Under the pieces are notes generated by a model. It was not told the DNA's origin, ran no database searches, and saw nothing but the letters and a program-made list of their open reading frames with translations. 64,000 nucleotides of DNA from Corynebacterium massiliense DSM 45435. GTDB taxonomy: Bacteria > Actinomycetota > Actinomycetes > Mycobacteriales > Mycobacteriaceae. Each line of letters begins with the position of its first letter. Position 1 is the stretch's first letter. The stretch lies in NCBI RefSeq assembly GCF_028609805.1, contig NZ_CP063189.1:806001-870000 (forward strand), in the 5' to 3' direction. This document shows positions 1 to 64,000 of this stretch, in pieces. The position numbers and the translations under genes were made by a program.

Positions 1-316
1 CGACGAGCCCGAACGCGCCCAGCACCGTGAGGATGGCCGCGAGCGCACTGGGCAGCCCGATCTTCCGCAACCCCTGGGCGACGGGGGAGAGCACAGTGCA
101 CACGATAAGCGCGAGCACGACCGGCAGGATCCCCTGCCAGAAGTTGCCCACCAGCTGGGCGGCCAGGTAGAGCATCGCCCCGATGAGGACGAGCCGCACC
201 GACCACAGGGCGGCGCTTTTGACCACTTCGCCGACGACAACCGAACGATCGACCTGATCGCCCGGCGGGTGTGGCGAGATGGAGTCGAGGTCTTCGTGTT
301 GATTCACGCACACCAT
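1..316 (-). CDS. AI-2E family transporter, N-terminal part (runs off left edge)
   Basis: Only the first ~105 codons are present; the rest lies beyond the left edge. The translated fragment has a short hydrophilic N-terminus rich in Asp, Pro and His, followed by hydrophobic segments (around WSVRLVLIGAMLYLAAQLV and the next one containing ILPVVLALIVCTVLSP) typical of the AI-2E/PerM family of eight-helix membrane proteins. Family members export small molecules or ions; the substrate here cannot be told. In-frame starts are ATG at 316, GTG at 313 and GTG at 307; I give the longest. It is divergent from ychF, so the ~50 bp between them must carry both promoters. Confidence 0.7.
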   Translation of the reverse strand, partial: MVCVNQHEDLDSISPHPPGDQVDRSVVVGEVVKSAALWSVRLVLIGAMLYLAAQLVGNFWQGILPVVLALIVCTVLSPVAQGLRKIGLPSALAAILTVLGAFGLV

Positions 317-368
317 CTTGCCCGAACACCATCTAGCGGGTGAAAAGTGGTGCGTTAGGATTGCCAGC

Positions 369-1457
369 GTGAGTCTTACACTAGGTATTGTCGGTCTGCC
401 CAACGTGGGCAAGTCCACTCTGTTCAACGCCCTGACCCGCAGCGAGATCCTGGCGGCCAACTACCCGTTCGCCACCATCGAGCCCAACGTCGGGCTCGTG
501 GAGCTGCCTGACCCGCGCCTGGATCGCTTGGCGGAGATGTTCAACTCGCAGCGCATCCTCCCGGCGACGGTGTCGTTCGTGGATATTGCGGGCATCGTCA
601 AGGGTGCCTCCGAGGGTGAGGGAATGGGTAACGCCTTCCTGTCCAACATCCGCGAGGCCGATGCGATCTGCCAGGTGGTGCGTGCGTTTAGCGATGACAA
701 CGTCGTCCACGTCGACGGCAAGGTCGACCCGGCGAGCGATATTTCCGTCATCAATACCGAGCTGATCCTCGCGGACCTGCAGACCATCGAAAAGGCTCTG
801 CCCCGCCTGGAAAAGGATGCGAAGAAGAACAAGGACCTAGCGGAGGTCGTCGACGCCGCGAAGAAAGCCCAGGAGGTGCTGGAAGACGATCGCACGCTCT
901 TCGCCGCCTCCAAGGAAGGCGAGGTCGATCTCGGCCTGCTCAAGGAGCTGCACCTGATGACGGCGAAGCCGTTCCTCTACGTCTTCAACTCCGACGAGGA
1001 GGTGCTTACCGACGACGCGAAGAAGGACGAGCTGCGTGAGCTGGTCGCGCCGGCCGAGTGCGTCTTCCTCGATGCCCAGACGGAGACGGAGCTGCTGGAG
1101 CTTGACGATGCCGCCGAGGTCCAAGAACTCCTCGAATCCGTCGGCCAGTCCGAGCCGGGCCTGCAAACGCTGGCGAAGGCCGGCTTTGAGACGCTGGGCC
1201 TGCAGACCTACCTGACTGCCGGCGAGAAGGAAGCCCGCGCCTGGACCATTCACCAGGGTGATACCGCTCCGCAGGCGGCGGGCGTTATCCACTCCGACTT
1301 TGAGAAGGGCTTCATCAAGGCTGAAATCGTCTCCTACGACGACCTTGCCGCCGCCGGGTCCATGGCAGACGCGCGTGCCAACGGCAAGGTCCGCCAAGAG
1401 GGCAAGGACTACGTCATGCAGGACGGCGACATCGTTGAATTCAAATTTAATGTGTAA
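369..1457 (+). CDS. ychF: Redox-regulated ATPase YchF (Obg-type P-loop NTPase)
   Basis: A 362-residue protein, the usual YchF length when the GTG at 369 is used. That start gives the conserved opening MSLTLGIVGLPNVGKST. The P-loop is GLPNVGKST, and the G4-equivalent motif is the YchF-specific NxxE form (NSDE in LYVFNSDEE) rather than NKxD, which is why YchF binds ATP as well as GTP. A TGS domain forms the C-terminus, ending VEFKFNV. YchF associates with ribosomes and is linked to stress and translation control. The last codons (AAA TTT AAT) are more AT-rich than the rest, and a second GC-rich copy of this 3' end lies at 4174-4197, so the present end may have been brought in by the neighbouring insert. 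Confidence 0.95.
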   Translation: MSLTLGIVGLPNVGKSTLFNALTRSEILAANYPFATIEPNVGLVELPDPRLDRLAEMFNSQRILPATVSFVDIAGIVKGASEGEGMGNAFLSNIREADAICQVVRAFSDDNVVHVDGKVDPASDISVINTELILADLQTIEKALPRLEKDAKKNKDLAEVVDAAKKAQEVLEDDRTLFAASKEGEVDLGLLKELHLMTAKPFLYVFNSDEEVLTDDAKKDELRELVAPAECVFLDAQTETELLELDDAAEVQELLESVGQSEPGLQTLAKAGFETLGLQTYLTAGEKEARAWTIHQGDTAPQAAGVIHSDFEKGFIKAEIVSYDDLAAAGSMADARANGKVRQEGKDYVMQDGDIVEFKFNV

Positions 1458-1732
1458 CGCGGAGCGTTAATGACGTTTCGCGTTATTGGGGGGGGGGGAG
1501 GTTGAAGAGCGCTGTCTCTAACTCCGGTTTTCGTTCGGCCTCGGTCCATTCCGCTACCTCGTGTGTAGAATCTGCAAGCGGTATCGGGCCGTTGAACTAT
1601 TAGGTTCACCCACAGTTCCCGTGCCTGCACGCATCGAGAAGGACCAGGTGGTGAACTCGAATGACTCGCCTGGTCCAACGTGTGTGCGCTCGGCGCGTGG
1701 TTTAACTCTTATAAGACTTGCCGGTCACAGCC
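1458..1732. other. Non-coding stretch with poly-G run and inverted repeat
   Basis: No convincing gene. It contains a short inverted repeat just after the ychF stop (TAACGCG at 1455-1461 with CGCGTTA at 1479-1485), an uninterrupted run of 11 G at 1488-1498, and a perfect 8-bp inverted repeat GGACCAGG/CCTGGTCC (1641-1648 and 1669-1676) that could act as a weak terminator for the P-type ATPase gene on the minus strand. No integrase fragment was seen. Confidence 0.6.
1641..1676 (-). terminator. Possible terminator hairpin downstream of the P1B ATPase gene
   Basis: Perfect 8-bp stem GGACCAGG/CCTGGTCC with a 20-nt loop, 56 bp past the ATPase stop. No strong U-run follows, so this is a weak call. 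Confidence 0.35.
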
Positions 1733-3625
1733 TCAGCGTTTCGCTCGTGCAGCCCGCAGGCCGTTCAAGATCACGATGACTTCAGCGACTTCGTGAACCA
1801 ACACGACGGCGGCCAGGCCCAGCACACCGCTGATCGCCAGTGGCATCAACACGATGATGATGGCCAGAGACAGCACGATGTTCTGGTTGATGATCCTGCT
1901 GCCTCGGCGGGCGTGCTGCAGCGCCTGCGGGATCAGCCGGAGGTCGTGGCCAGTGAAGGCGACGTCAGCGGACTCGATCGCGGCGTCAGAGCCGGTTGCT
2001 CCCATCGCAATGCCCACCGTCGCGCCCGCCAGTGCCGGCGCGTCGTTGATGCCGTCGCCGATCATCGCCGTCGGCGTCTTGGAGGAAAATTCGGCGACGA
2101 TGCTTGCCTTGTCCTCAGGGCGCAGCTCGGCGCGCACGTCGTCGATTCCGGCGATTTCAGCCAGCGCCCGGGCGGTGCGAGTGTTGTCGCCGGTGAGCAT
2201 GCTCACTTCCACATCGTTGGCGCGCAGGGTCTGCACGGCTTCGGGAACCTCGGGACGCAGCTCGTCGCGGACACCGATCGCTCCGGCGAGAGCGTCATCG
2301 ACGGTGACTAGGACGCAGGTCTGGCCTTCGGACTCCATGCGCTCAACGTCTGCCTTCAGTGGCCCGGCGTCGATCCACCGGGGGCTGCCCACCAGCACCC
2401 GTCGGCCTTCGACGGTGCCGCTGATGCCGTGCCCGGCTTCCTCGCTGATGTCCTGGGCGGCGGGCGCTTCGGGCCCCGCTGCCGCGATCGCCGCGGCGAG
2501 GGGGTGCGTCGATTGCTGCTCAACTGCCGCCGCGAAAGTAAGCACCTGCGCCCGATCAAACCTGTCTGCCGGGACCACGCCGGTAACCTCGGGCTGGTTG
2601 CGGGTGAGGGTTCCGGTCTTGTCCACCGCCAGGTGACGGATGCCGCCGAGCCGCTCGAACGCCGCGCCAGACTTGATGACCACGCCGAACTGGCTGGCCG
2701 CGCCGATCGCGGCCACGACCGTCAGCGGCACGGAGATTGCCAGCGCGCACGGCGACGCTGCGACCAGAACCACCAACGCACGGGTGATCCACGTCTCGGG
2801 GTCGCCCAGCAGCGAGCCGATCACGCCGACTAGCACCGCCAGGATCATCACCCCGGGCACTAGGGGTTGGGCAATCCGGTCGGCGATCCGGGCGCGGTCG
2901 CCCTTTTCCGCCTGCGCCTGCTCGACCAGGTCCACGAGTGTGGTCAGCGAGTTGTCCGTTCCAGCTGCGGTCGTCTGGACTTCCAGCACACCGGCGGAGT
3001 TGATCGCTCCCGCGGGCACCTCGTCGCCGGGCGCAACCTCCTCCGGAATGGATTCTCCGGTGATCGCTGAGGTGTCAAGGCTGGAGCGCCCAGACCGAAT
3101 GATGCCGTCCGTGGCGATCCGCTCTCCGGGGCGCACGAGCATAAGCTCGCCAGCCGCGAGGTCCTTCGCTGCGACCTCGACCGACGTGCCGTCGCGCAGC
3201 ACCGTCGCGGTCTGCGGTACCAACTTCAACAGTGCCCGCAGTCCGCCCTGCGCCCGGTCCATCGCCTTGTCTTCCAGCGCCTCGGCGATCGAGTACAGGA
3301 ACGCTAGCGCCGCGGCCTCTCCGACGTAACCGAGGATTACCGCGCCGACCGCGCTGATGGTCATCAGCAAACCAATGCCGAGCTTGCGCTTCGTGACAAG
3401 GTTTCGGATCGCGTCGGGCGCGAACGTATACGCCCCTAGCAGCAGGCCGACCCAGAACAGTACTGTCGCGGGTGTCGCTAGCCCGGACCAGCCCAGCGCC
3501 AGGCCTACGCAGAGGGCTACGCCGGAGAAGATCGGCAGTAGCAACTCGGGGTCCTTCCACCATGGCCGATCGAGTTCTTCGATCTCCGTGGCGGGTTCGT
3601 GTTCGCATCCACACGCCGAGCTCAT
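1733..3625 (-). CDS. Heavy-metal-translocating P1B-type ATPase
   Basis: A 630-residue P-type ATPase that would export a soft or borderline divalent metal at the expense of ATP. Visible motifs are TGES (189-192), the intramembrane SPC (291-293), the phosphorylation motif DKTGTLT with Asp335, and GDGIND before the last helices. The SPC form, instead of CPC, and a His-Glu pair in the last helix (about 611-612) set it apart from classic Cu and Zn/Cd pumps and suggest the Co/other-metal branch. The N-terminus has a Cys/His cluster (SSACGCEHE) rather than a full HMA domain. The ATG at 3625 overlaps the regulator's stop (ATGA), so the two are translationally coupled. Metal specificity is inferred from the CmtR-type neighbour (Cd/Pb) and is uncertain. 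Confidence 0.9.
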   Translation of the reverse strand: MSSACGCEHEPATEIEELDRPWWKDPELLLPIFSGVALCVGLALGWSGLATPATVLFWVGLLLGAYTFAPDAIRNLVTKRKLGIGLLMTISAVGAVILGYVGEAAALAFLYSIAEALEDKAMDRAQGGLRALLKLVPQTATVLRDGTSVEVAAKDLAAGELMLVRPGERIATDGIIRSGRSSLDTSAITGESIPEEVAPGDEVPAGAINSAGVLEVQTTAAGTDNSLTTLVDLVEQAQAEKGDRARIADRIAQPLVPGVMILAVLVGVIGSLLGDPETWITRALVVLVAASPCALAISVPLTVVAAIGAASQFGVVIKSGAAFERLGGIRHLAVDKTGTLTRNQPEVTGVVPADRFDRAQVLTFAAAVEQQSTHPLAAAIAAAGPEAPAAQDISEEAGHGISGTVEGRRVLVGSPRWIDAGPLKADVERMESEGQTCVLVTVDDALAGAIGVRDELRPEVPEAVQTLRANDVEVSMLTGDNTRTARALAEIAGIDDVRAELRPEDKASIVAEFSSKTPTAMIGDGINDAPALAGATVGIAMGATGSDAAIESADVAFTGHDLRLIPQALQHARRGSRIINQNIVLSLAIIIVLMPLAISGVLGLAAVVLVHEVAEVIVILNGLRAARAKR

Positions 3626-3981
3626 GCGTCCTCTCCCTTCTCGCCGCAGCCGGGCACCGAGCACTCAGGGTCGATGCACGGGGCGTTTTCGTCGACAGCC
3701 AACGTCGCGTTCACCAGCGCGTTGAGCGCTGCCGCGAGGTGCGGATCGGCGATTTCGTAGCGTGTCTTGCGGCCCTCCGGCTCGGCAACGACGATGCCGC
3801 AGTCACGCAGGCAGGTCAGGTGGTTCGAGACGTTTGAGCGGGTCAGGCCCAGGTCGCGCGAAAGTACGGCCGGGTAGCTCGGGCCGTCGAGTAGTGTCAT
3901 CAGGATTCTGGAACGCGTCGGATCCGCCATGGCCCGGCCGAGCCGGTTCATGACGTCGAGGCGTGAAGCAATAGTCAGCAT
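3622..3981 (-). CDS. cmtR: ArsR/SmtB-family metal-sensing repressor, CmtR type
   Basis: A 119-residue winged-helix repressor. The recognition region reads LTRSNVSNHLTCLRDCG. Cys57, Cys61 and Cys102 fall at exactly the positions of the Cd/Pb ligands known for Mycobacterium tuberculosis CmtR, and extra cysteines follow at 107 and 112. It should bind DNA when metal-free and release it on metal binding, so inducing itself and the overlapping ATPase gene downstream. I chose the ATG at 3981, which gives the family length; it sits at the end of a promoter and operator array made of three direct repeats. The longer upstream reading is not supported. Confidence 0.93.
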   Translation of the reverse strand: MLTIASRLDVMNRLGRAMADPTRSRILMTLLDGPSYPAVLSRDLGLTRSNVSNHLTCLRDCGIVVAEPEGRKTRYEIADPHLAAALNALVNATLAVDENAPCIDPECSVPGCGEKGEDA

Positions 3982-4028
3982 GTGCTGAACAATACATCGT
4001 GTGCTGAACGATTCAAAGTGTGCTGAAC
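3981..4028 (-). promoter_or_regulatory. Putative CmtR operator array: three 10-bp direct repeats
   Basis: The decamer TGTGCTGAAC (plus-strand reading) occurs perfectly three times, starting at 3981, 4000 and 4019, always 19 bp apart. The first copy overlaps the cmtR start codon; the others cover the promoter. The regular helical spacing and position suggest binding sites for the repressor encoded alongside. Confidence 0.65.
3989..4016 (-). promoter_or_regulatory. Predicted cmtR promoter, probably giving a leaderless mRNA
   Basis: On the minus strand, TTGAAT (4016-4011) and TATTGT (3994-3989) are separated by 16 bp and resemble a sigma-A promoter. The expected transcription start, 7 or so bases on, falls at or within a base or two of the ATG at 3981, so there is no room for a ribosome binding site. 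Confidence 0.5.
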
Positions 4029-4173
4029 TGACAGTTACGCGAAGGTCCTGCGACCTGCAAGAATTAGTCGATGGGATAGCAGATGACTGATCCTTTGTGG
4101 TTCGGCTGCCACCCAACGCGGGAGCGACGTGGGCGGCGAGGTTCTCGAGAAAGTAACTTTGCAACTACATACC

Positions 4174-4197
4174 GTGGACTTCAAGTTCAACGTGTAA
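4174..4197 (+). pseudogene. Second copy of the ychF 3' end (remnant)
   Basis: These 24 bp read Val-Asp-Phe-Lys-Phe-Asn-Val-stop. They match the last codons of ychF (1434-1457: Val-Glu-Phe-Lys-Phe-Asn-Val-stop) at 19 of 24 bases; four of the five differences are synonymous third-position changes and one swaps Glu for Asp. A good terminator hairpin follows 24 bp later, whereas none follows the intact ychF gene. It looks like the displaced original end of ychF, left on the far side of the metal-resistance insert. Confidence 0.6.
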
Positions 4198-4220
4198 GTA
4201 TCCCGCCGGTCCTTCCCGGG

Positions 4221-4260
4221 CCCCAGCTGCGCATATGGTGTGTGTGGCTGGGGTCTTTTC
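4221..4260 (+). terminator. Rho-independent terminator, likely the original ychF terminator
   Basis: Stem CCCCAGC (4221-4227) pairs with GCTGGGG (4247-4253) and is followed by TCTTTT. It sits just after the ychF 3' remnant and not after any complete gene. Confidence 0.65.
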
Positions 4261-5399
4261 GTGTTTTGCGGATTGCGTGACGGCGGTTTGTAACGAAACG
4301 AATACGTGTTCGAGGTGGGGTTTGACTTCGGTTCTGGAACCGTTATGGTGGGTGGTGTGTAGAACACGTTAGCGAATACTTTTCGGGGGAGGGGCCCAAT
4401 GGGTCCGTATTACACGGTGTCCACACCAGGAAACGACATAGCCACAACCGCGACACAACTACGCCAGTTCGAATACTTCATGCACCGTGAGTGCTTGCCG
4501 GAACCAGACGATGATTTCGATCTGGCCTGCACCCGCCTGGCCGGGTTGACGGGAAAATCACCAACCCGGGTGGCCAATATCTTCATGGCACTGTTCCGCC
4601 TGGATGAGCTACCCGGCCTGCGGGAGGTGCATGAGCGGTTGTTCCACCTGGATTTCTCCCGCCTGATCGTTATCGACCAGGTGTTGTGCAAACTCGGCAC
4701 TCCAGATGAGGAAGCACTAGCGCGTATCGATGCCGCCCTAGTCAAGTATTTGACCCCCACCCGGGCGGGCCAAGTACTGCCGTCGGTGCGCAACTTACGC
4801 CGCAAACTCAACGCCTTAGTCGCTGCCGAAGACCCAGAACTTGCCGACGCGGTAAGCACAGAGGCAGAAAAGGAAGCTGAGAAACGTCGGAAGCGTAAAG
4901 GCCGGTATGACTGGTCGAGTCTTCCCGGCGGGGTGGGGTGTATCAGTGTTGAATACGACACGGAGACTGCCGCCCAGATCAATGGGGTGATCCGCCGGGT
5001 TGCCGACGAGTACGGGGTCAGCGCTTCGGAAGCGTTCGCGATGTTGGTGCTGACTGATATCAACCGGGATGTGGATGTGACACTGAATGTGTTTCAGGCG
5101 GCGGATCTTGCGCATGCGCCGGTGTTTGTCGAAGGTACTGGCTGGACCGACGCCGAAACAGGTGCCGAGCTTGCCGGGAAAGCATCCCGGCGTAAAGACA
5201 TGAATGCGGCCGCCTGGATGGAAAGCACAAACTACTCCACCCCGGACAGGTTGAAGGCGTATCTCAACGGCAGGGACGGTACCTGCCGGTATCCGGGGTG
5301 TTGCCTGCCGGCGTATCGGTGTCAGAAGGATCATTGTGTGGATTTTGCGGACGGTGGGCCGACGGCAGCGTGGAATCTGGTGAATCTGTGCCAGCATCA

Positions 5400-5407
5400 T
5401 CACAACA
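5400..5407 (+). repeat. Left target-site duplication of the IS256-family element
   Basis: TCACAACA lies directly before the left inverted repeat and is repeated perfectly at 6849-6856. Eight bp is the usual IS256-family duplication, so the insertion is probably recent. Confidence 0.92.
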
Positions 5408-6848
5408 GAGGGTGTCAGGAAGTTTGTGTGTGAGGCTCTGATCTAGAAGGAGTTTCACCGATAATGACTACGGTGTCACCGAAGAAAAACCATGACCCGG
5501 CAAAGGTCAATGAGATCAGCGAGAAGCTGATGGAAAATCCTGAGCTCGCCAGCTTGATCAGCGAGCTGTCGGCTTCCGCTGATGATGCAAGCGAGCTGGT
5601 CAAAGGCCTGCTACAGGCATCAATCAACGCTGGTCTGCAGGCGGAGATGGATGCGCATTTGGGCTATAGCCATTCTGACCGCAAGACCAAAGCCCAAGTC
5701 GAATCCGCACAGGGCAACAATCACCGCAATGGGTCGTACACCAAGACCGTCAATTCTGGCTACGGCGCGGTGGAAGTGACCGTGCCCAGGGACCGTGCCG
5801 GCACCTTTACTCCCCGGATGGTGCCCAAGGGCGCACGCCGACTCACAGAACTCGACGACATGATCGTCTCGCTATACGCCGGCGGGATGACAGTGCGCGA
5901 TATCCAGCATCACCTCGCGACCACGCTCGGGGTGGATATGAGCCCGGATACGATCAGCACCATTACCGATGCGGTGTTAGACGAGGTCATGATCTGGCAA
6001 AACCGCCAGCTCGACGAGTTCTACCCGGTGATCTTCCTCGACGCGCTACGCGTGAAAATCCGTGACGGCCACCGCGTGGTCAACAAGTCCTGCTATATGG
6101 CGGTTGGCGTCGACATGGACGGCATCAAGCACATCCTGGGATTGTGGATCGCTGAAAATGAAGGTGCCGCATTCTGGGCATCGGTCTGCGCGGATCTGGC
6201 CAACCGCGGTGTCCAGGACGTGTTCATTGTCTGCTGCGACGGGCTCAAAGGCCTGCCGGAAGCCGTGGAAGCCACCTGGCCGAATTCCATGGTGCAGACC
6301 TGTATCGTGCACCTGATTCGGGCTGCGAACCGGTGGGTGTCCTACCAAGACCGCAAAGGGGTCTCCCGGGCGCTGCGTGAGGTCTACACGGCCGCAAACG
6401 AGGACACCGCCCGTGCCGCCTTGGATGCGTTCGAAGCCAGTGAACTGGGCCGGAAATACCCGCAATCGGTCAAAGTCTGGCGCGACGCTTGGGAGCGGTT
6501 CGTGCCGTTTCTACAGTTCCCGCCGGCGGCACGCCGGGTGCTCTACACCACCAATTCGATCGAGTCGCTGAATGCTGAACTGCGTAAAGCTACCCGTAAC
6601 CGCGGCCAGTTCCCGAACGATACCGCGGCGTTGAAAACGCTGTGGCTGATGATCTGCAACATCGAAGACAAGCGCGCCGCCCAGCGAGCCAAGAAAGCGA
6701 AGCGCGATATCGAATGCAACGGCTATATTGAAGGAGCGAAAGCCACCGGGTGGAAACAAGCCATCAACCAACTAGCCGTGGCTTACCCCGACCGATTCGC
6801 GGACTACTTGTAAACCAAACCCCCGCACACAAAGAATCGGACACTCTC
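5408..6848 (+). mobile_element. Complete IS256-family insertion sequence (1441 bp)
   Basis: The ends form an imperfect inverted repeat: GAGGGTGTC...TTTGTGTGTG at the left and GAGAGTGTC...TTTGTGTGCG (reverse complement) at the right, matching at about 20 of 28 positions. Perfect 8-bp target duplications flank it, and a full-length transposase fills it. Everything needed for transposition appears intact. Confidence 0.95.
5464..6813 (+). CDS. IS256-family (mutator-type) transposase
   Basis: A 449-residue DDE transposase that cuts and joins the IS ends. Catalytic acidic residues can be placed in IFLDALRVK, VCCDGLKGL and TTNSIESLNAELR; the last is the signature around the catalytic Glu of mutator-type enzymes. 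The ATG at 5464 is preceded by AGAAGGAG at a normal spacing. The frame is uninterrupted and of normal family length, so the element is likely still active. It lies in the same direction as the HNH gene it interrupts. Confidence 0.96.
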   Translation: MTTVSPKKNHDPAKVNEISEKLMENPELASLISELSASADDASELVKGLLQASINAGLQAEMDAHLGYSHSDRKTKAQVESAQGNNHRNGSYTKTVNSGYGAVEVTVPRDRAGTFTPRMVPKGARRLTELDDMIVSLYAGGMTVRDIQHHLATTLGVDMSPDTISTITDAVLDEVMIWQNRQLDEFYPVIFLDALRVKIRDGHRVVNKSCYMAVGVDMDGIKHILGLWIAENEGAAFWASVCADLANRGVQDVFIVCCDGLKGLPEAVEATWPNSMVQTCIVHLIRAANRWVSYQDRKGVSRALREVYTAANEDTARAALDAFEASELGRKYPQSVKVWRDAWERFVPFLQFPPAARRVLYTTNSIESLNAELRKATRNRGQFPNDTAALKTLWLMICNIEDKRAAQRAKKAKRDIECNGYIEGAKATGWKQAINQLAVAYPDRFADYL

Positions 6849-6856
6849 TCACAACA
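6849..6856 (+). repeat. Right target-site duplication of the IS256-family element
   Basis: TCACAACA, identical to 5400-5407, directly after the right inverted repeat. Confidence 0.92.
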
Positions 6857-7167
6857 TCAAAACCGACAAACGGGCCCGCTACATCCTCGATCCCGCCACG
6901 GGTGATGTGGTGTGGCTATTTACCGACGGCACCTGGCAGTCCACTACTGCTGCCGGCCCGCTGGCACCCGAGACGTGCAACTGGTTGCAGACGGTCGACC
7001 AAGCGATTGCTACCCGCCGGGCCAACGCCCGCGAACGCGCCCTTAACACCAAACCAGAACCCGACACCGAACCAACCAACACCAACACCCACCCCGACAC
7101 CGACCCCGACTACGAAGAGGAGCCGCCGCTCTAATCACAGCTCGGTCGGCGGTAAGTTTGGGATCCA

Positions 7168-7689
7168 ATGTCTCCCGATAACATCCTGTTTCGACTGCCG
7201 GATGCGGAAGCGACCCGGATCCGTGAGGTGTTCGATGCCCTCGCGGCCGCGGGCTTTCCTCGCCAAGAGCAGCCCCCGCATGTCACCGTCACATTCGCAC
7301 CAGAAATGGGCGAGCAAGCGGTTCGGCGGGCGGGAGAGCTTTTGGCGCCACTCACGCCAGTCGAGTTCCGGCGCACCGGCGTGGCCGTATTTGGGACAAA
7401 GAGTAAGCAAACTGTCACGTGGCTACTCGACGCGCCCCACGACGTGCAGGCGGCCGCCCGAGAAGTAAGCGCCGCGAACCCGGATGGGCGTGGCCCGGAG
7501 TGGACACCACATCTGACGGTGGGGCTGCGATTGCCGCGCCGGATGGTGGGCGACTACATCGCGGCGTTGGACGAAATAACGCCGCCGACACTGAAGACCT
7601 TTACGGGTCAACGAGTAGTCTGGCGGCGGCCGCGGTTAGGAGATGAAGTCGAGCTAGAACACGCTACTGGGCGTCCTCGTCCTCGGTGA
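7168..7689 (+). CDS. 2H phosphoesterase, 2'-5' RNA ligase / cyclic phosphodiesterase family
   Basis: A 173-residue protein with the two HxT motifs of the 2H superfamily, PHVTVTF (His38) and PHLTVGL (His115), spaced as in ThpR/LigT proteins. Such enzymes hydrolyse 2',3'-cyclic phosphates or reversibly join 2'-5' RNA ends; the true substrate is often unknown. It starts 33 bp after the end of the broken HNH gene and reads in the same direction. Its last 26 bp overlap, tail to tail, a small acidic gene on the other strand. Confidence 0.8.
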   Translation: MSPDNILFRLPDAEATRIREVFDALAAAGFPRQEQPPHVTVTFAPEMGEQAVRRAGELLAPLTPVEFRRTGVAVFGTKSKQTVTWLLDAPHDVQAAAREVSAANPDGRGPEWTPHLTVGLRLPRRMVGDYIAALDEITPPTLKTFTGQRVVWRRPRLGDEVELEHATGRPRPR

Positions 7690-7819
7690 CTTCCTCGCCG
7701 TATCCCACCTGGGAGCCGGTGTCCTGTGCCATCTGGTCCTCGTCGCGGTCGATGGGCTCGTTGGTGCTGTCGGCGGAATCGTAGTTCGGATCGGTCGGGT
7801 CGTTGTTCATACCATCCAT
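7664..7819 (-). CDS. Small acidic hypothetical protein (51 aa)
   Basis: The minus strand encodes 51 residues beginning MDGMNNDPTDPNYDSADS and ending TEDEDAQ. Around a third are Asp or Glu, with almost no hydrophobic residues, so it is probably soluble and disordered. A second possible start is the ATG at 7810. It overlaps the end of the 2H phosphoesterase gene by 26 bp. No function can be assigned. The coherent composition, good in-frame start and clean stop make it more likely than the competing frames on this strand, which give Arg/Gly-rich nonsense. Confidence 0.6.
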   Translation of the reverse strand: MDGMNNDPTDPNYDSADSTNEPIDRDEDQMAQDTGSQVGYGEEVTEDEDAQ

Positions 7820-7846
7820 GTCGCCCCATCGTAGCGATGACGCCGG

Positions 7847-8494
7847 CTACTGCAATGCCCCGAAGTTGCCGTTCGTGGACACCTGATCAGTGGAGAAAAG
7901 TACGTCAAGTGCGGCAGCGACTCCGCGGTTGATAGTGTCCTGAGCCAGCGGCGTCCCGGTTGTCTCTGACGTCTCGTGGCCCAAAGCCTGCGGCACGTGA
8001 ATGAACCCGGACAGAACGTCGGTGCCAGCGGTTTCATCCAACGCGGCATACATCACCGCATTGCACACGAACGTGCCGGCGGTATAGGACAGGGAGCCGG
8101 GGACATCGGCATCGGCAAGCGCTTGCACCAGACGTTTGACCGGCAGGGTGCTGAAGTAGGCGGCGGGGGAGGGGGCATCGGCAAGCGCGGTGTCCTGGGG
8201 CTGGTAGCCGGAATTGTCGGGGATGCGGGCCTCGGCGAGGTTGATGGCCACGCGCTCGACGGACAGGGTGCTGCGCGGTTCGGCAAGGCCCAGGCTGACG
8301 ATGGCGTCGGGGGCGTGGTCGTGGATGAGCTCGCGAATGCGGCGGGTGGCGGCGCGGTACTCGACGGGCAAAATGGCCGTGATGACGTCGCTGCGCTCTG
8401 CGAGCGATTCCACCGCCCCGATGGTGGGGTTGAACGTGCTCTGGCCAAACGGGCCGAATCCGGTGAGGAGAATGCGGTGTGATGGCGCGGTCAT
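7847..8494 (-). CDS. pcp: Pyrrolidone-carboxylate (pyroglutamyl) peptidase I
   Basis: A 215-residue cytosolic cysteine peptidase of family C15 that removes N-terminal pyroglutamate from peptides. The start region ILLTGFGPFG is the family hallmark. The catalytic residues are visible as Glu in VERVAINLAEARIPDN, Cys in GTFVCNAVMY and His in SGFIHVPQ. The ATG at 8494 gives the usual length; in-frame upstream codons add only an unconserved tail. It is divergent from the HhH-type protein gene with 31 bp between starts. Confidence 0.93.
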   Translation of the reverse strand: MTAPSHRILLTGFGPFGQSTFNPTIGAVESLAERSDVITAILPVEYRAATRRIRELIHDHAPDAIVSLGLAEPRSTLSVERVAINLAEARIPDNSGYQPQDTALADAPSPAAYFSTLPVKRLVQALADADVPGSLSYTAGTFVCNAVMYAALDETAGTDVLSGFIHVPQALGHETSETTGTPLAQDTINRGVAAALDVLFSTDQVSTNGNFGALQ

Positions 8495-8525
8495 CTTGTC
8501 GAGCCTAGGCGCTACGGTGGTCCGT

Positions 8526-9113
8526 ATGAGCACGATTGATGAGGTAATTGAGCGCTATCCCACCACTTTCGCCGAGGAGGCTGGGATCACCGTGGCCAAC
8601 GAGCCGGCGGCCCTCTACCAGGTCTTCGTGCTGGCAAACATGCAGGCTAAGCCGATTAATGCCAGCGTTGCGGCGCGGGCGGCGAAGGGGCTGTTCGAGG
8701 CGGGCATCGACACCCCGCAGGCGATGGTGGAGGCGCCGCGGTCGCGGCTGATTTCCATCTTCGGCGCCCACAAGTACGCCCGCTACGACGAAAGCACCGC
8801 CACCCGGCTGCAGGACGGTGCCCGCCAGTTGCTCGATGACTACGGCGGGGACCTGCGGGTGCTTTACGATGCCGCCACCAGCCGCACCGACCTGAAGAAG
8901 CGGCTGCAGGCCTTTCCCGGATTTGGGCCCGCGGGAGTGGATATCTTCCTGCGCGAGGTACAGGGAGTGTGGCCGGAAATCGCCCCGGTGGTGGACAAGA
9001 AGGCGCGGCAAGGCGCGGAGAAGCTGGGGATCGATATCGATGACGTTATGCGCGAGCCGGCGGAGTGTCCGCGCGTGGCAGGGGCGCTCGTGCGCTACGC
9101 GCTGGAGAAGTAG
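8526..9113 (+). CDS. HhH-type protein related to endonuclease III, catalytic Lys not evident
   Basis: 195 residues, mostly helical, with a helix-hairpin-helix segment reading FPGFGPAGVDIFLREVQG. The scaffold recalls base-excision repair enzymes of the HhH-GPD class, but where endonuclease III has the catalytic Lys (PGVGRKTA) this protein has PGFGPAGV, and there is no C-terminal Fe-S cluster. It may therefore be a monofunctional glycosylase or a DNA-binding relative. It is 12 bp upstream of a mismatch-specific uracil glycosylase gene in the same direction, which supports a DNA-repair role. The ATG at 8526 gives the compact family form. Confidence 0.65.
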   Translation: MSTIDEVIERYPTTFAEEAGITVANEPAALYQVFVLANMQAKPINASVAARAAKGLFEAGIDTPQAMVEAPRSRLISIFGAHKYARYDESTATRLQDGARQLLDDYGGDLRVLYDAATSRTDLKKRLQAFPGFGPAGVDIFLREVQGVWPEIAPVVDKKARQGAEKLGIDIDDVMREPAECPRVAGALVRYALEK

Positions 9114-9125
9114 GGAAGGTGCTTA

Positions 9126-9689
9126 GTGCGATTTAGCCAGGAAGAACTGCAAAAGTACCGCGATAAGACGGTGGAGGATCTGTTGCCAGATCCGCTCAAC
9201 CTGCTGTTCGTGGGCATCAACCCGGGGCTTTGGACCGCGGCGACCGGGGCCCACTTCGCACGGCCCGGCAACCGCTTTTACCCGGCTTTGTACAAGGCCG
9301 GGATCACCTCGCACCAGTTCGATGCGTCCGCCGGCTACACGGAAGCGGACTTAGCGGAGCTGCACCACAAAGGCATCGGGGTGTCCAATCTGGTGCCGCG
9401 GGCGTCCGCGCGTGCCGATGAGCTGACCACCGCAGAGCTCCGGGAGGCGCCAGAGCGGTTGGCGCGCATCGTGGACGAGCACCACCCAAAGGTGATCGCG
9501 GTGCTGGGAATCACCTCGTACCGGCAGGCTTTCAAGAAACCGAAGGCCACCACGGGCGAGCAGGAATCGCCTTGGGAGGGCACGCGGCTGTTTGTCGCGC
9601 CAAACCCGAGCGGGTTGAACGCGCACGCGTCCGTGGAGGATCACGCGGCGGCCTACCGCGAAGTGGCCCGTGCCGCAGGCATTGTGTGA
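9126..9689 (+). CDS. mug: G/U (T) mismatch-specific DNA glycosylase, MUG family
   Basis: 187 residues with the MUG/TDG active-site signature GINPGLWTAATGAHF, where Asn activates the water, and the second motif region NPSGLNAH near residue 168. Enzymes of this family excise uracil or ethenocytosine opposite G. The GTG at 9126 follows the upstream HhH gene by 12 bp, so the two are likely co-transcribed as a repair pair. Length is slightly above the E. coli protein (168 residues). Confidence 0.9.
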   Translation: MRFSQEELQKYRDKTVEDLLPDPLNLLFVGINPGLWTAATGAHFARPGNRFYPALYKAGITSHQFDASAGYTEADLAELHHKGIGVSNLVPRASARADELTTAELREAPERLARIVDEHHPKVIAVLGITSYRQAFKKPKATTGEQESPWEGTRLFVAPNPSGLNAHASVEDHAAAYREVARAAGIV

Positions 9690-9707
9690 CGTATACGGTG
9701 GGAGGGC

Positions 9708-10907
9708 ATGGGCGATAAGAACACTGTGAACGACATCGTTTCCCGCGCCGACGAGCTGTTGGAGTGGCAGGAAGACTTCTACAAAGACCTCCACAGCCAC
9801 CCCGAGCTGTCGATGGAGGAAGAGCGCACCCGGGGTGTGATTGCGGACAAGCTGGATAGCCTGGGGATTTCCAGTCAGGAGATCGGCGGCGGTGTTGTTG
9901 GCACCGTGGAAAATGGCGAGGGGCCGACGGTGATGCTCCGCGCCGACTTCGACGGCTTGCCGGTGGCAGAAGAGACCGGCCTCGACTACGCCGCCGACCC
10001 GGACGCGGGCGTAATGCACGCGTGCGGCCACGACACCCACGTCACCGCCCTGATGGGCATGGCGCAGTTGATGGTCGAGAATAAAGACGCGTGGTCGGGC
10101 ACGCTGCACCTGCTGTTTCAGCCGGGAGAGGAGACCGGCGCGGGTGCGAAAGCCATGCTTGACGATGCCCTCGTGGACAAGGTCTCTGCCCCCGACGTGG
10201 TGCTCGGTCAGCACGTCTTCGGCATGGAGGTACCCGCCGGCAGCCTCGCTATTGCCTCCGGCAGCGTTATGTCCGCCGCAGTGAGCATGCGCATCAAGGT
10301 CTATGGCGATGGCTCGCACGGCTCGATGCCGCACCTCGGCGTGGACCCGGTGGTGCTGGCCAGCAGCATCGTCACGCGCTTGCAGACGGTGATCTCTCGG
10401 GAGATCGCACCGGGTGATTTCGGCGTCATCACGGTCGGCAGCATTTCTGCTGGCAAGAAAGCCAACGTCATCGCGGATTCGGCGACGCTGGAAATCAACA
10501 TCCGCGCCTACGATGAGGACAAGCGCGACTTCTTGGTCGACGCCGTGCACCGAGTCGTGGACGGGGAGTGCGCCATCTCGCGCAGCCCGAAGGAACCGGA
10601 GTACGAGCACTACGATCACTTCCCGCTGACGGTCAACGACGAGGACACGACGGAGAAGGTCAAGGCGGCACTGGTGGACCACTTCGGCGAGGACAAGGTG
10701 TTCCACACCGACCCGGTCACCGCGTCCGAGGACTTCTCGCACGTGCCCGACGCCTACGACGCCCCGTATTGCTACTGGTTCTTCGGCGGGCTGCCGGAAG
10801 GCGAGTCCATCCCGAACCACAGCCCGAAGTTTGCGCCGGTCATGCAGCCAACGCTGCGGACGGGCACCGAAGCTTTGGTCGCTGCCGCCTGCGCGTTTCT
10901 TGGGTAG
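9708..10907 (+). CDS. M20 family amidohydrolase / aminoacylase-like metallopeptidase
   Basis: 399 residues with the dinuclear zinc-site motifs of the M20D group: the first Asp in LRADFDGLP, ACGHDTH, PGEETGAG and a C-terminal His in IPNHSPKF. Related enzymes hydrolyse N-acyl amino acids such as hippurate or indole-amino-acid conjugates. Corynebacteria use an M20 aminoacylase to release odour acids from acyl-glutamine, but this sequence alone does not show that substrate. No signal peptide. It starts 18 bp after mug and ends 10 bp before a CYP152-type P450, so substrate coupling (release of a fatty acid and then its oxidation) is a possible but untested idea. Confidence 0.88.
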   Translation: MGDKNTVNDIVSRADELLEWQEDFYKDLHSHPELSMEEERTRGVIADKLDSLGISSQEIGGGVVGTVENGEGPTVMLRADFDGLPVAEETGLDYAADPDAGVMHACGHDTHVTALMGMAQLMVENKDAWSGTLHLLFQPGEETGAGAKAMLDDALVDKVSAPDVVLGQHVFGMEVPAGSLAIASGSVMSAAVSMRIKVYGDGSHGSMPHLGVDPVVLASSIVTRLQTVISREIAPGDFGVITVGSISAGKKANVIADSATLEINIRAYDEDKRDFLVDAVHRVVDGECAISRSPKEPEYEHYDHFPLTVNDEDTTEKVKAALVDHFGEDKVFHTDPVTASEDFSHVPDAYDAPYCYWFFGGLPEGESIPNHSPKFAPVMQPTLRTGTEALVAAACAFLG

Positions 10908-10917
10908 CGTGGGTCAC

Positions 10918-12192
10918 ATGGCTATCAAATTTCCCCGCGTTAAAGGCGAACAGTCCCTGAAAATTTTGACCAAGGGTTACCTCATGCCGTCGGTCCTGCG
11001 GAAGCAGGCCGGTTTGAGTCCCGATTCCCACCGCCCGTTTACCACCCGTCTGCTGGGCAAGGGCGCGGTCATCGTGCGTGGCGATGAGGGCGTCGACTTC
11101 TTCTACGATTCCGACAACATCGAGCGCGACGGCGCGATGCCGAAGTTCGTGCAGTTCCCGCTGTTCGGCAACGGGGCGGTGCACACCCTCGATGGCGAGG
11201 ATCACCGCGTGCGCAAGAACGCGATGGCCGATATGGCCTACGAAGACGACCGCGTCGCGCAGTTCGAGCCGCTGGTGGCCGAGGAAGTCGACCGCATGTA
11301 CCGCCAGTGGGCCAGCCAGCACCAGCCCGGCGACGTGCACGCGGACATGGCACTGGCGTTCGGCCGCGCTGCGTTCCGCTGGGCGGGCATTCGGGTCTCG
11401 GACAAGGAGACTGACCGCGTCGTGCGCCAGCTCAACCGCCTGCTGGACACGTTTGGCAAGGTCACCTCGACGCCGATCGCGATTTTCGAGCGCTTCCGCA
11501 CCAACAAGTTCTACCGCGAGTACATCGAAAAGGCCCGCGCCGGCGAGGTAGAGGTGCCGCAGGATTCCGTGGTTGAGCACATGGCCAACCTGCGGGATAA
11601 GAACGGCGAGCTTGTCGATGCCCAGGTTGCCGGCATCGAGCTGCAGAACCTCACCCGCCCGACCATCGCCGTGGGACGCTTCGCTGCCTTCGCTGCCGTG
11701 GCGCTGGTGGAACACCCAGAGTGGGCAGAGCGCATCCGCAACGGCGAGGGCCACGAAGCGGTCGCCTTCGCGCAGGAAACGCGCCGCGCGTTCCCGTTCG
11801 TGCCGATGCTCCCCGGGTTTGCCCGCAAGGACGCCGAGGTGTCCGGCTGCCCGGTCCACAAGGGCCAGCGCGTGATCCTGGACATCGTGGGCACGCTGAA
11901 TTCCCCGAAGGAATGGAAGACGCCGGGGTCGTTCGACCCGGAGCGTTTCATGGACTACCCGGCCCAGAAGGACGCGGAATCCATCACGTCTTTCATTCCG
12001 CAGGGCGGCGCCGATGTCCGCAGCGGCCACCGCTGCCCAGGCGAGAAGATCGCGGTTGCCGCACTGTCCTCTGCGGTGGAGATGCTTTCCCGTCCTGACG
12101 TGCAGATTTCCACCGACCGCGAGGACACCACCTTCGACTGGACGAAGATTCTCACCCGCCCGGATACGGGCGTTCGCGTGACGGTCCGGTAA
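10918..12192 (+). CDS. CYP152-family P450 peroxygenase (fatty acid hydroxylase/decarboxylase type)
   Basis: 424 residues. The heme-thiolate loop is FIPQGGADVRSGHRCPGE with Cys373, and the I-helix carries the Arg-Pro pair (R247, P248 in NLTRPTIAVGR) that binds the fatty acid carboxylate in CYP152 enzymes, replacing the acid-alcohol pair of ordinary P450s. Such enzymes use H2O2 directly to hydroxylate or decarboxylate fatty acids and need no reductase partner; none is seen nearby. The position equivalent to residue 85 of the family is His (H89 in GAVHTLDGED), as in the alkene-forming OleT, rather than the Gln of P450-BSbeta. Soluble, no signal. Followed directly by an MFS transporter gene. Confidence 0.9.
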   Translation: MAIKFPRVKGEQSLKILTKGYLMPSVLRKQAGLSPDSHRPFTTRLLGKGAVIVRGDEGVDFFYDSDNIERDGAMPKFVQFPLFGNGAVHTLDGEDHRVRKNAMADMAYEDDRVAQFEPLVAEEVDRMYRQWASQHQPGDVHADMALAFGRAAFRWAGIRVSDKETDRVVRQLNRLLDTFGKVTSTPIAIFERFRTNKFYREYIEKARAGEVEVPQDSVVEHMANLRDKNGELVDAQVAGIELQNLTRPTIAVGRFAAFAAVALVEHPEWAERIRNGEGHEAVAFAQETRRAFPFVPMLPGFARKDAEVSGCPVHKGQRVILDIVGTLNSPKEWKTPGSFDPERFMDYPAQKDAESITSFIPQGGADVRSGHRCPGEKIAVAALSSAVEMLSRPDVQISTDREDTTFDWTKILTRPDTGVRVTVR

Positions 12193-12205
12193 CTGCTGTC
12201 GTTTG

Positions 12206-12275
12206 CACGACGCCCTCCGTGCGGAGAATAATGGCCTCCGCATTAGAGAACTCAACAAGAAAAGAGGGCGTCGTG
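12206..12275 (+). promoter_or_regulatory. Perfect 12-bp inverted repeat across the MFS gene start
   Basis: CACGACGCCCTC (12206-12217) and GAGGGCGTCGTG (12264-12275) are perfect complements separated by 46 bp. The right arm contains the purine-rich segment and the alternative GTG start (12273) of the transporter gene. It could be a regulatory RNA fold that hides this start, or an operator pair. Confidence 0.45.
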
Positions 12276-13469
12276 ACGGAGGCTGCGGCCAGAGACGAAA
12301 AGCTCATGACCCCGCGCTTCTTGCTTGCGTGGGTCATTAATTTCTCCCAGTATCTGGGTTTTTACATCCTCATTACCACCATGGCGGCGTATGCCGCCCA
12401 CCAATTCGGCGCGAACGAGGCGATGAGCGGCCTGGCGGCCAGCTCCTTCGTCATCGGCGCCACTCTTGCCCGAGTGTTCTCGGGCTTTACTGTTGACACC
12501 ATCGGGATCAAAAAGTCGCTGTACGCCTCGGTCATTCTGGTGGTTGTTGCGACGGCTCTCTATTCCGCTGCGCATTCCCTAGGCGTGCTCATCGCGGTGC
12601 GTGCCATCCACGGCATCGGCTACGCCTTCGCCAGCACGTCCATTATGGCTGTCGCACAGACGATCATTCCGCCCAAGCGGCGCGCGGAGGGGACCGGTTA
12701 CTTCGCGTTGGGTACCACCGCCGCGACCGCGGTCGGCCCCGGGCTGGGCATCATGATCGCCGACAACTGGGGCGATGAGGGCCTGCCGCTCGCGGCGCTC
12801 ATCGTGTCCGCAACTTCCCTCGCGCTTGCTTTCGTACTGCGCGTCCCGGCGTCGGCCGCGGACGAAGGATCGGAGCGCCCGAAGTTCAGCCTTAGCTCGC
12901 TGATCAGCCCGCGGGTCGTGCCCATCGCGTCGGTCATGCTGCTGGCTGGCGTGACCTACTCGGGCATCATCACGTTCTTGAACGAATTTTCCGCCGACCG
13001 CGGCCTATCCTCCCAAACCGCGGCGTGGTTCTTCCTTGCCTACGCGCTAGTGATGCTCATCTCGCGCTTCTTCCTCGGCCGTCTGCAGGATCGCCGCGGC
13101 GACAACGCGGTCTTCTACCCAGGGCTGGTCTCTTTCGCGGCCGGACTGATCTTGTTGGCGGTGGCGACCAGCCAGTGGCAGGTCATCCTGGCGGGTGTGT
13201 TTGTCGGTGGCGGCTACGGCACGCTCATGCCGGCCGCGCAGGCCATCTCGGTGCGGCTGGTTCCTGCGAAGAAGATGGGTACGGGAATTTCGACGCTGTT
13301 TTTGCTTCTCGATGTCGGCATCGGCTTCGGGCCGATCCTTTTGGGGCTCATCGTCTCGGCGGCCGGGTACAGCGCGATGTACTGGGCGCTGACCGGCGTC
13401 ATCGTGTTGGCGGCCGTGCTCTACCTCGTCGTTCACGGGCGCAAATCCGTGGCCCAAGCCGGCCACTAG
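12231..13469 (+). CDS. Major facilitator superfamily exporter
   Basis: About 412 residues with twelve predicted membrane helices and the MFS motif A-like loop between helices 2 and 3 (GFTVDTIGIKKSL) and again in the second half (GRLQDRRGDNAVF). The profile is that of drug/metabolite efflux proteins of the DHA1 type. Two starts are plausible: ATG at 12231, with CGGAGA upstream, and GTG at 12273, which lies in the right arm of a 12-bp inverted repeat. It begins 38 bp after the CYP152-type P450 gene, so it might export an oxidised fatty acid product, but this is only inference from position. Confidence 0.85.
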   Translation: MASALENSTRKEGVVTEAAARDEKLMTPRFLLAWVINFSQYLGFYILITTMAAYAAHQFGANEAMSGLAASSFVIGATLARVFSGFTVDTIGIKKSLYASVILVVVATALYSAAHSLGVLIAVRAIHGIGYAFASTSIMAVAQTIIPPKRRAEGTGYFALGTTAATAVGPGLGIMIADNWGDEGLPLAALIVSATSLALAFVLRVPASAADEGSERPKFSLSSLISPRVVPIASVMLLAGVTYSGIITFLNEFSADRGLSSQTAAWFFLAYALVMLISRFFLGRLQDRRGDNAVFYPGLVSFAAGLILLAVATSQWQVILAGVFVGGGYGTLMPAAQAISVRLVPAKKMGTGISTLFLLLDVGIGFGPILLGLIVSAAGYSAMYWALTGVIVLAAVLYLVVHGRKSVAQAGH

Positions 13470-13523
13470 TCGTTACCATCGGCGGGTGGACGATACATAG
13501 ACGACGCAAAAGGAGCGTGCATT

Positions 13524-14057
13524 ATGGCTGACCTGTCCAACAAGACCATTGCCGTTATCGCCACCGACGGTTTCGAGGATTCGGAGCTGACCTCCCCGGT
13601 GGAGGCCGTGAAGGACGCCGGTGCGACCGTGAAGGTGCTGTCCACCAAGGGCGGTACCATCGAGGGCAAGAATGGCACCAAGGTGGATGTCGATACCACG
13701 ACGGGCCTGGCCAAGGACTCCGACTTCGACGGCATTATCCTGCCGGGCGGTACGACCAACGCCGACACGATTCGCCTGGACGACGACGCCGTGGCCATCG
13801 TGAAGAAGCACATGGAGGCGGATCTCCCGCTCGGTGCCATTTGCCACGGTGCGTGGATCTTGACCGACGCGGACGTGCTGCGCGGCCGGACGATTACGTC
13901 CTTCCCGTCCCTGAAGACCGACCTGCGCAACGCGGGCGCGACCTGGGTCGATGAGGAAGTCGTGACCGATCAGGGCCTGGTGAGCTCCCGCACGCCGGAC
14001 GACCTGCCGGCCTTCAACTCCAAGATCGTCGAGGAGTTCGCTGAGGGGCAGCACTAA
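13524..14057 (+). CDS. DJ-1/PfpI family protein (type 1 glutamine amidotransferase fold)
   Basis: 177 residues with the nucleophile elbow AICHGAW (Cys107) and the conserved Glu18 in GFEDSE that tunes it. PfpI/YhbO proteins act as stress proteins, described as deglycases or proteases; activity cannot be assigned from sequence. An AGGAG sits before the ATG. A strong terminator follows the stop, so it is probably a single-gene unit. Next downstream is a PRC-barrel stress protein, consistent with a general stress neighbourhood. Confidence 0.9.
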   Translation: MADLSNKTIAVIATDGFEDSELTSPVEAVKDAGATVKVLSTKGGTIEGKNGTKVDVDTTTGLAKDSDFDGIILPGGTTNADTIRLDDDAVAIVKKHMEADLPLGAICHGAWILTDADVLRGRTITSFPSLKTDLRNAGATWVDEEVVTDQGLVSSRTPDDLPAFNSKIVEEFAEGQH

Positions 14058-14074
14058 ACCTTCCTTCGCCGAGA

Positions 14075-14110
14075 CCCCGCTAACCGATTTTGGTTGGCGG
14101 GGATTTTTTT
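14075..14110 (+). terminator. Rho-independent terminator after the PfpI-family gene
   Basis: CCCCGCTAACC (14075-14085) pairs with GGTTGGCGGGG (14092-14102), one G-T wobble, followed by a run of seven T (14104-14110). Confidence 0.9.
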
Positions 14111-14149
14111 ACGTTTTCGGGCACCGGTGCGGGACGGATGTGGGTAGTA

Positions 14150-14178
14150 TTGACACTCGTTACAATTTCGTTATTAAC
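14150..14178 (+). promoter_or_regulatory. Predicted sigma-A-type promoter for the PRC-barrel gene
   Basis: TTGACA at 14150-14155 and ATTAAC at 14173-14178 with a 17-bp spacer. Transcripts from here would carry a leader of about 225 nt that includes the G-rich motif at 14189-14224. The -35 box is perfect, the -10 box is weak. Confidence 0.45.
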
Positions 14179-14188
14179 GTGTTGAGCT

Positions 14189-14224
14189 GGGGAGATAGGG
14201 GTGATTTGGGGGTAGTGGCGGGGG
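14189..14224 (+). other. G-quadruplex-type motif in the leader region
   Basis: Four runs of G (4, 4, 5 and 5 long, at 14189, 14198, 14208 and 14220) separated by loops of 5, 6 and 7 bases fit the standard quadruplex rule on the coding strand. The rest of the 300-bp gap between the upstream terminator and the gene holds no credible coding sequence. Confidence 0.6.
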
Positions 14225-14411
14225 TCAATTTGCTTTCCCCGGATAGCGTTCCGAGCACTTTCCGTATGGTGGGGTCTCACACGCCTCAGGCGGGTGAAGG
14301 GCGGTGGAGATTCCGCACTGGAATTTCTGCCGCTAAGCAGCCCGCAGCACTCGCAAGTTGAGTGTCCGCGTGCTGCACATACACACCATCATGCGAAAGG
14401 AAAGCAGAAGA

Positions 14412-15254
14412 ATGGCTAAGAACATCAAGGACCTGTTCGACGCAACTGCCTTCGACTCTGAGGGCGAGAAGATCGGTTCCGTCAAGGAAGTTTTCGTCAA
14501 CGATGACAACGGCCAGCCGACCTTCGTCGAGGTCAACCACGGCCTGTTCGGCATGGGCAGCTCCCTGGTTCCGCTCCGCGGCCACAAGTTCACCGGCGAG
14601 GAGCTGACCCTGGCTTTCCCGAAGGACCGCATCAAGGACGCTCCGGAGTTCGACACCGATTCCGCTCTCACCCCGGAGCAGCAGTCCGAGATCTTCCGCC
14701 ACTACGGCGTTGAGAACGCAACCGACACCACCGAGTACGCCAACGAGAACGCTGGCGCTGGCGTTGCCGGTGCAGGTGCTGGTGCTGCTCAGGACCGTGA
14801 GCGCACCGCTGCTGACCGCGAGGTTGCTGACCGCGAGCGCACCGCTGCGGACCGCGACAACCGCACCGCCGACAACGAGATCATCCGTTCCGAGGAGCGC
14901 GCTAACGTCTCCAAGGACCGCGTTGCCACCGGCGAGGCTCGCCTGCGCAAGTACGTCGTTTCCGACAAGGAGACCGTCGAGGTTCCGGTTACCCGCGAAG
15001 AGGTTTCCGTTGAGCGCACCCCGATCTCCGAGGCCGACGCCAAGAACTACGACGGCAAGATCGGCGAGGACGAGGCTTCCGTGACCCTGCACGAGGACAA
15101 GGTCAACGTTGAGAAGGAGACCGTCCCGGTCGAGAAGATCAACCTGAACAAGGACCAGGTTCAGGACACCGAGCGCCACACCACCGAGCTGCGCAAGGAG
15201 CAGGTGGACACCGAGGGTGCTCACCTCAAGGACGAGCGCACCGACCGCAAGTAA
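14412..15254 (+). CDS. PRC-barrel and DUF2382 domain protein, stress-response type
   Basis: 280 residues. Residues ~1-85 form a PRC-barrel (DSEGEKIGSVKEVFVND). A charged, repetitive linker follows with two near-copies of DRERTAADR at about 137 and 151. The C-terminal third is a DUF2382 domain (RKYVVSDKETVEVPVTREEV and a second half with EDKVNVEKETVPVEKI). Proteins of this YsnF/AvaK-like architecture are soluble, abundant in stationary or stress conditions and of unknown mechanism. The ATG at 14412 has a GAAAGGAAAG upstream. Codon use is strongly biased (nearly all C-ending plus GTT/GCT), which suggests high expression. A bidirectional-looking terminator follows. Confidence 0.88.
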   Translation: MAKNIKDLFDATAFDSEGEKIGSVKEVFVNDDNGQPTFVEVNHGLFGMGSSLVPLRGHKFTGEELTLAFPKDRIKDAPEFDTDSALTPEQQSEIFRHYGVENATDTTEYANENAGAGVAGAGAGAAQDRERTAADREVADRERTAADRDNRTADNEIIRSEERANVSKDRVATGEARLRKYVVSDKETVEVPVTREEVSVERTPISEADAKNYDGKIGEDEASVTLHEDKVNVEKETVPVEKINLNKDQVQDTERHTTELRKEQVDTEGAHLKDERTDRK

Positions 15255-15275
15255 AAACTAGCGGCGCTAGCGCGT

Positions 15276-15306
15276 AAAGCCCCGGGCCATACGGCTCGGG
15301 GCTTTT
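15276..15306 (+). terminator. Rho-independent terminator after the PRC-barrel gene
   Basis: AAAGCCCCGGGCC pairs with GGCTCGGGGCTTT around a 4-nt loop, ending in TTTT. A-rich bases before the stem also give a U-run on the other strand, so it may serve the convergent rhodanese gene too. Confidence 0.85.
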
Positions 15307-15314
15307 CCCGTTTT

Positions 15315-15728
15315 TCATTCCCGCACGTCCGCCATGAATGTGGGGGAGCGGTCCACGGGGAGGCCGGCGGCACACCACGCCTCGAATCCGCCGTCGATGT
15401 CCGCCACGTTGTTAAGACCCATCAAGCCTAGCTGCCACGCGGCAAGCGATGTGGAAAACCCGTGGCGGCACATCAGTATGTAGCGCTGGTCGAAGGACGT
15501 CGCCTCCGGGATCCTCCAACCGAATTCCGGGTCGAGGCGCCATGGGAGGACGGTGAGGTCAATACAGTGTGCGCCGGGAACATGGCCGCCGGTGGCGCGG
15601 TGGGAGGCGGTGCGGACATCGATAAGCAGGGCGCGGGGATCGCGGGACAGCTCTGCGTGCGCTGCCGTGGGGGACAGCCTTTCTATGCGCGAGCGCGCGT
15701 AGGCGAGAAGTTCTGTGGAGCCGTGCAT
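15315..15728 (-). CDS. Rhodanese-like sulfurtransferase, single domain
   Basis: 137 residues with one rhodanese domain: the LLIDVRTASHRATGGHVPGA entrance motif and the active-site loop LMCRHGFSTS with Cys87 able to carry a persulfide (or perselenide). Single-domain rhodaneses move sulfur to cofactor or tRNA pathways. It is divergent from the selenocysteine formate dehydrogenase operon, with 57 bp between the two starts, so joint regulation and a role in sulfur or selenium delivery to that system are attractive but unproven. No fdhD or molybdopterin gene is in the window. Confidence 0.88.
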   Translation of the reverse strand: MHGSTELLAYARSRIERLSPTAAHAELSRDPRALLIDVRTASHRATGGHVPGAHCIDLTVLPWRLDPEFGWRIPEATSFDQRYILMCRHGFSTSLAAWQLGLMGLNNVADIDGGFEAWCAAGLPVDRSPTFMADVRE

Positions 15729-15785
15729 GGCGGGTTAGGGCAGCCTTTCTAGTGAAAAAGCCGGTGAGCCCGTAGTTTAGGGGAT

Positions 15786-18700
15786 ATGTCTATTAAGCCC
15801 CTGAACTGGCCGGTGTTCCGTCAACTCCGGTCAAAAGATCCCTTCGGTAGGGACGCTTCGACGAAGTCGAAAAAGTCGGAGGAAAAGATCGGGCGCACCG
15901 TGGAGGCGGACAAGGTCGTGCAGTCCGTGTGTCCGTACTGCGCTGTCGGCTGCAGCCAGCGGGTGTACGTCAAGGACGACCGCGTCATCCAGATCGAGGG
16001 TGATCCGGACTCGCCGGTTTCGCGCGGCCGGCTGTGCCCGAAGGGTGCGGCGTCCGAGCAGCTGGTGAACTCCGCGACGCGCTTGACCAAGGTCAAGTAC
16101 CGCGCGCCGTACTCCACCGAGTGGCAGTACCTGGATCCGGACGAGGCGATGGACATGATCGTCGACCGCTTCCTCGAATCGCGCGCCAACGGCTGGGAAG
16201 ACGCCGACGACGAGGGGCGGCCGCTCAACCGCACCATGGGCATCGCCGGATTGGGCGGTGCGACCCTGGACAATGAGGAGAACTACCTCATCAAGAAACT
16301 GTTCACCGCTTCCGGGGCGGTGCAGATCGAAAACCAAGCCCGCATATGACACTCCGCCACGGTTCCCAGTTTGGGAACCTCGTTTGGCCGCGGCGGCGCG
16401 ACCCAGCCGCTGCAGGATATGGCGAATGCTGACTGCATCGTCATCGAAGGGTCCAACATGGCCGAGTGCCACCCGGTCGGCTTCCAGTGGGTAGCCGAAG
16501 CGAAAAAGCGGGGCGCCCGGATTATCCACGTCGACCCGCGGTTTACGCGTACCTCGGCGTTTGCGCACCGCCACATCGGCATCCGCGGCGGCACGGACGT
16601 CGTGCTGCTCGGCGCGCTCATCAAGTACATGATCGACAACGACTACTACTTCGACGAGTACGTCAAGGCGTACACCAACGCGCCGATGATCATCCACGAT
16701 GAGTTCCGCGACACCGACGAGCTCGACGGGCTGTTTTCGGGATACGATCCGGAGACCGGAAAGTACATCACGGATACGTGGCAGTACGTGCCGGAAAAGG
16801 ACGGCGCCTCGTGGAACGTGCGGCGCGACGACAGCCTGCAGGATCCGAACTGTGTATTCCAGATCCTCAAGCGTCACTACGCGCGCTACACGCCCGAGAT
16901 GGTCGAGGACATGTGCGGTATTTCGCAGGAGGACTTCTACTACTTGGCGGAGTCCATCGCTAAGAACTCCGGCAAGGAGCGCACCACCTGCTTCGCCTAT
17001 GCTTTAGGCTTTACCCAGCACACTTTGGGCGCGCAGTTCATTCGTACCGCCGCGATCCTGCAGTTGCTCATGGGCAACGTGGGCCGTCCGGGCAGTGGCA
17101 TCATGGCGCTGCGCGGGCACGCCTCCATTCAGGGATCGACCGACATCCCGACGTTGTTCAACAACCTGCCGGGCTACTTGCCGATGCCGGCTGTCGAGCA
17201 CGGCGGCTGGGACGATTTCGTCGCCGACATCGCCGCGAAGGACCAGAAGGGATTCTGGCAGCCGGGTGAGGACTACGCGGTGTCGTTGATGAAGTCGTAC
17301 TTCGGTGACAACGCTCGCCGCGACAACAACTGGGGCTGGGACTACCTGCCGCGGGTGTCGGGCGCGCACTCGACGTACGAGACGTTGCAGGCCATGCTCA
17401 ACGGCGTGGTCGAAGGGTACTTGGTCTTCGGCCAAAACCCGGCCGTCGCCCAGTCCAATGGCGGAATGCAGCGACGCGCTTTGGCCAACTTGAAGTGGCT
17501 CGTGGTTCGCGATTTCCAGGAAATCGAGACCGCTTCCTTCTGGTACGACTCGCCCGAAATCCGCTCCGGCGAGTTGAAGACCGAGGAGATCGGCACCGAG
17601 GTCTTCCTCATGCCGGCGGCCACCCACGTGGAAAAGGCGGGTACCTTCACCCAGACGCAGCGCATGCTGCAGTGGCGCTTCCAAGCCACCGAGGCGCCGG
17701 GAGAGGCGACCAGCGAGCTGCGCTTCTTCTACCAGCTGGGCAAGAAGCTGCGCGAGCGGCTGCAAGATTCAACCGATCCGCGCGACCGGGCGCTGAAGGC
17801 ACTCAATTGGGACTACCGCGAAATTAACGGCGGTGAGCCCGATCCGGAGGACGTTCTGCGCGAGATCAACGGCTACTACCTCGACGGGCCGAAGAAGGGC
17901 CAGCTATTGCCGAGTTACACCGAGATGAAGTCCGACGGCTCCACCTCGGGCGGCTGCTGGATTTACTGCGGCGTCTTCAAAGACAACGTGAACCAGGCGG
18001 CGCGGAAGTCGCCGGGCAGCGAACAGAATTCCGTGGCGCTCAATTGGGGTTGGGCGTGGCCGGCGAATCGCCGCACCCTGTACAACCGCGCCTCGGCGGC
18101 CCCGGACGGCACCCCGTGGTCGGAGCGCAAGAAGTACGTGTGGTGGGATGCCGAGGTCGGCAAGTGGGCCTCCGACGACGTCGTCGACTTCCCTGCCGAC
18201 ACGCCGCCGGACTACCGCGCGCCGAAGGACGCCGTGGGGCCGAAGGCCCTGGACGGCACCGACGCGTTCATCATGAAGTCGGACGGGCGCGCCTGGCTGT
18301 TCGCACCGACCGGGCTTTCCGATGGCCCGTTGCCCACGCACTACGAGCCGCAGGAATCCCCGGTGCGCAACAAGCTCTATGGGCAGCAGCAGTCGCCGAC
18401 GCGTCTGACCATCAAGCGCCCGGATAACCTGTCGCGTCCGGCGCCGGGAGAACCGGGCGAGGAGGTCTACCCGTTCGTCCTGTCCACCTACCGCCTGACC
18501 GAGATGTACACTTCCGGTGCGATGAGCCGCCGCGTGCCGTACCTGGCGGAGCTGCAGCCGGATCTGTTCTGCGAGGTGGATCCGGTGCTGGCGAAAAAGC
18601 GCGGGCTGGACAACGGCGGCTGGGCCACCGTGGTGTCGCCGCGCGGGGTCATCGAGGCGCGCGTGCTGGTCACTGAGCGCGTGGAGCCGCTCGTCATCGA

Positions 18701-19064
18701 CGGCGCGGAGTTCCACCAGATCGGCATGCCGTTCCACTATGGGCAGTCCGAGACCTCCCCGGTCACCGGTGACAGTCCGAATGACCTGCTCAACCTCACG
18801 CTCGAGCCCAACGTGTTCATCCAGAACTCGAAGGTCAGCGCGGTGGACATCCAGCCGGGCCGGCGCCCGCGCGGCGCGGAGCGCTTGGACATGCTGCGCG
18901 AATACCAGGAGCGGGCAGGCCTCACCATCGACTCGGGTAACGAACTGCTCCAGGTCGGCGAGGAAGAAACGGCGAAGGGCAACCCAGAGGAAATCGGGTT
19001 CGGCTTCGACGGCAACGACGGATCGGGCAGTGAGAAGTTCGAGGAAGGACACAAGGGAAGCTAA
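15786..19064 (+). CDS. fdhA: Selenocysteine-containing formate dehydrogenase, major (alpha) subunit
   Basis: 1092 residues when the in-frame TGA at 16347-16349 is read as selenocysteine (Sec188). Sec lies in IENQARI-U-HSATV, the exact context of the Mo/W ligand in FdnG and FdhF. Cys49, Cys52, Cys56 and Cys84 (CPYC..GC, then GRLCPKG) bind the N-terminal 4Fe-4S cluster; molybdopterin-binding domains fill the rest. It oxidises formate to CO2 and passes electrons to the Fe-S subunit. There is no clear twin-arginine signal, so it may face the cytoplasm. A SECIS-like hairpin starts 11 nt after the TGA. The full Sec-making and decoding set lies just downstream. The stop overlaps the fdhB ATG by one base. 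A simple annotation would split this into two false genes. Confidence 0.96.
16361..16379 (+). promoter_or_regulatory. Bacterial SECIS element of fdhA
   Basis: Directly after the Sec codon context, GGTTCCC (16361-16367) pairs perfectly with GGGAACC (16373-16379) around the loop AGTTT. The stem begins 11 nt after the UGA. The E. coli fdhF element has a similar apical hairpin (GGTTGC-AGGTCT-GCACC), with loop purines contacted by SelB. Confidence 0.88.
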
Positions 19065-20128
19065 TGACAGCGAACGCGTTGACAGAAAACGCCGCGCACA
19101 CCGCGTACCCGTCCTACGAGCGGATGGCCTTCTTCACCGACACGTCGGTGTGCATCGGCTGCAAAGCCTGCGAAGTGGCGTGCAAGGAGTGGAACCGCAA
19201 CCCGGTGGAGGAGTACTCGCTGTCCGGCGACTCCTACGACAACACCGGCGGGCTGGGCGCCAACACCTGGCGCCACGTGGCGTTCGTGGAGCAGAACCAA
19301 CAGCGCATCGATAAGGCCCGCGCAGAAGGCGCCCGGCTCGTCTCTCTGGGGATGCCCACGGTTGGCCCAGAGAAGGCCGAAAAGCAGGACACCACCCCGC
19401 CGGACACGGACGATTTCCGCTGGCTGATGTCGTCGGACGTGTGTAAGCACTGCGCGCACGCGGGCTGTCTGGACGTGTGCCCGACCGGCGCGCTGTTTCG
19501 CACCGAGTACGGCACCGTCGTCGTCCAGGACGACGTGTGCAACGGCTGCGGCACGTGCGTGGCGGGGTGCCCGTTCGGCGTTATCCAGCGGCGTGACGAT
19601 GGCGGCGTGACCCTGAAGACCGACAAGACCGCCACCGTGGACAACGAGTACCGTCCGCACGCCGGGCAGAACCTGCTGGCCGGTCTGTTAGGCAAGCGCG
19701 ATTCCCGCACCGACCACACCCCGGGTACTGAGATGCCGATCAAAAACATCGGCGTCGCCCAGAAGTGCACGATGTGCTACGACCGCCTCAAGATGGGCGA
19801 GCAGCCGGCGTGCTCGAAGACGTGCCCGACCGAGTCCATCCAGTTCGGCACCTATACCGAGATGTCGCGCCGGGCCCACGAACGGGTCGCGCAGCTGCAC
19901 GAGCAGGGCTACACCGAGGCCCGCCTGTACGGCGCCAATGACGGTGACGGGGTGGGTGGAACCGGATCCATCTTCCTGCTCTTGGATTCCCCCGAGGTCT
20001 ACGGCCTGCCGCCGGATCCGCGGGTGCCCACCTTGGACCTGCCGGAGCTGGGCAAGACCTTCGCCAAGGCGGTCGGCGGGATGGCGCTGGCCGCCGCGGC
20101 TTCGTTCGTGATTGGAGGACGCAAGTGA
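19064..20128 (+). CDS. fdhB: Formate dehydrogenase iron-sulfur (beta) subunit
   Basis: 354 residues carrying four 4Fe-4S binding clusters: CIGCKACEVAC near residue 30, VCKHCAHAGCLDVCP (~128), VCNGCGTCVAGCP (~150) and CTMCYDRLKMGEQPACSKTCP (~230). It takes electrons from FdhA and passes them to the membrane. A hydrophobic segment close to the C-terminus (KAVGGMALAAAASFVIGG) may anchor it to the membrane next to the NrfD-type subunit. Its ATG overlaps the fdhA stop (TAATG), and its TGA overlaps the next start (GTGA), so the three subunits form a coupled operon. Confidence 0.95.
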   Translation: MTANALTENAAHTAYPSYERMAFFTDTSVCIGCKACEVACKEWNRNPVEEYSLSGDSYDNTGGLGANTWRHVAFVEQNQQRIDKARAEGARLVSLGMPTVGPEKAEKQDTTPPDTDDFRWLMSSDVCKHCAHAGCLDVCPTGALFRTEYGTVVVQDDVCNGCGTCVAGCPFGVIQRRDDGGVTLKTDKTATVDNEYRPHAGQNLLAGLLGKRDSRTDHTPGTEMPIKNIGVAQKCTMCYDRLKMGEQPACSKTCPTESIQFGTYTEMSRRAHERVAQLHEQGYTEARLYGANDGDGVGGTGSIFLLLDSPEVYGLPPDPRVPTLDLPELGKTFAKAVGGMALAAAASFVIGGRK

Positions 20129-21174
20129 GTAAGTACGACGAGTACCGGCCTCCCCAGGAACCGCGCCGCCGCGGTGGCGGAAGGAAGAAAAAGCGCCGTG
20201 GCGCGGGCGCGATGGACGGGTCGAAGGAAGCCCGGATGTCGGAGGATTTCACCTTCGACTCCTACTACGGCCGTCAGGTGGTCAAGGCTCCGCCGTGGGA
20301 GTGGCCCATCGGCGCCTACCTGTTCCTCGGTGGCGTGGCCGGCGGGTCTGCGCTGCTGGCCACCGGCGCAATGGCGACGCGGAACCCGGTGCTGCTCACC
20401 CGGGCGCGGTTGACCTCGTTTGTCGCCGCGGGCGCCGGCTCGGTGTGCCTCGTCCTCGATCTCGGCCGTCCGGAGCGCCTGTTCAACATGTTCCGCGTGT
20501 TCAAGGTGACCTCGCCGATGTCCATGGGGTCCTGGCTGCTCGGCGCGTTCGGCGGCACCTCCGCAGTCGGGGCGGTTGCAGAGCTGCCCATCCCGTTTGC
20601 TTCCCTCCTCCGCAAGCTCGCGGGACCGACCACCGTCATCACCGGCATCCTCGGCGGCCCGCTCGCCGGCTACACGGCGGTCCTGTTCGCCGACACCGCC
20701 AACCCCACGTGGAACGGGGCGAAAAAGCACCTGCCGTACGTCTTCGTCTCGTCGGCATCGCTTGCGGCCGCGGGGATTGCGATGGCACTCACCCCGACCA
20801 CACACGCTGGCCCCGCCCGTGCCTTGGCGCTTACCGGTGCGACAGGCGATCTCTACTTCACCCACGCGATGAAGGAGGGGATGGAGCCGGAGGAGCGTGC
20901 CCCGCTCGAGCGCGGCACGCCCGGAAAGCTCATGCAGGCGTCCGAATATCTCGTGGCCGCCGGCGGCATCGGCACCGCCGTGGCCAGCCTGACCAAGTCG
21001 CGGGCCGTTGCCGCCGTTTCCGGAATCGCGCTCGCGGCCGGCTCGCTGTGTACCCGATTCGGCGTGCTCAACGCCGGCAAAGAAGCGGTCAAGGATCCGT
21101 CGACCACCATTGGCCCGCAAAAGCGCCGCGCCGAGCGCAAGCGCCTGCGCGACATGGTCGTTAGCGTACGGTAA
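20125..21174 (+). CDS. NrfD/PsrC-type membrane subunit of formate dehydrogenase
   Basis: 349 residues. A basic, hydrophilic N-terminal stretch of ~60 residues (with RRRGGGRKKKRRG) is followed by about eight hydrophobic helices typical of the NrfD/polysulfide-reductase membrane family, for example WPIGAYLFLGGVAGGSALLA. It replaces the cytochrome b subunit of E. coli FdnI and would transfer electrons to menaquinone without heme. The GTG start overlaps the fdhB stop by 4 bp. Its 3' end overlaps the convergent selD gene by 14 bp, an arrangement suggesting the two have long been adjacent. Confidence 0.9.
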   Translation: MSKYDEYRPPQEPRRRGGGRKKKRRGAGAMDGSKEARMSEDFTFDSYYGRQVVKAPPWEWPIGAYLFLGGVAGGSALLATGAMATRNPVLLTRARLTSFVAAGAGSVCLVLDLGRPERLFNMFRVFKVTSPMSMGSWLLGAFGGTSAVGAVAELPIPFASLLRKLAGPTTVITGILGGPLAGYTAVLFADTANPTWNGAKKHLPYVFVSSASLAAAGIAMALTPTTHAGPARALALTGATGDLYFTHAMKEGMEPEERAPLERGTPGKLMQASEYLVAAGGIGTAVASLTKSRAVAAVSGIALAAGSLCTRFGVLNAGKEAVKDPSTTIGPQKRRAERKRLRDMVVSVR

Positions 21175-22138
21175 CCCCGGATCCCTCGGTCGTCTCGCCG
21201 ATGACTGGGTAGCCGGGCACCTCGCCGACAACGAGCAGCCCGCCCGAGGTCTGCGCGTCAGCGAGGAAGACGAGGGTGTCTTCATCCACCCCGTCTGCTT
21301 TAAGGTGTGGGCGCACCCAGTCGAGGTTGCGGCGCGAACCGCCGGGCACGAAGCCATCGGCAAGTGCCTGCTTGGCCCCCTCAACCGCGGGTACCTTAGC
21401 GGCGTCGATGACCGCACCCACCCCGGAGGCGCGGCACATCTTGTATAGGTGGCCGAGCAGGCCGAAGCCGGTGACGTCGGTGGCGGCGCGCGCTTCCGCC
21501 CGCAATGCCGCGGCCGACGCCTTATCGTTGAGCGTCGTCATCGAGTCCACCGCCGCCTGGCTTACCTCGCCGGTGGCCTTGTGCTTGTTGTTCAAGATGC
21601 CGACGCCGATGGGCTTAGTCAGGGTGATGGGCTGGCCGGCGGTGGCGGCATCGTTACGCATCAGCTTCGCCGGGTCCGCCGTACCGGTCACCGCCATCCC
21701 GTAGATCGGCTCCGGGGCAGTAATCGAATGCCCGCCGGTAATAGCAATGCCCGCCTGCGTGGCGATGTCCATCCCGCCGCGCAAAACCTCCGTGAGCACC
21801 TCGAGGGGAAGCTCCTCGCGCGGCCAGCCCACCAAATTGATTGCGGTCAACGGGGTGCCGCCCATGGCGTAGACGTCGGAGAGGGCGTTGGCCGCGGCGA
21901 CCCGGCCCCAGTCATACGGGTCGTTGAGCATCGGGGTGAAAAAGTCGGCGGTGGAAATGACGGCCGTGTGATCGCTAATGCGCACCGCCGCCGCGTCGTC
22001 GCCGTCGTCAAGGCCGACGAGGACGTTCGGGTCCGTGGCACCAACGAGCCCTTCGACCGCCGACTCCAGCTCGCCGGCCGGGATCTTGCAGGCGCAGCCG
22101 CCGCCCGCCGCGTACGAAGTGAGTTTGATGTCAGTCAT
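21161..22138 (-). CDS. selD: Selenophosphate synthetase (selenide, water dikinase)
   Basis: 325 residues. It makes monoselenophosphate, the selenium donor for Sec-tRNA synthesis, from selenide and ATP. The N-terminal glycine-rich loop AAGGGCACKIPA carries the catalytic Cys15 and Lys18, equivalent to Cys17 and Lys20 of E. coli SelD; this version uses Cys, not Sec. The dinucleotide-binding aspartates appear in GLDDGDDAAAV and STADFFTP. ATG at 22138 gives the family length. It is the only gene of the selenium set on the minus strand, convergent with the fdh operon and divergent from selC. Confidence 0.96.
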   Translation of the reverse strand: MTDIKLTSYAAGGGCACKIPAGELESAVEGLVGATDPNVLVGLDDGDDAAAVRISDHTAVISTADFFTPMLNDPYDWGRVAAANALSDVYAMGGTPLTAINLVGWPREELPLEVLTEVLRGGMDIATQAGIAITGGHSITAPEPIYGMAVTGTADPAKLMRNDAATAGQPITLTKPIGVGILNNKHKATGEVSQAAVDSMTTLNDKASAAALRAEARAATDVTGFGLLGHLYKMCRASGVGAVIDAAKVPAVEGAKQALADGFVPGGSRRNLDWVRPHLKADGVDEDTLVFLADAQTSGGLLVVGEVPGYPVIGETTEGSGVTVR

Positions 22139-22172
22139 GGTGTGAATTCTAGGCGCGGTAAGGTGAACCGAT

Positions 22173-22267
22173 GGAGGCGTACGTGTCCTGGTGGGCGCCC
22201 CGGTCTTCAAAACCGGTGAGGCCGAGTATCTCGGTCTGGCAGGTTCGATTCCTGTCCGTCTCCGCCA
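22173..22267 (+). tRNA. selC: tRNA-Sec (selC), anticodon TCA
   Basis: 95 nt including an encoded CCA end. The anticodon loop is CTTCAAA on stem CCGGT/ACCGG, giving TCA at 22207-22209 to decode UGA. The acceptor stem begins GGAGGCG and closes with CGTCTCC plus discriminator G. The T-arm contains GGTTCGATTCC. The variable arm is long (GCCGAG-TAT-CTCGGT), and the D-arm is extended, all specific to tRNA-Sec. It begins only 34 bp from the divergent selD start, so the promoters overlap or lie inside selD. Confidence 0.97.
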
Positions 22268-22298
22268 CACGACTTTTTGCAAGGAGGCAGCGACCATC

Positions 22299-23585
22299 GT
22301 GGACGATCCCCGGCGGCGCATCCCGCGCACCGACGACCTGCTTGCACTTCCCGCGGTCACTGCCGCGCGCGACAGGCTCGCTGAACACGTCATTCGCCGC
22401 GTCATCCGGCGCTGTCAGGAGCGGGCGCGTCAGGGCGACGTGGCACCGGGCGCGGTGGCGGGGGAGGTCTCCCGACTACTGTCTGAGGCCGCGCCACACT
22501 CGTTGCGTCCAGTCATCAACGCCACAGGCGTTATCGTGCACACCAACCTGGGCCGGGCGCCACTGCCGCCGGCCGCGGTCGCCGCGCTTGCCGATGCCGC
22601 CGGGTACACCGACGTGGAGCTAGACCTCCAGTCTGGGAAGCGGTCCCGGGCGCGCGGGGCGGGGGCCGTGCGGGCGCTTCTCGATGCCTGCCCGGACGCC
22701 GAGGACGCCCTCGTGGTCAACAACGGGGCGGCCGCCCTGCTGCTGGCAACGACCGCGCTGGCGGAGGGGCGTGAGGTGGTCATCTCCCGGGGTGAGCTCA
22801 TCGAAATCGGCGCCGGGTTCCGGCTGCCCGAGCTCATCGAGTCGGCCCACGTCCGGCTCCGCGAAGTGGGGGCGACGAACCGCACGCACCTCGCGGACTA
22901 CGAGCGCGCCCTGACCGGCAATGTCGGAGCGCTGCTCAAGGTGCACCCGTCGAACTTCCGGATCGAGGGGTTCACGTCGGCGGTGTCCGTGCCGGAACTG
23001 CGGCGCCTGGCGGACGAGCACGGGGTGGGGCTCATCGTTGACCTAGGGTCTGGGCTGCTAAACCACGATCCGGTGCTGCCGGACGAGCCGGACATCGCCA
23101 CGCAATTGGCGCAGGGGGCCGACCTTGTCATTGCCTCCGGCGACAAGCTCTTAGGCGGCCCGCAGGCGGGCATCCTGCTGGGGAAGGCCGCGGCGATCCA
23201 GAAGGTGAAAAGGCATCCGCTGGCGCGGGCGGTGCGCATCGACAAGCTTCGGCTCAACGCCGTAGAAGCAGCCGTCAACGCCCCCGACAACGCAGTCCGG
23301 CAGGCGCTGCACGCTGACCCGGATGCGCTGCGGCGTCGGACGGAAGGTCTGGCGGCGAAGGTCGGCGGCGAGGTGGTCCCACACGCCGGGCGAGTCGGCG
23401 GCGGTGGCGCGCCGGGATACCCGCTGGACGGGTGGGCGCTCAAACTGCCGGAGAGACTGGCGGAGGGGCTGCGCCGCGAACGGGTGCTCGCCCGCGTCCA
23501 CGACGGGGCGTGCCTGGTGGACCTGCGCTGCGTGCCGCCGGAAAAGGACGACGACGTTCTGCGAGCGATTGAAAGGGCGCGGTAA
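22299..23585 (+). CDS. selA: L-seryl-tRNA(Sec) selenium transferase
   Basis: 428 residues. A PLP enzyme that converts Ser-tRNA-Sec to Sec-tRNA-Sec with selenophosphate. Family features are VINATGVIVHTNLGRAPL near residue 75 and the PLP lysine in VIASGDKLLGGPQAG. The GTG at 22299 was chosen because AAGGAGG precedes it and it starts after the mature tRNA-Sec end; reading further upstream would run into the tRNA. It lies 31 bp after selC and directly abuts selB, so selC-selA-selB is probably one transcript. Confidence 0.96.
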   Translation: MDDPRRRIPRTDDLLALPAVTAARDRLAEHVIRRVIRRCQERARQGDVAPGAVAGEVSRLLSEAAPHSLRPVINATGVIVHTNLGRAPLPPAAVAALADAAGYTDVELDLQSGKRSRARGAGAVRALLDACPDAEDALVVNNGAAALLLATTALAEGREVVISRGELIEIGAGFRLPELIESAHVRLREVGATNRTHLADYERALTGNVGALLKVHPSNFRIEGFTSAVSVPELRRLADEHGVGLIVDLGSGLLNHDPVLPDEPDIATQLAQGADLVIASGDKLLGGPQAGILLGKAAAIQKVKRHPLARAVRIDKLRLNAVEAAVNAPDNAVRQALHADPDALRRRTEGLAAKVGGEVVPHAGRVGGGGAPGYPLDGWALKLPERLAEGLRRERVLARVHDGACLVDLRCVPPEKDDDVLRAIERAR

Positions 23586-25358
23586 ATGTACGTTGTCGCC
23601 ACCGCAGGCCACGTCGACCACGGCAAATCCACCCTGGTCCGGGCGCTCACGGACATGGACCCAGACCGGTGGAAAGAGGAAAAGCAGCGCGGGCTGACTA
23701 TTGACTTAGGTTTTGTCTGGACCAAGCTTCCGTCGGGGGCCGATCTGGCGTTCGTCGATGTTCCCGGGCACGAGCGCTTTTTGAGCAACATGCTTGCTGG
23801 CGTCGGGCCGGCGTCCGTGGTGCTTTTTGTCGTCGCGGCGGACGAGGGGTGGCAGCAGCAGTCGGCGGATCATCGCGACGCACTCGCCGCTTTCGGCATC
23901 GAGCACGGCGTGGTGGCGCTCACGCGCTGCGACAAGGCCACGCCTGACCAGCAGGCGGCGGCCCAGACCTCGGTCCGGGAGGAGCTTTCCGGCACCGCGC
24001 TTGCCGATGCCCCCATCGTCCCCGTCTCCGCCCGCACCGGAGCCGGGTTAGACGACTTGCGGCAGGCACTGGACCGCGTCTTGGGACAGGCAGCGGTGGC
24101 GGCGCAGACCTCCCGTCTGCGGTTATGGCTGGACCGGTCGTTTACCGTCAAAGGCGCCGGCACGGTGGTGACTGGGACTTTGGCGGCGAGTGAGGTGACG
24201 GTCGGGGACAGTCTGGTTGTCGTCGGCGGGCCGACGGTCACTGTCCGTGGGTTGCAAAGTGAGAAACGTCAGGTGGAGACCATCGAGCCGGTGTCGCGGG
24301 CGGCGGTCAACCTCCGTGGGGTGACGGCGAGCGACGTGCGTCGCGGCGACGTTTTGGTTCGCCCGGACCAATGGCCGGTGGTGGAGCAGTTTGATGCCCG
24401 AAGAGTCACCGGGCGGGCGCTTTCCGATGTCCCTACCGAACTCGCCGCACACATCGGCACCGCCGCGTTGACTGCGCACGTGCGGCGACTGGATGATGAT
24501 CACGCGCGAATCACGCTCTCACGCGGCCTGCCGCTTGAGCCCGGCGACCGGTTTGTCCTGCGCGCGCCTGGCTCCCACCAGGTGTTAGCCGGGGTGAGCG
24601 TGTTGGACGTTGCGCCGCCGGACTTCACGCGCCGCGGCGCTGCCCGCAGGCGAGCGGAGGATTTGGCACAGATTCCTCTTATAGGTGATCCCGCCCCGCT
24701 GGTGCGGCGGGATGGCGCCGTCAAGGTGTCACGGCTGCAGTTTTTGGGGTACGCGACCGACGCGCCGCCGAAGGGCATCATCGCTTTCAAAGACTGGTGG
24801 ATTCACGCCCCGCAGGTCCGGGTGTGGAAGGAGGCGCTCCTGCGCGCCCTGGAGGAGCATGCCGCTGCCGAGCCGTTGAGTGAAGGCCTCGCTCGCCCGG
24901 CCGCGCGAGACGCGATCGGAGTCAGCAGCGACTCTCTGCTGAACCTCGCCATCGCCGCGGCGAAGGTTGAATCGTCAGGCGGCGTTGTTCGTCTGCCGGG
25001 GACAGCCGTGAATTTGGGGGCTGCCGAAAAAGCGGTCGCGGAGCTAGAGCAGCGCCTGCACAGCGACCCGTTCGCCGCGCCGGAGGCCCACGAGTTATCA
25101 GACCTAGGTCTGGGGGCGAAAGAACTTGCCGCAGCCGAGCGCGCAGGACGCGTGCTCCGGCTGGCCGGGGGAGTGGTGCTGCTCCCGAACGCCCCGCGAC
25201 TCGCGGCGGCAAAGCTCAAGACTCTGGGCCCAAGCTTCACCCTGTCCGAAGCGCGCCGGGCTTTGGGCACGACAAGAAGGATCGCGGTACCCCTTTTGGA
25301 GCACCTCGATCAAACAGGAGTTACTCGTCGCGACGGGAATCTACGCTCTCTGACTTAG
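23586..25358 (+). CDS. selB: Selenocysteine-specific elongation factor SelB
   Basis: 590 residues. The N-terminal GTPase domain shows G1 GHVDHGKS (8-15), G3 DVPGHE and a G4-like TRCD. EF-Tu-like beta-barrel domains follow, then winged-helix domains in the C-terminal ~200 residues that bind the SECIS hairpin. It delivers Sec-tRNA to UGA codons that precede a SECIS element, such as the one in fdhA. ATG follows the selA stop without a gap. Length is a little below the E. coli protein (614). The last 38 bp overlap a convergent HNH endonuclease gene. Confidence 0.96.
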   Translation: MYVVATAGHVDHGKSTLVRALTDMDPDRWKEEKQRGLTIDLGFVWTKLPSGADLAFVDVPGHERFLSNMLAGVGPASVVLFVVAADEGWQQQSADHRDALAAFGIEHGVVALTRCDKATPDQQAAAQTSVREELSGTALADAPIVPVSARTGAGLDDLRQALDRVLGQAAVAAQTSRLRLWLDRSFTVKGAGTVVTGTLAASEVTVGDSLVVVGGPTVTVRGLQSEKRQVETIEPVSRAAVNLRGVTASDVRRGDVLVRPDQWPVVEQFDARRVTGRALSDVPTELAAHIGTAALTAHVRRLDDDHARITLSRGLPLEPGDRFVLRAPGSHQVLAGVSVLDVAPPDFTRRGAARRRAEDLAQIPLIGDPAPLVRRDGAVKVSRLQFLGYATDAPPKGIIAFKDWWIHAPQVRVWKEALLRALEEHAAAEPLSEGLARPAARDAIGVSSDSLLNLAIAAAKVESSGGVVRLPGTAVNLGAAEKAVAELEQRLHSDPFAAPEAHELSDLGLGAKELAAAERAGRVLRLAGGVVLLPNAPRLAAAKLKTLGPSFTLSEARRALGTTRRIAVPLLEHLDQTGVTRRDGNLRSLT

Positions 25359-26454
25359 CCCACGTTCTTCCTGATTTTTGGGTGTGGATCCCGTCGTTGT
25401 ATTGCGGTGGTCCGCCGTCAGGTGGGTGCCAGCATGGGTGGCCGTCGGGGTCTTTTCCTATTCGGCCGTTTCTGGGTGGGCTGTTGGGGTTGTCGTCGTT
25501 TCTGGCGTTGTGCGGCCCGCAGAGAGCGACGAGGTTGTTGAGGTTGGTTTTTCCGCCGTGGTGCCAGGCGTGTATGTGGTGGGCTTTGGCGTAGATGGCT
25601 TTTCTGCGGCAGCCGGGCCAGGCGCATTCGCCTTGGTCGATGGCCAGCATCGCGCGCTGTTTGGTGTTGGCGAAGCGTTCGAGGCGGTGGAGGTTGACTG
25701 GTTGGGCGTTGTGGTCGTAGATCATTGCCCACCCGTATCGGCCGAGCTGGCTATTTAGGTAGGACTGGGTGTCGATGATCGTGCCGTCGGTGGCGACGAG
25801 TTCGCCGTTGCCGTTGCCGACTAGGTCTTCGGCTTTGACCAGAAACGTCGGCTCCGGGGTCTTATCTTGGGCGCGGCTTGTGTGTGCGGTGCCTTTCAGT
25901 AGTGTCCAGATGGCGTTGCCCATGGCGATGTCTTCTGGCACGGTGCCGCGTTTGGCGGTCATGCGGCGGATCTTCTTTTCTAGCTGGGCCATTTCGGCGG
26001 CGGGTAGTTTCAGTAGGGCGGTTCGTCTGCCGGTGGCGTCGATGTCGCGGCCGATAACTAGGCTGCGTGTGGGGGTGGTGCCGGTTTTGCGGTTGAGTTC
26101 GCGTACGCGGTTGCGGGCGTATTCGCGCAGCTGGTCGATGGTCAGTTCGTGGCGTTGGGCGAGTTCTAGCCATAGTTGCCAGCGGGTGATGTTGGCGTCG
26201 CGGTGGAGTTGGCGGGCGGCTTTGTGGATCACCTGCAAACGGGTAATGGGAAACTCGGCGGCGTGCTCTAAGACTTGGGCGCGTATTTTCGGTTCGGAGC
26301 ACGGTCCGAACAGGCTGCGGCCTATGGCTGTGTAGGACCGGGTGGTGGCAGCATCAAGACCCGCGGTGGCGTCAAGGCCGTGGCGAAAGGCCAGTTCGGC
26401 GACGGCGATTCCGAGCCGGGCCAGGCGGGACAGTAGGTCTGCTGCGTCATTCAC
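25321..26454 (-). CDS. HNH endonuclease of the 13E12/DUF222 type, intact
   Basis: 377 residues. The N-terminal part is the helical 13E12-type region. The C-terminal HNH core is complete: a Cys pair in CAWPGCRRK, then KAHHIHAWHHGG and NNLVALCGPHN. Its distal tail is Pro/Gly/His-rich (HPCWHPPDGGPPQY). It is the intact counterpart of the gene split by the IS element at 4.4-7.1 kb, though not a close copy of it. It runs convergent to selB and overlaps its last 38 bp. Genes of this type are frequent at variable loci in corynebacteria; here it marks the right border of the selenium cassette. Confidence 0.88.
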   Translation of the reverse strand: MNDAADLLSRLARLGIAVAELAFRHGLDATAGLDAATTRSYTAIGRSLFGPCSEPKIRAQVLEHAAEFPITRLQVIHKAARQLHRDANITRWQLWLELAQRHELTIDQLREYARNRVRELNRKTGTTPTRSLVIGRDIDATGRRTALLKLPAAEMAQLEKKIRRMTAKRGTVPEDIAMGNAIWTLLKGTAHTSRAQDKTPEPTFLVKAEDLVGNGNGELVATDGTIIDTQSYLNSQLGRYGWAMIYDHNAQPVNLHRLERFANTKQRAMLAIDQGECAWPGCRRKAIYAKAHHIHAWHHGGKTNLNNLVALCGPHNARNDDNPNSPPRNGRIGKDPDGHPCWHPPDGGPPQYNDGIHTQKSGRTWAKSESVDSRRDE

Positions 26455-26602
26455 GCCCTTGAGCTAAGACCGTCACAGTCAAGCTGGCAAGTCCACGAAC
26501 CCCAGGCCTGTGGATAACCCCGCCACAGACGAAGAATTCCACAGAAACCGCCCTTTTCCCGCGCCACAACGCCTGACAAGTGGCGCGGAAGCGCACTATG
26601 CG
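26455..26602. other. Short intergenic region with a 9-bp hairpin
   Basis: No gene seen. CCGCGCCAC (26559-26567) pairs with GTGGCGCGG (26580-26588) around a 12-nt loop. No U-run follows on either strand, so its role as a terminator for the minus-strand gene to the right is uncertain. Confidence 0.4.
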
Positions 26603-27628
26603 CTAACGGCGGTGGTGCCCGCCTCGGCGCCGTCGCGCGTTGCGCCGGCGCCGCACTTCTTCCATCGCGGACCCCGGACCAGATTTCAGCGCCCGGAACT
26701 CGCCCGTCATCGACTCCTGCTTGGCCAGCTCACTGACGTCCACCGGCGCGGGCTCTTGTGCTTCGAACATGCCGGTGGGGAAGTCCACCGCCTGGAACGT
26801 CTGGGTGGGCGCGCCCGGCAGAATTTCCGGCTCGACGTAGGAGACGCTTCCCGGCCCCAGACCGTGGCGCGCACCCCGCGGTACCGACTTCAGCCCGATC
26901 TCTTCTGTGGGCGTGAAGTCCCACTCGGGGCTAAGCTCCGCCTTCTTCGGCCAGAGCGCCTCGTCACCTAAGGCAGGCAGCTCCTGCGCCGGCACCCTGT
27001 CACCGTCCAATACCGGCAGATCCACCGCCACCTGCCCGTCGGCGCAATACGCCCGCGCCGCCAGTGGCCCAGACGCCGAGCACAACCGCGCCAGCGCAGG
27101 CGAGGAAATGGTGCCGAGAACGCGGGCATCGGCAAGCGCCAGCACCGCCCCGTCCATCGGCTCGAGCGTAACCAGAATCTGGCGCGTGCCCAGCCCGCGC
27201 AGGTCCGCCTCCGTGACGTCGGCCGAGGCCTGCGTGTCGATGAGCTGGCCCAGACCCCCGGACAGAACCGGGACCGCGACGTCGTTGGCCGGCACCTGCC
27301 ACGGCGCCAGCCCCAGGCCCACCGCGACCTCTACGACGCCGTCGACCAGCTCCACCGTCACGGTCACTGCCGGTGCCAGACCACGCCGCCGCACCTGTTC
27401 CAGCTGCGGGAATTCCGCGGCCTCGTGCGCGTCGAGCCAGCCGATGACTCCGACGGGAGTTACCACATGCCAGCCGCCAGACCGGTGGTCAGGGCGCAGG
27501 TGGGCGTCGAGGGCCACGGGGGCATCGTCAAGCTGGGGGATGCCCAGGGCGACCGCGGTGCACGGATGCTCCAACACCGCGGCGTGCCGCACGCCGAAGT
27601 AGCTGCTGGCCAAAGGGTAAGACTGCAC
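26603..27628 (-). CDS. Conserved hypothetical protein, probably actinobacterial
   Basis: 341 residues, not recognised as any named family. It has no signal peptide or membrane helices. The first ~215 residues are of mixed alpha/beta character with Val/Ala-rich strands (for example WHVVTPVGVIGWLDAHEA). The rest looks disordered, and the end is strongly basic (EVRRRRNARRRRGGHHRR), which would suit binding to nucleic acid or membrane lipid heads. The GTG at 27628 has AAAGGAGG at good spacing. It is divergent from a BCCT transporter gene. No function is proposed. Confidence 0.7.
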   Translation of the reverse strand: MQSYPLASSYFGVRHAAVLEHPCTAVALGIPQLDDAPVALDAHLRPDHRSGGWHVVTPVGVIGWLDAHEAAEFPQLEQVRRRGLAPAVTVTVELVDGVVEVAVGLGLAPWQVPANDVAVPVLSGGLGQLIDTQASADVTEADLRGLGTRQILVTLEPMDGAVLALADARVLGTISSPALARLCSASGPLAARAYCADGQVAVDLPVLDGDRVPAQELPALGDEALWPKKAELSPEWDFTPTEEIGLKSVPRGARHGLGPGSVSYVEPEILPGAPTQTFQAVDFPTGMFEAQEPAPVDVSELAKQESMTGEFRALKSGPGSAMEEVRRRRNARRRRGGHHRR

Positions 27629-27755
27629 TCGGTCGGACCTCCTTTTCTCGCCCTAGTCTAGGTCGCTGCCGCCGATCCCCCATATTGCGGGTCTGCGCGG
27701 GGAAATCGTTAGCCTCGTAAGGGTCTGTCCAGCTGTTTTTAAGGAGGAGATTCCT

Positions 27756-29636
27756 ATTCCGGAGAAGCAGAAATTCCCCCGTCTGCTCTATCCCCACAAC
27801 ACCCACCCCGCCTTGGTGCCAGGCGTGTCCATCGAGGACCAGAAGGTGCGCTACGGCGTAGACAAGGTCATCCTCACCGCGGTGGGCGGCGCCGTGGTGG
27901 CCTTCATTGCCTGGGGTATTATCGCGCCGCAGCAGGTTTTCGATGTCTCGTCGGTCGCCCTTGACTGGGTCATGCGTAACCTGGGGTGGATTTTCACCCT
28001 GCTGGCAGCGGGCTTGATGTTTTTCCTTCTCATCCTGGCCTTTACCCGCTACGGCAAGATTCCGCTTGGCCTGGACGGGGAGAAGCCGGAATACTCGACC
28101 ATCAGCTGGGCGGCGATGCTCTTTGGCGCGGGCATCGGTATCGGCATCATTTTCTTCGGGCCCTACGAGCCGCTGAGCCACTACCTGTCGCCGCGTCCGG
28201 GCGCGTACGAAGCGGGAACTTCGGAGGCGATGCTCAAGGCCATGGCCCAGTCTGCGATGCACTGGGGCATTAATGCCTGGGCGATTTACGCGATCGTCGG
28301 GCTGGCGGTGGCCTACGTGTCCTACCGCCGCGGCCGAGTGCCGCTGATGAGTTCCATCCTTATGCCGCTGTTTGGAAACAAAGATACGGACTCGTGGCAG
28401 GGCCGGCTTATCGATGGCCTCGCCATCATCGCCACCCTCTTCGGCACGGCGGCCACCCTGGGCATCGGCGCGTTGCAGATCTCGCGCGGCGTTGAGGTGG
28501 TCTCGGGCTGGTCGCCGGAGGGTAACGCGTTGGCGCTGGGCATTATCGTGGTGCTGTCTATCGGCACGATTGCCTCGGCGGTCTCGGGCGTGGCTAAGGG
28601 CATCCGCTGGCTGTCCAACATCAACTTGGCCTTCGCGCTGGGTATTGCCATCTTCTTCTTCGTCGTGGGGCCGACCGCCTTTTTGGCCAACATGGCGGTG
28701 CCGGTCGTTATCGAGTACCTGTCTGAGATGCCGGACATGCTCGCCGCCAACATGGGCGAGGGCGAAGAGATGCAGAAGTTCCTGTCGTCGTGGACCACCT
28801 TCTACTGGGCATGGTGGGTCTCCTGGTCGCCGTTCGTCGGGGTCTTCGTGGCGAAGATTTCGCGCGGCCGCACAATCCGCCAGTACATCCTGGGCGTGCT
28901 GTTCATTCCGTCGGCCATCATCGTCGGCGCCTACACCATCCTGGGCGGCACGGCCATTTGGATCCAGCACAATTCCCAGGCCATTGCCCCAGACGGGACG
29001 GCGGACTCGCTTCCCGCACCGGAAGAAATCTTCTTCGTCGTGCTGGATAACCTGCCCGGCGCGCACATCGTGGCGCCGATTGTCATCCTCATGCTCGTAG
29101 TCTTTTTCGTCACCACGTCCGACTCGGCCTCGTTGGTGAACTCTCAGATGACGCAGCGCGGCAATCCCAAGCCGAATCCATGGATCACAGTCTTCTGGGT
29201 GCTGTGCATGGCGGGCATCGCGGTGGTCATCTTGCTCGCCGGCGGGCGGGATGCGCTGCAAGGACTGCAGAACCTCATCACGATTACCGCGCTGCCGTTC
29301 GCGGTCATCATCGTGCTGATGACCGTTGCGTTGGTGAAAGAACTGCGCCACGACCCGTACACCATCCGCCGCCACTACGGCGAGGAGGCCGTCTCAAACG
29401 CCGTCGTGCGCGGCACACGCGAGCACGGCGATAATTGGGCGCTAGCTATCGAACCGACGGCCCCAGACTCCGAGTACGCCACCGGCAGCGACTTCGAGTC
29501 CACCGCGGACGAGTACACCGATTGGTACGCCCGCACCGACGAGGACGGAAACGCCGTCGGCTACGACTACCAGTCAGGGGAATACGTCGACGACGACCCG
29601 ACGGTCGAGGACGGGGAGTTTATTTCCCGGAGCTAA
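27756..29636 (+). CDS. BCCT-family transporter (betaine/ectoine/proline type), apparent ATT start
   Basis: About 626 residues with twelve membrane helices and the BCCT signature TTFYWAWWVSWSPFVGVF in helix 8. The helix-3 segment GAGIGIGIIFFGPYEP keeps the glycine-rich stretch linked to sodium-coupled osmolyte uptake. The C-terminus is a long acidic cytoplasmic tail (Asp/Glu/Tyr-rich), a feature of osmosensing carriers such as BetP, EctP and LcoP of C. glutamicum. No ATG, GTG or TTG has a ribosome site: the strong AAGGAGGAG at 27741-27749 points to ATT at 27756, in frame. The first conventional start is TTG at 27813 with no ribosome site. The exact substrate is uncertain. Confidence 0.85.
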   Translation: MPEKQKFPRLLYPHNTHPALVPGVSIEDQKVRYGVDKVILTAVGGAVVAFIAWGIIAPQQVFDVSSVALDWVMRNLGWIFTLLAAGLMFFLLILAFTRYGKIPLGLDGEKPEYSTISWAAMLFGAGIGIGIIFFGPYEPLSHYLSPRPGAYEAGTSEAMLKAMAQSAMHWGINAWAIYAIVGLAVAYVSYRRGRVPLMSSILMPLFGNKDTDSWQGRLIDGLAIIATLFGTAATLGIGALQISRGVEVVSGWSPEGNALALGIIVVLSIGTIASAVSGVAKGIRWLSNINLAFALGIAIFFFVVGPTAFLANMAVPVVIEYLSEMPDMLAANMGEGEEMQKFLSSWTTFYWAWWVSWSPFVGVFVAKISRGRTIRQYILGVLFIPSAIIVGAYTILGGTAIWIQHNSQAIAPDGTADSLPAPEEIFFVVLDNLPGAHIVAPIVILMLVVFFVTTSDSASLVNSQMTQRGNPKPNPWITVFWVLCMAGIAVVILLAGGRDALQGLQNLITITALPFAVIIVLMTVALVKELRHDPYTIRRHYGEEAVSNAVVRGTREHGDNWALAIEPTAPDSEYATGSDFESTADEYTDWYARTDEDGNAVGYDYQSGEYVDDDPTVEDGEFISRS

Positions 29637-30459
29637 AAAGCTTCGTCACCGCGAGCACGACCGCGCCGACGATGAGGCCGGCGACCATCGCGCAGCCGGT
29701 CTCCACAAACCACGAGGAGCCGAGCGAGGCAATGAACTGCTCCGGCTGGTCGATGCCGAACTTGGCCAGGCCACTGACGATGATGTGCCCGCCGACCCAC
29801 AGCATCGCGGCGGTGCCCACAATGCCGATGATTTGCAGCAGCACGGGCATGGCCTTGACGAGGCCACGGCCAACCGCCGACTTCCCGTCGGAGCGCTCCA
29901 GCATGCCCATGCCGATGTCGTCCATCTTGACCAAGAGCGCGACCGCGCCGTAGACGCCGGCGGTCATGATGATGCCGACCAAGACGAGCGTGCTCACCCG
30001 CAGCCACAGCGGCTCGTCGATGATGGTGCTCAGCGAGATGATCATGATCTCGGCGGACAGGATGAGGTCGGTGCGGATGGCGGAGTTGACCATCTCGTCC
30101 TCGCTGGCGGCCGCCTCATCTTCCTCGTCCGCGCCGCCGGATATTTTCTCCCAGATCTTCTCCGCGCCCTCGTAGGTGAGGTAGGTACCGCCGACCATGA
30201 GGATCGGCGTGAGCGCCCACGGTGCGAGCCAGGAGAGCAGCAGCGCGATGGGCAGGATGATAAGCAGCTTGTTGCGCAGCGAGCCTTTCGTGATCTTCCA
30301 GATGGCGGGCAGCTCGCGGGAGGGCTTGATGCCGGAAAGGTACTGCGGGGTGACCGCGGTGTCGTCGATGACCACTCCGGCCGCTTTGGTGGAGGTGGCG
30401 GCGGCGGAGCGGGCGATTAGGGCGACATCGTCAAGCAAAGCCAAAAGGCCGCCGGCCAT
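29620..30459 (-). CDS. DUF808 family inner-membrane protein (YedI-like)
   Basis: 279 residues with the DUF808 opening MAGGLLALLDDVALIARSAA and roughly five or six hydrophobic helices. An acidic loop (SGGADEEDEAAASEDE) lies near residue 110. The family is widespread, and its function is unknown. ATG at 30459 has AAGGAG upstream. Its 3' end overlaps the BCCT transporter's end by 17 bp, tail to tail. It lies 10 bp downstream of the DUF402 gene in the same direction, so the two are likely co-transcribed. Confidence 0.9.
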   Translation of the reverse strand: MAGGLLALLDDVALIARSAAATSTKAAGVVIDDTAVTPQYLSGIKPSRELPAIWKITKGSLRNKLLIILPIALLLSWLAPWALTPILMVGGTYLTYEGAEKIWEKISGGADEEDEAAASEDEMVNSAIRTDLILSAEIMIISLSTIIDEPLWLRVSTLVLVGIIMTAGVYGAVALLVKMDDIGMGMLERSDGKSAVGRGLVKAMPVLLQIIGIVGTAAMLWVGGHIIVSGLAKFGIDQPEQFIASLGSSWFVETGCAMVAGLIVGAVVLAVTKLFSSGK

Positions 30460-30469
30460 GGGCTACTCC

Positions 30470-30994
30470 TTACATAGGTGGGGTCAGTTGGACACTGTCG
30501 GCCCATGATAACCGCACCCCGCGCGAGGCGAGCCACGCCATGACGTCGTCGCCGTGGCGCGTGATTCCCTCTACGGCGTCGAGGGTGGTGTCGATGGCCA
30601 GCTCCGCCTCGCGGGCCGTAATCAGCCCGGCGGCGGTGGCCTCGGACAGCTCGTCGGTGTCGAGGACTTCGACAGGAGTGCCGGTCACGCTCACCAGGTC
30701 GAGGTAGAGGTCCCGGGTGGTCCAGGTATCGCCGTGCTTGGCGATGTCCGCGATGTCCACGTAGAAGTCCTGCGCGGCCGGCTCGCGGAAGTGGAAGATG
30801 CTCACCCGCAGGTTGAAGTCGGGCAGCAGCCACGACTCGAGGTAGCCGAACTTGGGGTGATCGGCGCCGCGGGCCATGTAGAGGCCGAAGTCGGTGACGC
30901 GGTACTCGTCGACGGTGCGGCGGAAACCTTTGGGGTCGACGTTGACGTGTGCTGCGACGTCGAACGTTTCCTCTTTGACGGGGTGGGTGCCCAT
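30470..30994 (-). CDS. DUF402 family protein (nucleoside di/triphosphate phosphatase-like)
   Basis: 174 residues resembling the DUF402 fold, in which a carboxylate cluster binds metal and hydrolyses nucleotides. The relevant stretch is QDFYVDIADIAKHGDTW plus LYLDLVSV, where DUF402 proteins have YxDI and DLDL-type motifs. The position next to a secreted-protein gene and typA matches mycobacterial order (Rv1156/Rv1157c/typA), which supports the call. ATG at 30994 was chosen; longer readings cross into the neighbouring gene. Function in corynebacteria is not established. Confidence 0.75.
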   Translation of the reverse strand: MGTHPVKEETFDVAAHVNVDPKGFRRTVDEYRVTDFGLYMARGADHPKFGYLESWLLPDFNLRVSIFHFREPAAQDFYVDIADIAKHGDTWTTRDLYLDLVSVTGTPVEVLDTDELSEATAAGLITAREAELAIDTTLDAVEGITRHGDDVMAWLASRGVRLSWADSVQLTPPM

Positions 30995-31005
30995 GGGGTG
31001 GTGCG

Positions 31006-31695
31006 CTACTTGTTGTCGATGAACGCCGCGGTGGGCATGAACCCGCAGGTTTCTTTCTCGGTGTGCAAGGTGCCGTGCAGCCAGGCGATGGTCAGGCCCT
31101 TGCCGGTCTTGGCGGTCCCCGACACGGTGCCCGGGCCGTCCGGGTTGATGCCGTGGTTCTCCAGGGAGGTCTCGCCGCCTTGGAGGGTGGTCAAGTTGAA
31201 CCACTGGACGCGCATGTCGCCCTGGTCCTTGGCCGCGGGAGCGGTGCCCAGACCAGTGAACAGGAACGTGGTCTCGCCCTCTGCGGCGCCGGGGGCGGGG
31301 ATCTCGCTCGGGCCGGGGACGGCGATGGCGGAGCCGACCGCGTCGGACTGGCCGTCAATGCAGCGGCCGGAGACGGTGGGCCAGACGAACTGGCGGAAGT
31401 TCGGGCCGTTTTCGGGCAGCTTGGCGCCCGGTTCGCCGCCGCCGTCACCGCGGGCGAAGGCGAGGGCGCTGAGCGCGGCGTTGCGGAGGTCTTCCGGGAC
31501 CCACGGCTGGTTGACGAAGTCGCGGATGGCCTGCGCGGTCTCGTCGGTGGGGCGGCCGAGCTCGTCCAGCGGGCTGGCGGGCAGCTGCAGCTGGGCGGAC
31601 GGGGCGGGTGCGGGTGCTGCGGTGGCTGTCGCGGGCAGCACGAGGGCAGCGCTGAGGGCCAGCGCGGCGGTCATGGTCTTACGGCTCAAGCTCAC
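31006..31695 (-). CDS. Secreted Ala/Pro-rich protein, Rv1157c-like
   Basis: 229 residues from the GTG at 31695. The start has a classic signal peptide: SRKT, then a hydrophobic core (MTAALALSAALVLPATA) and an AxA-type cleavage site near residue 27. An Ala/Pro-rich linker follows, then a globular domain with two cysteines (GRCIDG and ETCGFMP) that can form a disulfide outside the cell. The location upstream of a DUF402 gene and beside typA parallels M. tuberculosis Rv1157c, an envelope protein of unknown function. The GTG at 31713 is an alternative start, but GTTAGGA precedes the one chosen. Confidence 0.75.
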   Translation of the reverse strand: MSLSRKTMTAALALSAALVLPATATAAPAPAPSAQLQLPASPLDELGRPTDETAQAIRDFVNQPWVPEDLRNAALSALAFARGDGGGEPGAKLPENGPNFRQFVWPTVSGRCIDGQSDAVGSAIAVPGPSEIPAPGAAEGETTFLFTGLGTAPAAKDQGDMRVQWFNLTTLQGGETSLENHGINPDGPGTVSGTAKTGKGLTIAWLHGTLHTEKETCGFMPTAAFIDNK

Positions 31696-31830
31696 GGCAG
31701 CGAATCCTAACACGTCTCACAAGTCACAGAAGTTATCTCAAGTACACAATATTCACTTTTTGGCGGCCGTCAAGGTGCGTCCGGGGAGTCGGGGAGTAAA
31801 ATCGGCGCCCGTTGTTCCCTGCAGGGCACC

Positions 31831-31843
31831 GCTGTCTATACTG
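31831..31843 (+). promoter_or_regulatory. Candidate extended -10 element upstream of typA
   Basis: TATACT at 31837-31842 is a near-consensus -10 box, about 65 bp before the typA GTG. A weak TTGTTC lies 19 bp upstream. This leaves a short leader with AAGGAG before the start. Confidence 0.45.
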
Positions 31844-31907
31844 CAGGCGCTTCTACAGACCAAGGCAGTCAACGCTTATTGCAAGCAATCTAAGGAGATT
31901 TCCTTCA

Positions 31908-33818
<1,911 letters not shown>

Positions 33819-33837
33819 GCCGAGTCGGCTAGGCGTC

Positions 33838-35385
33838 ATGCGCGCACCCATCCGTGTGGCGGCGGTAGGCGCCGTGGGCATCGTCACGCTCGCGGCGTGC
33901 GTGGCCAACCCCGGCCCGCCGCCAGTGGTGGAGCACTCGGACGAGACCCCGAGTTCGAGCGCCGCCGCCACCACCACGACGACTACCGAGCCGCCGGTGG
34001 ACGATGCCGACGCCGGTCGCAGCACCGTTGCCATCGGCGTCGATCCGTTGAGCAGCGGTTTGAATCCGCATCTGCGGGCGAACAACTCGGAGCTGGTCAA
34101 TGGAATCGCGGATGTGGTGCTGCCGTCCGCCTTTCACGGCGGGCAGATGGACACCGACGTCCTCGACTCCGCAGCGGAGGTCCCGGCCCCGGACGGGGTG
34201 GCGCAGCGCGTGCGCTATGTCATCTCGGACGCCGCCCAGTGGTCCGACGGCACGCCGATTACCGGCGCGGACTTCGAGTACCTCTGGCGCTCGATGGTGG
34301 ACACCCCCGACGCGGTGGGGGCGTCGGGGTACCGCGCGATCAAAGACATCCGCACTTCGAAAGGCGGGCGGATCGTCACCGTGGACTTCGACCACTATGT
34401 CGCGGACTGGCGGATCCTGTTTACTCACCTCCTGCCGTCCCACCTGGTCAAGGACGAGGACTTTTCCACCGTGCTGGCGCAGGGAATCCCGGCCTCGGCC
34501 GGCGCCTTCCTCGTCGACTCCGTGGACCGCGGGCGCGGGGTTATCACCCTGAACCGCAACGACCGCTTCTGGGGCAAAGACCCCGCCAAGGTGGACGTGG
34601 TGCAGTTGCGGTTTATCCGCTCGTCGGCGCAAGCCGTCGACATGGTGCGCTCCGGCCAGATCGAGGCTGCCGATCTCACGCCGGGGGAGACGACGGTGGA
34701 GTCGCTGGAGCTCATCCCGGACATCGACACGCACGTGGTGCAGCGCCCGCGCCAGTTGCGGTTGCACATGGGCGAGCAGCTTGGCGATGTCGAAGAGCGC
34801 CGCGACCTTGCCAGTCTCGTCGACACCGAACAGCTCGCCCGCCTGGCCACGGGCCGGAGCAACCACCTGGAGCCCGCCCGCGGCGGCAAGGCCGTTATCG
34901 GCGAGCGGGATCTTAAAGCCCTGCGGGAGCGGGCGGAGAAGCGGCCGGTGCGCATCGCGGCGGACCCCAGCGACGCGGTGGCCAACGCGGCCGCCCACAC
35001 GCTGGCCGATGTCCTCGCGCAGCACGGCATCCCCGCCACGGTGGAGGAGGAGCGGCTATCCACCATCACCTCGCGGCTTAACCCCGCCGGTGCGGTGGAC
35101 GCGTACTTTTCGTGGGACGATACGTTCGCGACATCGTTTAGCGTCGGCGATGACCTGACGTGCGCGCTCGACCAGGACGCGGACTCGGCGCCGTGCCCGG
35201 CGGAGACCCCGGAGTACCTGTGGGACGTGCTCGCCGGCGCGGTGGGAGCGAACGAGGCGGCGCAGCAGGTCAACCGCTTCGACGAGGCGGCGGCGTTGCG
35301 GGTGCCCATCTTGAACGAGACGCGCCTGCGCGTGGGAGATTTAGATGTCCGCGGCGTCGCGGGCTGGGAAGGAGCAGACAAATGA
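33838..35385 (+). CDS. lpqW: LpqW-like lipoprotein (extracellular solute-binding protein family 5 fold)
   Basis: 515 residues. The signal peptide ends in a lipobox, VTLAAC, with Cys21 as the lipidated residue. A Thr/Ser-rich linker follows, and the body is a family 5 (peptide-binding) solute-binding fold. In mycobacteria and corynebacteria LpqW does not feed a transporter but steers phosphatidylinositol mannoside intermediates towards lipomannan/lipoarabinomannan synthesis. The gene order typA-lpqW-mshB is the mycobacterial one. ATG at 33838 starts 19 bp after typA. The stop overlaps the mshB ATG by 4 bp (ATGA). Confidence 0.9.
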   Translation: MRAPIRVAAVGAVGIVTLAACVANPGPPPVVEHSDETPSSSAAATTTTTTEPPVDDADAGRSTVAIGVDPLSSGLNPHLRANNSELVNGIADVVLPSAFHGGQMDTDVLDSAAEVPAPDGVAQRVRYVISDAAQWSDGTPITGADFEYLWRSMVDTPDAVGASGYRAIKDIRTSKGGRIVTVDFDHYVADWRILFTHLLPSHLVKDEDFSTVLAQGIPASAGAFLVDSVDRGRGVITLNRNDRFWGKDPAKVDVVQLRFIRSSAQAVDMVRSGQIEAADLTPGETTVESLELIPDIDTHVVQRPRQLRLHMGEQLGDVEERRDLASLVDTEQLARLATGRSNHLEPARGGKAVIGERDLKALRERAEKRPVRIAADPSDAVANAAAHTLADVLAQHGIPATVEEERLSTITSRLNPAGAVDAYFSWDDTFATSFSVGDDLTCALDQDADSAPCPAETPEYLWDVLAGAVGANEAAQQVNRFDEAAALRVPILNETRLRVGDLDVRGVAGWEGADK

Positions 35386-36254
35386 CGCGCGATCTAGTGG
35401 GCTACCGCGTGGTGGCGGTGCACGCCCACCCGGACGACGAGGCGCTGTTTACCGGCGGCACGCTGGCTGATTTCGCCCGCCGGGGCGCGGAAGTCACTGT
35501 CATCACGGCCACGCTGGGCGAGGAAGGCGAGGTCATCGGCGACCGCCTGCAGGGGCTCGTGGTGGACGCCGCGGACCAGCTCGGCGGCGCCCGCGTGCGC
35601 GAACTCGACGAATCCCTGCGGGCGCTCGGCGTCCGCGGCATCCAGCTCGGCGGCTTCGGGCACTTCCGCGACTCCGGCATGGACGGCGACGCAAGCCCGC
35701 GGTCGCTGGTCGGCCGCGTGGACGAGGCCGCCGAGCTGCTGCGCGCGGAGCTGGACCGGCTGGACCCGCACATCATCCTCACCTACGGGCCGGATGGCGG
35801 CTACGGGCACCCGGACCACATCGCGGTGCACAAAGCCACGCACCTGGCGGCGGGTAACACCCCGGTGTGGTGGTGTATTTACCATCGCCCGTCCTTCTAC
35901 GCCGCGCTGGAGAACATCACCCCGCCGCCGCAGTGGGAGTTTCCGGACCAGGCGTACCTGGACAACTACACCAACGCGGACTTCGACGTCGAAATCCCCC
36001 TCGACGACGCCGCCCTGGATGCCAAGCGCCGCGCACTGGCCGCGCACCCGACCCAGATCTGGGTGGGCGACGGCACGGTGACGCCTACAAACCCGGAAGC
36101 GGCCTGGGCGGTGTGCCAGAACCCGGCGGAAGCGCCGTTCGCCTACGCGCTGTCGAACCGGCTAATGATGCCGGTGCTGCGCCGCGAGCACTACCAGTGG
36201 GGTGGCGAGGGGCCGGCGCCGGCATCGCTTGTCGAGGAGGCTGACCGTGGCTGA
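35382..36254 (+). CDS. mshB: N-acetyl-glucosaminyl-inositol deacetylase, mycothiol biosynthesis
   Basis: 290 residues of the LmbE-like zinc deacetylase family. The zinc and catalytic motif is HAHPDDEA near residue 13, and the third ligand is in YGHPDHIAVH. It removes the acetyl group from GlcNAc-inositol in the second committed step of mycothiol synthesis, the actinobacterial thiol. The ATG at 35382 overlaps the lpqW stop, and the 3' end overlaps the start of the next gene by 8 bp, so it belongs to the lpqW operon. Confidence 0.94.
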   Translation: MTRDLVGYRVVAVHAHPDDEALFTGGTLADFARRGAEVTVITATLGEEGEVIGDRLQGLVVDAADQLGGARVRELDESLRALGVRGIQLGGFGHFRDSGMDGDASPRSLVGRVDEAAELLRAELDRLDPHIILTYGPDGGYGHPDHIAVHKATHLAAGNTPVWWCIYHRPSFYAALENITPPPQWEFPDQAYLDNYTNADFDVEIPLDDAALDAKRRALAAHPTQIWVGDGTVTPTNPEAAWAVCQNPAEAPFAYALSNRLMMPVLRREHYQWGGEGPAPASLVEEADRG

Positions 36255-36654
36255 TGCAGCTCGCCCGCGCCGTGACTACTCCCGCGCCGAGGCCGTAGGC
36301 GGGTTGTTTTGGCTCTGCCTCGGAGCGCTGATGTCGCTGCTTTTGGAGGTCGTCTACCTCGGCGCGACGATTCCGGTGGGAGAGGGCCGGCACCTGCCCT
36401 TCCCGGTGACCATCGTCATCGCCTTCCTGTTCAACTGGGTGCTTGCCCGGACCGCCCGGCTGTGGAGCGCGCACTTTTGCTCGGAGGCGCTCGTGACGGC
36501 GGTCCCGGTCATCGCCTGGGGCTTGGGGTTCCTGTTCTTCGTCTTCACCGAGGCACTCGGCGGCGATCAGATGCTGGGAAATAATATTCGCACGTTGCTG
36601 CTGTTATTGGCCGGCATCCTGGGTGGCGTTTGGCCTCTTTTGGCGCGCAAGTGA
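36247..36654 (+). CDS. Small conserved membrane protein (Rv1171-like)
   Basis: 135 residues with about four membrane helices (for example GLFWLCLGALMSLLLEVVYL and TIVIAFLFNWVLA) and a short basic N-terminus. It is the usual neighbour of mshB in actinobacteria; no function is known. The GTG at 36247 was chosen because it overlaps the mshB stop, and longer readings would add only out-of-family residues. Confidence 0.8.
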   Translation: MADAARPRRDYSRAEAVGGLFWLCLGALMSLLLEVVYLGATIPVGEGRHLPFPVTIVIAFLFNWVLARTARLWSAHFCSEALVTAVPVIAWGLGFLFFVFTEALGGDQMLGNNIRTLLLLLAGILGGVWPLLARK

Positions 36655-36701
36655 CATACTGTTTTCCATCCCGATAACCTGACTTCAGGAGAACCACACC
36701 T

Positions 36702-37025
36702 ATGACTTACACGATTGCCCAGCCCTGCGTGGATGTGCTGGATCGTTCCTGCGTCGAGGAATGCCCGGTCGACTGCATTTACGAGGGAAAGCGCATGCTC
36801 TACATCCACCCCGATGAGTGTGTGGATTGCGGCGCGTGCGAGCCGGCATGCCCGGTCGAGGCGATCTTCTACGAAGACGACGTGCCGGACGAGTGGATCG
36901 AATACAACGACGCCAACGCGGCCTTCTTCGACGATCTCGGATCCCCGGGCGGAGCCGCTGCAGTGGGCCCGCAGGACTTCGATGCGGAGTTCATCGAAAA
37001 GCTGCCCCCGCAAAACCAGGAGTAG
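36702..37025 (+). CDS. fdxC: Ferredoxin FdxC-type (7Fe/bacterial ferredoxin)
   Basis: 107 residues with [17 protein letters not shown] at the N-terminus for the 3Fe-4S/4Fe-4S pair and [15 protein letters not shown] for the second cluster, followed by an acidic tail. This is the standard essential-type ferredoxin of mycobacteria and corynebacteria, an electron donor to several oxidoreductases. AGGAG lies 9 bp before the ATG. It is followed after 6 bp by dapC, the conserved fdxC-dapC arrangement. Confidence 0.95.
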
Positions 37026-37031
37026 TACCTC

Positions 37032-38135
37032 GTGACGGCACGCACGCCGCTTATCCAACGGCTGCCCGAATTCCCGTGGGACCTTATCGCGGACGCGAAA
37101 CAGCGCGCCGCCGCGCACCCGGACGGGCTCATTGACCTATCCGTCGGCTCCCCGGTGGACCCCGTCGCCCCGGGCGTGCAGCTGGGGCTGACCGCCGCCG
37201 GTGGCAAGACCGGCTACCCGCAGACCGCCGGCACCCCGGAGTTGCGCGACGAGATCGCGGCGGCGCTGCAGCGCCGTTTCGGCATCGCCGGGCTGGGGGA
37301 GAAGTCAGTCCTGCCGGTCATCGGGCTGAAAGAGGCCATCGCCTGGCTGCCCACGCTGCTCGGCGTGACCGGCGCCGTGTGCTTCCCGCGGTTGGCGTAC
37401 CCCACCTACGAGGTCGCCGCGCTCATCGCGGGCGCCACCCCGCGCCGCGGCGACACCCCGGCGGAATTCGGTGACGCCGGCTTGGTTTTCGTCAATTCCC
37501 CGTCCAACCCCACGGGCGCGGTGAAGACGGTGGAGGAGCTGCGCGACATCGTCAAGTGGGCGCGGGAGACCGGCGCCATCGTGGCCTCGGACGAGTGCTA
37601 CCTGGGACTCGGCTACAGCGACGCGAATCCGCCCGTCTCCATCCTGGACGAGCGGGTCTCCGACGGCGATCACACCAGGCTGCTCGCGCTGCACTCGCAG
37701 TCTAAGACGGCAAACATGGCGTCCTACCGCGCCGGTTTTATCGCCGGCGACGAGGACCTGGTGCAGGAGCTTTTGACGGTGCGCAAGCACGCCGGCCTCA
37801 TCGTTCCCGGCCCGATTCAGGCGGCCATGGTGGAAGCCTTGCGTGACGATGCCTCGCAGCAACTCCAGCGCCACCGCTACGCCTCCCGCCGCGCGGCGCT
37901 CATGCGGGCGCTTGTCGATGCCGGTTTCCGCGTCGAGCACTCCGATGCCGGGATGTATCTGTGGGCCACCCGCGGCGAGGACGGCCGCAAGAGCGTCGAC
38001 TGGCTGGCCGAGCGCGGCATCCTCGTCGCCCCGGGAGCCTTCTACGGTCCGGACGGCGCGGAGTTCATCCGCGTCGGTCTCAACGCCGCCGACGACAAGG
38101 TGGCCGCTGCCGCGGAACGAATCGCGGGCAGGTAG
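37032..38135 (+). CDS. dapC: N-succinyldiaminopimelate aminotransferase
   Basis: 367 residues, a class I/II PLP aminotransferase. The PLP lysine sits in LHSQSKTANMASYRAGF, and the Asn and Asp/Tyr contacts are in NSPSNPTGAV and SDECYLGLGY. It works in the succinylase branch of lysine and diaminopimelate synthesis together with dapD and dapE, both found ~5-7 kb further on in this window. The GTG at 37032 follows fdxC by 6 bp. The protein is about 30 residues shorter than typical class I enzymes but matches actinobacterial DapC. Confidence 0.93.
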   Translation: MTARTPLIQRLPEFPWDLIADAKQRAAAHPDGLIDLSVGSPVDPVAPGVQLGLTAAGGKTGYPQTAGTPELRDEIAAALQRRFGIAGLGEKSVLPVIGLKEAIAWLPTLLGVTGAVCFPRLAYPTYEVAALIAGATPRRGDTPAEFGDAGLVFVNSPSNPTGAVKTVEELRDIVKWARETGAIVASDECYLGLGYSDANPPVSILDERVSDGDHTRLLALHSQSKTANMASYRAGFIAGDEDLVQELLTVRKHAGLIVPGPIQAAMVEALRDDASQQLQRHRYASRRAALMRALVDAGFRVEHSDAGMYLWATRGEDGRKSVDWLAERGILVAPGAFYGPDGAEFIRVGLNAADDKVAAAAERIAGR

Positions 38136-38246
38136 TTTCCGCTTCTAAGGGGGCGGGGGAGTAAAGTGCGTGAGATAGGCGGGCTCGGTTTGGTCCGCCC
38201 AATCATGCTGTGTACGTGTAGGACGAACGGGAGATTGGCGTAAGCG

Positions 38247-38816
38247 ATGGGCGTAGCGCGGGCGGTCGCCGGCGGGCGTAATCTGACTCAGTTCTTCAAG
38301 TTTGGAATGGTCGGCGCCAGCGGAGCCGTGGTTCAGCTGGTGGTGTACTCGCTGCTGCTCAAACTCGGGCTCTACGGCTTCGGCGTGACGGAACACGACG
38401 TCGTCTTCCCGATCCCGTTCACCGAGTTCAATATCCGCTGGTACAACGTGTTTACCGCGCTCGGGTTCTTGGCTGCGAACACGACCAACTACCAGCTCAA
38501 CCGGATGTGGACGTTCAAGGAGTCCACCAAGGTCAGCTGGTGGCGCGGGTTCTTCCCGTTCCTTCTGACCGGCTTGGGCGCGTTTGTCATCCAGCAGTTC
38601 GTGCTGGTGTTGCTGATGAACCCGACCTCGCCGATTGGCCTGCCGTCCGACCTCCTCGATGACTCGTCCGGCCTGCGCCGCAAGTCCTACTGGGCTACGC
38701 TCATCGCCATCATCGTGGCCACGCCGGTCAACTTCGTCATCAACAAGCTGTGGACCTTCCGGTCTGCCCCCGACCCGCAGAAGGCGGCGGTGGTGGAGGA
38801 AGCCCAGCCGGCCTAG
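38247..38816 (+). CDS. GtrA-family membrane protein
   Basis: 189 residues with four hydrophobic helices and the GtrA signature FFKFGMVGASGAVVQLVVY near the start. The second-helix motif NYQLNRMWTFKES and its repeat FVINKLWTF are also typical. GtrA proteins are thought to move lipid-linked sugars across the membrane; corynebacterial members act in arabinogalactan or lipoglycan assembly. It stands alone after dapC (gap 111 bp). Its stop shares the palindrome CTAG with the stop of the convergent gene. Confidence 0.9.
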   Translation: MGVARAVAGGRNLTQFFKFGMVGASGAVVQLVVYSLLLKLGLYGFGVTEHDVVFPIPFTEFNIRWYNVFTALGFLAANTTNYQLNRMWTFKESTKVSWWRGFFPFLLTGLGAFVIQQFVLVLLMNPTSPIGLPSDLLDDSSGLRRKSYWATLIAIIVATPVNFVINKLWTFRSAPDPQKAAVVEEAQPA

Positions 38817-39319
38817 TCTTCCGCGTCTATCTCGCGGTTGAAGCGCTCCTCGTCGTTTTTCCGCTGGCGGTGAAGGATGCGCGGGGTGAATATCAGCGCT
38901 ACGCTCACGCCGATGACACTACCCACGATGCTGCCACCTAGTGAGCCGAGCGCGTTGCTGTCGGCTCCCGGGCCCGTGGCGATGTTGAATGCCCAGCCGG
39001 CGAGTGCGACTAGCAGGAGGAGGAGAGCGGGGAGGATGGTTCGCTTATCGATAACCGGCCGGGGAGTCGGTGCGTAGTTGCGCATCCAGAGGTTCTTCAC
39101 GGCCAGGAACGCGAATACCACGATGGGCAGCAGCGAATACAGGGAGAGCTCCGAGGGCAAGCCCCACGCGAGGAGCGCCACGGAAACGAGTACACCGTAA
39201 TACATTGCGTTCACGGCGACGGTGTTGCTCTTGTGCTCGATGGATGCCTGGTATTCGTCGTCGGCGTTGTCTTCGACCAGTGCGACGTAGTGGTCGCCGA
39301 ACTTCTTAATCAGGGACAT
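38813..39319 (-). CDS. Hypothetical membrane protein in an XRE-regulator operon
   Basis: 168 residues with about four membrane helices (pairs near residues 40-75 and 95-150) and charged ends (SLIKKFGDHYVALVED and RQRKNDEERFNREIDAED). It is not assigned to a known family. It lies 35 bp downstream of a small XRE regulator gene in the same direction, a pairing common in Gram-positive bacteria where the regulator controls a membrane protein of unknown role. The ATG at 39319 has AAGGAAG before it. Confidence 0.75.
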   Translation of the reverse strand: MSLIKKFGDHYVALVEDNADDEYQASIEHKSNTVAVNAMYYGVLVSVALLAWGLPSELSLYSLLPIVVFAFLAVKNLWMRNYAPTPRPVIDKRTILPALLLLLVALAGWAFNIATGPGADSNALGSLGGSIVGSVIGVSVALIFTPRILHRQRKNDEERFNREIDAED

Positions 39320-39354
39320 GGTCTTTGTGTGCCTTCCTTATGGATGGGGGCGGT

Positions 39355-39564
39355 CTAGTCCTGTTCAGCGCCGAAGACTTCTTCGACGGTTTTTCCTAGT
39401 TGGTGGCAAATGTCCAGCGCGAGGTGCACCGATGGCGAGTAGTTGCCGCGCTCCACGTTCGCGATGGTCTGCCGGGATACGTTCACTTTCTCGGCGAGGT
39501 CCGCTTGCGACATCTCCTGCCAGCGCCGCCACTTGCGGACCATGTTCGGGCGCGGCTTACTCAT
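39355..39564 (-). CDS. Small XRE-family helix-turn-helix regulator
   Basis: 69 residues, almost entirely one HTH_3 domain: MSQADLAEKVNVSRQTIANV is the turn, followed by ERGNYSPSVHLALDICHQL. It resembles the YozG/Cro-like minimal regulators found next to membrane protein genes. The ATG at 39564 overlaps a tiny membrane-peptide gene upstream; a second possible start is the ATG at 39543. It probably autoregulates the three-gene unit. Confidence 0.9.
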   Translation of the reverse strand: MSKPRPNMVRKWRRWQEMSQADLAEKVNVSRQTIANVERGNYSPSVHLALDICHQLGKTVEEVFGAEQD

Positions 39565-39661
39565 TCGATCCCGCGGACCCTTGGTCTTTGTCGGAGAAGA
39601 GTCCGAAGACGAAAAACATCATTGCGAGAGCAATGTTGGTGGCTGCCGTTTGTCGGGTCAC
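39557..39661 (-). CDS. 34-residue single-span membrane peptide, first gene of the XRE operon
   Basis: The minus strand encodes MTRQTAATNIALAMMFFVFG plus LFSDKDQGSAGSNE. A basic N-terminus, one hydrophobic helix and a polar, acidic tail are visible. GTG at 39661 is preceded by GAAAGGA at the right spacing, and its stop overlaps the start of the XRE regulator gene by 8 bp, so the two are coupled. It is too short to be found by routine gene callers. No function is proposed. Confidence 0.6.
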   Translation of the reverse strand: MTRQTAATNIALAMMFFVFGLFSDKDQGSAGSNE

Positions 39662-39949
39662 GTAAGTATTCCTTTCATCGTCCGGATAGCGCTAGTCAAA
39701 GTGTAAAGCATAGTTGTCACAATGGCAACGGATCGCCGTAGCTACGGGCAACGGATCGGATCCGGCGGCGCCGGCCTAGGCAGCGGCACAGCCTTACGCG
39801 AGGCGCTTGCGTGAGGCGCTTGCGTGATAACGGGATTTTTCACGGCTAAGACGCGGTTGTAGAGGCGAAAATTCCTGTTTTCAAGCGGGGGCGCTGCAAG
39901 GCAGGGGAATCCCACAGGCGTAAGGCGGGTGCCGAAAGGCGGGGGAGGC
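39662..39949. other. Intergenic region with 13-bp tandem repeat
   Basis: No gene seen. It holds the promoter region of the XRE operon at its left end and, at 39800-39825, a perfect tandem repeat of GAGGCGCTTGCGT. No convincing terminator for the permease to the right was found. Confidence 0.5.
39800..39825 (+). repeat. 13-bp perfect tandem repeat, two copies
   Basis: GAGGCGCTTGCGT at 39800-39812 is repeated at 39813-39825 without a gap. Confidence 0.8.
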
Positions 39950-41332
39950 TTACGGCAGCGGCAGCGTCGAACGCGGGTCGATGCCGCGGGCGCGGGCGTT
40001 GATAGCACCGGCGACGGTGAGCACGGCGAACATGATGAGCGCCGAGAACAGCTGGGTGCGAGACGCCGGCTCGGTGAGCATGAGCAGCGCGAAGGCGGCC
40101 AGCGCGGCGAGCACGAACCACGTGAGGTAGGGGTAGGCCCACATCGTGATGGGCATGCGGCGCTTTTCTAGTTCGGGGCGCAGGCGCAGCTCGGAGACCG
40201 CGATGAACCCCCAGACGATGAGCAGGGAAGCGCCCGCCGAGTTCAGCAGGAAGGACAAAACCCACCCGGTGTCCAAGTAGTTGAGCAGCGCCATTGCCGC
40301 GGACAGCGCGGTGGACAAGACGATGGCAGGAACGGGTACGCCGCGCCCGTCGGCGTGGGCGAACACGCGCGGCGCCTCCTTCCGCTCCGCCAGCGAGTGC
40401 ATCATGCGGGAGGTGACGTAAATCTGCGCGTTGAACGCGGACAGCAGCGCGATGACGATGACCGCTTCCATGAAACCGGTCGTATACGGCAGATCCGCGC
40501 GTTCCATGACGCGGGTAAACGGCGAATCGGCGGCTGTCTCCGCGGCGCCCAGGCTGGACCAGGGGACGAGGAAGATGATGACCAGGATGGAGCCCAAGTA
40601 GAAGACCGCGATGCGCAAGAAGGCCGAGCGCACCGCGCTGACCAGGGAGCGCTGCGGGTGCTCCGACTCGGCGGCCGCGATAGCCGCCACCTCGATGCCG
40701 CCGAAGGTGAAGGCGACGGACAACAGTGCGGTGGCCACCCCACCCAGCCCGTTGGGGAAGAAGCCGCCGGAAGCCACAATCGAGGTGCCCACGGCTGCGT
40801 GCCCCGGCCACAGGCCGAAGATGAGCAGGGCGCCGACGAACAAGAACAGCACGATGACCGCGACCTTGATGGACGCGAACCAGTACTCGAGCTCGCCGAA
40901 CTTGCGCACGCCGAGCAGGTTGATGCCGCCGAAAATGACGACGAAGACCGCGGCGGGGATCCACGGCTCGATGTCGAACCAGTGCGCGACGATGGACGCG
41001 GACCCGGTGATCTCGGTGCCTAAGACGGCGACCGTGGCGAGCCAGTAGATCCAGCCCTGCGTAAAGCCCGCCCAGCGGCCAATGCCGTGCTCGGCGTAGA
41101 CGGAAAAAGAACCGGTGGCGGGGATGACCGCGCCCATCTCACCGAGCATTTGCATGACCAGGATGGCCAGCAGGCCGGCGATGGCGTAGGCCACTATGAC
41201 GGAAGGCCCAGCGGCGGAAATACCCACGCCCGTGCCCAGGAACAGGCCGGCGCCGATAGTGGAGCCGAGCCCCATCATCGTCAGGTGGCGGGATTTCAAG
41301 CTCGATCCAGCCGCGGATTCGTTCGAGGTCAT
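39950..41332 (-). CDS. Amino acid permease, APC superfamily (AAT family)
   Basis: 460 residues with twelve predicted helices. The start [19 protein letters not shown] is the helix-1 substrate-binding motif of AroP/LysP/ProY-type proton-coupled amino acid permeases; a conserved Glu lies in the helix-3 region (MLGEMGAVIPATGSF). It probably imports a neutral or aromatic amino acid; specificity cannot be read from sequence. It is about as long as, and clearly paralogous to, the permease at 42443-43831; the two flank dapD. A terminator separates it from dapD, so it has its own promoter. Confidence 0.92.
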   Translation of the reverse strand: MTSNESAAGSSLKSRHLTMMGLGSTIGAGLFLGTGVGISAAGPSVIVAYAIAGLLAILVMQMLGEMGAVIPATGSFSVYAEHGIGRWAGFTQGWIYWLATVAVLGTEITGSASIVAHWFDIEPWIPAAVFVVIFGGINLLGVRKFGELEYWFASIKVAVIVLFLFVGALLIFGLWPGHAAVGTSIVASGGFFPNGLGGVATALLSVAFTFGGIEVAAIAAAESEHPQRSLVSAVRSAFLRIAVFYLGSILVIIFLVPWSSLGAAETAADSPFTRVMERADLPYTTGFMEAVIVIALLSAFNAQIYVTSRMMHSLAERKEAPRVFAHADGRGVPVPAIVLSTALSAAMALLNYLDTGWVLSFLLNSAGASLLIVWGFIAVSELRLRPELEKRRMPITMWAYPYLTWFVLAALAAFALLMLTEPASRTQLFSALIMFAVLTVAGAINARARGIDPRSTLPLP

Positions 41333-41354
41333 TCCTAGATGTTACCTGCCCGCT

Positions 41355-41395
41355 AAAACGAGACATCCGGCCGGGACCTCGCGGCCGGCCGGATG
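41355..41395 (-). terminator. Rho-independent terminator after dapD
   Basis: On the minus strand, CATCCGGCC (41395-41387) pairs with GGCCGGATG (41372-41364) and is followed by TCTCGTTTT. It lies 20 bp after the dapD stop and before the downstream permease. Confidence 0.75.
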
Positions 41396-41415
41396 CGGGG
41401 GAGTGGCGGGACGCG

Positions 41416-42387
41416 CTAGTTCTTGTGCAGGTCCTCGTTGAGCGCCACAGCCTCGGCCTTCCACTCGGTGGCCTCGATAGCGCCGGTGACGGAGTTGCGG
41501 CGCAGCAGCATGCCGGACGCGCCGGACAGCTGTGCAGCCTTGACGGTCGCGCCGTCGTCCACGCCCGCGGCCTCGGCCACGGCGCCGAAGACGGTTACTT
41601 TGGAACCACTGGTGACGTACAGGCCGGCCTCGATGACGGAGTCATCGCCAAGCGAGATGCCCAGGCCGGAGTTGGCGCCGAGCAGGCAGCGCTCGCCCAC
41701 GGAGATGACCTCCTTGCCGCCGCCGGACAGGGTGCCCATGATGGACGCGCCGCCGCCGATGTCGGAGCCGTCGCCGACGACCACGCCAGCGGAGATGCGG
41801 CCTTCAACCATGGAGGCGCCCAGGGTGCCGGCGTTGAAGTTCACGAAACCTTCGTGCATGACGGTGGTGCCTTCGGCGAGGTGGGCGCCGAGGCGGACGC
41901 GGTCGGCATCGCCAATCCGCACGCCGGAGGGCACGACGTAGTCGACCATGCGCGGGAACTTGTCCACCGAGTAGACGGTGACCGGCCCGCGGGAGGCGAG
42001 GCGGCCGCGCACCATCTGAAAGTCGGAGACGGCGCACGGGCCGTAGTTGGTCCACACGACGTTAGCCAGGTGGCCGAAGATGCCGTCCATGTTGAGCTCG
42101 TGCGGGCGCACCGCGCGGTGGGAGAGCAGGTGCAGGCGCAGGTAGGCGTCGTAGGTGTCGGCGGGGGCCGCGTCGAGGTCCTTGATGGAGGTCTCCACCG
42201 CCACGCGGGCGACGCCGCGCTCCTCGTCCGGGCCGACGAGTTCGGCGAACTGCTGCGGGGCATCGTCAAGCCGGGCGGTGCCCGACTCGGCGACCTCGCG
42301 GTCGGTATGGACGGAGGGGAACCACACGTCCAGGACGGTGCCGTCGTGGGTGATGGTGGCCAGGCCGCGCGCAAAAGCAGATGTCAT
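41416..42387 (-). CDS. dapD: Tetrahydrodipicolinate N-succinyltransferase
   Basis: 323 residues of the actinobacterial DapD group. The C-terminal half is a left-handed beta-helix of hexapeptide repeats (for example [17 protein letters not shown] and [20 protein letters not shown]), and the GGGA turn lies in IGGGASIMG. It transfers succinyl from succinyl-CoA to tetrahydrodipicolinate, the first step of the succinylase branch of lysine/DAP synthesis. ATG at 42387. It lies between two amino acid permease genes and faces away from dapE. Confidence 0.95.
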
Positions 42388-42442
42388 GAGTTATTTTGCC
42401 TTACCAAACGGGTCGGGGAGGTCTAACACCGTCTGAGTATAA

Positions 42443-43831
42443 CTAACTCACTTCCGCCTCATTCTTCACAGCCTTGGCGGATTCACCAGAGCCGCGCTTT
42501 CCGATGGGCAGCACCACCGCCAGCACCACCAGCAGCGCCGTCAGGATGAGGACGCTGACGATCTGCCCGCGCGAATTGTCGTCCCACACCATGAGCCCGA
42601 CCAGGCCCGCAAACGCGACGAGCAGAACCCACGGGATGATGCGGCTGCCCTGGCCGCTCAATTCACCCGAGCGGACCATCTCCGGACGCAGCTTGATGTA
42701 GGTGGCCACCGTCCATACCCAGATGACCACCAGGCAGCCGCCCACGGCGTTGAACAAAAATTCCAAAAGTCCCGGCGGGTTCCACATCTGCAGGCCCACC
42801 GAGCCGAAGGCCACGATGGTGGACAGCACTACCGCCGCGTGCGGCGAGCCGGAGGCATTCGTGCGGCGGAAGATCCGCGGCGCGTTGCCGTTTCGGGCCA
42901 TGGAAAACACCCCGCGCGAGGTGCCGTAAATCTGCGCGTTGAACGACGACAGCAGCGCGGTGACGATGACGACCTCCATGATGAAGCTGGCCGCCGGGAT
43001 ATGCGCCAGATCCAGCACCTGGGTAAACGGCGACTCGGTCGCGGTATCGGCATCCTGGATTTGGTCGAACGGCAACAGCAGCGCGATGACCAGCACCGAG
43101 CCCAAGTAGAAGATGAGCACGCGCACGATGAACGCGCGCAGCGCCTTCTTCACCGAGTTTGCCGGGTCCTCGGACTCGGCCGCGCCCACGGTGATGACCT
43201 CGATGCCGCCGAAGGCGAAGGCCACCGACAACAGGCCGGCGGCGAAACCACCGATGCCGTGCGGGAGGAAGTTCTCAGTGAAGTTGGACAGCTCCACCGG
43301 CGGCGTGTCCGGCCACCAGCCCAGCGCGAGCAGGGCGCCTAAGACCATGAAGAGGATGATCACCGCGACCTTGATCACGCTGAACCAGAACTCGAACTCG
43401 CCGAAGCCGCCCACGGCGGCGAAGTTGATGACGGTGAAGATGACGACGGCGATAAGCGCCGGGATCCACGGGGCGATGCCGAACCAACCGCCGATGATGC
43501 TGGCCGCGCCGGTGATCTCCGCGCCCATGACCATGACCAGCAGGAACCACCACAGCCAGCCGAGGACGAACGCGGCCCAGTTACCGAATGCCTGGCCGCC
43601 ATAGGTGGAAAAGGAACCCAAAGACGGCCGCGCGGCCGAGATTTGGGCCAGAAGCGTCATCACGAAGGCCACGAGCAGACCCGCGAGGCCATAGGAGATG
43701 AGGATGGACGTGCCGGATTGTTGGATCCCCAGGCCCACACCCAGGAAGAGGCCGGCTCCGATGGAGGAACCGAGACCCATCATCGTCAAGTGCCGCTGTT
43801 TGAGCCGCGGCGCTGGCTGTGTGTCACTCAT
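42443..43831 (-). CDS. Amino acid permease, APC superfamily (AAT family), second paralogue
   Basis: 462 residues with twelve helices, starting with a hydrophilic head and then [19 protein letters not shown]. It resembles the permease at 39950-41332 along its length (for example [18 protein letters not shown] versus TFGGIEVAAIAAAESEHP), so the two arose by duplication. The ATG at 43831 has AAGGAGC at good spacing; a longer upstream reading is not supported. It is 55 bp upstream of dapD in the same direction and may be co-transcribed with it. Substrate unknown, presumably an amino acid. Confidence 0.92.
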
Positions 43832-43964
43832 CAAAGAGCTCCTTTTCCATTTCGCTATGTCGAGCCCACGCGACCGCAACCGTGTGCCGGCCTGTGGGGG
43901 TTTGGGCGGCGAGTCTACACGGCTTTCCCGCGCGGGTCGGAGTCGGCGGGGTAAGGTGCCGGGC

Positions 43965-45134
43965 GTGACTACTTGCCAGAAACTCGACCTGCACGCCGAC
44001 CCGGTGGAGCTGACCCGCCAGCTCATCGACATCCCCAGCCCCTCCCACAGCGAGGAGGCCATCGCCGACGCCATCGAGGCCGCGTTGCGTGCGCTTGCCG
44101 ATGCCCCGGAAGAAGCATCCGGCCGCCTCGAGATCGCCCGCTTCGGCAACACCGTGTGCGCCCGCACCCACCGCGGAGCCAGCGACCGCGTGGTGCTTGC
44201 CGGGCACATCGACACGGTGCCGATTGCGGACAACGTCCCGCACCACATGGGAAAAGACGACTCCGGCGAGGACGTCATCTTCGGCTGCGGCGCGGTCGAC
44301 ATGAAGTCCGGCCTGGCGGTCTACCTGAACGCGTTCGCGCAGCTGTGGGACGCCGCGGAGCTCGCGCACGATCTCACCCTCATCGCCTACGACGGCGAGG
44401 AGATCGCCTCGCGCTACAACGGGCTGGGCCACCTGCAGCGCGATCACCCGGAGTGGCTGGAGGCGGACTTCGCGCTGTTGGGCGAGCCGTCCGGCGGCAT
44501 GGTGGAGGCCGGCTGCCAGGGCACCATCCGCCTGCGTGTGACTGCCCACGGCACCCGCGCGCACTCCGCCCGCGCCTGGCTGGGCCACAACGCCGCCCAC
44601 GACCTGGCGCCGGTGATGACCCGCATCGCCGAGTACCAGCCGCGACGGATCACCATCGACGGCTGCGAGTACCGCGAGGGGCTCAACATCGTGCACCTGG
44701 AGTCCGGCGTGGCCACCAACACCCTGCCGGATGAGGCGTGGATGTTCGTGAACTTCCGCTACGCGCCGGATCGCTCGCTCGACCAAGCCATGGACCACAT
44801 GCTCGAGGCCCTGGGGCTAGACCGCGGGCAGGAAAACCCGGGCGGGGAGAAGGAGGCGGCCCCCGGTGAGGTGACCTATGAGGTCGACGACGCCGTCGGC
44901 GGCGCCCTGCCGGGGCTGGGGCAGCCGGCCGCGCAGGCGCTTATCGATGCCGTGGGAGGCAACGTCCGCGCCAAATTCGGCTGGACCGACGTCGCTCGCT
45001 TCTCCGCGCAAGGCGTGCCGGCGGTGAACTTCGGTTCTGGCGACCCGGGCTATGCCCACAAGGAAGACGAGCAGTGCCCGGTCACCCAGATCACCGAGCT
45101 GGCGCAATCCCTGCGGGACTACCTGACCGCCTAA
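43965..45134 (+). CDS. dapE: Succinyl-diaminopimelate desuccinylase
   Basis: 389 residues, an M20A zinc hydrolase. Metal ligands are visible in [19 protein letters not shown] and the Glu pair of YDGEEIAS, with the last His in PGYAHKEDE. It removes succinate from N-succinyl-LL-diaminopimelate, following DapC. The GTG at 43965 gives the conserved opening and is divergent from the permease-dapD unit with 133 bp between. The start lacks a strong ribosome site. The dapE-LOG-folP2-gpgS order downstream matches mycobacteria. Confidence 0.92.
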
Positions 45135-45173
45135 CATATTCGCACGTAAACGATCCGCACCACGAGGAGAACA

Positions 45174-45944
45174 ATGGCCCCGGACGTCAACCACAACCGC
45201 ACCCTGCGCGGCCCGCTTCTTCTGCGCAGCGACGGCGAGCAGGAATCGACCTTCGACCAGCGCCTGCTGGAATCCGGCGCGGACCACGAATGGCAGCACG
45301 CCGATCCGTGGCGCGTCCTGCGCATCCAGGGCGAGTTCGTCGCCGGCTTCGACGCGCTGTCCAAGCTGCCGAAGGCCGTCACCGTCTTCGGCTCGGCCCG
45401 CACCCCGGAAGGCGACCGTTACTACCAGCTCGCCGTGGAGCTGGGCCGCGCGCTGGCGCAGGCCGAATACGCCGTCATTACCGGCGGCGGGCCCGGCATC
45501 ATGGAGGCGGCTAACCGCGGCGCCACCGAGGGCGACGGCATGTCCATCGGGCTGGGCATCGAGCTGCCCTTCGAGCAGGGGCTTAACGAGTACGTCGACT
45601 TAGGGATCAACTTCCGCTACTTCTTCGCTCGCAAGACGATGTTCCTCAAGTACTCCCAGGCGTTCGTGTGCCTGCCGGGCGGCATGGGCACGATGGACGA
45701 GTTCTTCGAGGTCGCCTGCATGGTCCAGACCGGCAAGGTGACCAACTACCCGATCGTGCTGTTGGGCTCGGACTACTGGTCCGGGCTGGTGGACTGGATG
45801 ACAAACACCCTGGCCGAAAGCGGCTACATTAATCGTGAGGATCTCGACCTGTTCCTCACCACCGACTCGGTGGACGAGGCGGTCAGCCACATTAAAAAGG
45901 CTCACGCCATCATGTCGGACAAGCGGGTGAAAGACCACTCATGA
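45174..45944 (+). CDS. LOG family protein (nucleoside 5'-monophosphate phosphoribohydrolase)
   Basis: 256 residues with the LOG signature PGGMGTMDEFFE and the nucleotide loop VITGGGPGIMEAANRGA. Enzymes of this family split the base from nucleoside monophosphates; the plant-type activity releases cytokinins, and bacterial members are also seen as salvage or detoxifying enzymes. AGGAG lies just before the ATG. The stop overlaps the folP2 start (ATGA), so the two are translationally coupled, as in mycobacteria. Confidence 0.9.
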   Translation: MAPDVNHNRTLRGPLLLRSDGEQESTFDQRLLESGADHEWQHADPWRVLRIQGEFVAGFDALSKLPKAVTVFGSARTPEGDRYYQLAVELGRALAQAEYAVITGGGPGIMEAANRGATEGDGMSIGLGIELPFEQGLNEYVDLGINFRYFFARKTMFLKYSQAFVCLPGGMGTMDEFFEVACMVQTGKVTNYPIVLLGSDYWSGLVDWMTNTLAESGYINREDLDLFLTTDSVDEAVSHIKKAHAIMSDKRVKDHS

Positions 45945-46774
45945 CCGATCTGCCGCGGGTCATGGCGATCATCAATCGCACCCCGGACTCCTTCTACGAC
46001 AAGGGCGCGACCTTCGGGCTCGACGACGCGGTGCGCCGCGCCGGGGAGGCGGTAGCGAGCGGCGCGACGATTCTCGATGTCGGCGGCGTCAAGGCCGGTC
46101 CCGGTACCGCGGTGGACGCCGCGGAGGAGATCGACCGCGTCGTGCCGGCGATCGCGGCGATGCACGAGCGCTTCCCGGACGTGCTCATCTCCGTCGACAC
46201 GTGGCGCTCCGGGGTGGCCGCGGCGGCGGTGGAGGCCGGCGCCGGCTTAGTCAACGACACCTGGGCGGGCTGGGACCCGCAGTTGGTGGAGGTCGCTGGC
46301 CACTACCGCGTCGGGTACGTCTGCTCGCACACCGGGGGCATCACCCCGCGCACCCGCCCGCACCGCGTGCACTACGACGACGTGGTGGCCGACGTCATCG
46401 CGGAAACCACGCGCGCCGCCGAGCACGCGGCCGGTCTGGGCTGCCCGCCGGAGCTCACGTTCATCGACCCGACCCACGACTTCGGCAAAAACACCTGGCA
46501 CGGGCTCGAGCTCCTGCGCCGGGTCGACGAGCTCGTGGCCACCGGCTGGCCGGTGCTCATGGCGCTGTCCAACAAGGACTTCGTGGGCGAGACGCTGGAC
46601 CGGGGCATCGACAAGCGCGTGCCCGGCACGCTCGCGGCGACGGCGTGGGCGGCCGAGCGCGGGGTGGCGGCCTTCCGCGCCCACGAGGTGGCGGAAACTG
46701 CCGATATAATCCAAATGATTGCCGCGATCCGCGGTGACATCCCGCCGCTGGCGACGACGAGAGGGCTGGCATAG
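45941..46774 (+). CDS. folP2: Dihydropteroate synthase homologue FolP2
   Basis: 277 residues with a pterin-binding TIM barrel: MAIINRTPDSFYDKG at the start, DVGGVKAGPG, and SVDTWRSGV. These match the FolP2 group of actinobacteria, which keeps the fold but has altered residues in the substrate loops and, in mycobacteria, does not replace FolP1. A true folate role is therefore doubtful; its fixed place next to gpgS hints at a link to glucosylglycerate or envelope metabolism. ATG overlaps the LOG gene. Confidence 0.85.
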   Translation: MTDLPRVMAIINRTPDSFYDKGATFGLDDAVRRAGEAVASGATILDVGGVKAGPGTAVDAAEEIDRVVPAIAAMHERFPDVLISVDTWRSGVAAAAVEAGAGLVNDTWAGWDPQLVEVAGHYRVGYVCSHTGGITPRTRPHRVHYDDVVADVIAETTRAAEHAAGLGCPPELTFIDPTHDFGKNTWHGLELLRRVDELVATGWPVLMALSNKDFVGETLDRGIDKRVPGTLAATAWAAERGVAAFRAHEVAETADIIQMIAAIRGDIPPLATTRGLA

Positions 46775-47521
46775 ATGAAGGTGTCCGTGGTCATCCCGGC
46801 GCTCAATGAGGAAGCAACCGTGGCCGACGTCGTGCGCGCCTGCCGCGCCGACGGCCCCGCCGAGGTGTTGGTCATCGACGCCGACTCGCAGGACGGTACC
46901 GCCCGGCAGGCCGCCGGCGCCGGGGCGACGGTGGTCAACTGGCGTGACCCGTTGCCCGACATTGCCCCGCGGCCGGGCAAGGGCGAATCCCTGTGGCGCG
47001 GGGTACACGCCGCCGGCGGCGACATCGTCGTCTTCGTCGACGCCGACTTGGAGTCCGCCGAGCCGGGGATGGTCCGCTCGCTCATCGCGCCGTTTGCAGA
47101 TCCGGACGTGCAGATGGTGCGGGCGGCCTATCGCCGCACCTTTGAGGGCAAACCTGCCGGTGGCGGCCGCGTCACTGAACTTACTGCGAAGCCGCTGCTG
47201 CGCCACTTCTTCCCGGAGTTAAACGGCATCAACCAGCCACTTGGCGGCGAGTACGCGGTGCGGCGCGAAGCAGCGGTGCAGGTGCCGTTCGTCGCGGGCT
47301 ACGGCGTCGAGTCGGGTCTGCTCATCGATTTCGCCCGCCGCTTCGGTGCGGACGCCATCGCCCAGGCGCAGCTCGCCCCGCGTGTGCACCGCAACCGGCC
47401 GCTGTCGCAGTTAACCCAGATGGCCGACGTCGTTTCCGGCACCATCCTCGCCCGGGCGCTGGAGCGCCCCTTGGAGGACTTCGACTTAAGCGAGCGCCCG
47501 CCGCTTGCGACCCTCGCCTAG
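46775..47521 (+). CDS. gpgS: Glucosyl-3-phosphoglycerate synthase
   Basis: 248 residues, a GT-A glycosyltransferase of family GT81. Features are VVIPALNEEATVADVV at the start, the metal-binding DxD as VFVDADLE, and GINQPLGGEYAVRRE. It makes glucosyl-3-phosphoglycerate from a nucleotide-glucose and 3-phosphoglycerate, the first step towards methylglucose lipopolysaccharides or glucosylglycerate. It abuts folP2 without a gap. The corynebacterial protein is shorter than mycobacterial GpgS (324), missing an N-terminal extension. Confidence 0.9.
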   Translation: MKVSVVIPALNEEATVADVVRACRADGPAEVLVIDADSQDGTARQAAGAGATVVNWRDPLPDIAPRPGKGESLWRGVHAAGGDIVVFVDADLESAEPGMVRSLIAPFADPDVQMVRAAYRRTFEGKPAGGGRVTELTAKPLLRHFFPELNGINQPLGGEYAVRREAAVQVPFVAGYGVESGLLIDFARRFGADAIAQAQLAPRVHRNRPLSQLTQMADVVSGTILARALERPLEDFDLSERPPLATLA

Positions 47522-47543
47522 AGCCTCAGTGGAAAGGAACCTC

Positions 47544-47822
47544 ATGCTGTCCTGGATTTTCCTCATCCTGATCCTTGCCGCCTTCGTCGTCATCGGCACG
47601 TGGAGCTTTACCTACTTCTTCGGCGGCGAGAAGGTCATGCCGGCCCGCCCCGACCTGGAGGTGGATCTCAACGCGCACAATGCCCAGGCGGTACGGCAGG
47701 GTGATTTCGGCGCCGTCGCATTCGACGTCGTCCCGCGCGGCTACCGGCAAGACCAGGTGGATGCGCTGCTCCACGAGCTGGCCGCCCAGCGCAATCCACA
47801 CGCGGCGGCCGAAAAGGGCTAA
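47544..47822 (+). CDS. Small membrane protein with DivIVA-like motif
   Basis: 92 residues: an N-terminal membrane helix (WIFLILILAAFVVIGTWSF), then a soluble tail with FDVVPRGYRQDQVDALLHEL, which matches the conserved DivIVA/DUF-type motif (F..VLRGY...QVD). Such proteins tether partners at the membrane; role unknown. It is the mycobacterial Rv1209-type neighbour of gpgS. The ATG at 47544 has GGAAAGGA before it; the longer reading overlaps gpgS. Confidence 0.82.
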   Translation: MLSWIFLILILAAFVVIGTWSFTYFFGGEKVMPARPDLEVDLNAHNAQAVRQGDFGAVAFDVVPRGYRQDQVDALLHELAAQRNPHAAAEKG

Positions 47823-47864
47823 ACTGGTCAGGGTACCTAAAACTCGGTCGGAGAGGAAACGGCA

Positions 47865-48032
47865 ATGGCAGCAATGAAACCGCGGACCACCGGTGGCCCC
47901 ATGGAGGCGGTCGAGGAATCGCGCAAGATTGTCATGCGCATTCCTTCCGAGGGCGGTGGACGCATTGTCCTCGAGCTCAGCCACGACGAGGCGGCGGAGC
48001 TTGGTTCTTTGCTCACGGAAGTGACCGGTTAG
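47865..48032 (+). CDS. DUF3117 protein (55 aa)
   Basis: 55 residues beginning MAAMKPRTTGGPMEAVEESR and ending GSLLTEVTG. It is the tiny, highly conserved DUF3117 protein of actinobacteria (Rv1211-type), found beside gpgS and glgA/glgC genes. Function unknown, but conservation of MKPRTGxGPxEAxKEGR suggests nucleic acid or partner binding. A GAGAGGAA precedes the ATG. Easy to miss because of its length. Confidence 0.9.
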   Translation: MAAMKPRTTGGPMEAVEESRKIVMRIPSEGGGRIVLELSHDEAAELGSLLTEVTG

Positions 48033-48042
48033 TCTTACATTC

Positions 48043-48912
48043 ATGCTTGCTGATGTAATCCACGCTCTCGCCGATCCGAACGACGGAACCGATCTTCAAG
48101 GCGCGGATGACTTCCGCCGCTTGGTTTCTACCTCGGGGCATTCCTACGACGTGGCCAAGCAGGGCTACGTCACCTTGGCTCCGGGGGCTGGGCTCAAGCA
48201 CGAGGGCGACGATATCGACATGGTCAACGCCCGCGAGGCGTACCTGTCCCGCGGCCACTTCGCCCCCTTCGTGGAGGCGGTGACGGACGCCGTGCAGGAC
48301 GTGGTGGAGCACCGCGAGCTTGGCGATGCCGCGGTGCCGACCTTCCTCGAAGTCGGCGCCGGCACCGGCTACTACCTGTCGCACACCCTGGATTCCATCG
48401 ACGGCTCGTGCGGCATCGGGCTGGACGTGTCCGTCCCAGCCGCAAAACACCTGGCTAAGTGCCACTCGCGGGTGGGCGCAGTGGTCGCCGACGTGTGGGA
48501 GCGCCTCCCGCTGCGCGACAACTCGGTGGACGCTATTACCGTCATCTTCGCGCCGCGCAACCCAGCCGAGTTCCAGCGCGTCCTTGCACCCGGCGGGGAA
48601 GTGGTGGTGCTGACCCCGGGCGCTGGCCACTTGGATGAGCTGCGCGAGCCGCTCGGCATTCTGGGCGTGGAAGACGGCAAGGTTGAGCGGATGTACGAGC
48701 AGGCGGCGGGCTACCTCGAACAGGCCGCCGAGCCGCAGGACATCTCGTTCCCCATCACCTTGGACCGTGAGTCCATCAAGGCCCAGGTGGGCATGAGCCC
48801 CTCGGCCCGCCACATTGAGCCGGCTGAGCTGGAGCGCCGCGTGCAGGCGCTGCCCGATCAGCTCACGGTCACCGCACACGCGCGGCTGGACCGCCTGCGC
48901 GCCGCCGCGTAA
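48043..48912 (+). CDS. RlmA-like rRNA methyltransferase lacking the zinc-ribbon cysteines
   Basis: 289 residues with a class I SAM-binding domain (FLEVGAGTGYYLSHTL) and the RlmA-family stretch DVAKQGYVTL followed by NAREAYLSRGHFAPFVEAV. RlmA enzymes methylate G745 or G748 in 23S rRNA. The N-terminal zinc ribbon (four Cys/His in E. coli) is degraded here: where CPLC... and CxxxH are expected, the sequence reads FRRLVSTSGHSYD. Substrate recognition may thus differ. ATG at 48043 lies 10 bp after the DUF3117 gene. The stop codon is part of a 22-bp tandem repeat that ends in a terminator. Confidence 0.82.
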   Translation: MLADVIHALADPNDGTDLQGADDFRRLVSTSGHSYDVAKQGYVTLAPGAGLKHEGDDIDMVNAREAYLSRGHFAPFVEAVTDAVQDVVEHRELGDAAVPTFLEVGAGTGYYLSHTLDSIDGSCGIGLDVSVPAAKHLAKCHSRVGAVVADVWERLPLRDNSVDAITVIFAPRNPAEFQRVLAPGGEVVVLTPGAGHLDELREPLGILGVEDGKVERMYEQAAGYLEQAAEPQDISFPITLDRESIKAQVGMSPSARHIEPAELERRVQALPDQLTVTAHARLDRLRAAA

Positions 48913-48951
48913 TCACGCGCGGGAGCGTTCGTAATCACGTGCGGGAGCGTT
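48908..48951 (+). repeat. 22-bp tandem direct repeat spanning the methyltransferase stop
   Basis: CGTAATCACGCGCGGGAGCG... (48908-48929) and its copy (48930-48951) differ at one base (48918 against 48940). The first copy includes the TAA of the methyltransferase gene. Confidence 0.85.
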
Positions 48952-48964
48952 TACGCTCCCGCAC
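48939..48964. terminator. Bidirectional terminator hairpin
   Basis: GTGCGGGAGCG (48939-48949) pairs perfectly with CGCTCCCGCAC (48954-48964) around the loop TTTA. It lies between convergent genes and includes the last codons and stop of the GH32-like gene. A T-rich tract is lacking. Confidence 0.6.
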
Positions 48965-50390
48965 GTTCGAACTCGCGCAAAATCTCCGCGTCGCCCTCGG
49001 TGGTGACGCGGAAGCCGGAGCAACCGCCGACGAAGTACACGCGCGATGCCATGGCCACCTGGCCGCTGTCGGCGAAAACCTCGACGGTGGAGCCGTCGAC
49101 GATGATGGTCAGCGAGTCGGAATCGCCCTCGTCCAGGTGGGCCTGGGCCTTCGGCTCGTTGGCGTAGCGCGCGTCGAACGCGACACCCATGGAGCGATCC
49201 AGGGTGAGGGTCTCGCCCACGTGCTCGATGACGGCGGCCGGGTTGCCGCGCTCGTTGAGCAGCTCGACGGTGACCTTGGAGCCCTCCGGCACGTCCATCA
49301 GCCCGGTCCACATGCGGGCGTACCGCGAGTCGGCCACCGCATCGGGAAGCCCGTTCGGCGGCGTCTGGAACAGCTTGCCGCCCTGCAGGCTCACCCGGCG
49401 GGGCAGCGACAGCGCGTTGGCCCAGCCTTCCGCGGTCAGCGACGGGTGCGCGGCCGGCTCGTCGCGGCGGCCGTGGCCGTTTAACAGGCCGAAGAGGAGC
49501 GCGGCATCGTAACGCGTGGCCTTGTCGATGGTGCCCTCGGTGTAGTTGACGTTGCGCGGGCGGGTGAAGTCGTGCCCGAAGTCCACGCGCTGGAACGGCT
49601 GGGAGACGTGGAAGACGGAGCCTTCCAGCTCGCCGACGACGTAGCCGGAGATCTCGCCCTGCTGATCGACCTCGAGGGTGACTAGCACGACGTCGTAGAT
49701 CTTGCCGTCCACTTCGTCGCGCAGGCGCAGGATGCGCGGCGAGACCACCGGCGGCAGCGCGCCGTCGTGGGCGGCGAAGCCGGAATCGCCGTCGAAGGTC
49801 ACTGGGCCCACGAACGACCAGTCCTTGCCGTCTTCACTCTTGAGCACGACCGGGCGCGGATCGTCGAGGTCGCCGGTCAGCGCGAGCATCAGCCAGCCGG
49901 AGTGCGGCTCCTGGCGGTCTTCGCCGGCCCAATCGGGCACGACGCAGGGGGAGCGGAACGAGTGGAAACCTTCGGCGGTGGAATCGTCGGCCACCACGGC
50001 GACGCGCTCGACGTTCTGGTCGAGGACCGTGCAGTCGTCCGACAGCTCGCAGGCGTCGTTGAAGTCGATGTAGCGGGCCAGCTCGATGCGGGTCTCGTCG
50101 GCGGTCACCGAGGTGTAGTAGAGGCACACCGAGTCATCGATAGCCGCCACCGAGCCGGCGCGGACGGTCTTTTCCTCCTCGTTCGGGCCGAGCGCGTCGT
50201 CGCACTCCAGCCAGTCAAAGGGAGTGTCCTCGGAGACGTTGTGTCCCCAGCGGAACGGGCCGTCCACGCTGCGGCGGTACTGGAACCACAGGTGCCATAC
50301 CTTGTCGTTGAGCAAGACTCCGGCGGGTGCTTCGACCACACCCTCCTCCGGCGCGAAGTGCAATTCCGGTCGGTGAACTTTTCGATCCAT
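48951..50390 (-). CDS. GH32-like protein with degenerate active site (probable pseudoenzyme)
   Basis: 479 residues with the overall GH32 plan (five-bladed propeller plus C-terminal beta-sandwich); RPELHFAPEEG and FRWGHNVSEDTPFDW match the start of invertases and sucrose-6-phosphate hydrolases. The three catalytic carboxylates are lost: WMNDPNG is VVEAPAG (18-24, Ala at the nucleophile), FRDP is FRSP (145-148), and ECP is VSP (216-218). It is unlikely to hydrolyse sucrose or fructans. It lies 12 bp downstream of glgA in the same direction, suggesting a binding or regulatory role in glycogen/alpha-glucan metabolism. No signal peptide. Confidence 0.8.
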   Translation of the reverse strand: MDRKVHRPELHFAPEEGVVEAPAGVLLNDKVWHLWFQYRRSVDGPFRWGHNVSEDTPFDWLECDDALGPNEEEKTVRAGSVAAIDDSVCLYYTSVTADETRIELARYIDFNDACELSDDCTVLDQNVERVAVVADDSTAEGFHSFRSPCVVPDWAGEDRQEPHSGWLMLALTGDLDDPRPVVLKSEDGKDWSFVGPVTFDGDSGFAAHDGALPPVVSPRILRLRDEVDGKIYDVVLVTLEVDQQGEISGYVVGELEGSVFHVSQPFQRVDFGHDFTRPRNVNYTEGTIDKATRYDAALLFGLLNGHGRRDEPAAHPSLTAEGWANALSLPRRVSLQGGKLFQTPPNGLPDAVADSRYARMWTGLMDVPEGSKVTVELLNERGNPAAVIEHVGETLTLDRSMGVAFDARYANEPKAQAHLDEGDSDSLTIIVDGSTVEVFADSGQVAMASRVYFVGGCSGFRVTTEGDAEILREFERAGA

Positions 50391-50402
50391 CAGCGAAGCT
50401 TC

Positions 50403-51557
50403 CTACATCAACGATTCGTACACGTTCAAAGTCTGAGTGGCGATAGTACTCCAACTAAAGTTGTCTATCGCTCGTGCGCGCCCGAGTGTACCCATCTTCT
50501 CAGTCAGGCCACTTTGGCTTACTACGTCATTCACAGCCCCGGCGAGGCGCTCTTCAAATTCCGCAGGGTGGGACGCGTCGTAGTGGACGAGCCGCCCGGT
50601 GTCGCCGTCGCTGACCACCTCGGGGATGCCGCCGACATCGGAGGCGACGACGGCGGTGCCGCACGCCATGGCCTCCAGGTTGACGATGCCCAGCGGCTCG
50701 TAGATGGACGGGCACACGAACACGTCGGCGGCGGTGTAGACCTGCTGCACGCGGTCTTTGTCTAGCATTTCCTGAATCCACCACACGCCATCGCGTTCGG
50801 CCTGCAGGGTGGCCACGAGCTTTTCCACTCGGCCCTTGATCTCCGGGGTGTCGGGGGCGCCGGCGCACAAGATGAGCTGGGTGTCCGGGTGGAAAGAGCG
50901 CGCGGCCTTGAGCAAGTGCTCGACGCCCTTTTGCTGGGTGATGCGCCCGACGAAGGCGACAATGGGGCGGGAGCGGTCGACGCCGAGCGAGTCGAGGTAG
51001 GTGCCGTGGCGCGGCTGCCACACTTGCGTGTCGATGCCGTTGAGCACCACGTGGATTTTGTCTTCATCGATGTCCGGGTAGGCATCGACAATCGCGTTCT
51101 TCATGCCGCGCGAAACAGCGATAATCGCGTCAGCGTTTACCATCGCGTTCTTCTCCGACCACGACGACACGTCGTAGCCGCCGCCGAGCTGCTCGCGCTT
51201 CCACGGGCGGTGCGGCTCGAGCGAGTGGGCAGTGACCACGTGGGGCACGCCGTAGAGTGTGCCCGCCAAGTGGCCGGCCAGGCCCGCGTACCACGTGTGT
51301 GAGTGAGCGACGTCGATCTCGCTCGCCGCGTCCGCCATGCGCAGGCCCGTCGACAGCGTGCGCAGAGCGGGATTAGCCCCGGCTAGTTCCGGGTCCGCGG
51401 CGTGGGCGGTGACCCCGGCCTCGGTGCGGGGCTCTCCCCAGCAGTGAACGTCGACATCGACAAGCTGGCGCAGATGCCGGGTGAGCTCCGCGACGTGGAC
51501 GCCGGCGCCGCCGTAGACCTCAGGTGGATACTCCCGCGTAAAGATTCCCGCTCTCAT
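50403..51557 (-). CDS. glgA: Glycogen synthase GlgA / maltose-1-phosphate synthase (GlgM type)
   Basis: 384 residues, GT-B family GT4/GT5-like. Visible features: PPEVYGGAGVHVAELTRHL for the acceptor-binding loop, FVGRITQQKG, and the nucleotide-sugar motif SIYEPLGIVNLEAMACGTAV with its two Glu residues. It uses ADP-glucose, made by GlgC, to build glycogen or, in mycobacteria, maltose-1-phosphate for the GlgE pathway. ATG at 51557 gives the standard opening MRAGIFTREYPPEVYGG. It is divergent from glgC with a ~100-bp shared promoter region. Confidence 0.94.
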   Translation of the reverse strand: MRAGIFTREYPPEVYGGAGVHVAELTRHLRQLVDVDVHCWGEPRTEAGVTAHAADPELAGANPALRTLSTGLRMADAASEIDVAHSHTWYAGLAGHLAGTLYGVPHVVTAHSLEPHRPWKREQLGGGYDVSSWSEKNAMVNADAIIAVSRGMKNAIVDAYPDIDEDKIHVVLNGIDTQVWQPRHGTYLDSLGVDRSRPIVAFVGRITQQKGVEHLLKAARSFHPDTQLILCAGAPDTPEIKGRVEKLVATLQAERDGVWWIQEMLDKDRVQQVYTAADVFVCPSIYEPLGIVNLEAMACGTAVVASDVGGIPEVVSDGDTGRLVHYDASHPAEFEERLAGAVNDVVSQSGLTEKMGTLGRARAIDNFSWSTIATQTLNVYESLM

Positions 51558-51656
51558 AACGTCACACTGTACCTGCAGGGCACAGGCCCCCGGAGGGAGA
51601 AAAATAGGCGAGTACAAGTGGTGCCAAGGCCGAATTTTTAGCCTAAGTTAAACACT

Positions 51657-52874
51657 GTGAAGAGCCAGCCGAATGTCCTTGCCATTGTCCTCGCCGGCGG
51701 GGAAGGAAAGCGCCTGTTCCCCCTGACCGAAGACCGCGCCAAGCCAGCCGTGCCCTTTGGTGGTTCCTACCGCCTCATCGACTTCGTTTTGTCCAACCTG
51801 GTCAACGCCGGTTTCTACAAGATCGCGGTGCTGACTCAGTACAAATCCCACTCGCTCGACCGCCACATCTCCCAGGCCTGGAACCTGTCGGGCCCCATCC
51901 CGCAGTACATCGCGTCCGTGCCCGCCCAGCAGCGCCGCGGCAAGCGCTGGTACAACGGCTCCGCTGACGCCATTTTGCAGTCGCTCAACCTCATCTATGA
52001 CGAGCGCCCCGACTACGTCATCGTCTTCGGCGCCGACCACGTCTACCGGATGGACCCGCGCCAGATGGTCGACGAGCACATCGAATCCGGCAAGGCCTGC
52101 TCGGTGGCCGGCATCCGCGTCCCCCGCGCCGAAGCGCACGCGTTCGGCTGCATCCAGGCGGATGCGGATGGCACCATCACCGAGTTCGTGGAAAAGCCCG
52201 CCGATCCGCCCGCCACGCCAGATGATCCGGACTCCGCATACGCGTCGATGGGCAACTACGTCTTCACCACCGACGCGCTGGTGGAGGCGCTCCAGCGCGA
52301 CGAGAACTTCGACGGATCCAAACACGACATGGGCGGCGACATCATCCCGTCATTCGTGGAGCGCGGCGAGGCGCACGTCTACGATTTCATGTCCAACGTG
52401 GTGCCCGGGGCCACCGACCGCGACCGCGGGTACTGGCGCGATGTGGGAACCATCGACTCGTTCTACGACGCGCACATGGATCTCATCTCCGTGCACCCGA
52501 TTTTCAACCTGTACAACCGCAGCTGGCCGATTCACTCCACCGACAATGAGAACCTGCCGCCGGCCAAGCTGGTGCACGATGGCATCGCGCAGGCCTCCAT
52601 GGTCGCCGCCGGTTCCATCGTCGCCGGCGGCACGGTGCGCAACTCGGTGTTGGCCACCGACGTGCACGTTGCCGCCGGCGCGACGGTGGAAAGCTCCGTG
52701 CTGTTTCCGGGCGTGCGCGTGGAAAGCGGGGCGGTGGTCCGCCACGCCATCCTGGATAAGAACGTCACCGTCAGCGCCGGCGAAATCGTCGGCGTGGACC
52801 CCGAGCGCGACAAGGCGCGCTTTCAGGTCTCTGCCGCCGGCGTGGTGGTCGTAGGTAAGAACCAGGTGGTCTAG
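51657..52874 (+). CDS. glgC: Glucose-1-phosphate adenylyltransferase
   Basis: 405 residues. The N-terminal nucleotidyltransferase domain has [21 protein letters not shown] and [13 protein letters not shown]; the C-terminal part is a left-handed beta-helix ([19 protein letters not shown]). It makes ADP-glucose, the donor for glgA. The GTG at 51657 gives the conserved N-terminus. It is divergent from glgA. The stop region carries a small repeat (CCAGGTGGTCTA twice, 52863 and 52877). Confidence 0.95.
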
Positions 52875-52885
52875 CGCCAGGTGGT

Positions 52886-53566
52886 CTAACGCTTGGTCAC
52901 CAAGGTCACGCCCGCGCCGAGGGGGAGGCGGGTGACGGTGGCCTGGGCGGCTGCGCCGGAGTCCGCCTGCGCCAGATCGCGCACGACAGCGTCAGCCTCA
53001 CGGGCGCTGGCGGTGTCGCGGTCGGTGCGGGTGTCGTCGGCCACGGTGCCATCGAGAAGCGAGCCGGCGAGCACCAGCGTGCCGTGCGGGGCGAGCAGCG
53101 GCCACGCGGCCTCCACGGTGGCCTTCAGATCCGGGGCCGCGACGTCGGCGTAGATGACCTGGTAGGCGTCATTGGCCAGGCGGGACATCACGTCGAGCGG
53201 GCGGGAGGGCAAAAAGCGCACGCGGGAGGTGGAATAGCCGGCCGACCGGAACAGCTCGCGGGCGTGGTTCTGGTGCTCGGCCTCCGGGTCGATGCAGGTA
53301 AGCGAACCGGACTGCCCGAGGCCCTCCAGAAGATACAGCCCCGCGACGGAGACCGCCGGGGTGGCGGCGACCACTTGCGCCTTCTCCGTCTGGCCGCGGT
53401 GGCCGGTGGAGGCGGCGGCAAGGGTGCTGAGCAGCTGGCCGGTGGGGAAGTCGGGCACCGTCAGCGAGTATTCCTCCGCATGCGCGTAGGCGTCGCGCAG
53501 GGCCGGGGAACACTCGGTGGTGTGCTGGATGTAGTTGCTCAGTGCATCGAAGGCGGTAGTACTCAC
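52886..53566 (-). CDS. Class I SAM-dependent O-methyltransferase (Rv1220c-like)
   Basis: 226 residues resembling the catechol-type O-methyltransferases (family 3). The SAM site is atypical: where these enzymes have EIGTxxG this protein has AVSVAGLYLLEGL, followed by the acidic motif SLTCIDPEAEHQNHAR, which would contact the SAM ribose. Substrate unknown. The position between glgC and sigE, convergent to glgC and divergent from sigE, is the same as for M. tuberculosis Rv1220c. ATG at 53566. Confidence 0.85.
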   Translation of the reverse strand: MSTTAFDALSNYIQHTTECSPALRDAYAHAEEYSLTVPDFPTGQLLSTLAAASTGHRGQTEKAQVVAATPAVSVAGLYLLEGLGQSGSLTCIDPEAEHQNHARELFRSAGYSTSRVRFLPSRPLDVMSRLANDAYQVIYADVAAPDLKATVEAAWPLLAPHGTLVLAGSLLDGTVADDTRTDRDTASAREADAVVRDLAQADSGAAAQATVTRLPLGAGVTLVTKR

Positions 53567-53744
53567 GCCTGCCTAGTCTAGGGGACGGGTGTGCTGGTCA
53601 CGGCAGCCTATGCCCCGGCTGCCCGGAATCTGTGACGGCTGGGGCGAAAGTGGTGTATGCGCCGCCAAAAAGGAGTGGTGCTATCAGCGTTTTCCTAAGC
53701 TTCACAACTAGGAGATCCGGCACGGTGTGTTGCACAATACAGCT

Positions 53745-54350
53745 ATGGACAACGTGACTCAGTCAAGCCACTCCGGCCTTACTGGGACCGCCGCGTTCGA
53801 CGCGGGGGAAGGAGCACTGCCGTCGTGGAGCGAGCTCGTTGCCGAGCACGCCGACGGGGTGTACCGCTTGGCCTACCGGTTGGCCGGCAACCAGCACGAC
53901 GCGGAGGATCTGACGCAGGAGACCTTCATGCGCGTGTTCCGGTCGCTCGACCGCTACGAGCCCGGCACGTTCAAGGGCTGGCTGCACCGGATCACCACGA
54001 ACCTGTTTTTGGACATGGTGCGCCACCGGCAAAAGATCCGGATGGAGCAACTGCCGGAGGACTACGACCGCGTCCCCGGGGATGCGGCCACCCCGGAGGA
54101 GGTCTACTCCGAGGCGAACCTGGACCCGGCACTTCAGCGCGCGCTGGACGAGCTGAGCCCGGACTTCCGCGTTGCCGTGGTGCTGTGTGACGTGGTGGGG
54201 ATGAGCTACGAAGAAATCGCGGCGACGCTCGGCGTGAAGATGGGCACGGTTCGCTCGCGTATCCACCGCGCCCGCGCGCAGCTGCGGGACTCGCTGGAGC
54301 AAGCGGCGCGTTCTAATGCCGAAACGCGGACGCTGCTGCGGATGCGTTAG
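53745..54350 (+). CDS. sigE: ECF sigma factor SigE
   Basis: 201 residues. Region 2 contains [20 protein letters not shown] and the -10-recognition helix; region 4 contains [20 protein letters not shown] and the [23 protein letters not shown]. It is the envelope-stress ECF factor of corynebacteria and mycobacteria (heat, surfactant), held by the anti-sigma factor encoded next. ATG at 53745 was preferred over TTG at 53727 because it matches family length. Followed after 53 bp by the anti-sigma gene. Confidence 0.94.
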
Positions 54351-54403
54351 CGCGCTGCGGTCTACACTTTCCCTCGCTCGACACACGTCGCTGTTGTAGG
54401 CAG

Positions 54404-54808
54404 GTGATCGAAATGTTCAGCCAGAAACCGCGCCAGGACGCGCCCGTATCGGATCCGATCGGCCACCTCGGCCCGGAAGCACTCGCCGCATACGTGGACG
54501 GGGAGATGGACCGCAAGTCCATGCGCCGCGCCGACTACCACTTCGCCCGCTGCGCCGAATGCCGCACGGAGGTGCTCGCCCAGAAGGGGGCATCTGAGTG
54601 GCTCAAGCGCTCCACGGACACCAGCCAAGTGCATGCGTCCGCGGAGCTTCTGGCCAAGCTCACCCACCTCGACGAGGCGGCCGCGCAGGACGCGCACCCC
54701 ACCCAGCCGAAACCGCGGCGCTCCAAGTTATCTGCTCTGGGCGCCCTCGCGCGTGCCTTCACGAGCCACCCACGGCCGATCTCCGAGCCCCGCCGGCCCA
54801 AGGGCTAA
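54404..54808 (+). CDS. cseE: Zinc-binding anti-sigma factor for SigE (CseE/RseA type)
   Basis: 134 residues with the ZAS anti-sigma motif HFARCAECRTEV (His-x3-Cys-x2-Cys), a short acidic linker and a basic C-terminus. No membrane helix, so it acts in the cytoplasm, binding SigE and releasing it under envelope or thiol stress. The start may be GTG at 54404 or ATG at 54413. The order sigE-anti-sigma-tatB is the conserved one. Confidence 0.9.
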   Translation: MIEMFSQKPRQDAPVSDPIGHLGPEALAAYVDGEMDRKSMRRADYHFARCAECRTEVLAQKGASEWLKRSTDTSQVHASAELLAKLTHLDEAAAQDAHPTQPKPRRSKLSALGALARAFTSHPRPISEPRRPKG

Positions 54809-54818
54809 AGTAGACCCC

Positions 54819-55463
54819 GTGTTTTCCAGTATCGGCTGGCCGGAGATCTTCACCATCGTGGTGATCGGCGTCATCGTTATCGGCCCAGAACGGCTGCCCG
54901 GCGTCATCCAGGACGTGCGGGCGGCCATTTACGCTGCGCGGAAAGCGATCAACAACGCCAAGGCAGAGCTCAACGGTGAATTCGATTCCTTCGGCGCCGA
55001 ATTCGAGCCGCTGCGTGAGCCGCTGTCCAAAGCCGCCGAGTGGGGCCGCCTGGGGCCGCGGGGAGCGCTGACCAAGGCGCTTTTCGATGGCGACGGATCC
55101 GAGTGGGACGCCTTCAACCCGAAGAAGTCGGCACAGAAGTCCTCGGACAGCGAGGCTGCGCACGCCGCCTCACCCTCCGCGTCCCCAGAGGCCACGACCG
55201 CGGGTGCCGATGCCCCGAGCGCGACGAACGCCGCCGCCTCGCCGGTCTCCGCGCACGCGACCCGCGGCTTCGACTACTCGCAGATCTATAGCGAGCAACA
55301 GGCACAGGCCGAACCGGCTGCCCGGCCCTACCAGGGGATGCAGCCGCCGCGCCCCGGCTCCCGCGCGCAGAAGCGCCAGCAGACTGAGCAGGAGCGCGGG
55401 GCGCAGGGGAGCGCCGCCGGTGACGGGACGGGCGGCGGCTTTTCCTGGGCGGACATCACTTAG
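54819..55463 (+). CDS. tatB: Twin-arginine translocase subunit TatB
   Basis: 214 residues. The first ~20 form the TatB membrane helix (SIGWPEIFTIVVIGVIVIGP) ending in the conserved Gly-Pro, with Glu8 as expected for TatB. An amphipathic helix (GVIQDVRAAIYAARKAI) follows, then a long acidic, Ala/Ser/Pro-rich disordered tail. TatB captures RR-signal proteins for the TatABC pore. The GTG at 54819 follows the anti-sigma gene by 10 bp. Confidence 0.92.
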   Translation: MFSSIGWPEIFTIVVIGVIVIGPERLPGVIQDVRAAIYAARKAINNAKAELNGEFDSFGAEFEPLREPLSKAAEWGRLGPRGALTKALFDGDGSEWDAFNPKKSAQKSSDSEAAHAASPSASPEATTAGADAPSATNAAASPVSAHATRGFDYSQIYSEQQAQAEPAARPYQGMQPPRPGSRAQKRQQTEQERGAQGSAAGDGTGGGFSWADIT

Positions 55464-55469
55464 CGCGGT

Positions 55470-55489
55470 GGCGGCGATCGCCTGCCGCC
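55470..55489. terminator. Hairpin between convergent tatB and mrp
   Basis: GGCGGC (55470-55475) pairs with GCCGCC (55484-55489), with the flanking AGCG/CGCT also complementary. No T-run on either side. Confidence 0.4.
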
Positions 55490-55505
55490 CCGCTCAGTAG
55501 ACGAT

Positions 55506-56648
55506 CTACTTCACTCCCAGGCCCAGCGGCTTGCCGGCGAGCGAGTCCTTGCGCTTCGACAGCTTGTCGGCCACCTCGCCGAGTGCCGTGGAAGACGGCG
55601 AGTCGGGTGCGGCGGTGACGATCGGCTCGCCATCGTCACCCGCCGAGCGCAGCGGCGGGTCGAGCGGGATCTGGCCCAGAAGTGGCACGTCGTGGCCGAG
55701 GATGGTGCTCAGGCGGTCGGCGACGATCTGGCCGCCGCCGCTGCCGAAGACGTCCATGGTGGAGCCGTCTGGCATGACCATGGCGGACATGTTCTCAATA
55801 ACACCGGCGACGCGCTGGCGCGTTTGCTGCGACATGGAGCCGGCGCGCTCGGCCACCTCCGCGGCCGCCGCCTGCGGGGTGGTGACGATGAGCAGCTCCG
55901 CGTTCGGGATGAGCTGCGCGACCGACAGGGCTACGTCGCCGGTGCCCGGCGGAAGGTCCAGCAGCAGGATGTCCAAGTCGCCCCAGAAGACGTCGACCAA
56001 GAACTGCTGTAGCGCGCGGTGCAGCATCGGGCCGCGCCAGACCACCGGGGCGTTGCCCTCCACGAACTGGCCGATGGAGATGTGCTTAATGCCGTGGGCG
56101 ACCGGCGGCAGGAGCATCTCCTCGTCCAGCACGGTCGGCCCGGCGGTGGAGCCGAGCAGGCCGGGGACGGAGTGGCCGTAAATATCGGCATCGATAATGC
56201 CCACCTTGAGGCCGCGCTCGCGCAGGGCCGCCGCCAGGTTCACCGTGACGGACGACTTGCCCACGCCGCCCTTGCCGGAGGCCACCGCGAACACGCGGGT
56301 GGTGGAGTCCGGCTGGGCAAACGGGATGACCGGCTCGGACCGGCTGCCGCGCAGCTGCTTTTTCAGCTCCAGGCGCTGCTCGTCGCTCATCACGTCCATG
56401 GTGATGGTGACGCGGCCAACGCCGTCGATGTCCTCGACGGCGGCCTGGGCGTTGTGCTGAATGGTGGACTTCATGGGGCAGCCCGCGATGGTCAGGTACA
56501 GCTCAATGTCGACGTCGGAGCCGTTGACCTGCACGGATTTGACCATGCCGAGCTCGGTGAGCGGCTTGCCAATCTCCGGGTCTTCCACCCGGGAAAGGGC
56601 GTCCCGGACTGCGGATTCTGTAATTTCGTTAGACATACTGCGCGTCAT
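55506..56648 (-). CDS. mrp: Iron-sulfur cluster carrier ATPase Mrp/ApbC
   Basis: 380 residues. An N-terminal MIP18/DUF59 domain (GKPLTELGMVKSVQV, with the cluster-transfer Cys in TIAGCPMKS) leads into a P-loop ATPase with deviant Walker A SGKGGVGKS and DADIYGHSVPG. It carries 4Fe-4S clusters to apoproteins. The usual CxxC near the C-terminal third is not seen: the sequence reads NMSAMVMPDG, where many Mrp proteins have NMSxFxCPxC, so cluster binding may rely on other residues. ATG at 56648 has AAAGGAG before it; MSNEI at 56636 is an alternative. Confidence 0.92.
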   Translation of the reverse strand: MTRSMSNEITESAVRDALSRVEDPEIGKPLTELGMVKSVQVNGSDVDIELYLTIAGCPMKSTIQHNAQAAVEDIDGVGRVTITMDVMSDEQRLELKKQLRGSRSEPVIPFAQPDSTTRVFAVASGKGGVGKSSVTVNLAAALRERGLKVGIIDADIYGHSVPGLLGSTAGPTVLDEEMLLPPVAHGIKHISIGQFVEGNAPVVWRGPMLHRALQQFLVDVFWGDLDILLLDLPPGTGDVALSVAQLIPNAELLIVTTPQAAAAEVAERAGSMSQQTRQRVAGVIENMSAMVMPDGSTMDVFGSGGGQIVADRLSTILGHDVPLLGQIPLDPPLRSAGDDGEPIVTAAPDSPSSTALGEVADKLSKRKDSLAGKPLGLGVK

Positions 56649-56750
56649 TTTAGTCTCCTTTAAATCAAAGTAAATCCGCACCTGTAGCATCAGATCCGAA
56701 TGTCTGCTCCAGACACACACCCGTCTGCCCACAAGGAGAAAGGACGCCGC

Positions 56751-57545
56751 ATGCGCCAAGGCCCGGCTACGCTGCCTGCCCGCCGACTCGCCGCCACGCT
56801 TCTGGGAGGGGCCATGACGGTGGCCGCCCTTGCCGGGTGCGCCGCGGCGCAGCCGCAGGCCGCCGAGCCGGCGATTGCGAACGCGCCGGTGCAGATCCTC
56901 GTGCCCACCTCGGACACCGAGGATCGGGTGGTGGCGGAGATTTTCCGGCAGTCACTGCGCAATGCCGGCCGCAGCGCGGAACTCGTGGACGCGGCCGCGC
57001 TTGGCGATGTCCCTGCTGACCGCCCCGGCGACGCCCTGCGCACGGGCGAGGCGAATCTGTGGCTCGCGTGTACCGGCGAGGCGCTCGAGGATTACAACCC
57101 AGAAGAGGCCGAAGAGCTCGAGCCGAAGTACAAGGCGGCGCAGGAAGGCGAAAGCGATTCCGACGAGGACTACCTGGCCACCACGCACGTGGCGCTCATC
57201 GGCTCGCTGCCGCCGGAGCTCATCACCACCGATCCCTCCAGCGCGGAGGGATGCCCCAACGACGCGGACGTGGAGTTGCCGGAGAACTACACCCCGATCT
57301 TTAACAAGCAGCTTTTCGACCGCGACGAGCGCAACGTGGTCTCCTCGGTGGCGAAGTTCCTCACTGCCGACGACATCGCGGACATCACCGAAGACGCCGA
57401 CGACCGCGGCGCCAGCAAGGGTGATGCGAAGGCCGCCGCCAAGGCGGTGCGCGAGGCGGTCAGCGAATGGGTCGCCACCGAGATGCCCGCGGCGGAGATC
57501 AACGAGGGCGGCGACTCGGACGACTCCTCCGACGCGGAGTTGTAG
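56751..57545 (+). CDS. Hypothetical lipoprotein
   Basis: 264 residues from the ATG at 56751, which has ACAAGGAG at a fair distance. A signal peptide (RRLAATLLGGAMTVAAL) ends in the lipobox LAGC. The mature part is acidic, with an alpha/beta start (VQILVPTSDTEDRVVAEIFR) that resembles solute-binding proteins such as those for quaternary amines, then an acidic region and helices. A ligand-binding role is plausible, but no transporter genes adjoin it. Convergent with odhA and divergent from mrp. Confidence 0.75.
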   Translation: MRQGPATLPARRLAATLLGGAMTVAALAGCAAAQPQAAEPAIANAPVQILVPTSDTEDRVVAEIFRQSLRNAGRSAELVDAAALGDVPADRPGDALRTGEANLWLACTGEALEDYNPEEAEELEPKYKAAQEGESDSDEDYLATTHVALIGSLPPELITTDPSSAEGCPNDADVELPENYTPIFNKQLFDRDERNVVSSVAKFLTADDIADITEDADDRGASKGDAKAAAKAVREAVSEWVATEMPAAEINEGGDSDDSSDAEL

Positions 57546-57554
57546 CTGCACCGA

Positions 57555-57594
57555 AAAAGGCCCCCGCCTCCCTGTGGGAAGGGAAGCGGGGGCC
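57555..57594 (-). terminator. Rho-independent terminator of odhA
   Basis: GGCCCCCGC (57559-57567) pairs with GCGGGGGCC (57586-57594). The A-run at 57554-57558 gives a U-tract on the minus strand, so it fits the odhA transcript. A few bases of the plus-strand lipoprotein end lie just before. Confidence 0.8.
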
Positions 57595-57608
57595 GAGACG
57601 CTGTATCG

Positions 57609-57630
57609 GATGGGTGCGAAAGCACCCATC
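57609..57630 (-). terminator. Second hairpin with GAAA-type tetraloop after odhA
   Basis: GATGGGTGC (57609-57617) pairs perfectly with GCACCCATC (57622-57630) around GAAA as read on the plus strand (TTTC on minus). It sits 15 bp after the odhA stop. It may stabilise the mRNA 3' end or assist termination. Confidence 0.5.
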
Positions 57631-57644
57631 AGCCAGCGTGAGCG

Positions 57645-60600
57645 CTAGTCGTCGAAGTCAAAGGCCTCTTCGATGAGCGCCTTCTGCTCCATCTGGTGCA
57701 CCTTGGCAATGCCGGTCGCAGTCGAGGACTGCGCACGGCGGGAGACGCGCTCCATCTTCGGCATGTCCGGCACCAGCTCCGGCAGGTGCTCGTGCAGGAA
57801 CGGCCACGGGCCCTGGTTGGCCGGCTCGTCCTGGACGAAGCGGACCTCTTCGGCGTTCGGGAACATCTTGAACGCCTCGTCGAGGCGGTTGAACGGAATC
57901 GGGTGCAGCATCTCGATGCGGACGATGGCGACATCGTCACGCTCCTGCTTCTGACGCTCCTTTTCCAGATCCCAGTAGATCTTGCCGGAGCACAGGATGA
58001 TGTGCTTGACCTTGTCCGTGTCGCCGACCTTCTTGTTGTTCCGGTCGACCAGGTTCGGGTCGTTGATAACCGAACGGAAGGCCTTGACGTCCGTGAAGTC
58101 CTCCACCGCGGAGACCGCTGCCTTGTTACGCAGCATGGACTTCGGGGTGAAGACGACCAGCGGGCGCTTCATCTTGCCCAGCGCCTGACGGCGCAGCAGG
58201 TGGAAGTGGTTGGCCGGCTCCGACGGCTGCGCGACCGTCATGGAACCTTCCGCGCACAGCTGCAGGTAGCGCTCGATGCGGGCGGAGGAGTGGTCCGGGC
58301 CCTGGCCCTCGTAGCCGTGCGGCAGGAGCAGCACCAGGCTGGACAGCTGGCCCCACTTGGCCTCGCCGGAGGACAGGTACTCATCGATGATGGTCTGCGA
58401 TCCGTTGGCGAAGTCGCCGAACTGCGCCTCCCAGGCCACCAGGGCGTCCTGGTTGCCCACGGAGTAGCCGTACTCGAAGCCCATGCCGGCGTACTCGGTC
58501 AGCGCCGAGTTGTAGATGAGGAAGCGGCCGCCGTTGCCCTTGGATTGCGCGAGCTCGTGCAGCGGGTTGTACTCCTGGCCGGTGGCCGGGTCGAAGAGCA
58601 CGGCGTGGCGCTGGGTGAAGGTACCGCGGCGGGAATCCTCACCGGCGACGCGGACCAGCTTGCCCTGGTCAGCCAGGGAGCCGAAGGCGAGCAGCTCGCC
58701 GAAGGCCCAGTCGATCTTGCCCTCAGTGGACATCTTCTCGCGGGAGGTGGCCACCTTCTTCACGCGCTTGTGCAGCTCGAAGCCGTCCGGCACGTTGGTA
58801 AATGCCTTGCCAATCTCGGCGACCTCATCGGCCGTAATCGAGGTGTCCAGGCCGTGGGCGAGCTCCTGCGAGTCGGTGATGCCGGTCTGCTTCTTCGGGC
58901 CGTCATCGTCGGCGTTTTTGACCTCGGAGAAGACCGACTCCATCTGATCGTTGAAGTCGCGTGCTGCCTTCTCGGCGTCCTCTTCACTCAGGTCGCCGCG
59001 GCCGACCAGTTCGTTGGTGTAGCTCTCGCGCACGCTCTGGTGCTTGCCGATGCGGTCGTAGAGGACCGGCTGGGTCATGGACGGATCGTCGGCCTCGTTG
59101 TGGCCGCGCTTGCGGTAGCAGATGAGGTCGATGAAGGCGTCCTTGCCAAAGGCACGGCGGTACTCCGCAGCCATCTGGCCGACCCACACGACGGCCTCCG
59201 GGTCGTCGCCGTTGACGTGGAAGACCGGGCAGTCGAAGCCCTTGGCGATGTCGGTGGAGTAGAAGGTCGAACGGCCCGAATCCGGGGTGGTGGTGAAGCC
59301 GACCTGGTTGTTGACCACGATGTGGATGGTGCCGCCGACGGCGAAGCCGCGCAGGCGGGACAGGTTGATGGTCTCCTGGACCACGCCGAGGCCGGTGAAG
59401 GAGGCGTCGCCGTGGAGGAGGACCGGCATGACCGGGTAGGCGTCATCGCCGTCGCCACCGTTGTCGATCTCGTCCTGCAGCGCGCGGGTAATACCGACCG
59501 CGACCGGGTTGACGGTCTCCAGGTGCGACGGGTTGGCGGCGAGCTTCACCTTGATCTCGTTGTCGCCGAACATCTGGATGTGCTTGCCGTCCGCACCCAG
59601 GTGGTATTTCACGTCGCCGGAGCCGCCGAGCTGGCCGCCGTTCATGTCGCCCTCGAACTCCTTGAAGATCTGGGCGAGCGGCTTGCCCACGATGTTGAAC
59701 AGGACGTTCAGGCGGCCACGGTGCGGCATGCCGATGACGACCTCGTCGAGGCCCTGGTCCGCACCGGTGTCGATGATGGAGTCCATCAGCGGGATAAGGG
59801 TCTCGGCGCCCTCGAGGGAGAAGCGCTTCTGGCCGACGTACTTGGTCTGCAGGAAGTTCTCGAACGCCTCGGCGGCGTTGACCTTCTGCAGGATGTACTT
59901 CTGCTCCGCGGTGGTCGGCTTCGGCATGCCGGCCTCAAGGCGGTCACGCAGCCAGGCGCGCTCGTCGCGGTCGAGGATGTGGGTGTACTCGGCACCGATC
60001 TTCAGCGTGTAGGCCGCGCGCAGGCGGGTGAGCACCTCGCGCAGGGTCATGCGCTCCTTGCCGCCGAAACCGCCGACGTTGAACGTGCGGTCCAAATCCC
60101 AGATGGTCAGCCCGTGGGTCTCCATGTCCAGATCGCGGTGATCCGGGGTGGGCAGGCCCGGCTGGTGCCAGCGCAGCGGGTTGGTGTCCGCGAGCAGGTG
60201 GCCGCGGGAGCGGTACGCCTCGATGAGTTCGATGACGCGGGTGTTTTTGTCGATGCCGGTGTTCGGCATGTCCTGCGCCCAGCGCAGCGGGGCGTACGGG
60301 ACCTGCATGGATTCGAAGATCTGGTCCCAGAACTTGTCATCGACAAGCAGCTGGCTAATGGTGCGCAGGAACTCGCCCGACTCCGCGCCCTGGATGACGC
60401 GGTGGTCGTAGGTGGAGGTCAGGGTGACCAGGCGGCCCACGCCGAGCTCTGCCAGGCGGTCGTTGGACGCGCCGGCGAACTCCGCCGGGAAGTCCATCGA
60501 ACCGACACCGATAATCGAGCCGGAGCCCTTGGTCAGGCGGGCGATGGAGTGGCGGGTGCCGATGCCGCCCGGGTTGGTGAGGTTAATGGTGACGCCGGAG

Positions 60601-61421
60601 AAGTCATCCATCGTCAGCTTGCCGTTGCGCGAGCGCTTGACGATGTCCTCGTAGGCCTCCACGAACTCGGCGAAGGACTTGCCCTCGCACTCCTTAATCG
60701 CGGCGACGACCAGCGCGCGCTCGCCGTCCTTCTGCGGCAGGTCGATGGCGAGGCCGAGGTTAATGTGCTCCGGCTGGACGACGGTGGGCTTGCCGTCTTC
60801 TTCCTCGTAGCGCACGTTCATGGCCGGGTGAATCTGGGTAGCCTTGACCAGTGCGTAACCGATGATGTGGGTAAAGGAGATCTTGCCGCCGCGGGTGCGC
60901 TTCAGGTGATCGTTGATCATCTGGCGGTTTTCCCACATGAGCTTGACCGGCATATCGCGCACGGTGGTGGCCGTCGGAATCTCGAGGGACTCTTCCATGT
61001 TCTTAGCGATGGCCTTGAACATGCCCTTGAGCTTCTTCGAGCCGGCCTCCGGCTGCTCGCCGATGCGGTCGAGCGGGGAGTCGGAGCCCTGCTTGGCGTC
61101 CGCCGGGCGGTTCGCCTTCTCAGACTTCTTGCGGGTCTCCGCGACGTTCTCGGTGACCTTGGTCTCGCGGCTTTCCTGCTTCTCCTTCATCGACGCGCCC
61201 TCGGTGCCGTCGGATTCCGCGTCGGAAGCGTTCGCCGCCTTCTTCGTCTCCGTCTTGGACGCAGACGTCTGTGCCGACTTATCGTCAGCGGAGTTCGGGG
61301 CGCCGTTTTTCTCGAAGTACTCGCGCCACTCCTTATCCACGGAGTCGGGATCCTTGGAGTACTGCTGGAACTGTTCGTCTATTAGCCACGCATTCGGGCC
61401 GTAGATGCTCGAGTTGCTCAC
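57645..61421 (-). CDS. odhA: Multifunctional 2-oxoglutarate dehydrogenase E1o/E2o (OdhA/Kgd)
   Basis: 1258 residues, the actinobacterial fusion of the oxoglutarate dehydrogenase E1 with an E2o succinyltransferase-like core that lacks a lipoyl domain. The disordered Lys/Glu/Ala-rich segment after ~residue 40 is followed by the acyltransferase-like domain with catalytic DHRVIQGA near residue 340. The thiamine-diphosphate domain follows (GDASFTGLGVVQE and VNNQVGFTT). In C. glutamicum it works with the E2p of pyruvate dehydrogenase and is inhibited by the FHA protein OdhI. GTG at 61421. Two hairpins close the transcript. Confidence 0.96.
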   Translation of the reverse strand: MSNSSIYGPNAWLIDEQFQQYSKDPDSVDKEWREYFEKNGAPNSADDKSAQTSASKTETKKAANASDAESDGTEGASMKEKQESRETKVTENVAETRKKSEKANRPADAKQGSDSPLDRIGEQPEAGSKKLKGMFKAIAKNMEESLEIPTATTVRDMPVKLMWENRQMINDHLKRTRGGKISFTHIIGYALVKATQIHPAMNVRYEEEDGKPTVVQPEHINLGLAIDLPQKDGERALVVAAIKECEGKSFAEFVEAYEDIVKRSRNGKLTMDDFSGVTINLTNPGGIGTRHSIARLTKGSGSIIGVGSMDFPAEFAGASNDRLAELGVGRLVTLTSTYDHRVIQGAESGEFLRTISQLLVDDKFWDQIFESMQVPYAPLRWAQDMPNTGIDKNTRVIELIEAYRSRGHLLADTNPLRWHQPGLPTPDHRDLDMETHGLTIWDLDRTFNVGGFGGKERMTLREVLTRLRAAYTLKIGAEYTHILDRDERAWLRDRLEAGMPKPTTAEQKYILQKVNAAEAFENFLQTKYVGQKRFSLEGAETLIPLMDSIIDTGADQGLDEVVIGMPHRGRLNVLFNIVGKPLAQIFKEFEGDMNGGQLGGSGDVKYHLGADGKHIQMFGDNEIKVKLAANPSHLETVNPVAVGITRALQDEIDNGGDGDDAYPVMPVLLHGDASFTGLGVVQETINLSRLRGFAVGGTIHIVVNNQVGFTTTPDSGRSTFYSTDIAKGFDCPVFHVNGDDPEAVVWVGQMAAEYRRAFGKDAFIDLICYRKRGHNEADDPSMTQPVLYDRIGKHQSVRESYTNELVGRGDLSEEDAEKAARDFNDQMESVFSEVKNADDDGPKKQTGITDSQELAHGLDTSITADEVAEIGKAFTNVPDGFELHKRVKKVATSREKMSTEGKIDWAFGELLAFGSLADQGKLVRVAGEDSRRGTFTQRHAVLFDPATGQEYNPLHELAQSKGNGGRFLIYNSALTEYAGMGFEYGYSVGNQDALVAWEAQFGDFANGSQTIIDEYLSSGEAKWGQLSSLVLLLPHGYEGQGPDHSSARIERYLQLCAEGSMTVAQPSEPANHFHLLRRQALGKMKRPLVVFTPKSMLRNKAAVSAVEDFTDVKAFRSVINDPNLVDRNNKKVGDTDKVKHIILCSGKIYWDLEKERQKQERDDVAIVRIEMLHPIPFNRLDEAFKMFPNAEEVRFVQDEPANQGPWPFLHEHLPELVPDMPKMERVSRRAQSSTATGIAKVHQMEQKALIEEAFDFDD

Positions 61422-61562
61422 GGCAGGTGCTCGCCTCTTTCCTTAACTTTCAGCTGTCTAAAGTGCTGCTTAAAAGCGGGTTTTAAGCTTGAAGAGCGCA
61501 AACGCTACAAGCGTCCGTCCCTATGATACGGCGGTGACCGCTACTGACAATGCGGTGGGGTA
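61422..61562. other. odhA upstream region
   Basis: About 140 bp with no gene. It must contain the odhA promoter and the end of the leftward gene at 61563; I could not identify clear boxes. Confidence 0.5.
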
Positions 61563-62348
61563 CTAGCGCTCGTCGGCGTGCACGGTGGTCAGCTCGCGCA
61601 ACTCGCTGTGCGCCAGCTCGATGACCTTCTTCGCCAGCTTGCGGTTGGCCATCGAGCCGAGCACGGCGCCGATGCCCAGCGGCATGAGTTTGGACACCCA
61701 ACCCCACTTCAGGCGCTTGGTGGCCTGCTTCGTAAACATCGTGGACAGGCGCTTGTTCAGGCCGGTCAGCTGCGGACCGGAAAAGCGCGACAGGGTCGCC
61801 GCGCTGGTCAGCCCCTTGCCGGTGCCGAAATCGCCCACGAGCGTGTCCACCAGCGCGGTGCCCTTGGAGCCGGTGAGCACGAGCAGCACCAGCGCGCGGC
61901 GCTCCTCCTTGTCGTCGATGTCCACCCCGCGCAGGTAGGCCGAGGCCAGGATGTACCACGCGGCGGCCTCCAAGAAGACGAGGGACTCGGCGCCGATGGC
62001 GGCCACACCAGTAATAAGGCCAATGCCGGGGATGGAGGAGGCCACGCCCGCGCCCGCGCCGGAGCCGGTGGTCAGCTTGAGAAAGTGGCCATCGATAAGC
62101 TTCTGCAGCTCCTCCGGCGAGCGGTCTTTGTTCTTCTCCCGCAGCTGGTCGACGTACTTCCGGATGACGCCGGACTGCACGGACACGCCGCGGTCGAGGC
62201 TGCCGAGCAGGATCTTGGTAAAGCGGTCGGTGTTGTCCGGATCAATGTCGTAGACGTCGAGAACCTGCGCGCCGCTGTCCGCCAGGGACTGATCGTCCGC
62301 GGGCTGCGGGGCGTTTTTCTCGCGCTTTTTCGAGCCGACACCAAACAT
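61563..62348 (-). CDS. Hypothetical membrane-associated protein
   Basis: 261 residues. A charged N-terminus is followed by a short helical segment and two adjoining hydrophobic stretches around residues 97-140 (GAGAGVASSIPGIGLITGVA and LVFLEAAAWYILASAYL), then a basic C-terminal half ending with a helix (KLAKKVIELAHSELREL). It recalls EcsC-type proteins but is not a clear match. It is the usual upstream neighbour of odhA/kgd in corynebacteria and mycobacteria (Rv1249c position). ATG at 62348 has AAAGGAAC before it. Function unknown. Confidence 0.72.
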   Translation of the reverse strand: MFGVGSKKREKNAPQPADDQSLADSGAQVLDVYDIDPDNTDRFTKILLGSLDRGVSVQSGVIRKYVDQLREKNKDRSPEELQKLIDGHFLKLTTGSGAGAGVASSIPGIGLITGVAAIGAESLVFLEAAAWYILASAYLRGVDIDDKEERRALVLLVLTGSKGTALVDTLVGDFGTGKGLTSAATLSRFSGPQLTGLNKRLSTMFTKQATKRLKWGWVSKLMPLGIGAVLGSMANRKLAKKVIELAHSELRELTTVHADER

Positions 62349-62430
62349 CTAAAAAGGTTCCTTTCGGTTGACGCGTTCGTGACCACAAAGTGTACGGCGG
62401 ATGAAAGGTTCCGTGCTTAAGCTGGTGGCC

Positions 62431-64000
62431 ATGCAGACGTCGCAGGCGCATCCGCATTCGCAACAGCATCCGCTTCGCGTACGCACGACCTCGGGCTGGG
62501 TGGAAGGCACCCTGTGCAGCGAGGGGGTGGGGGATAACCCTGCGTTGGTACGAGCCTGGCGCGGCGTGCCGTTCGCGGCGGAGACCTCCGGCGCCCGCCG
62601 CTACCGCGCGCCCGAGCCGGCGCCGCGCTGGGACGGGGTGCGCGACTGCACCGAGTACGGGCCCGCCGCACCGCAGCCGACGTACTCCTGGACCGAAAAG
62701 GTCTTAGGCTCCGAGGACTGCCTCCACCTCGACATCGTGCGGCCGAACAACGACGAACAACTGCCCGTCGTGGTCTACTTCCACGGCGGCTCGTTTATCT
62801 TGGGGTCGTCCCACATGCTCATGCTGCGCGGGCTGGAACTTGCCGCGAACATGAACTGCGTCTACGTCTCGGTGAATTTCCGGCTGGGCGCGCTGGGGTA
62901 TTTAGACGTCAGCTCACTGGCGGGCGATGCCGAGGCCAACCCGGCGATGCGGGATCACATCGCCGCGCTGGAGTGGGTGCGCGAGAACATCGCCCAGTTC
63001 GGCGGCGATCCGGAAAGCGTCACCGCCATGGGCGAGTCCGCGGGTGGAGCGGCGGTGCTTGCGCTCATGGCCGCGCCTGCCGCGCGCGGGTTGTTCCACC
63101 GCGCCATCGCGCAGTCGCCGCCCATCGGCATCGTCCACTCCCGGGAGCAGTCCGCCGCCTGGGTGCGCGAGTTCCTCCACCGCCTGGCCCTACCGCGCCG
63201 CACCGCCGTGGACGAGCTGCGCAAGGAATCCGCCGCCGACTTGGTGCGCGCCGGCCAATCGATGCTGTGGCGCAGCGGCGCGCTCCTCAATCTGAACTCC
63301 TGCTACGCGCCGACCATCGACGGTGAGCTGCTGCCCGAACACCCCATCGCCGCCTTTGAGCGCGGCGCGCAGGCGCCCGTCCCGCTCATCATCGGCACCA
63401 ACGCGGACGAGGCGAGCTTTAGCAAGTTCATGTACCAGCGCCGCGTGGCCCGTACCCGCGCCGGGGTGCGCATGCTCACCACCGTCGATGAGGACAGCGC
63501 CCGCGAGCTCGTCCACACCTACGGCCCCGGGGTGTCGCGAAAGAACTTCGCGGAGCTGATTGCCGATGCCCTGTTTTGGGCACCCGCCGTCCGCGTCGCC
63601 GATGCCCATGCCGCGCGCCACCCGACGTGGATGTACCGCTTCGACTTCGCGCCGAAGACCATGCAGCTCTTGGGACTCGGCGCGGTGCATTCCGCGGAGC
63701 TCGCCACCGTCTTTGGCACCCCACATGCGGCCCGCGCCGGACGTATCACCAGTTTCGGGGCGGAAGAAGACATGCGCGATCTCACCGCCCGCATGCAGTC
63801 CATGTGGGCGCAGTTCATCCACGGCGGCACCCCGGGCGCGCCAACCACGTGGCCGGCCTACACGCTGCCGGAGCGCCACACGCAGATTTTCGATGCCACA
63901 GACCGCGTCGTTTCAGACCCGAAAAAGACCAAGCGCGAGGCCTGGGCGGAATACACAATGCTGGAGTGGGCCACCGGCAAGCCGCAGCTGCTCAAACAGC
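62431..64000 (+). CDS. Type-B carboxylesterase, truncated by the right window edge
   Basis: At least 523 residues of an alpha/beta-hydrolase of the carboxylesterase B family. The nucleophile elbow is AMGESAGGAAVL, the oxyanion loop is VVYFHGGSFILGSS, the acid is the Glu in GTNADEASF and the catalytic His is in GAVHSAELATVFG, as in cholinesterase-like enzymes. No signal peptide, so it is probably cytosolic and hydrolyses esters of short or aryl acids. The start is uncertain: ATG at 62431 (used here) or ATG at 62401, in frame. Divergent from the gene at 61563-62348. The stop lies beyond the window. Confidence 0.88.
   Translation, partial: MQTSQAHPHSQQHPLRVRTTSGWVEGTLCSEGVGDNPALVRAWRGVPFAAETSGARRYRAPEPAPRWDGVRDCTEYGPAAPQPTYSWTEKVLGSEDCLHLDIVRPNNDEQLPVVVYFHGGSFILGSSHMLMLRGLELAANMNCVYVSVNFRLGALGYLDVSSLAGDAEANPAMRDHIAALEWVRENIAQFGGDPESVTAMGESAGGAAVLALMAAPAARGLFHRAIAQSPPIGIVHSREQSAAWVREFLHRLALPRRTAVDELRKESAADLVRAGQSMLWRSGALLNLNSCYAPTIDGELLPEHPIAAFERGAQAPVPLIIGTNADEASFSKFMYQRRVARTRAGVRMLTTVDEDSARELVHTYGPGVSRKNFAELIADALFWAPAVRVADAHAARHPTWMYRFDFAPKTMQLLGLGAVHSAELATVFGTPHAARAGRITSFGAEEDMRDLTARMQSMWAQFIHGGTPGAPTTWPAYTLPERHTQIFDATDRVVSDPKKTKREAWAEYTMLEWATGKPQLLKQ

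What the first reader, a model, noticed from the sequence alone, without database searches (positions are those of the whole stretch)
1434..4260. Metal-resistance module sits between two copies of the ychF 3' end
The last 24 bp of ychF (1434-1457) are repeated at 4174-4197 (19 of 24 identical; four of the five changes are synonymous), and the only good terminator follows the distal copy. The distal copy uses GC-rich codons like the body of ychF, while the copy now attached to the gene is AT-rich. The simplest reading is that a ~2.7-kb segment with the cmtR and P1B ATPase genes entered at the 3' end of ychF, bringing its own replacement end and pushing the native one aside. No integrase remains, so the insert may be an old island or a passenger of one that was deleted. 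ychF as a site-specific target would be worth documenting.
Basis: partly seen in the sequence, partly recalled or inferred. Interest (0 to 1): 0.75.

Follow-up and report, generated by a model that had tools for sequence, protein, structure and literature searches.

The report
Gene cassettes stacked behind ychF gene
A two-gene cassette predicted to give metal resistance sits at the tail end of the ychF gene, one of many different cassettes that stand in line at this same spot in Corynebacterium and some relatives, and it was likely put there by a DNA-cutting enzyme (a serine recombinase) that would let these bacteria trade such cassettes.

Summary
The ychF tail occurs twice (1434-1457, 4174-4197). 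The 2740 bp between the two GT dinucleotides are a discrete cassette (cmtR plus P1B ATPase). It recurs, 99.7% identical, at another array position in C. haemomassiliense, whose ychF is only 81% identical. The exact tail motif occurs two or more times in 62 of 242 Corynebacterium genomes; a reversed control motif never does. The copies delimit tandem arrays: 119 complete segments in 34 families, among them mercury reductase, an Erm methyltransferase, copper and candidate defence genes. Three genome pairs show one cassette precisely present or absent, broken at the GT. A large serine recombinase starts 25-27 bp behind ychF in 8 of 13 Corynebacterium genomes with its close form and in Actinotignum, Varibaculum and Arcanobacterium; the window's genome has no match to it. 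Likely mechanism: circular cassettes integrate at that GT, each bringing a new ychF end and pushing the old one away. It works like staphylococcal SCC at rlmH, with another target gene and another recombinase. No recombination was tested at the bench.

The parts
369..1457 (+). ychF; its last 22-24 bases (from 1434 or 1436) are supplied by the cassette, the rest is host DNA
   Evidence: TIGR00092 435.6 bits against a cut-off of 279.2; tail identical in other genomes with other left neighbours
1434..1457 (+). cassette-borne ychF tail (left junction), AT-rich, encodes VEFKFNV and stop; GT at 1434-1435 is the inferred crossover
   Evidence: the same tail plus flank stands behind ychF in G104 and behind another cassette in G158, G217 and G161; identity falls left of GT
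1464..1491 (+). conserved left-end motif of the cassette (GCGTTAATGACG...), function unknown
   Evidence: 57 of 242 genus genomes have it at up to 3 mismatches, reversed control 0
1733..3625 (-). heavy-metal P-type ATPase (Cd family), cargo
   Evidence: TIGR01512 497.3 bits, cut-off 313.5; TIGR01525 558.4, cut-off 346.25
3622..3981 (-). CmtR, Cd(II)/Pb(II)-sensing repressor, cargo
   Evidence: NF047906 177.2 bits, cut-off 150
4152..4173 (+). right half-site of the cassette (AGTAACTTTGCAACTACATACC), directly before GT
   Evidence: shared by F0 cassettes and, in looser form, by the right ends of other families
4174..4197 (+). displaced native ychF tail (right junction), encodes VDFKFNV and stop
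   Evidence: motif match; VDFKFNV is the ychF end of the 88% relatives
4218..4256 (+). terminator-like hairpin, probably the native ychF terminator
   Evidence: not above the shuffle expectation as a count

Best explanation
Window 1434-4175 is one mobile gene cassette (cmtR plus P1B ATPase) in a family of cassettes found in tandem behind ychF in Corynebacterium and relatives, and it was likely inserted there by a large serine recombinase that would act in trans. Inferred steps: a circular cassette carries a site made of its right half-site (4152-4173), GT and its ychF-like tail (1434-1457). The recombinase joins it to the GT in the valine codon seven from the end of ychF. The cassette's tail becomes the new end of ychF, so YchF keeps its C-terminus, and the old tail moves to the far end. 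The new ychF-tail junction looks like the old one, so the site can be used again and arrays grow. The cargo is predicted to export and sense cadmium/lead-type metals. Shown by sequence: the cassettes, their borders, their recurrence in different orders and hosts, and the recombinase gene next to ychF in other genomes. Not shown: circles, recombination, and that this recombinase moves the cassettes.
For: Motif: 62 of 242 genus genomes hold two or more exact tail copies, reversed control 0 in all 242. In the 31 genomes whose copies were all listed on the ychF contig, 75 of 75 extra copies lie downstream on the ychF strand, 1.2-53.8 kb away. Matrix scan of 90 sequences: 185 forward, 0 reverse sites at threshold 2. 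Same families in different orders and with different neighbours. Discordance: cmt cassette 99.7% against ychF 81.3% (window and C. haemomassiliense); Erm-type cassette 100% between Gleimia and Helcobacillus against ychF 67.0%; recombinase gene 100% between Actinotignum schaalii and Corynebacterium sp. MSK008 against ychF 67.5%. Precise presence/absence in three pairs. Identity profile breaks at GT. Recombinase 25-27 bp behind ychF in 8 of 13 genomes with the close form; 10 of 13 divergent full-length relatives (41-61% identical) lie within 10 kb downstream of ychF, one of them on the opposite strand. 12 of those 13 close-form genomes have two or more tails, against 50 of 229 others, Fisher p = 3.5e-7, not corrected for kinship. 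Interior junctions are most symmetric about GT. 7 of 7 fetched genomes whose YchF ends in KIGG instead have no such site downstream of ychF.
Against: No experiment. The window's genome has no match to the recombinase at E 1e-40, so the agent must have come and gone or acted from elsewhere. For the ychF-side junctions the best symmetry centre is 13 bases left of GT; GT ranks fourth. Third-codon positions of the tail differ between copies of one cassette (identity 0.50-0.93) more than its body does, so the tail is not always inherited with the cassette; exchange inside the tail is not explained by a two-base crossover alone. Neither the plasmid nor the phage collection gave a carrier.
Confidence: 0.82

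Rival explanations
1. The cassettes are immobile decay products: full-size recombinase islands inserted at ychF one after another, lost most genes by deletion, and now spread only with the surrounding chromosome by homologous recombination.
For: The Erm-type cassette F2 is a deletion derivative of the recombinase island: its right 1.87 kb is 98.8% identical to the right end of the 15.5-kb island of G038 and its left 0.3 kb is about 80% identical to the island's left end with the start of the recombinase gene. Divergent tails within families.
Against: The cmt cassette occurs in different orders, behind different neighbours and in other genera at 90.8-99.7% DNA identity; three precise presence/absence pairs break at GT rather than in flanking homology.
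Confidence: 0.12
2. Another enzyme (a tyrosine integrase or RecA at the 24-bp repeats) moves the cassettes.
For: The tails are near-identical direct repeats of the kind left by tyrosine integrases; exchanges seem to fall anywhere within the tail.
Against: The recombinase gene that stands at the site is a serine recombinase, its divergent relatives also lie near ychF, and interior sites are symmetric about GT. I did not search the arrays systematically for tyrosine recombinases.
Confidence: 0.05
3. The second tail is a chance match or a small local duplication of ychF.
For: The repeat is short (24 bp) and imperfect.
Against: 0 expected in shuffles, reversed control 0 in 242 genomes, recurrence of the whole segment elsewhere.
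Confidence: 0.01

Closest known systems
Staphylococcal cassette chromosome (SCC, SCCmec, ACME) at the 3' end of rlmH/orfX, with composite islands
   Same: Large serine recombinase, insertion at the 3' end of a conserved gene, short direct repeats with variant letters, several elements in tandem (features as stated in passages of PMC7029136)
   Different: Target is ychF, host phylum differs, recombinase scores far below the CcrA, CcrB and CcrC models (26.7, 72.1 and 30.5 bits against cut-offs of 700, 900 and 900), most units are 0.6-5 kb with one to three genes
Integrons with gene cassette arrays
   Same: Arrays of small interchangeable cassettes with adaptive cargo at a fixed site; recurrence of cassettes in different orders
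   Different: The candidate enzyme is a serine, not a tyrosine, recombinase; the platform is a housekeeping gene's end; attC-like hairpins were not looked for
Integrative elements of actinobacteria with serine recombinases (AICEs and the like)
   Same: Serine recombinases that integrate into protein genes are reported there (passages of PMC3218068)
   Different: No passage that I saw names ychF; the small units here lack a recombinase
Prophages beside ychF in Streptococcus pneumoniae
   Same: ychF region used as an integration site (passages of PMC8637289 and PMC10383233)
   Different: There the site is between genes, upstream of ychF, and not its 3' end; no arrays described in those passages

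Membership tests
SCC / cassette chromosome | Insertion in the 3' end of rlmH (orfX) | tested here: not met
   The site is ychF
SCC / cassette chromosome | ccrA/B or ccrC recombinase | tested here: not met
   CcrB 72.1 (cut-off 900), CcrC 30.5 (900), CcrA 26.7 (700) bits
SCC / cassette chromosome | Flanking direct repeats that keep the target gene's coding end | tested here: met
   Tails at both ends; 116 junctions read VEFKFNV and stop
SCC / cassette chromosome | Tandem composite islands | tested here: met
   Arrays of several families
Integron | Tyrosine integrase IntI | tested here: not met
   Candidate recombinase carries PF00239 and PF07508
Integron | attC sites that fold as single strands | not tested
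   No folding of cassette ends was run
Large serine recombinase element | Resolvase plus Recombinase domains | tested here: met
   PF00239 9e-31, PF07508 1.3e-13; no zinc-ribbon model hit
Large serine recombinase element | att site symmetric about a dinucleotide | tested here: inconclusive
   Interior sites: best centre is GT; ychF sites: GT only fourth
Large serine recombinase element | Recombination between attP and attB | not testable with these tools
   Needs the bench
Integrative conjugative element | Own relaxase or FtsK-type transfer genes in the recombinase island | tested here: inconclusive
   7 of 15 ORFs of at least 100 aa of the G038 island were scanned; none hit a transfer gene
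CmtR metalloregulator | NF047906 above its cut-off | tested here: met
   177.2 against 150 bits
Cadmium-family P1B ATPase | TIGR01512 above its cut-off | tested here: met
   497.3 against 313.5 bits; metal specificity not tested

The most novel reading that the evidence does not exclude
The end of ychF is an integron-like gene-capture platform driven by a large serine recombinase: cassettes carry a copy of the gene's own coding end, so every insertion repairs the essential gene, rebuilds the landing site and leaves the host open for the next cassette, and the whole set circulates between families of actinobacteria that live on people and animals.
Probability: 0.5. Interest if true: 0.93.

Novelty: new variant of a known kind. 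Interest (0 to 1): 0.85.

Why it matters
If true, Corynebacterium and neighbours have a common, unnamed route for trading metal-resistance, antibiotic-resistance and candidate defence genes, with a predictable address (the end of ychF) and a predictable signature. It would be an independent counterpart of SCC in another phylum and a testable case of how a cassette array can grow at a conserved gene without breaking it. It also gives an easy rule to delimit these cassettes in any genome.

Tried and rejected
Old single island with a deleted integrase: rejected, see recurrence and identity. Chance repeat: rejected. Plasmid origin: the cmt segment in the plasmid collection gave 34 records, 2 of which cover at least 80% of it, at 76-77% identity (Cryobacterium, Paenarthrobacter); 20 of 34 were listed and none of these passes 87%; 11 of the 34 have a best piece at 95-99% that I did not see and that lies among the 14 unlisted, lower-ranked rows. 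The recombinase had no plasmid match at E 1e-40 and only matches under 60% identity in 105 phage records, 20 of them listed. tRNA as target: none in window 1-20000. The HNH and IS256 genes at 4399-6813 were looked at as part of the element and left out: they lie beyond the distal tail. The 2'-5' RNA ligase as a fixed right neighbour does not hold: a relative of it is in the fetched stretch of 13 of 60 other genomes at varying distance.

Literature, all in the held library. One search lists 19 papers that hold both ychF and Corynebacterium; I saw that listing only, and by title and abstract start none describes integration at ychF in actinobacteria. Passages only were seen of PMC8637289, PMC10383233, PMC12884075, PMC3218068 and PMC7029136. 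No whole paper was read. Subscription papers and preprints are not held.
Full report
What is in the window. ychF (369-1457) ends in a 24-bp tail that returns at 4174-4197. Between them lie a cadmium-family P-type ATPase and a CmtR repressor, both on the minus strand, and no recombinase. The genome has no further exact copy of the tail motif. The species of the window itself was not identified.

The site in the genus. YchF was found in all of 201 genomes searched. An exact search for the tail motif in 242 genus genomes found it in 158 and two or more times in 62; the reversed control pattern gave 0 in all 242 (the 62 is my count of the table, retyped as a list). The position list of that call was cut. 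It shows 33 genomes with two or more copies; I dropped G130 and G021, which have a copy on another contig. In the remaining 31, all 75 extra copies lie downstream of ychF on its strand, 1.2-53.8 kb away, 68 of them within 30 kb. The other 29 multi-copy genomes were not checked this way, and some of them, such as G036, G051 and G141, have copies away from ychF.

Arrays and cassettes. I fetched the DNA behind ychF from 70 other genomes and added 19 named loci from the recombinase search, 90 sequences with the window. At least one pair is the same contig (G055 and C. meitnerae L181), so counts by entry are slightly inflated. A matrix built from exact copies finds 185 forward and 0 reverse sites at threshold 2 in 1,448,688 bases; at threshold -4 it finds 212 and 10. 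The stretches were chosen because they lie behind ychF or around the recombinase. Cutting at the GT of the tail gives 119 complete segments in 34 families; two junctions score only 2-3 (G032, Helcobacillus) and may be false. F0, the window's family, has 21 copies in 20 entries, most of 2735-2740 or 2906-2907 bp. F1, 3.2 kb in most of its 19 entries, carries MerA (TIGR02053 553.4 bits, cut-off 454.45). F2 (15 entries, about 2.34 kb) carries an Erm methyltransferase (NF000499 293.8, cut-off 212, for the homologue in the G038 island). F3 holds HigA and ArfB in the copy scanned; F5 a copper ATPase and a multicopper oxidase; F8 and F9 proteins that match PADLOC candidate defence models PDC-S56 (825 bits) and PDC-S58 (144 bits); F12 a DUF488 protein. 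F7 has a weak STAND match, 26.8 bits against Pfam's cut-off of 27.1.

The borders. The window's left junction, tail and flank are found letter for letter behind ychF in G104 and behind cassette F4 in G158, G217 and G161. Over 224 pairs of one family with different left neighbours, identity left of GT lies mostly between 0.24 and 0.65, with exceptions at -5 and -20 (1.00), -21 (0.89) and -8 (0.74); from +18 on it is 0.91-1.00. Over 288 pairs with different right neighbours, identity is 0.75-1.00 up to GT and falls to 0.25-0.52 from +23. Within the tail the third codon positions vary even within families (0.50-0.93), which is against a strict linkage of tail and cassette. Interior junctions (91 distinct) are most symmetric about GT (0.423; mean over centres 0.255, sd 0.061), but the 55 distinct ychF junctions are most symmetric 13 bases to the left, GT ranking fourth.

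Precise presence and absence. G076 and G127 share 8246 aligned bases at 99.1% without gaps on the ychF side, and 1424 at 98.5% on the far side; F2 stands between them only in G076. G104 has the cmt cassette between ychF and F4, G189 joins ychF to F4 directly, with 97.8% identity over the following 4577 aligned bases. G054 has F1 between ychF and F0, G079 does not, with 98.6% over 11,648 aligned bases and 12 gap columns. In each case the break is at the GT of the tail.

Transfer between hosts. The cmt cassette is 99.7% identical between the window and C. haemomassiliense, 97.0% in HMSC05H05, 96.5% in C. jeikeium, 96.1% in C. meitnerae, 95.0% in Pseudoglutamicibacter cumminsii and 90.8% in Helcobacillus, while ychF DNA is 81.3, 81.5, 79.0, 79.8, 68.6 and 67.7% identical; Gleimia europaea has no cmt match in the stretch compared. 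A CmtR and ATPase pair at 93% protein identity or more lies behind ychF in 11 of 60 other genomes, and in a twelfth (G108) the contig ends within the ATPase gene.

The recombinase. P0001 (503 aa) has the Resolvase and Recombinase domains of large serine recombinases. 39 of 242 genomes match it at E 1e-40; the window's genome does not. Of 13 genomes with a form at least 98% identical (two of these split into pieces and one with an internal stop), 8 have it 25-27 bp behind ychF (my subtraction). The other five are G238, G036, G051, G141 and G078; in C. striatum (G051) and C. tuscaniense (G238) it sits at other sites with the same GT-tail border. Five records of Actinotignum (2), Varibaculum (2) and Arcanobacterium (1) have it directly behind a ychF that is 63-69% identical in protein. 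Of 13 divergent full-length relatives (41-61% identical), 10 lie within 10 kb downstream of ychF, G107 in the opposite orientation; G065 is 49 kb away and G052 and G198 are on other contigs. 12 of the 13 close-form genomes have two or more tails, against 50 of the other 229 (Fisher p = 3.5e-7, kinship not corrected). All 7 fetched genomes whose YchF ends in KIGG have no site behind ychF.

How it probably works. A cassette circle and the ychF end are joined at GT; the cassette's tail becomes the end of ychF and the previous end moves to the right. Because the right half of the landing site is the tail itself, the landing site is rebuilt. The small cassettes have no recombinase and would depend on one supplied by a co-resident island. 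F2 shows how a small cassette can arise: it is the two ends of the island with the middle deleted. All of this paragraph is inference from anatomy.

Compared with what is known. SCC elements insert at the 3' end of rlmH with ccr serine recombinases, flanked by variant direct repeats, and stack into composite islands (passages of PMC7029136). The present system works like that but is not SCC: the target gene differs and the recombinase falls far below the Ccr cut-offs. It resembles integrons in cassette size and shuffling, but the enzyme class differs. I therefore call it a new variant of a known kind. Within the searches listed under Tried and rejected I found no description of it.

Noticed in passing
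Cassette families F0, F1, F2, F4, tail positions +2 to +17: Third-codon positions of the tail vary between copies of one cassette more than the cassette body does, as if tails were exchanged or converted separately.
   Followed up: partly
L044 (G038 island) and F2 cassettes in G158, L172 and others: A cassette with an Erm methyltransferase is a deletion derivative of the recombinase island and occurs behind ychF also in Gleimia, Helcobacillus and Pseudoglutamicibacter.
   Followed up: partly
G094 (L051) and G020 (L195): YchF ends in VEFRTGLTSGSKK instead of VEFKFNV, and a divergent recombinase (52-53% identical) lies 7-8 kb downstream: perhaps a second element type that rewrites the YchF end.
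   Followed up: no
L165 (C. striatum) 9956 and L182 9957: The recombinase island or F2 sits at the same non-ychF place in two records, behind an ORF that I read as zeta-toxin-like (recalled, not tested).
   Followed up: no
window 1490-1500: A run of 11 G near the left end of the cassette; the run is shorter in the other copies seen.
   Followed up: no
window 4399-6813: An ORF that I read as a 13E12-type HNH endonuclease (no Pfam or NCBIfam match) and an IS256 transposase lie between the displaced tail and the RNA ligase gene.
   Followed up: no
L035:3475-8031, L036:13932-15500, L036:16273-18330: Cassettes F7, F9 and F8 carry large proteins that match candidate anti-phage defence models.
   Followed up: partly
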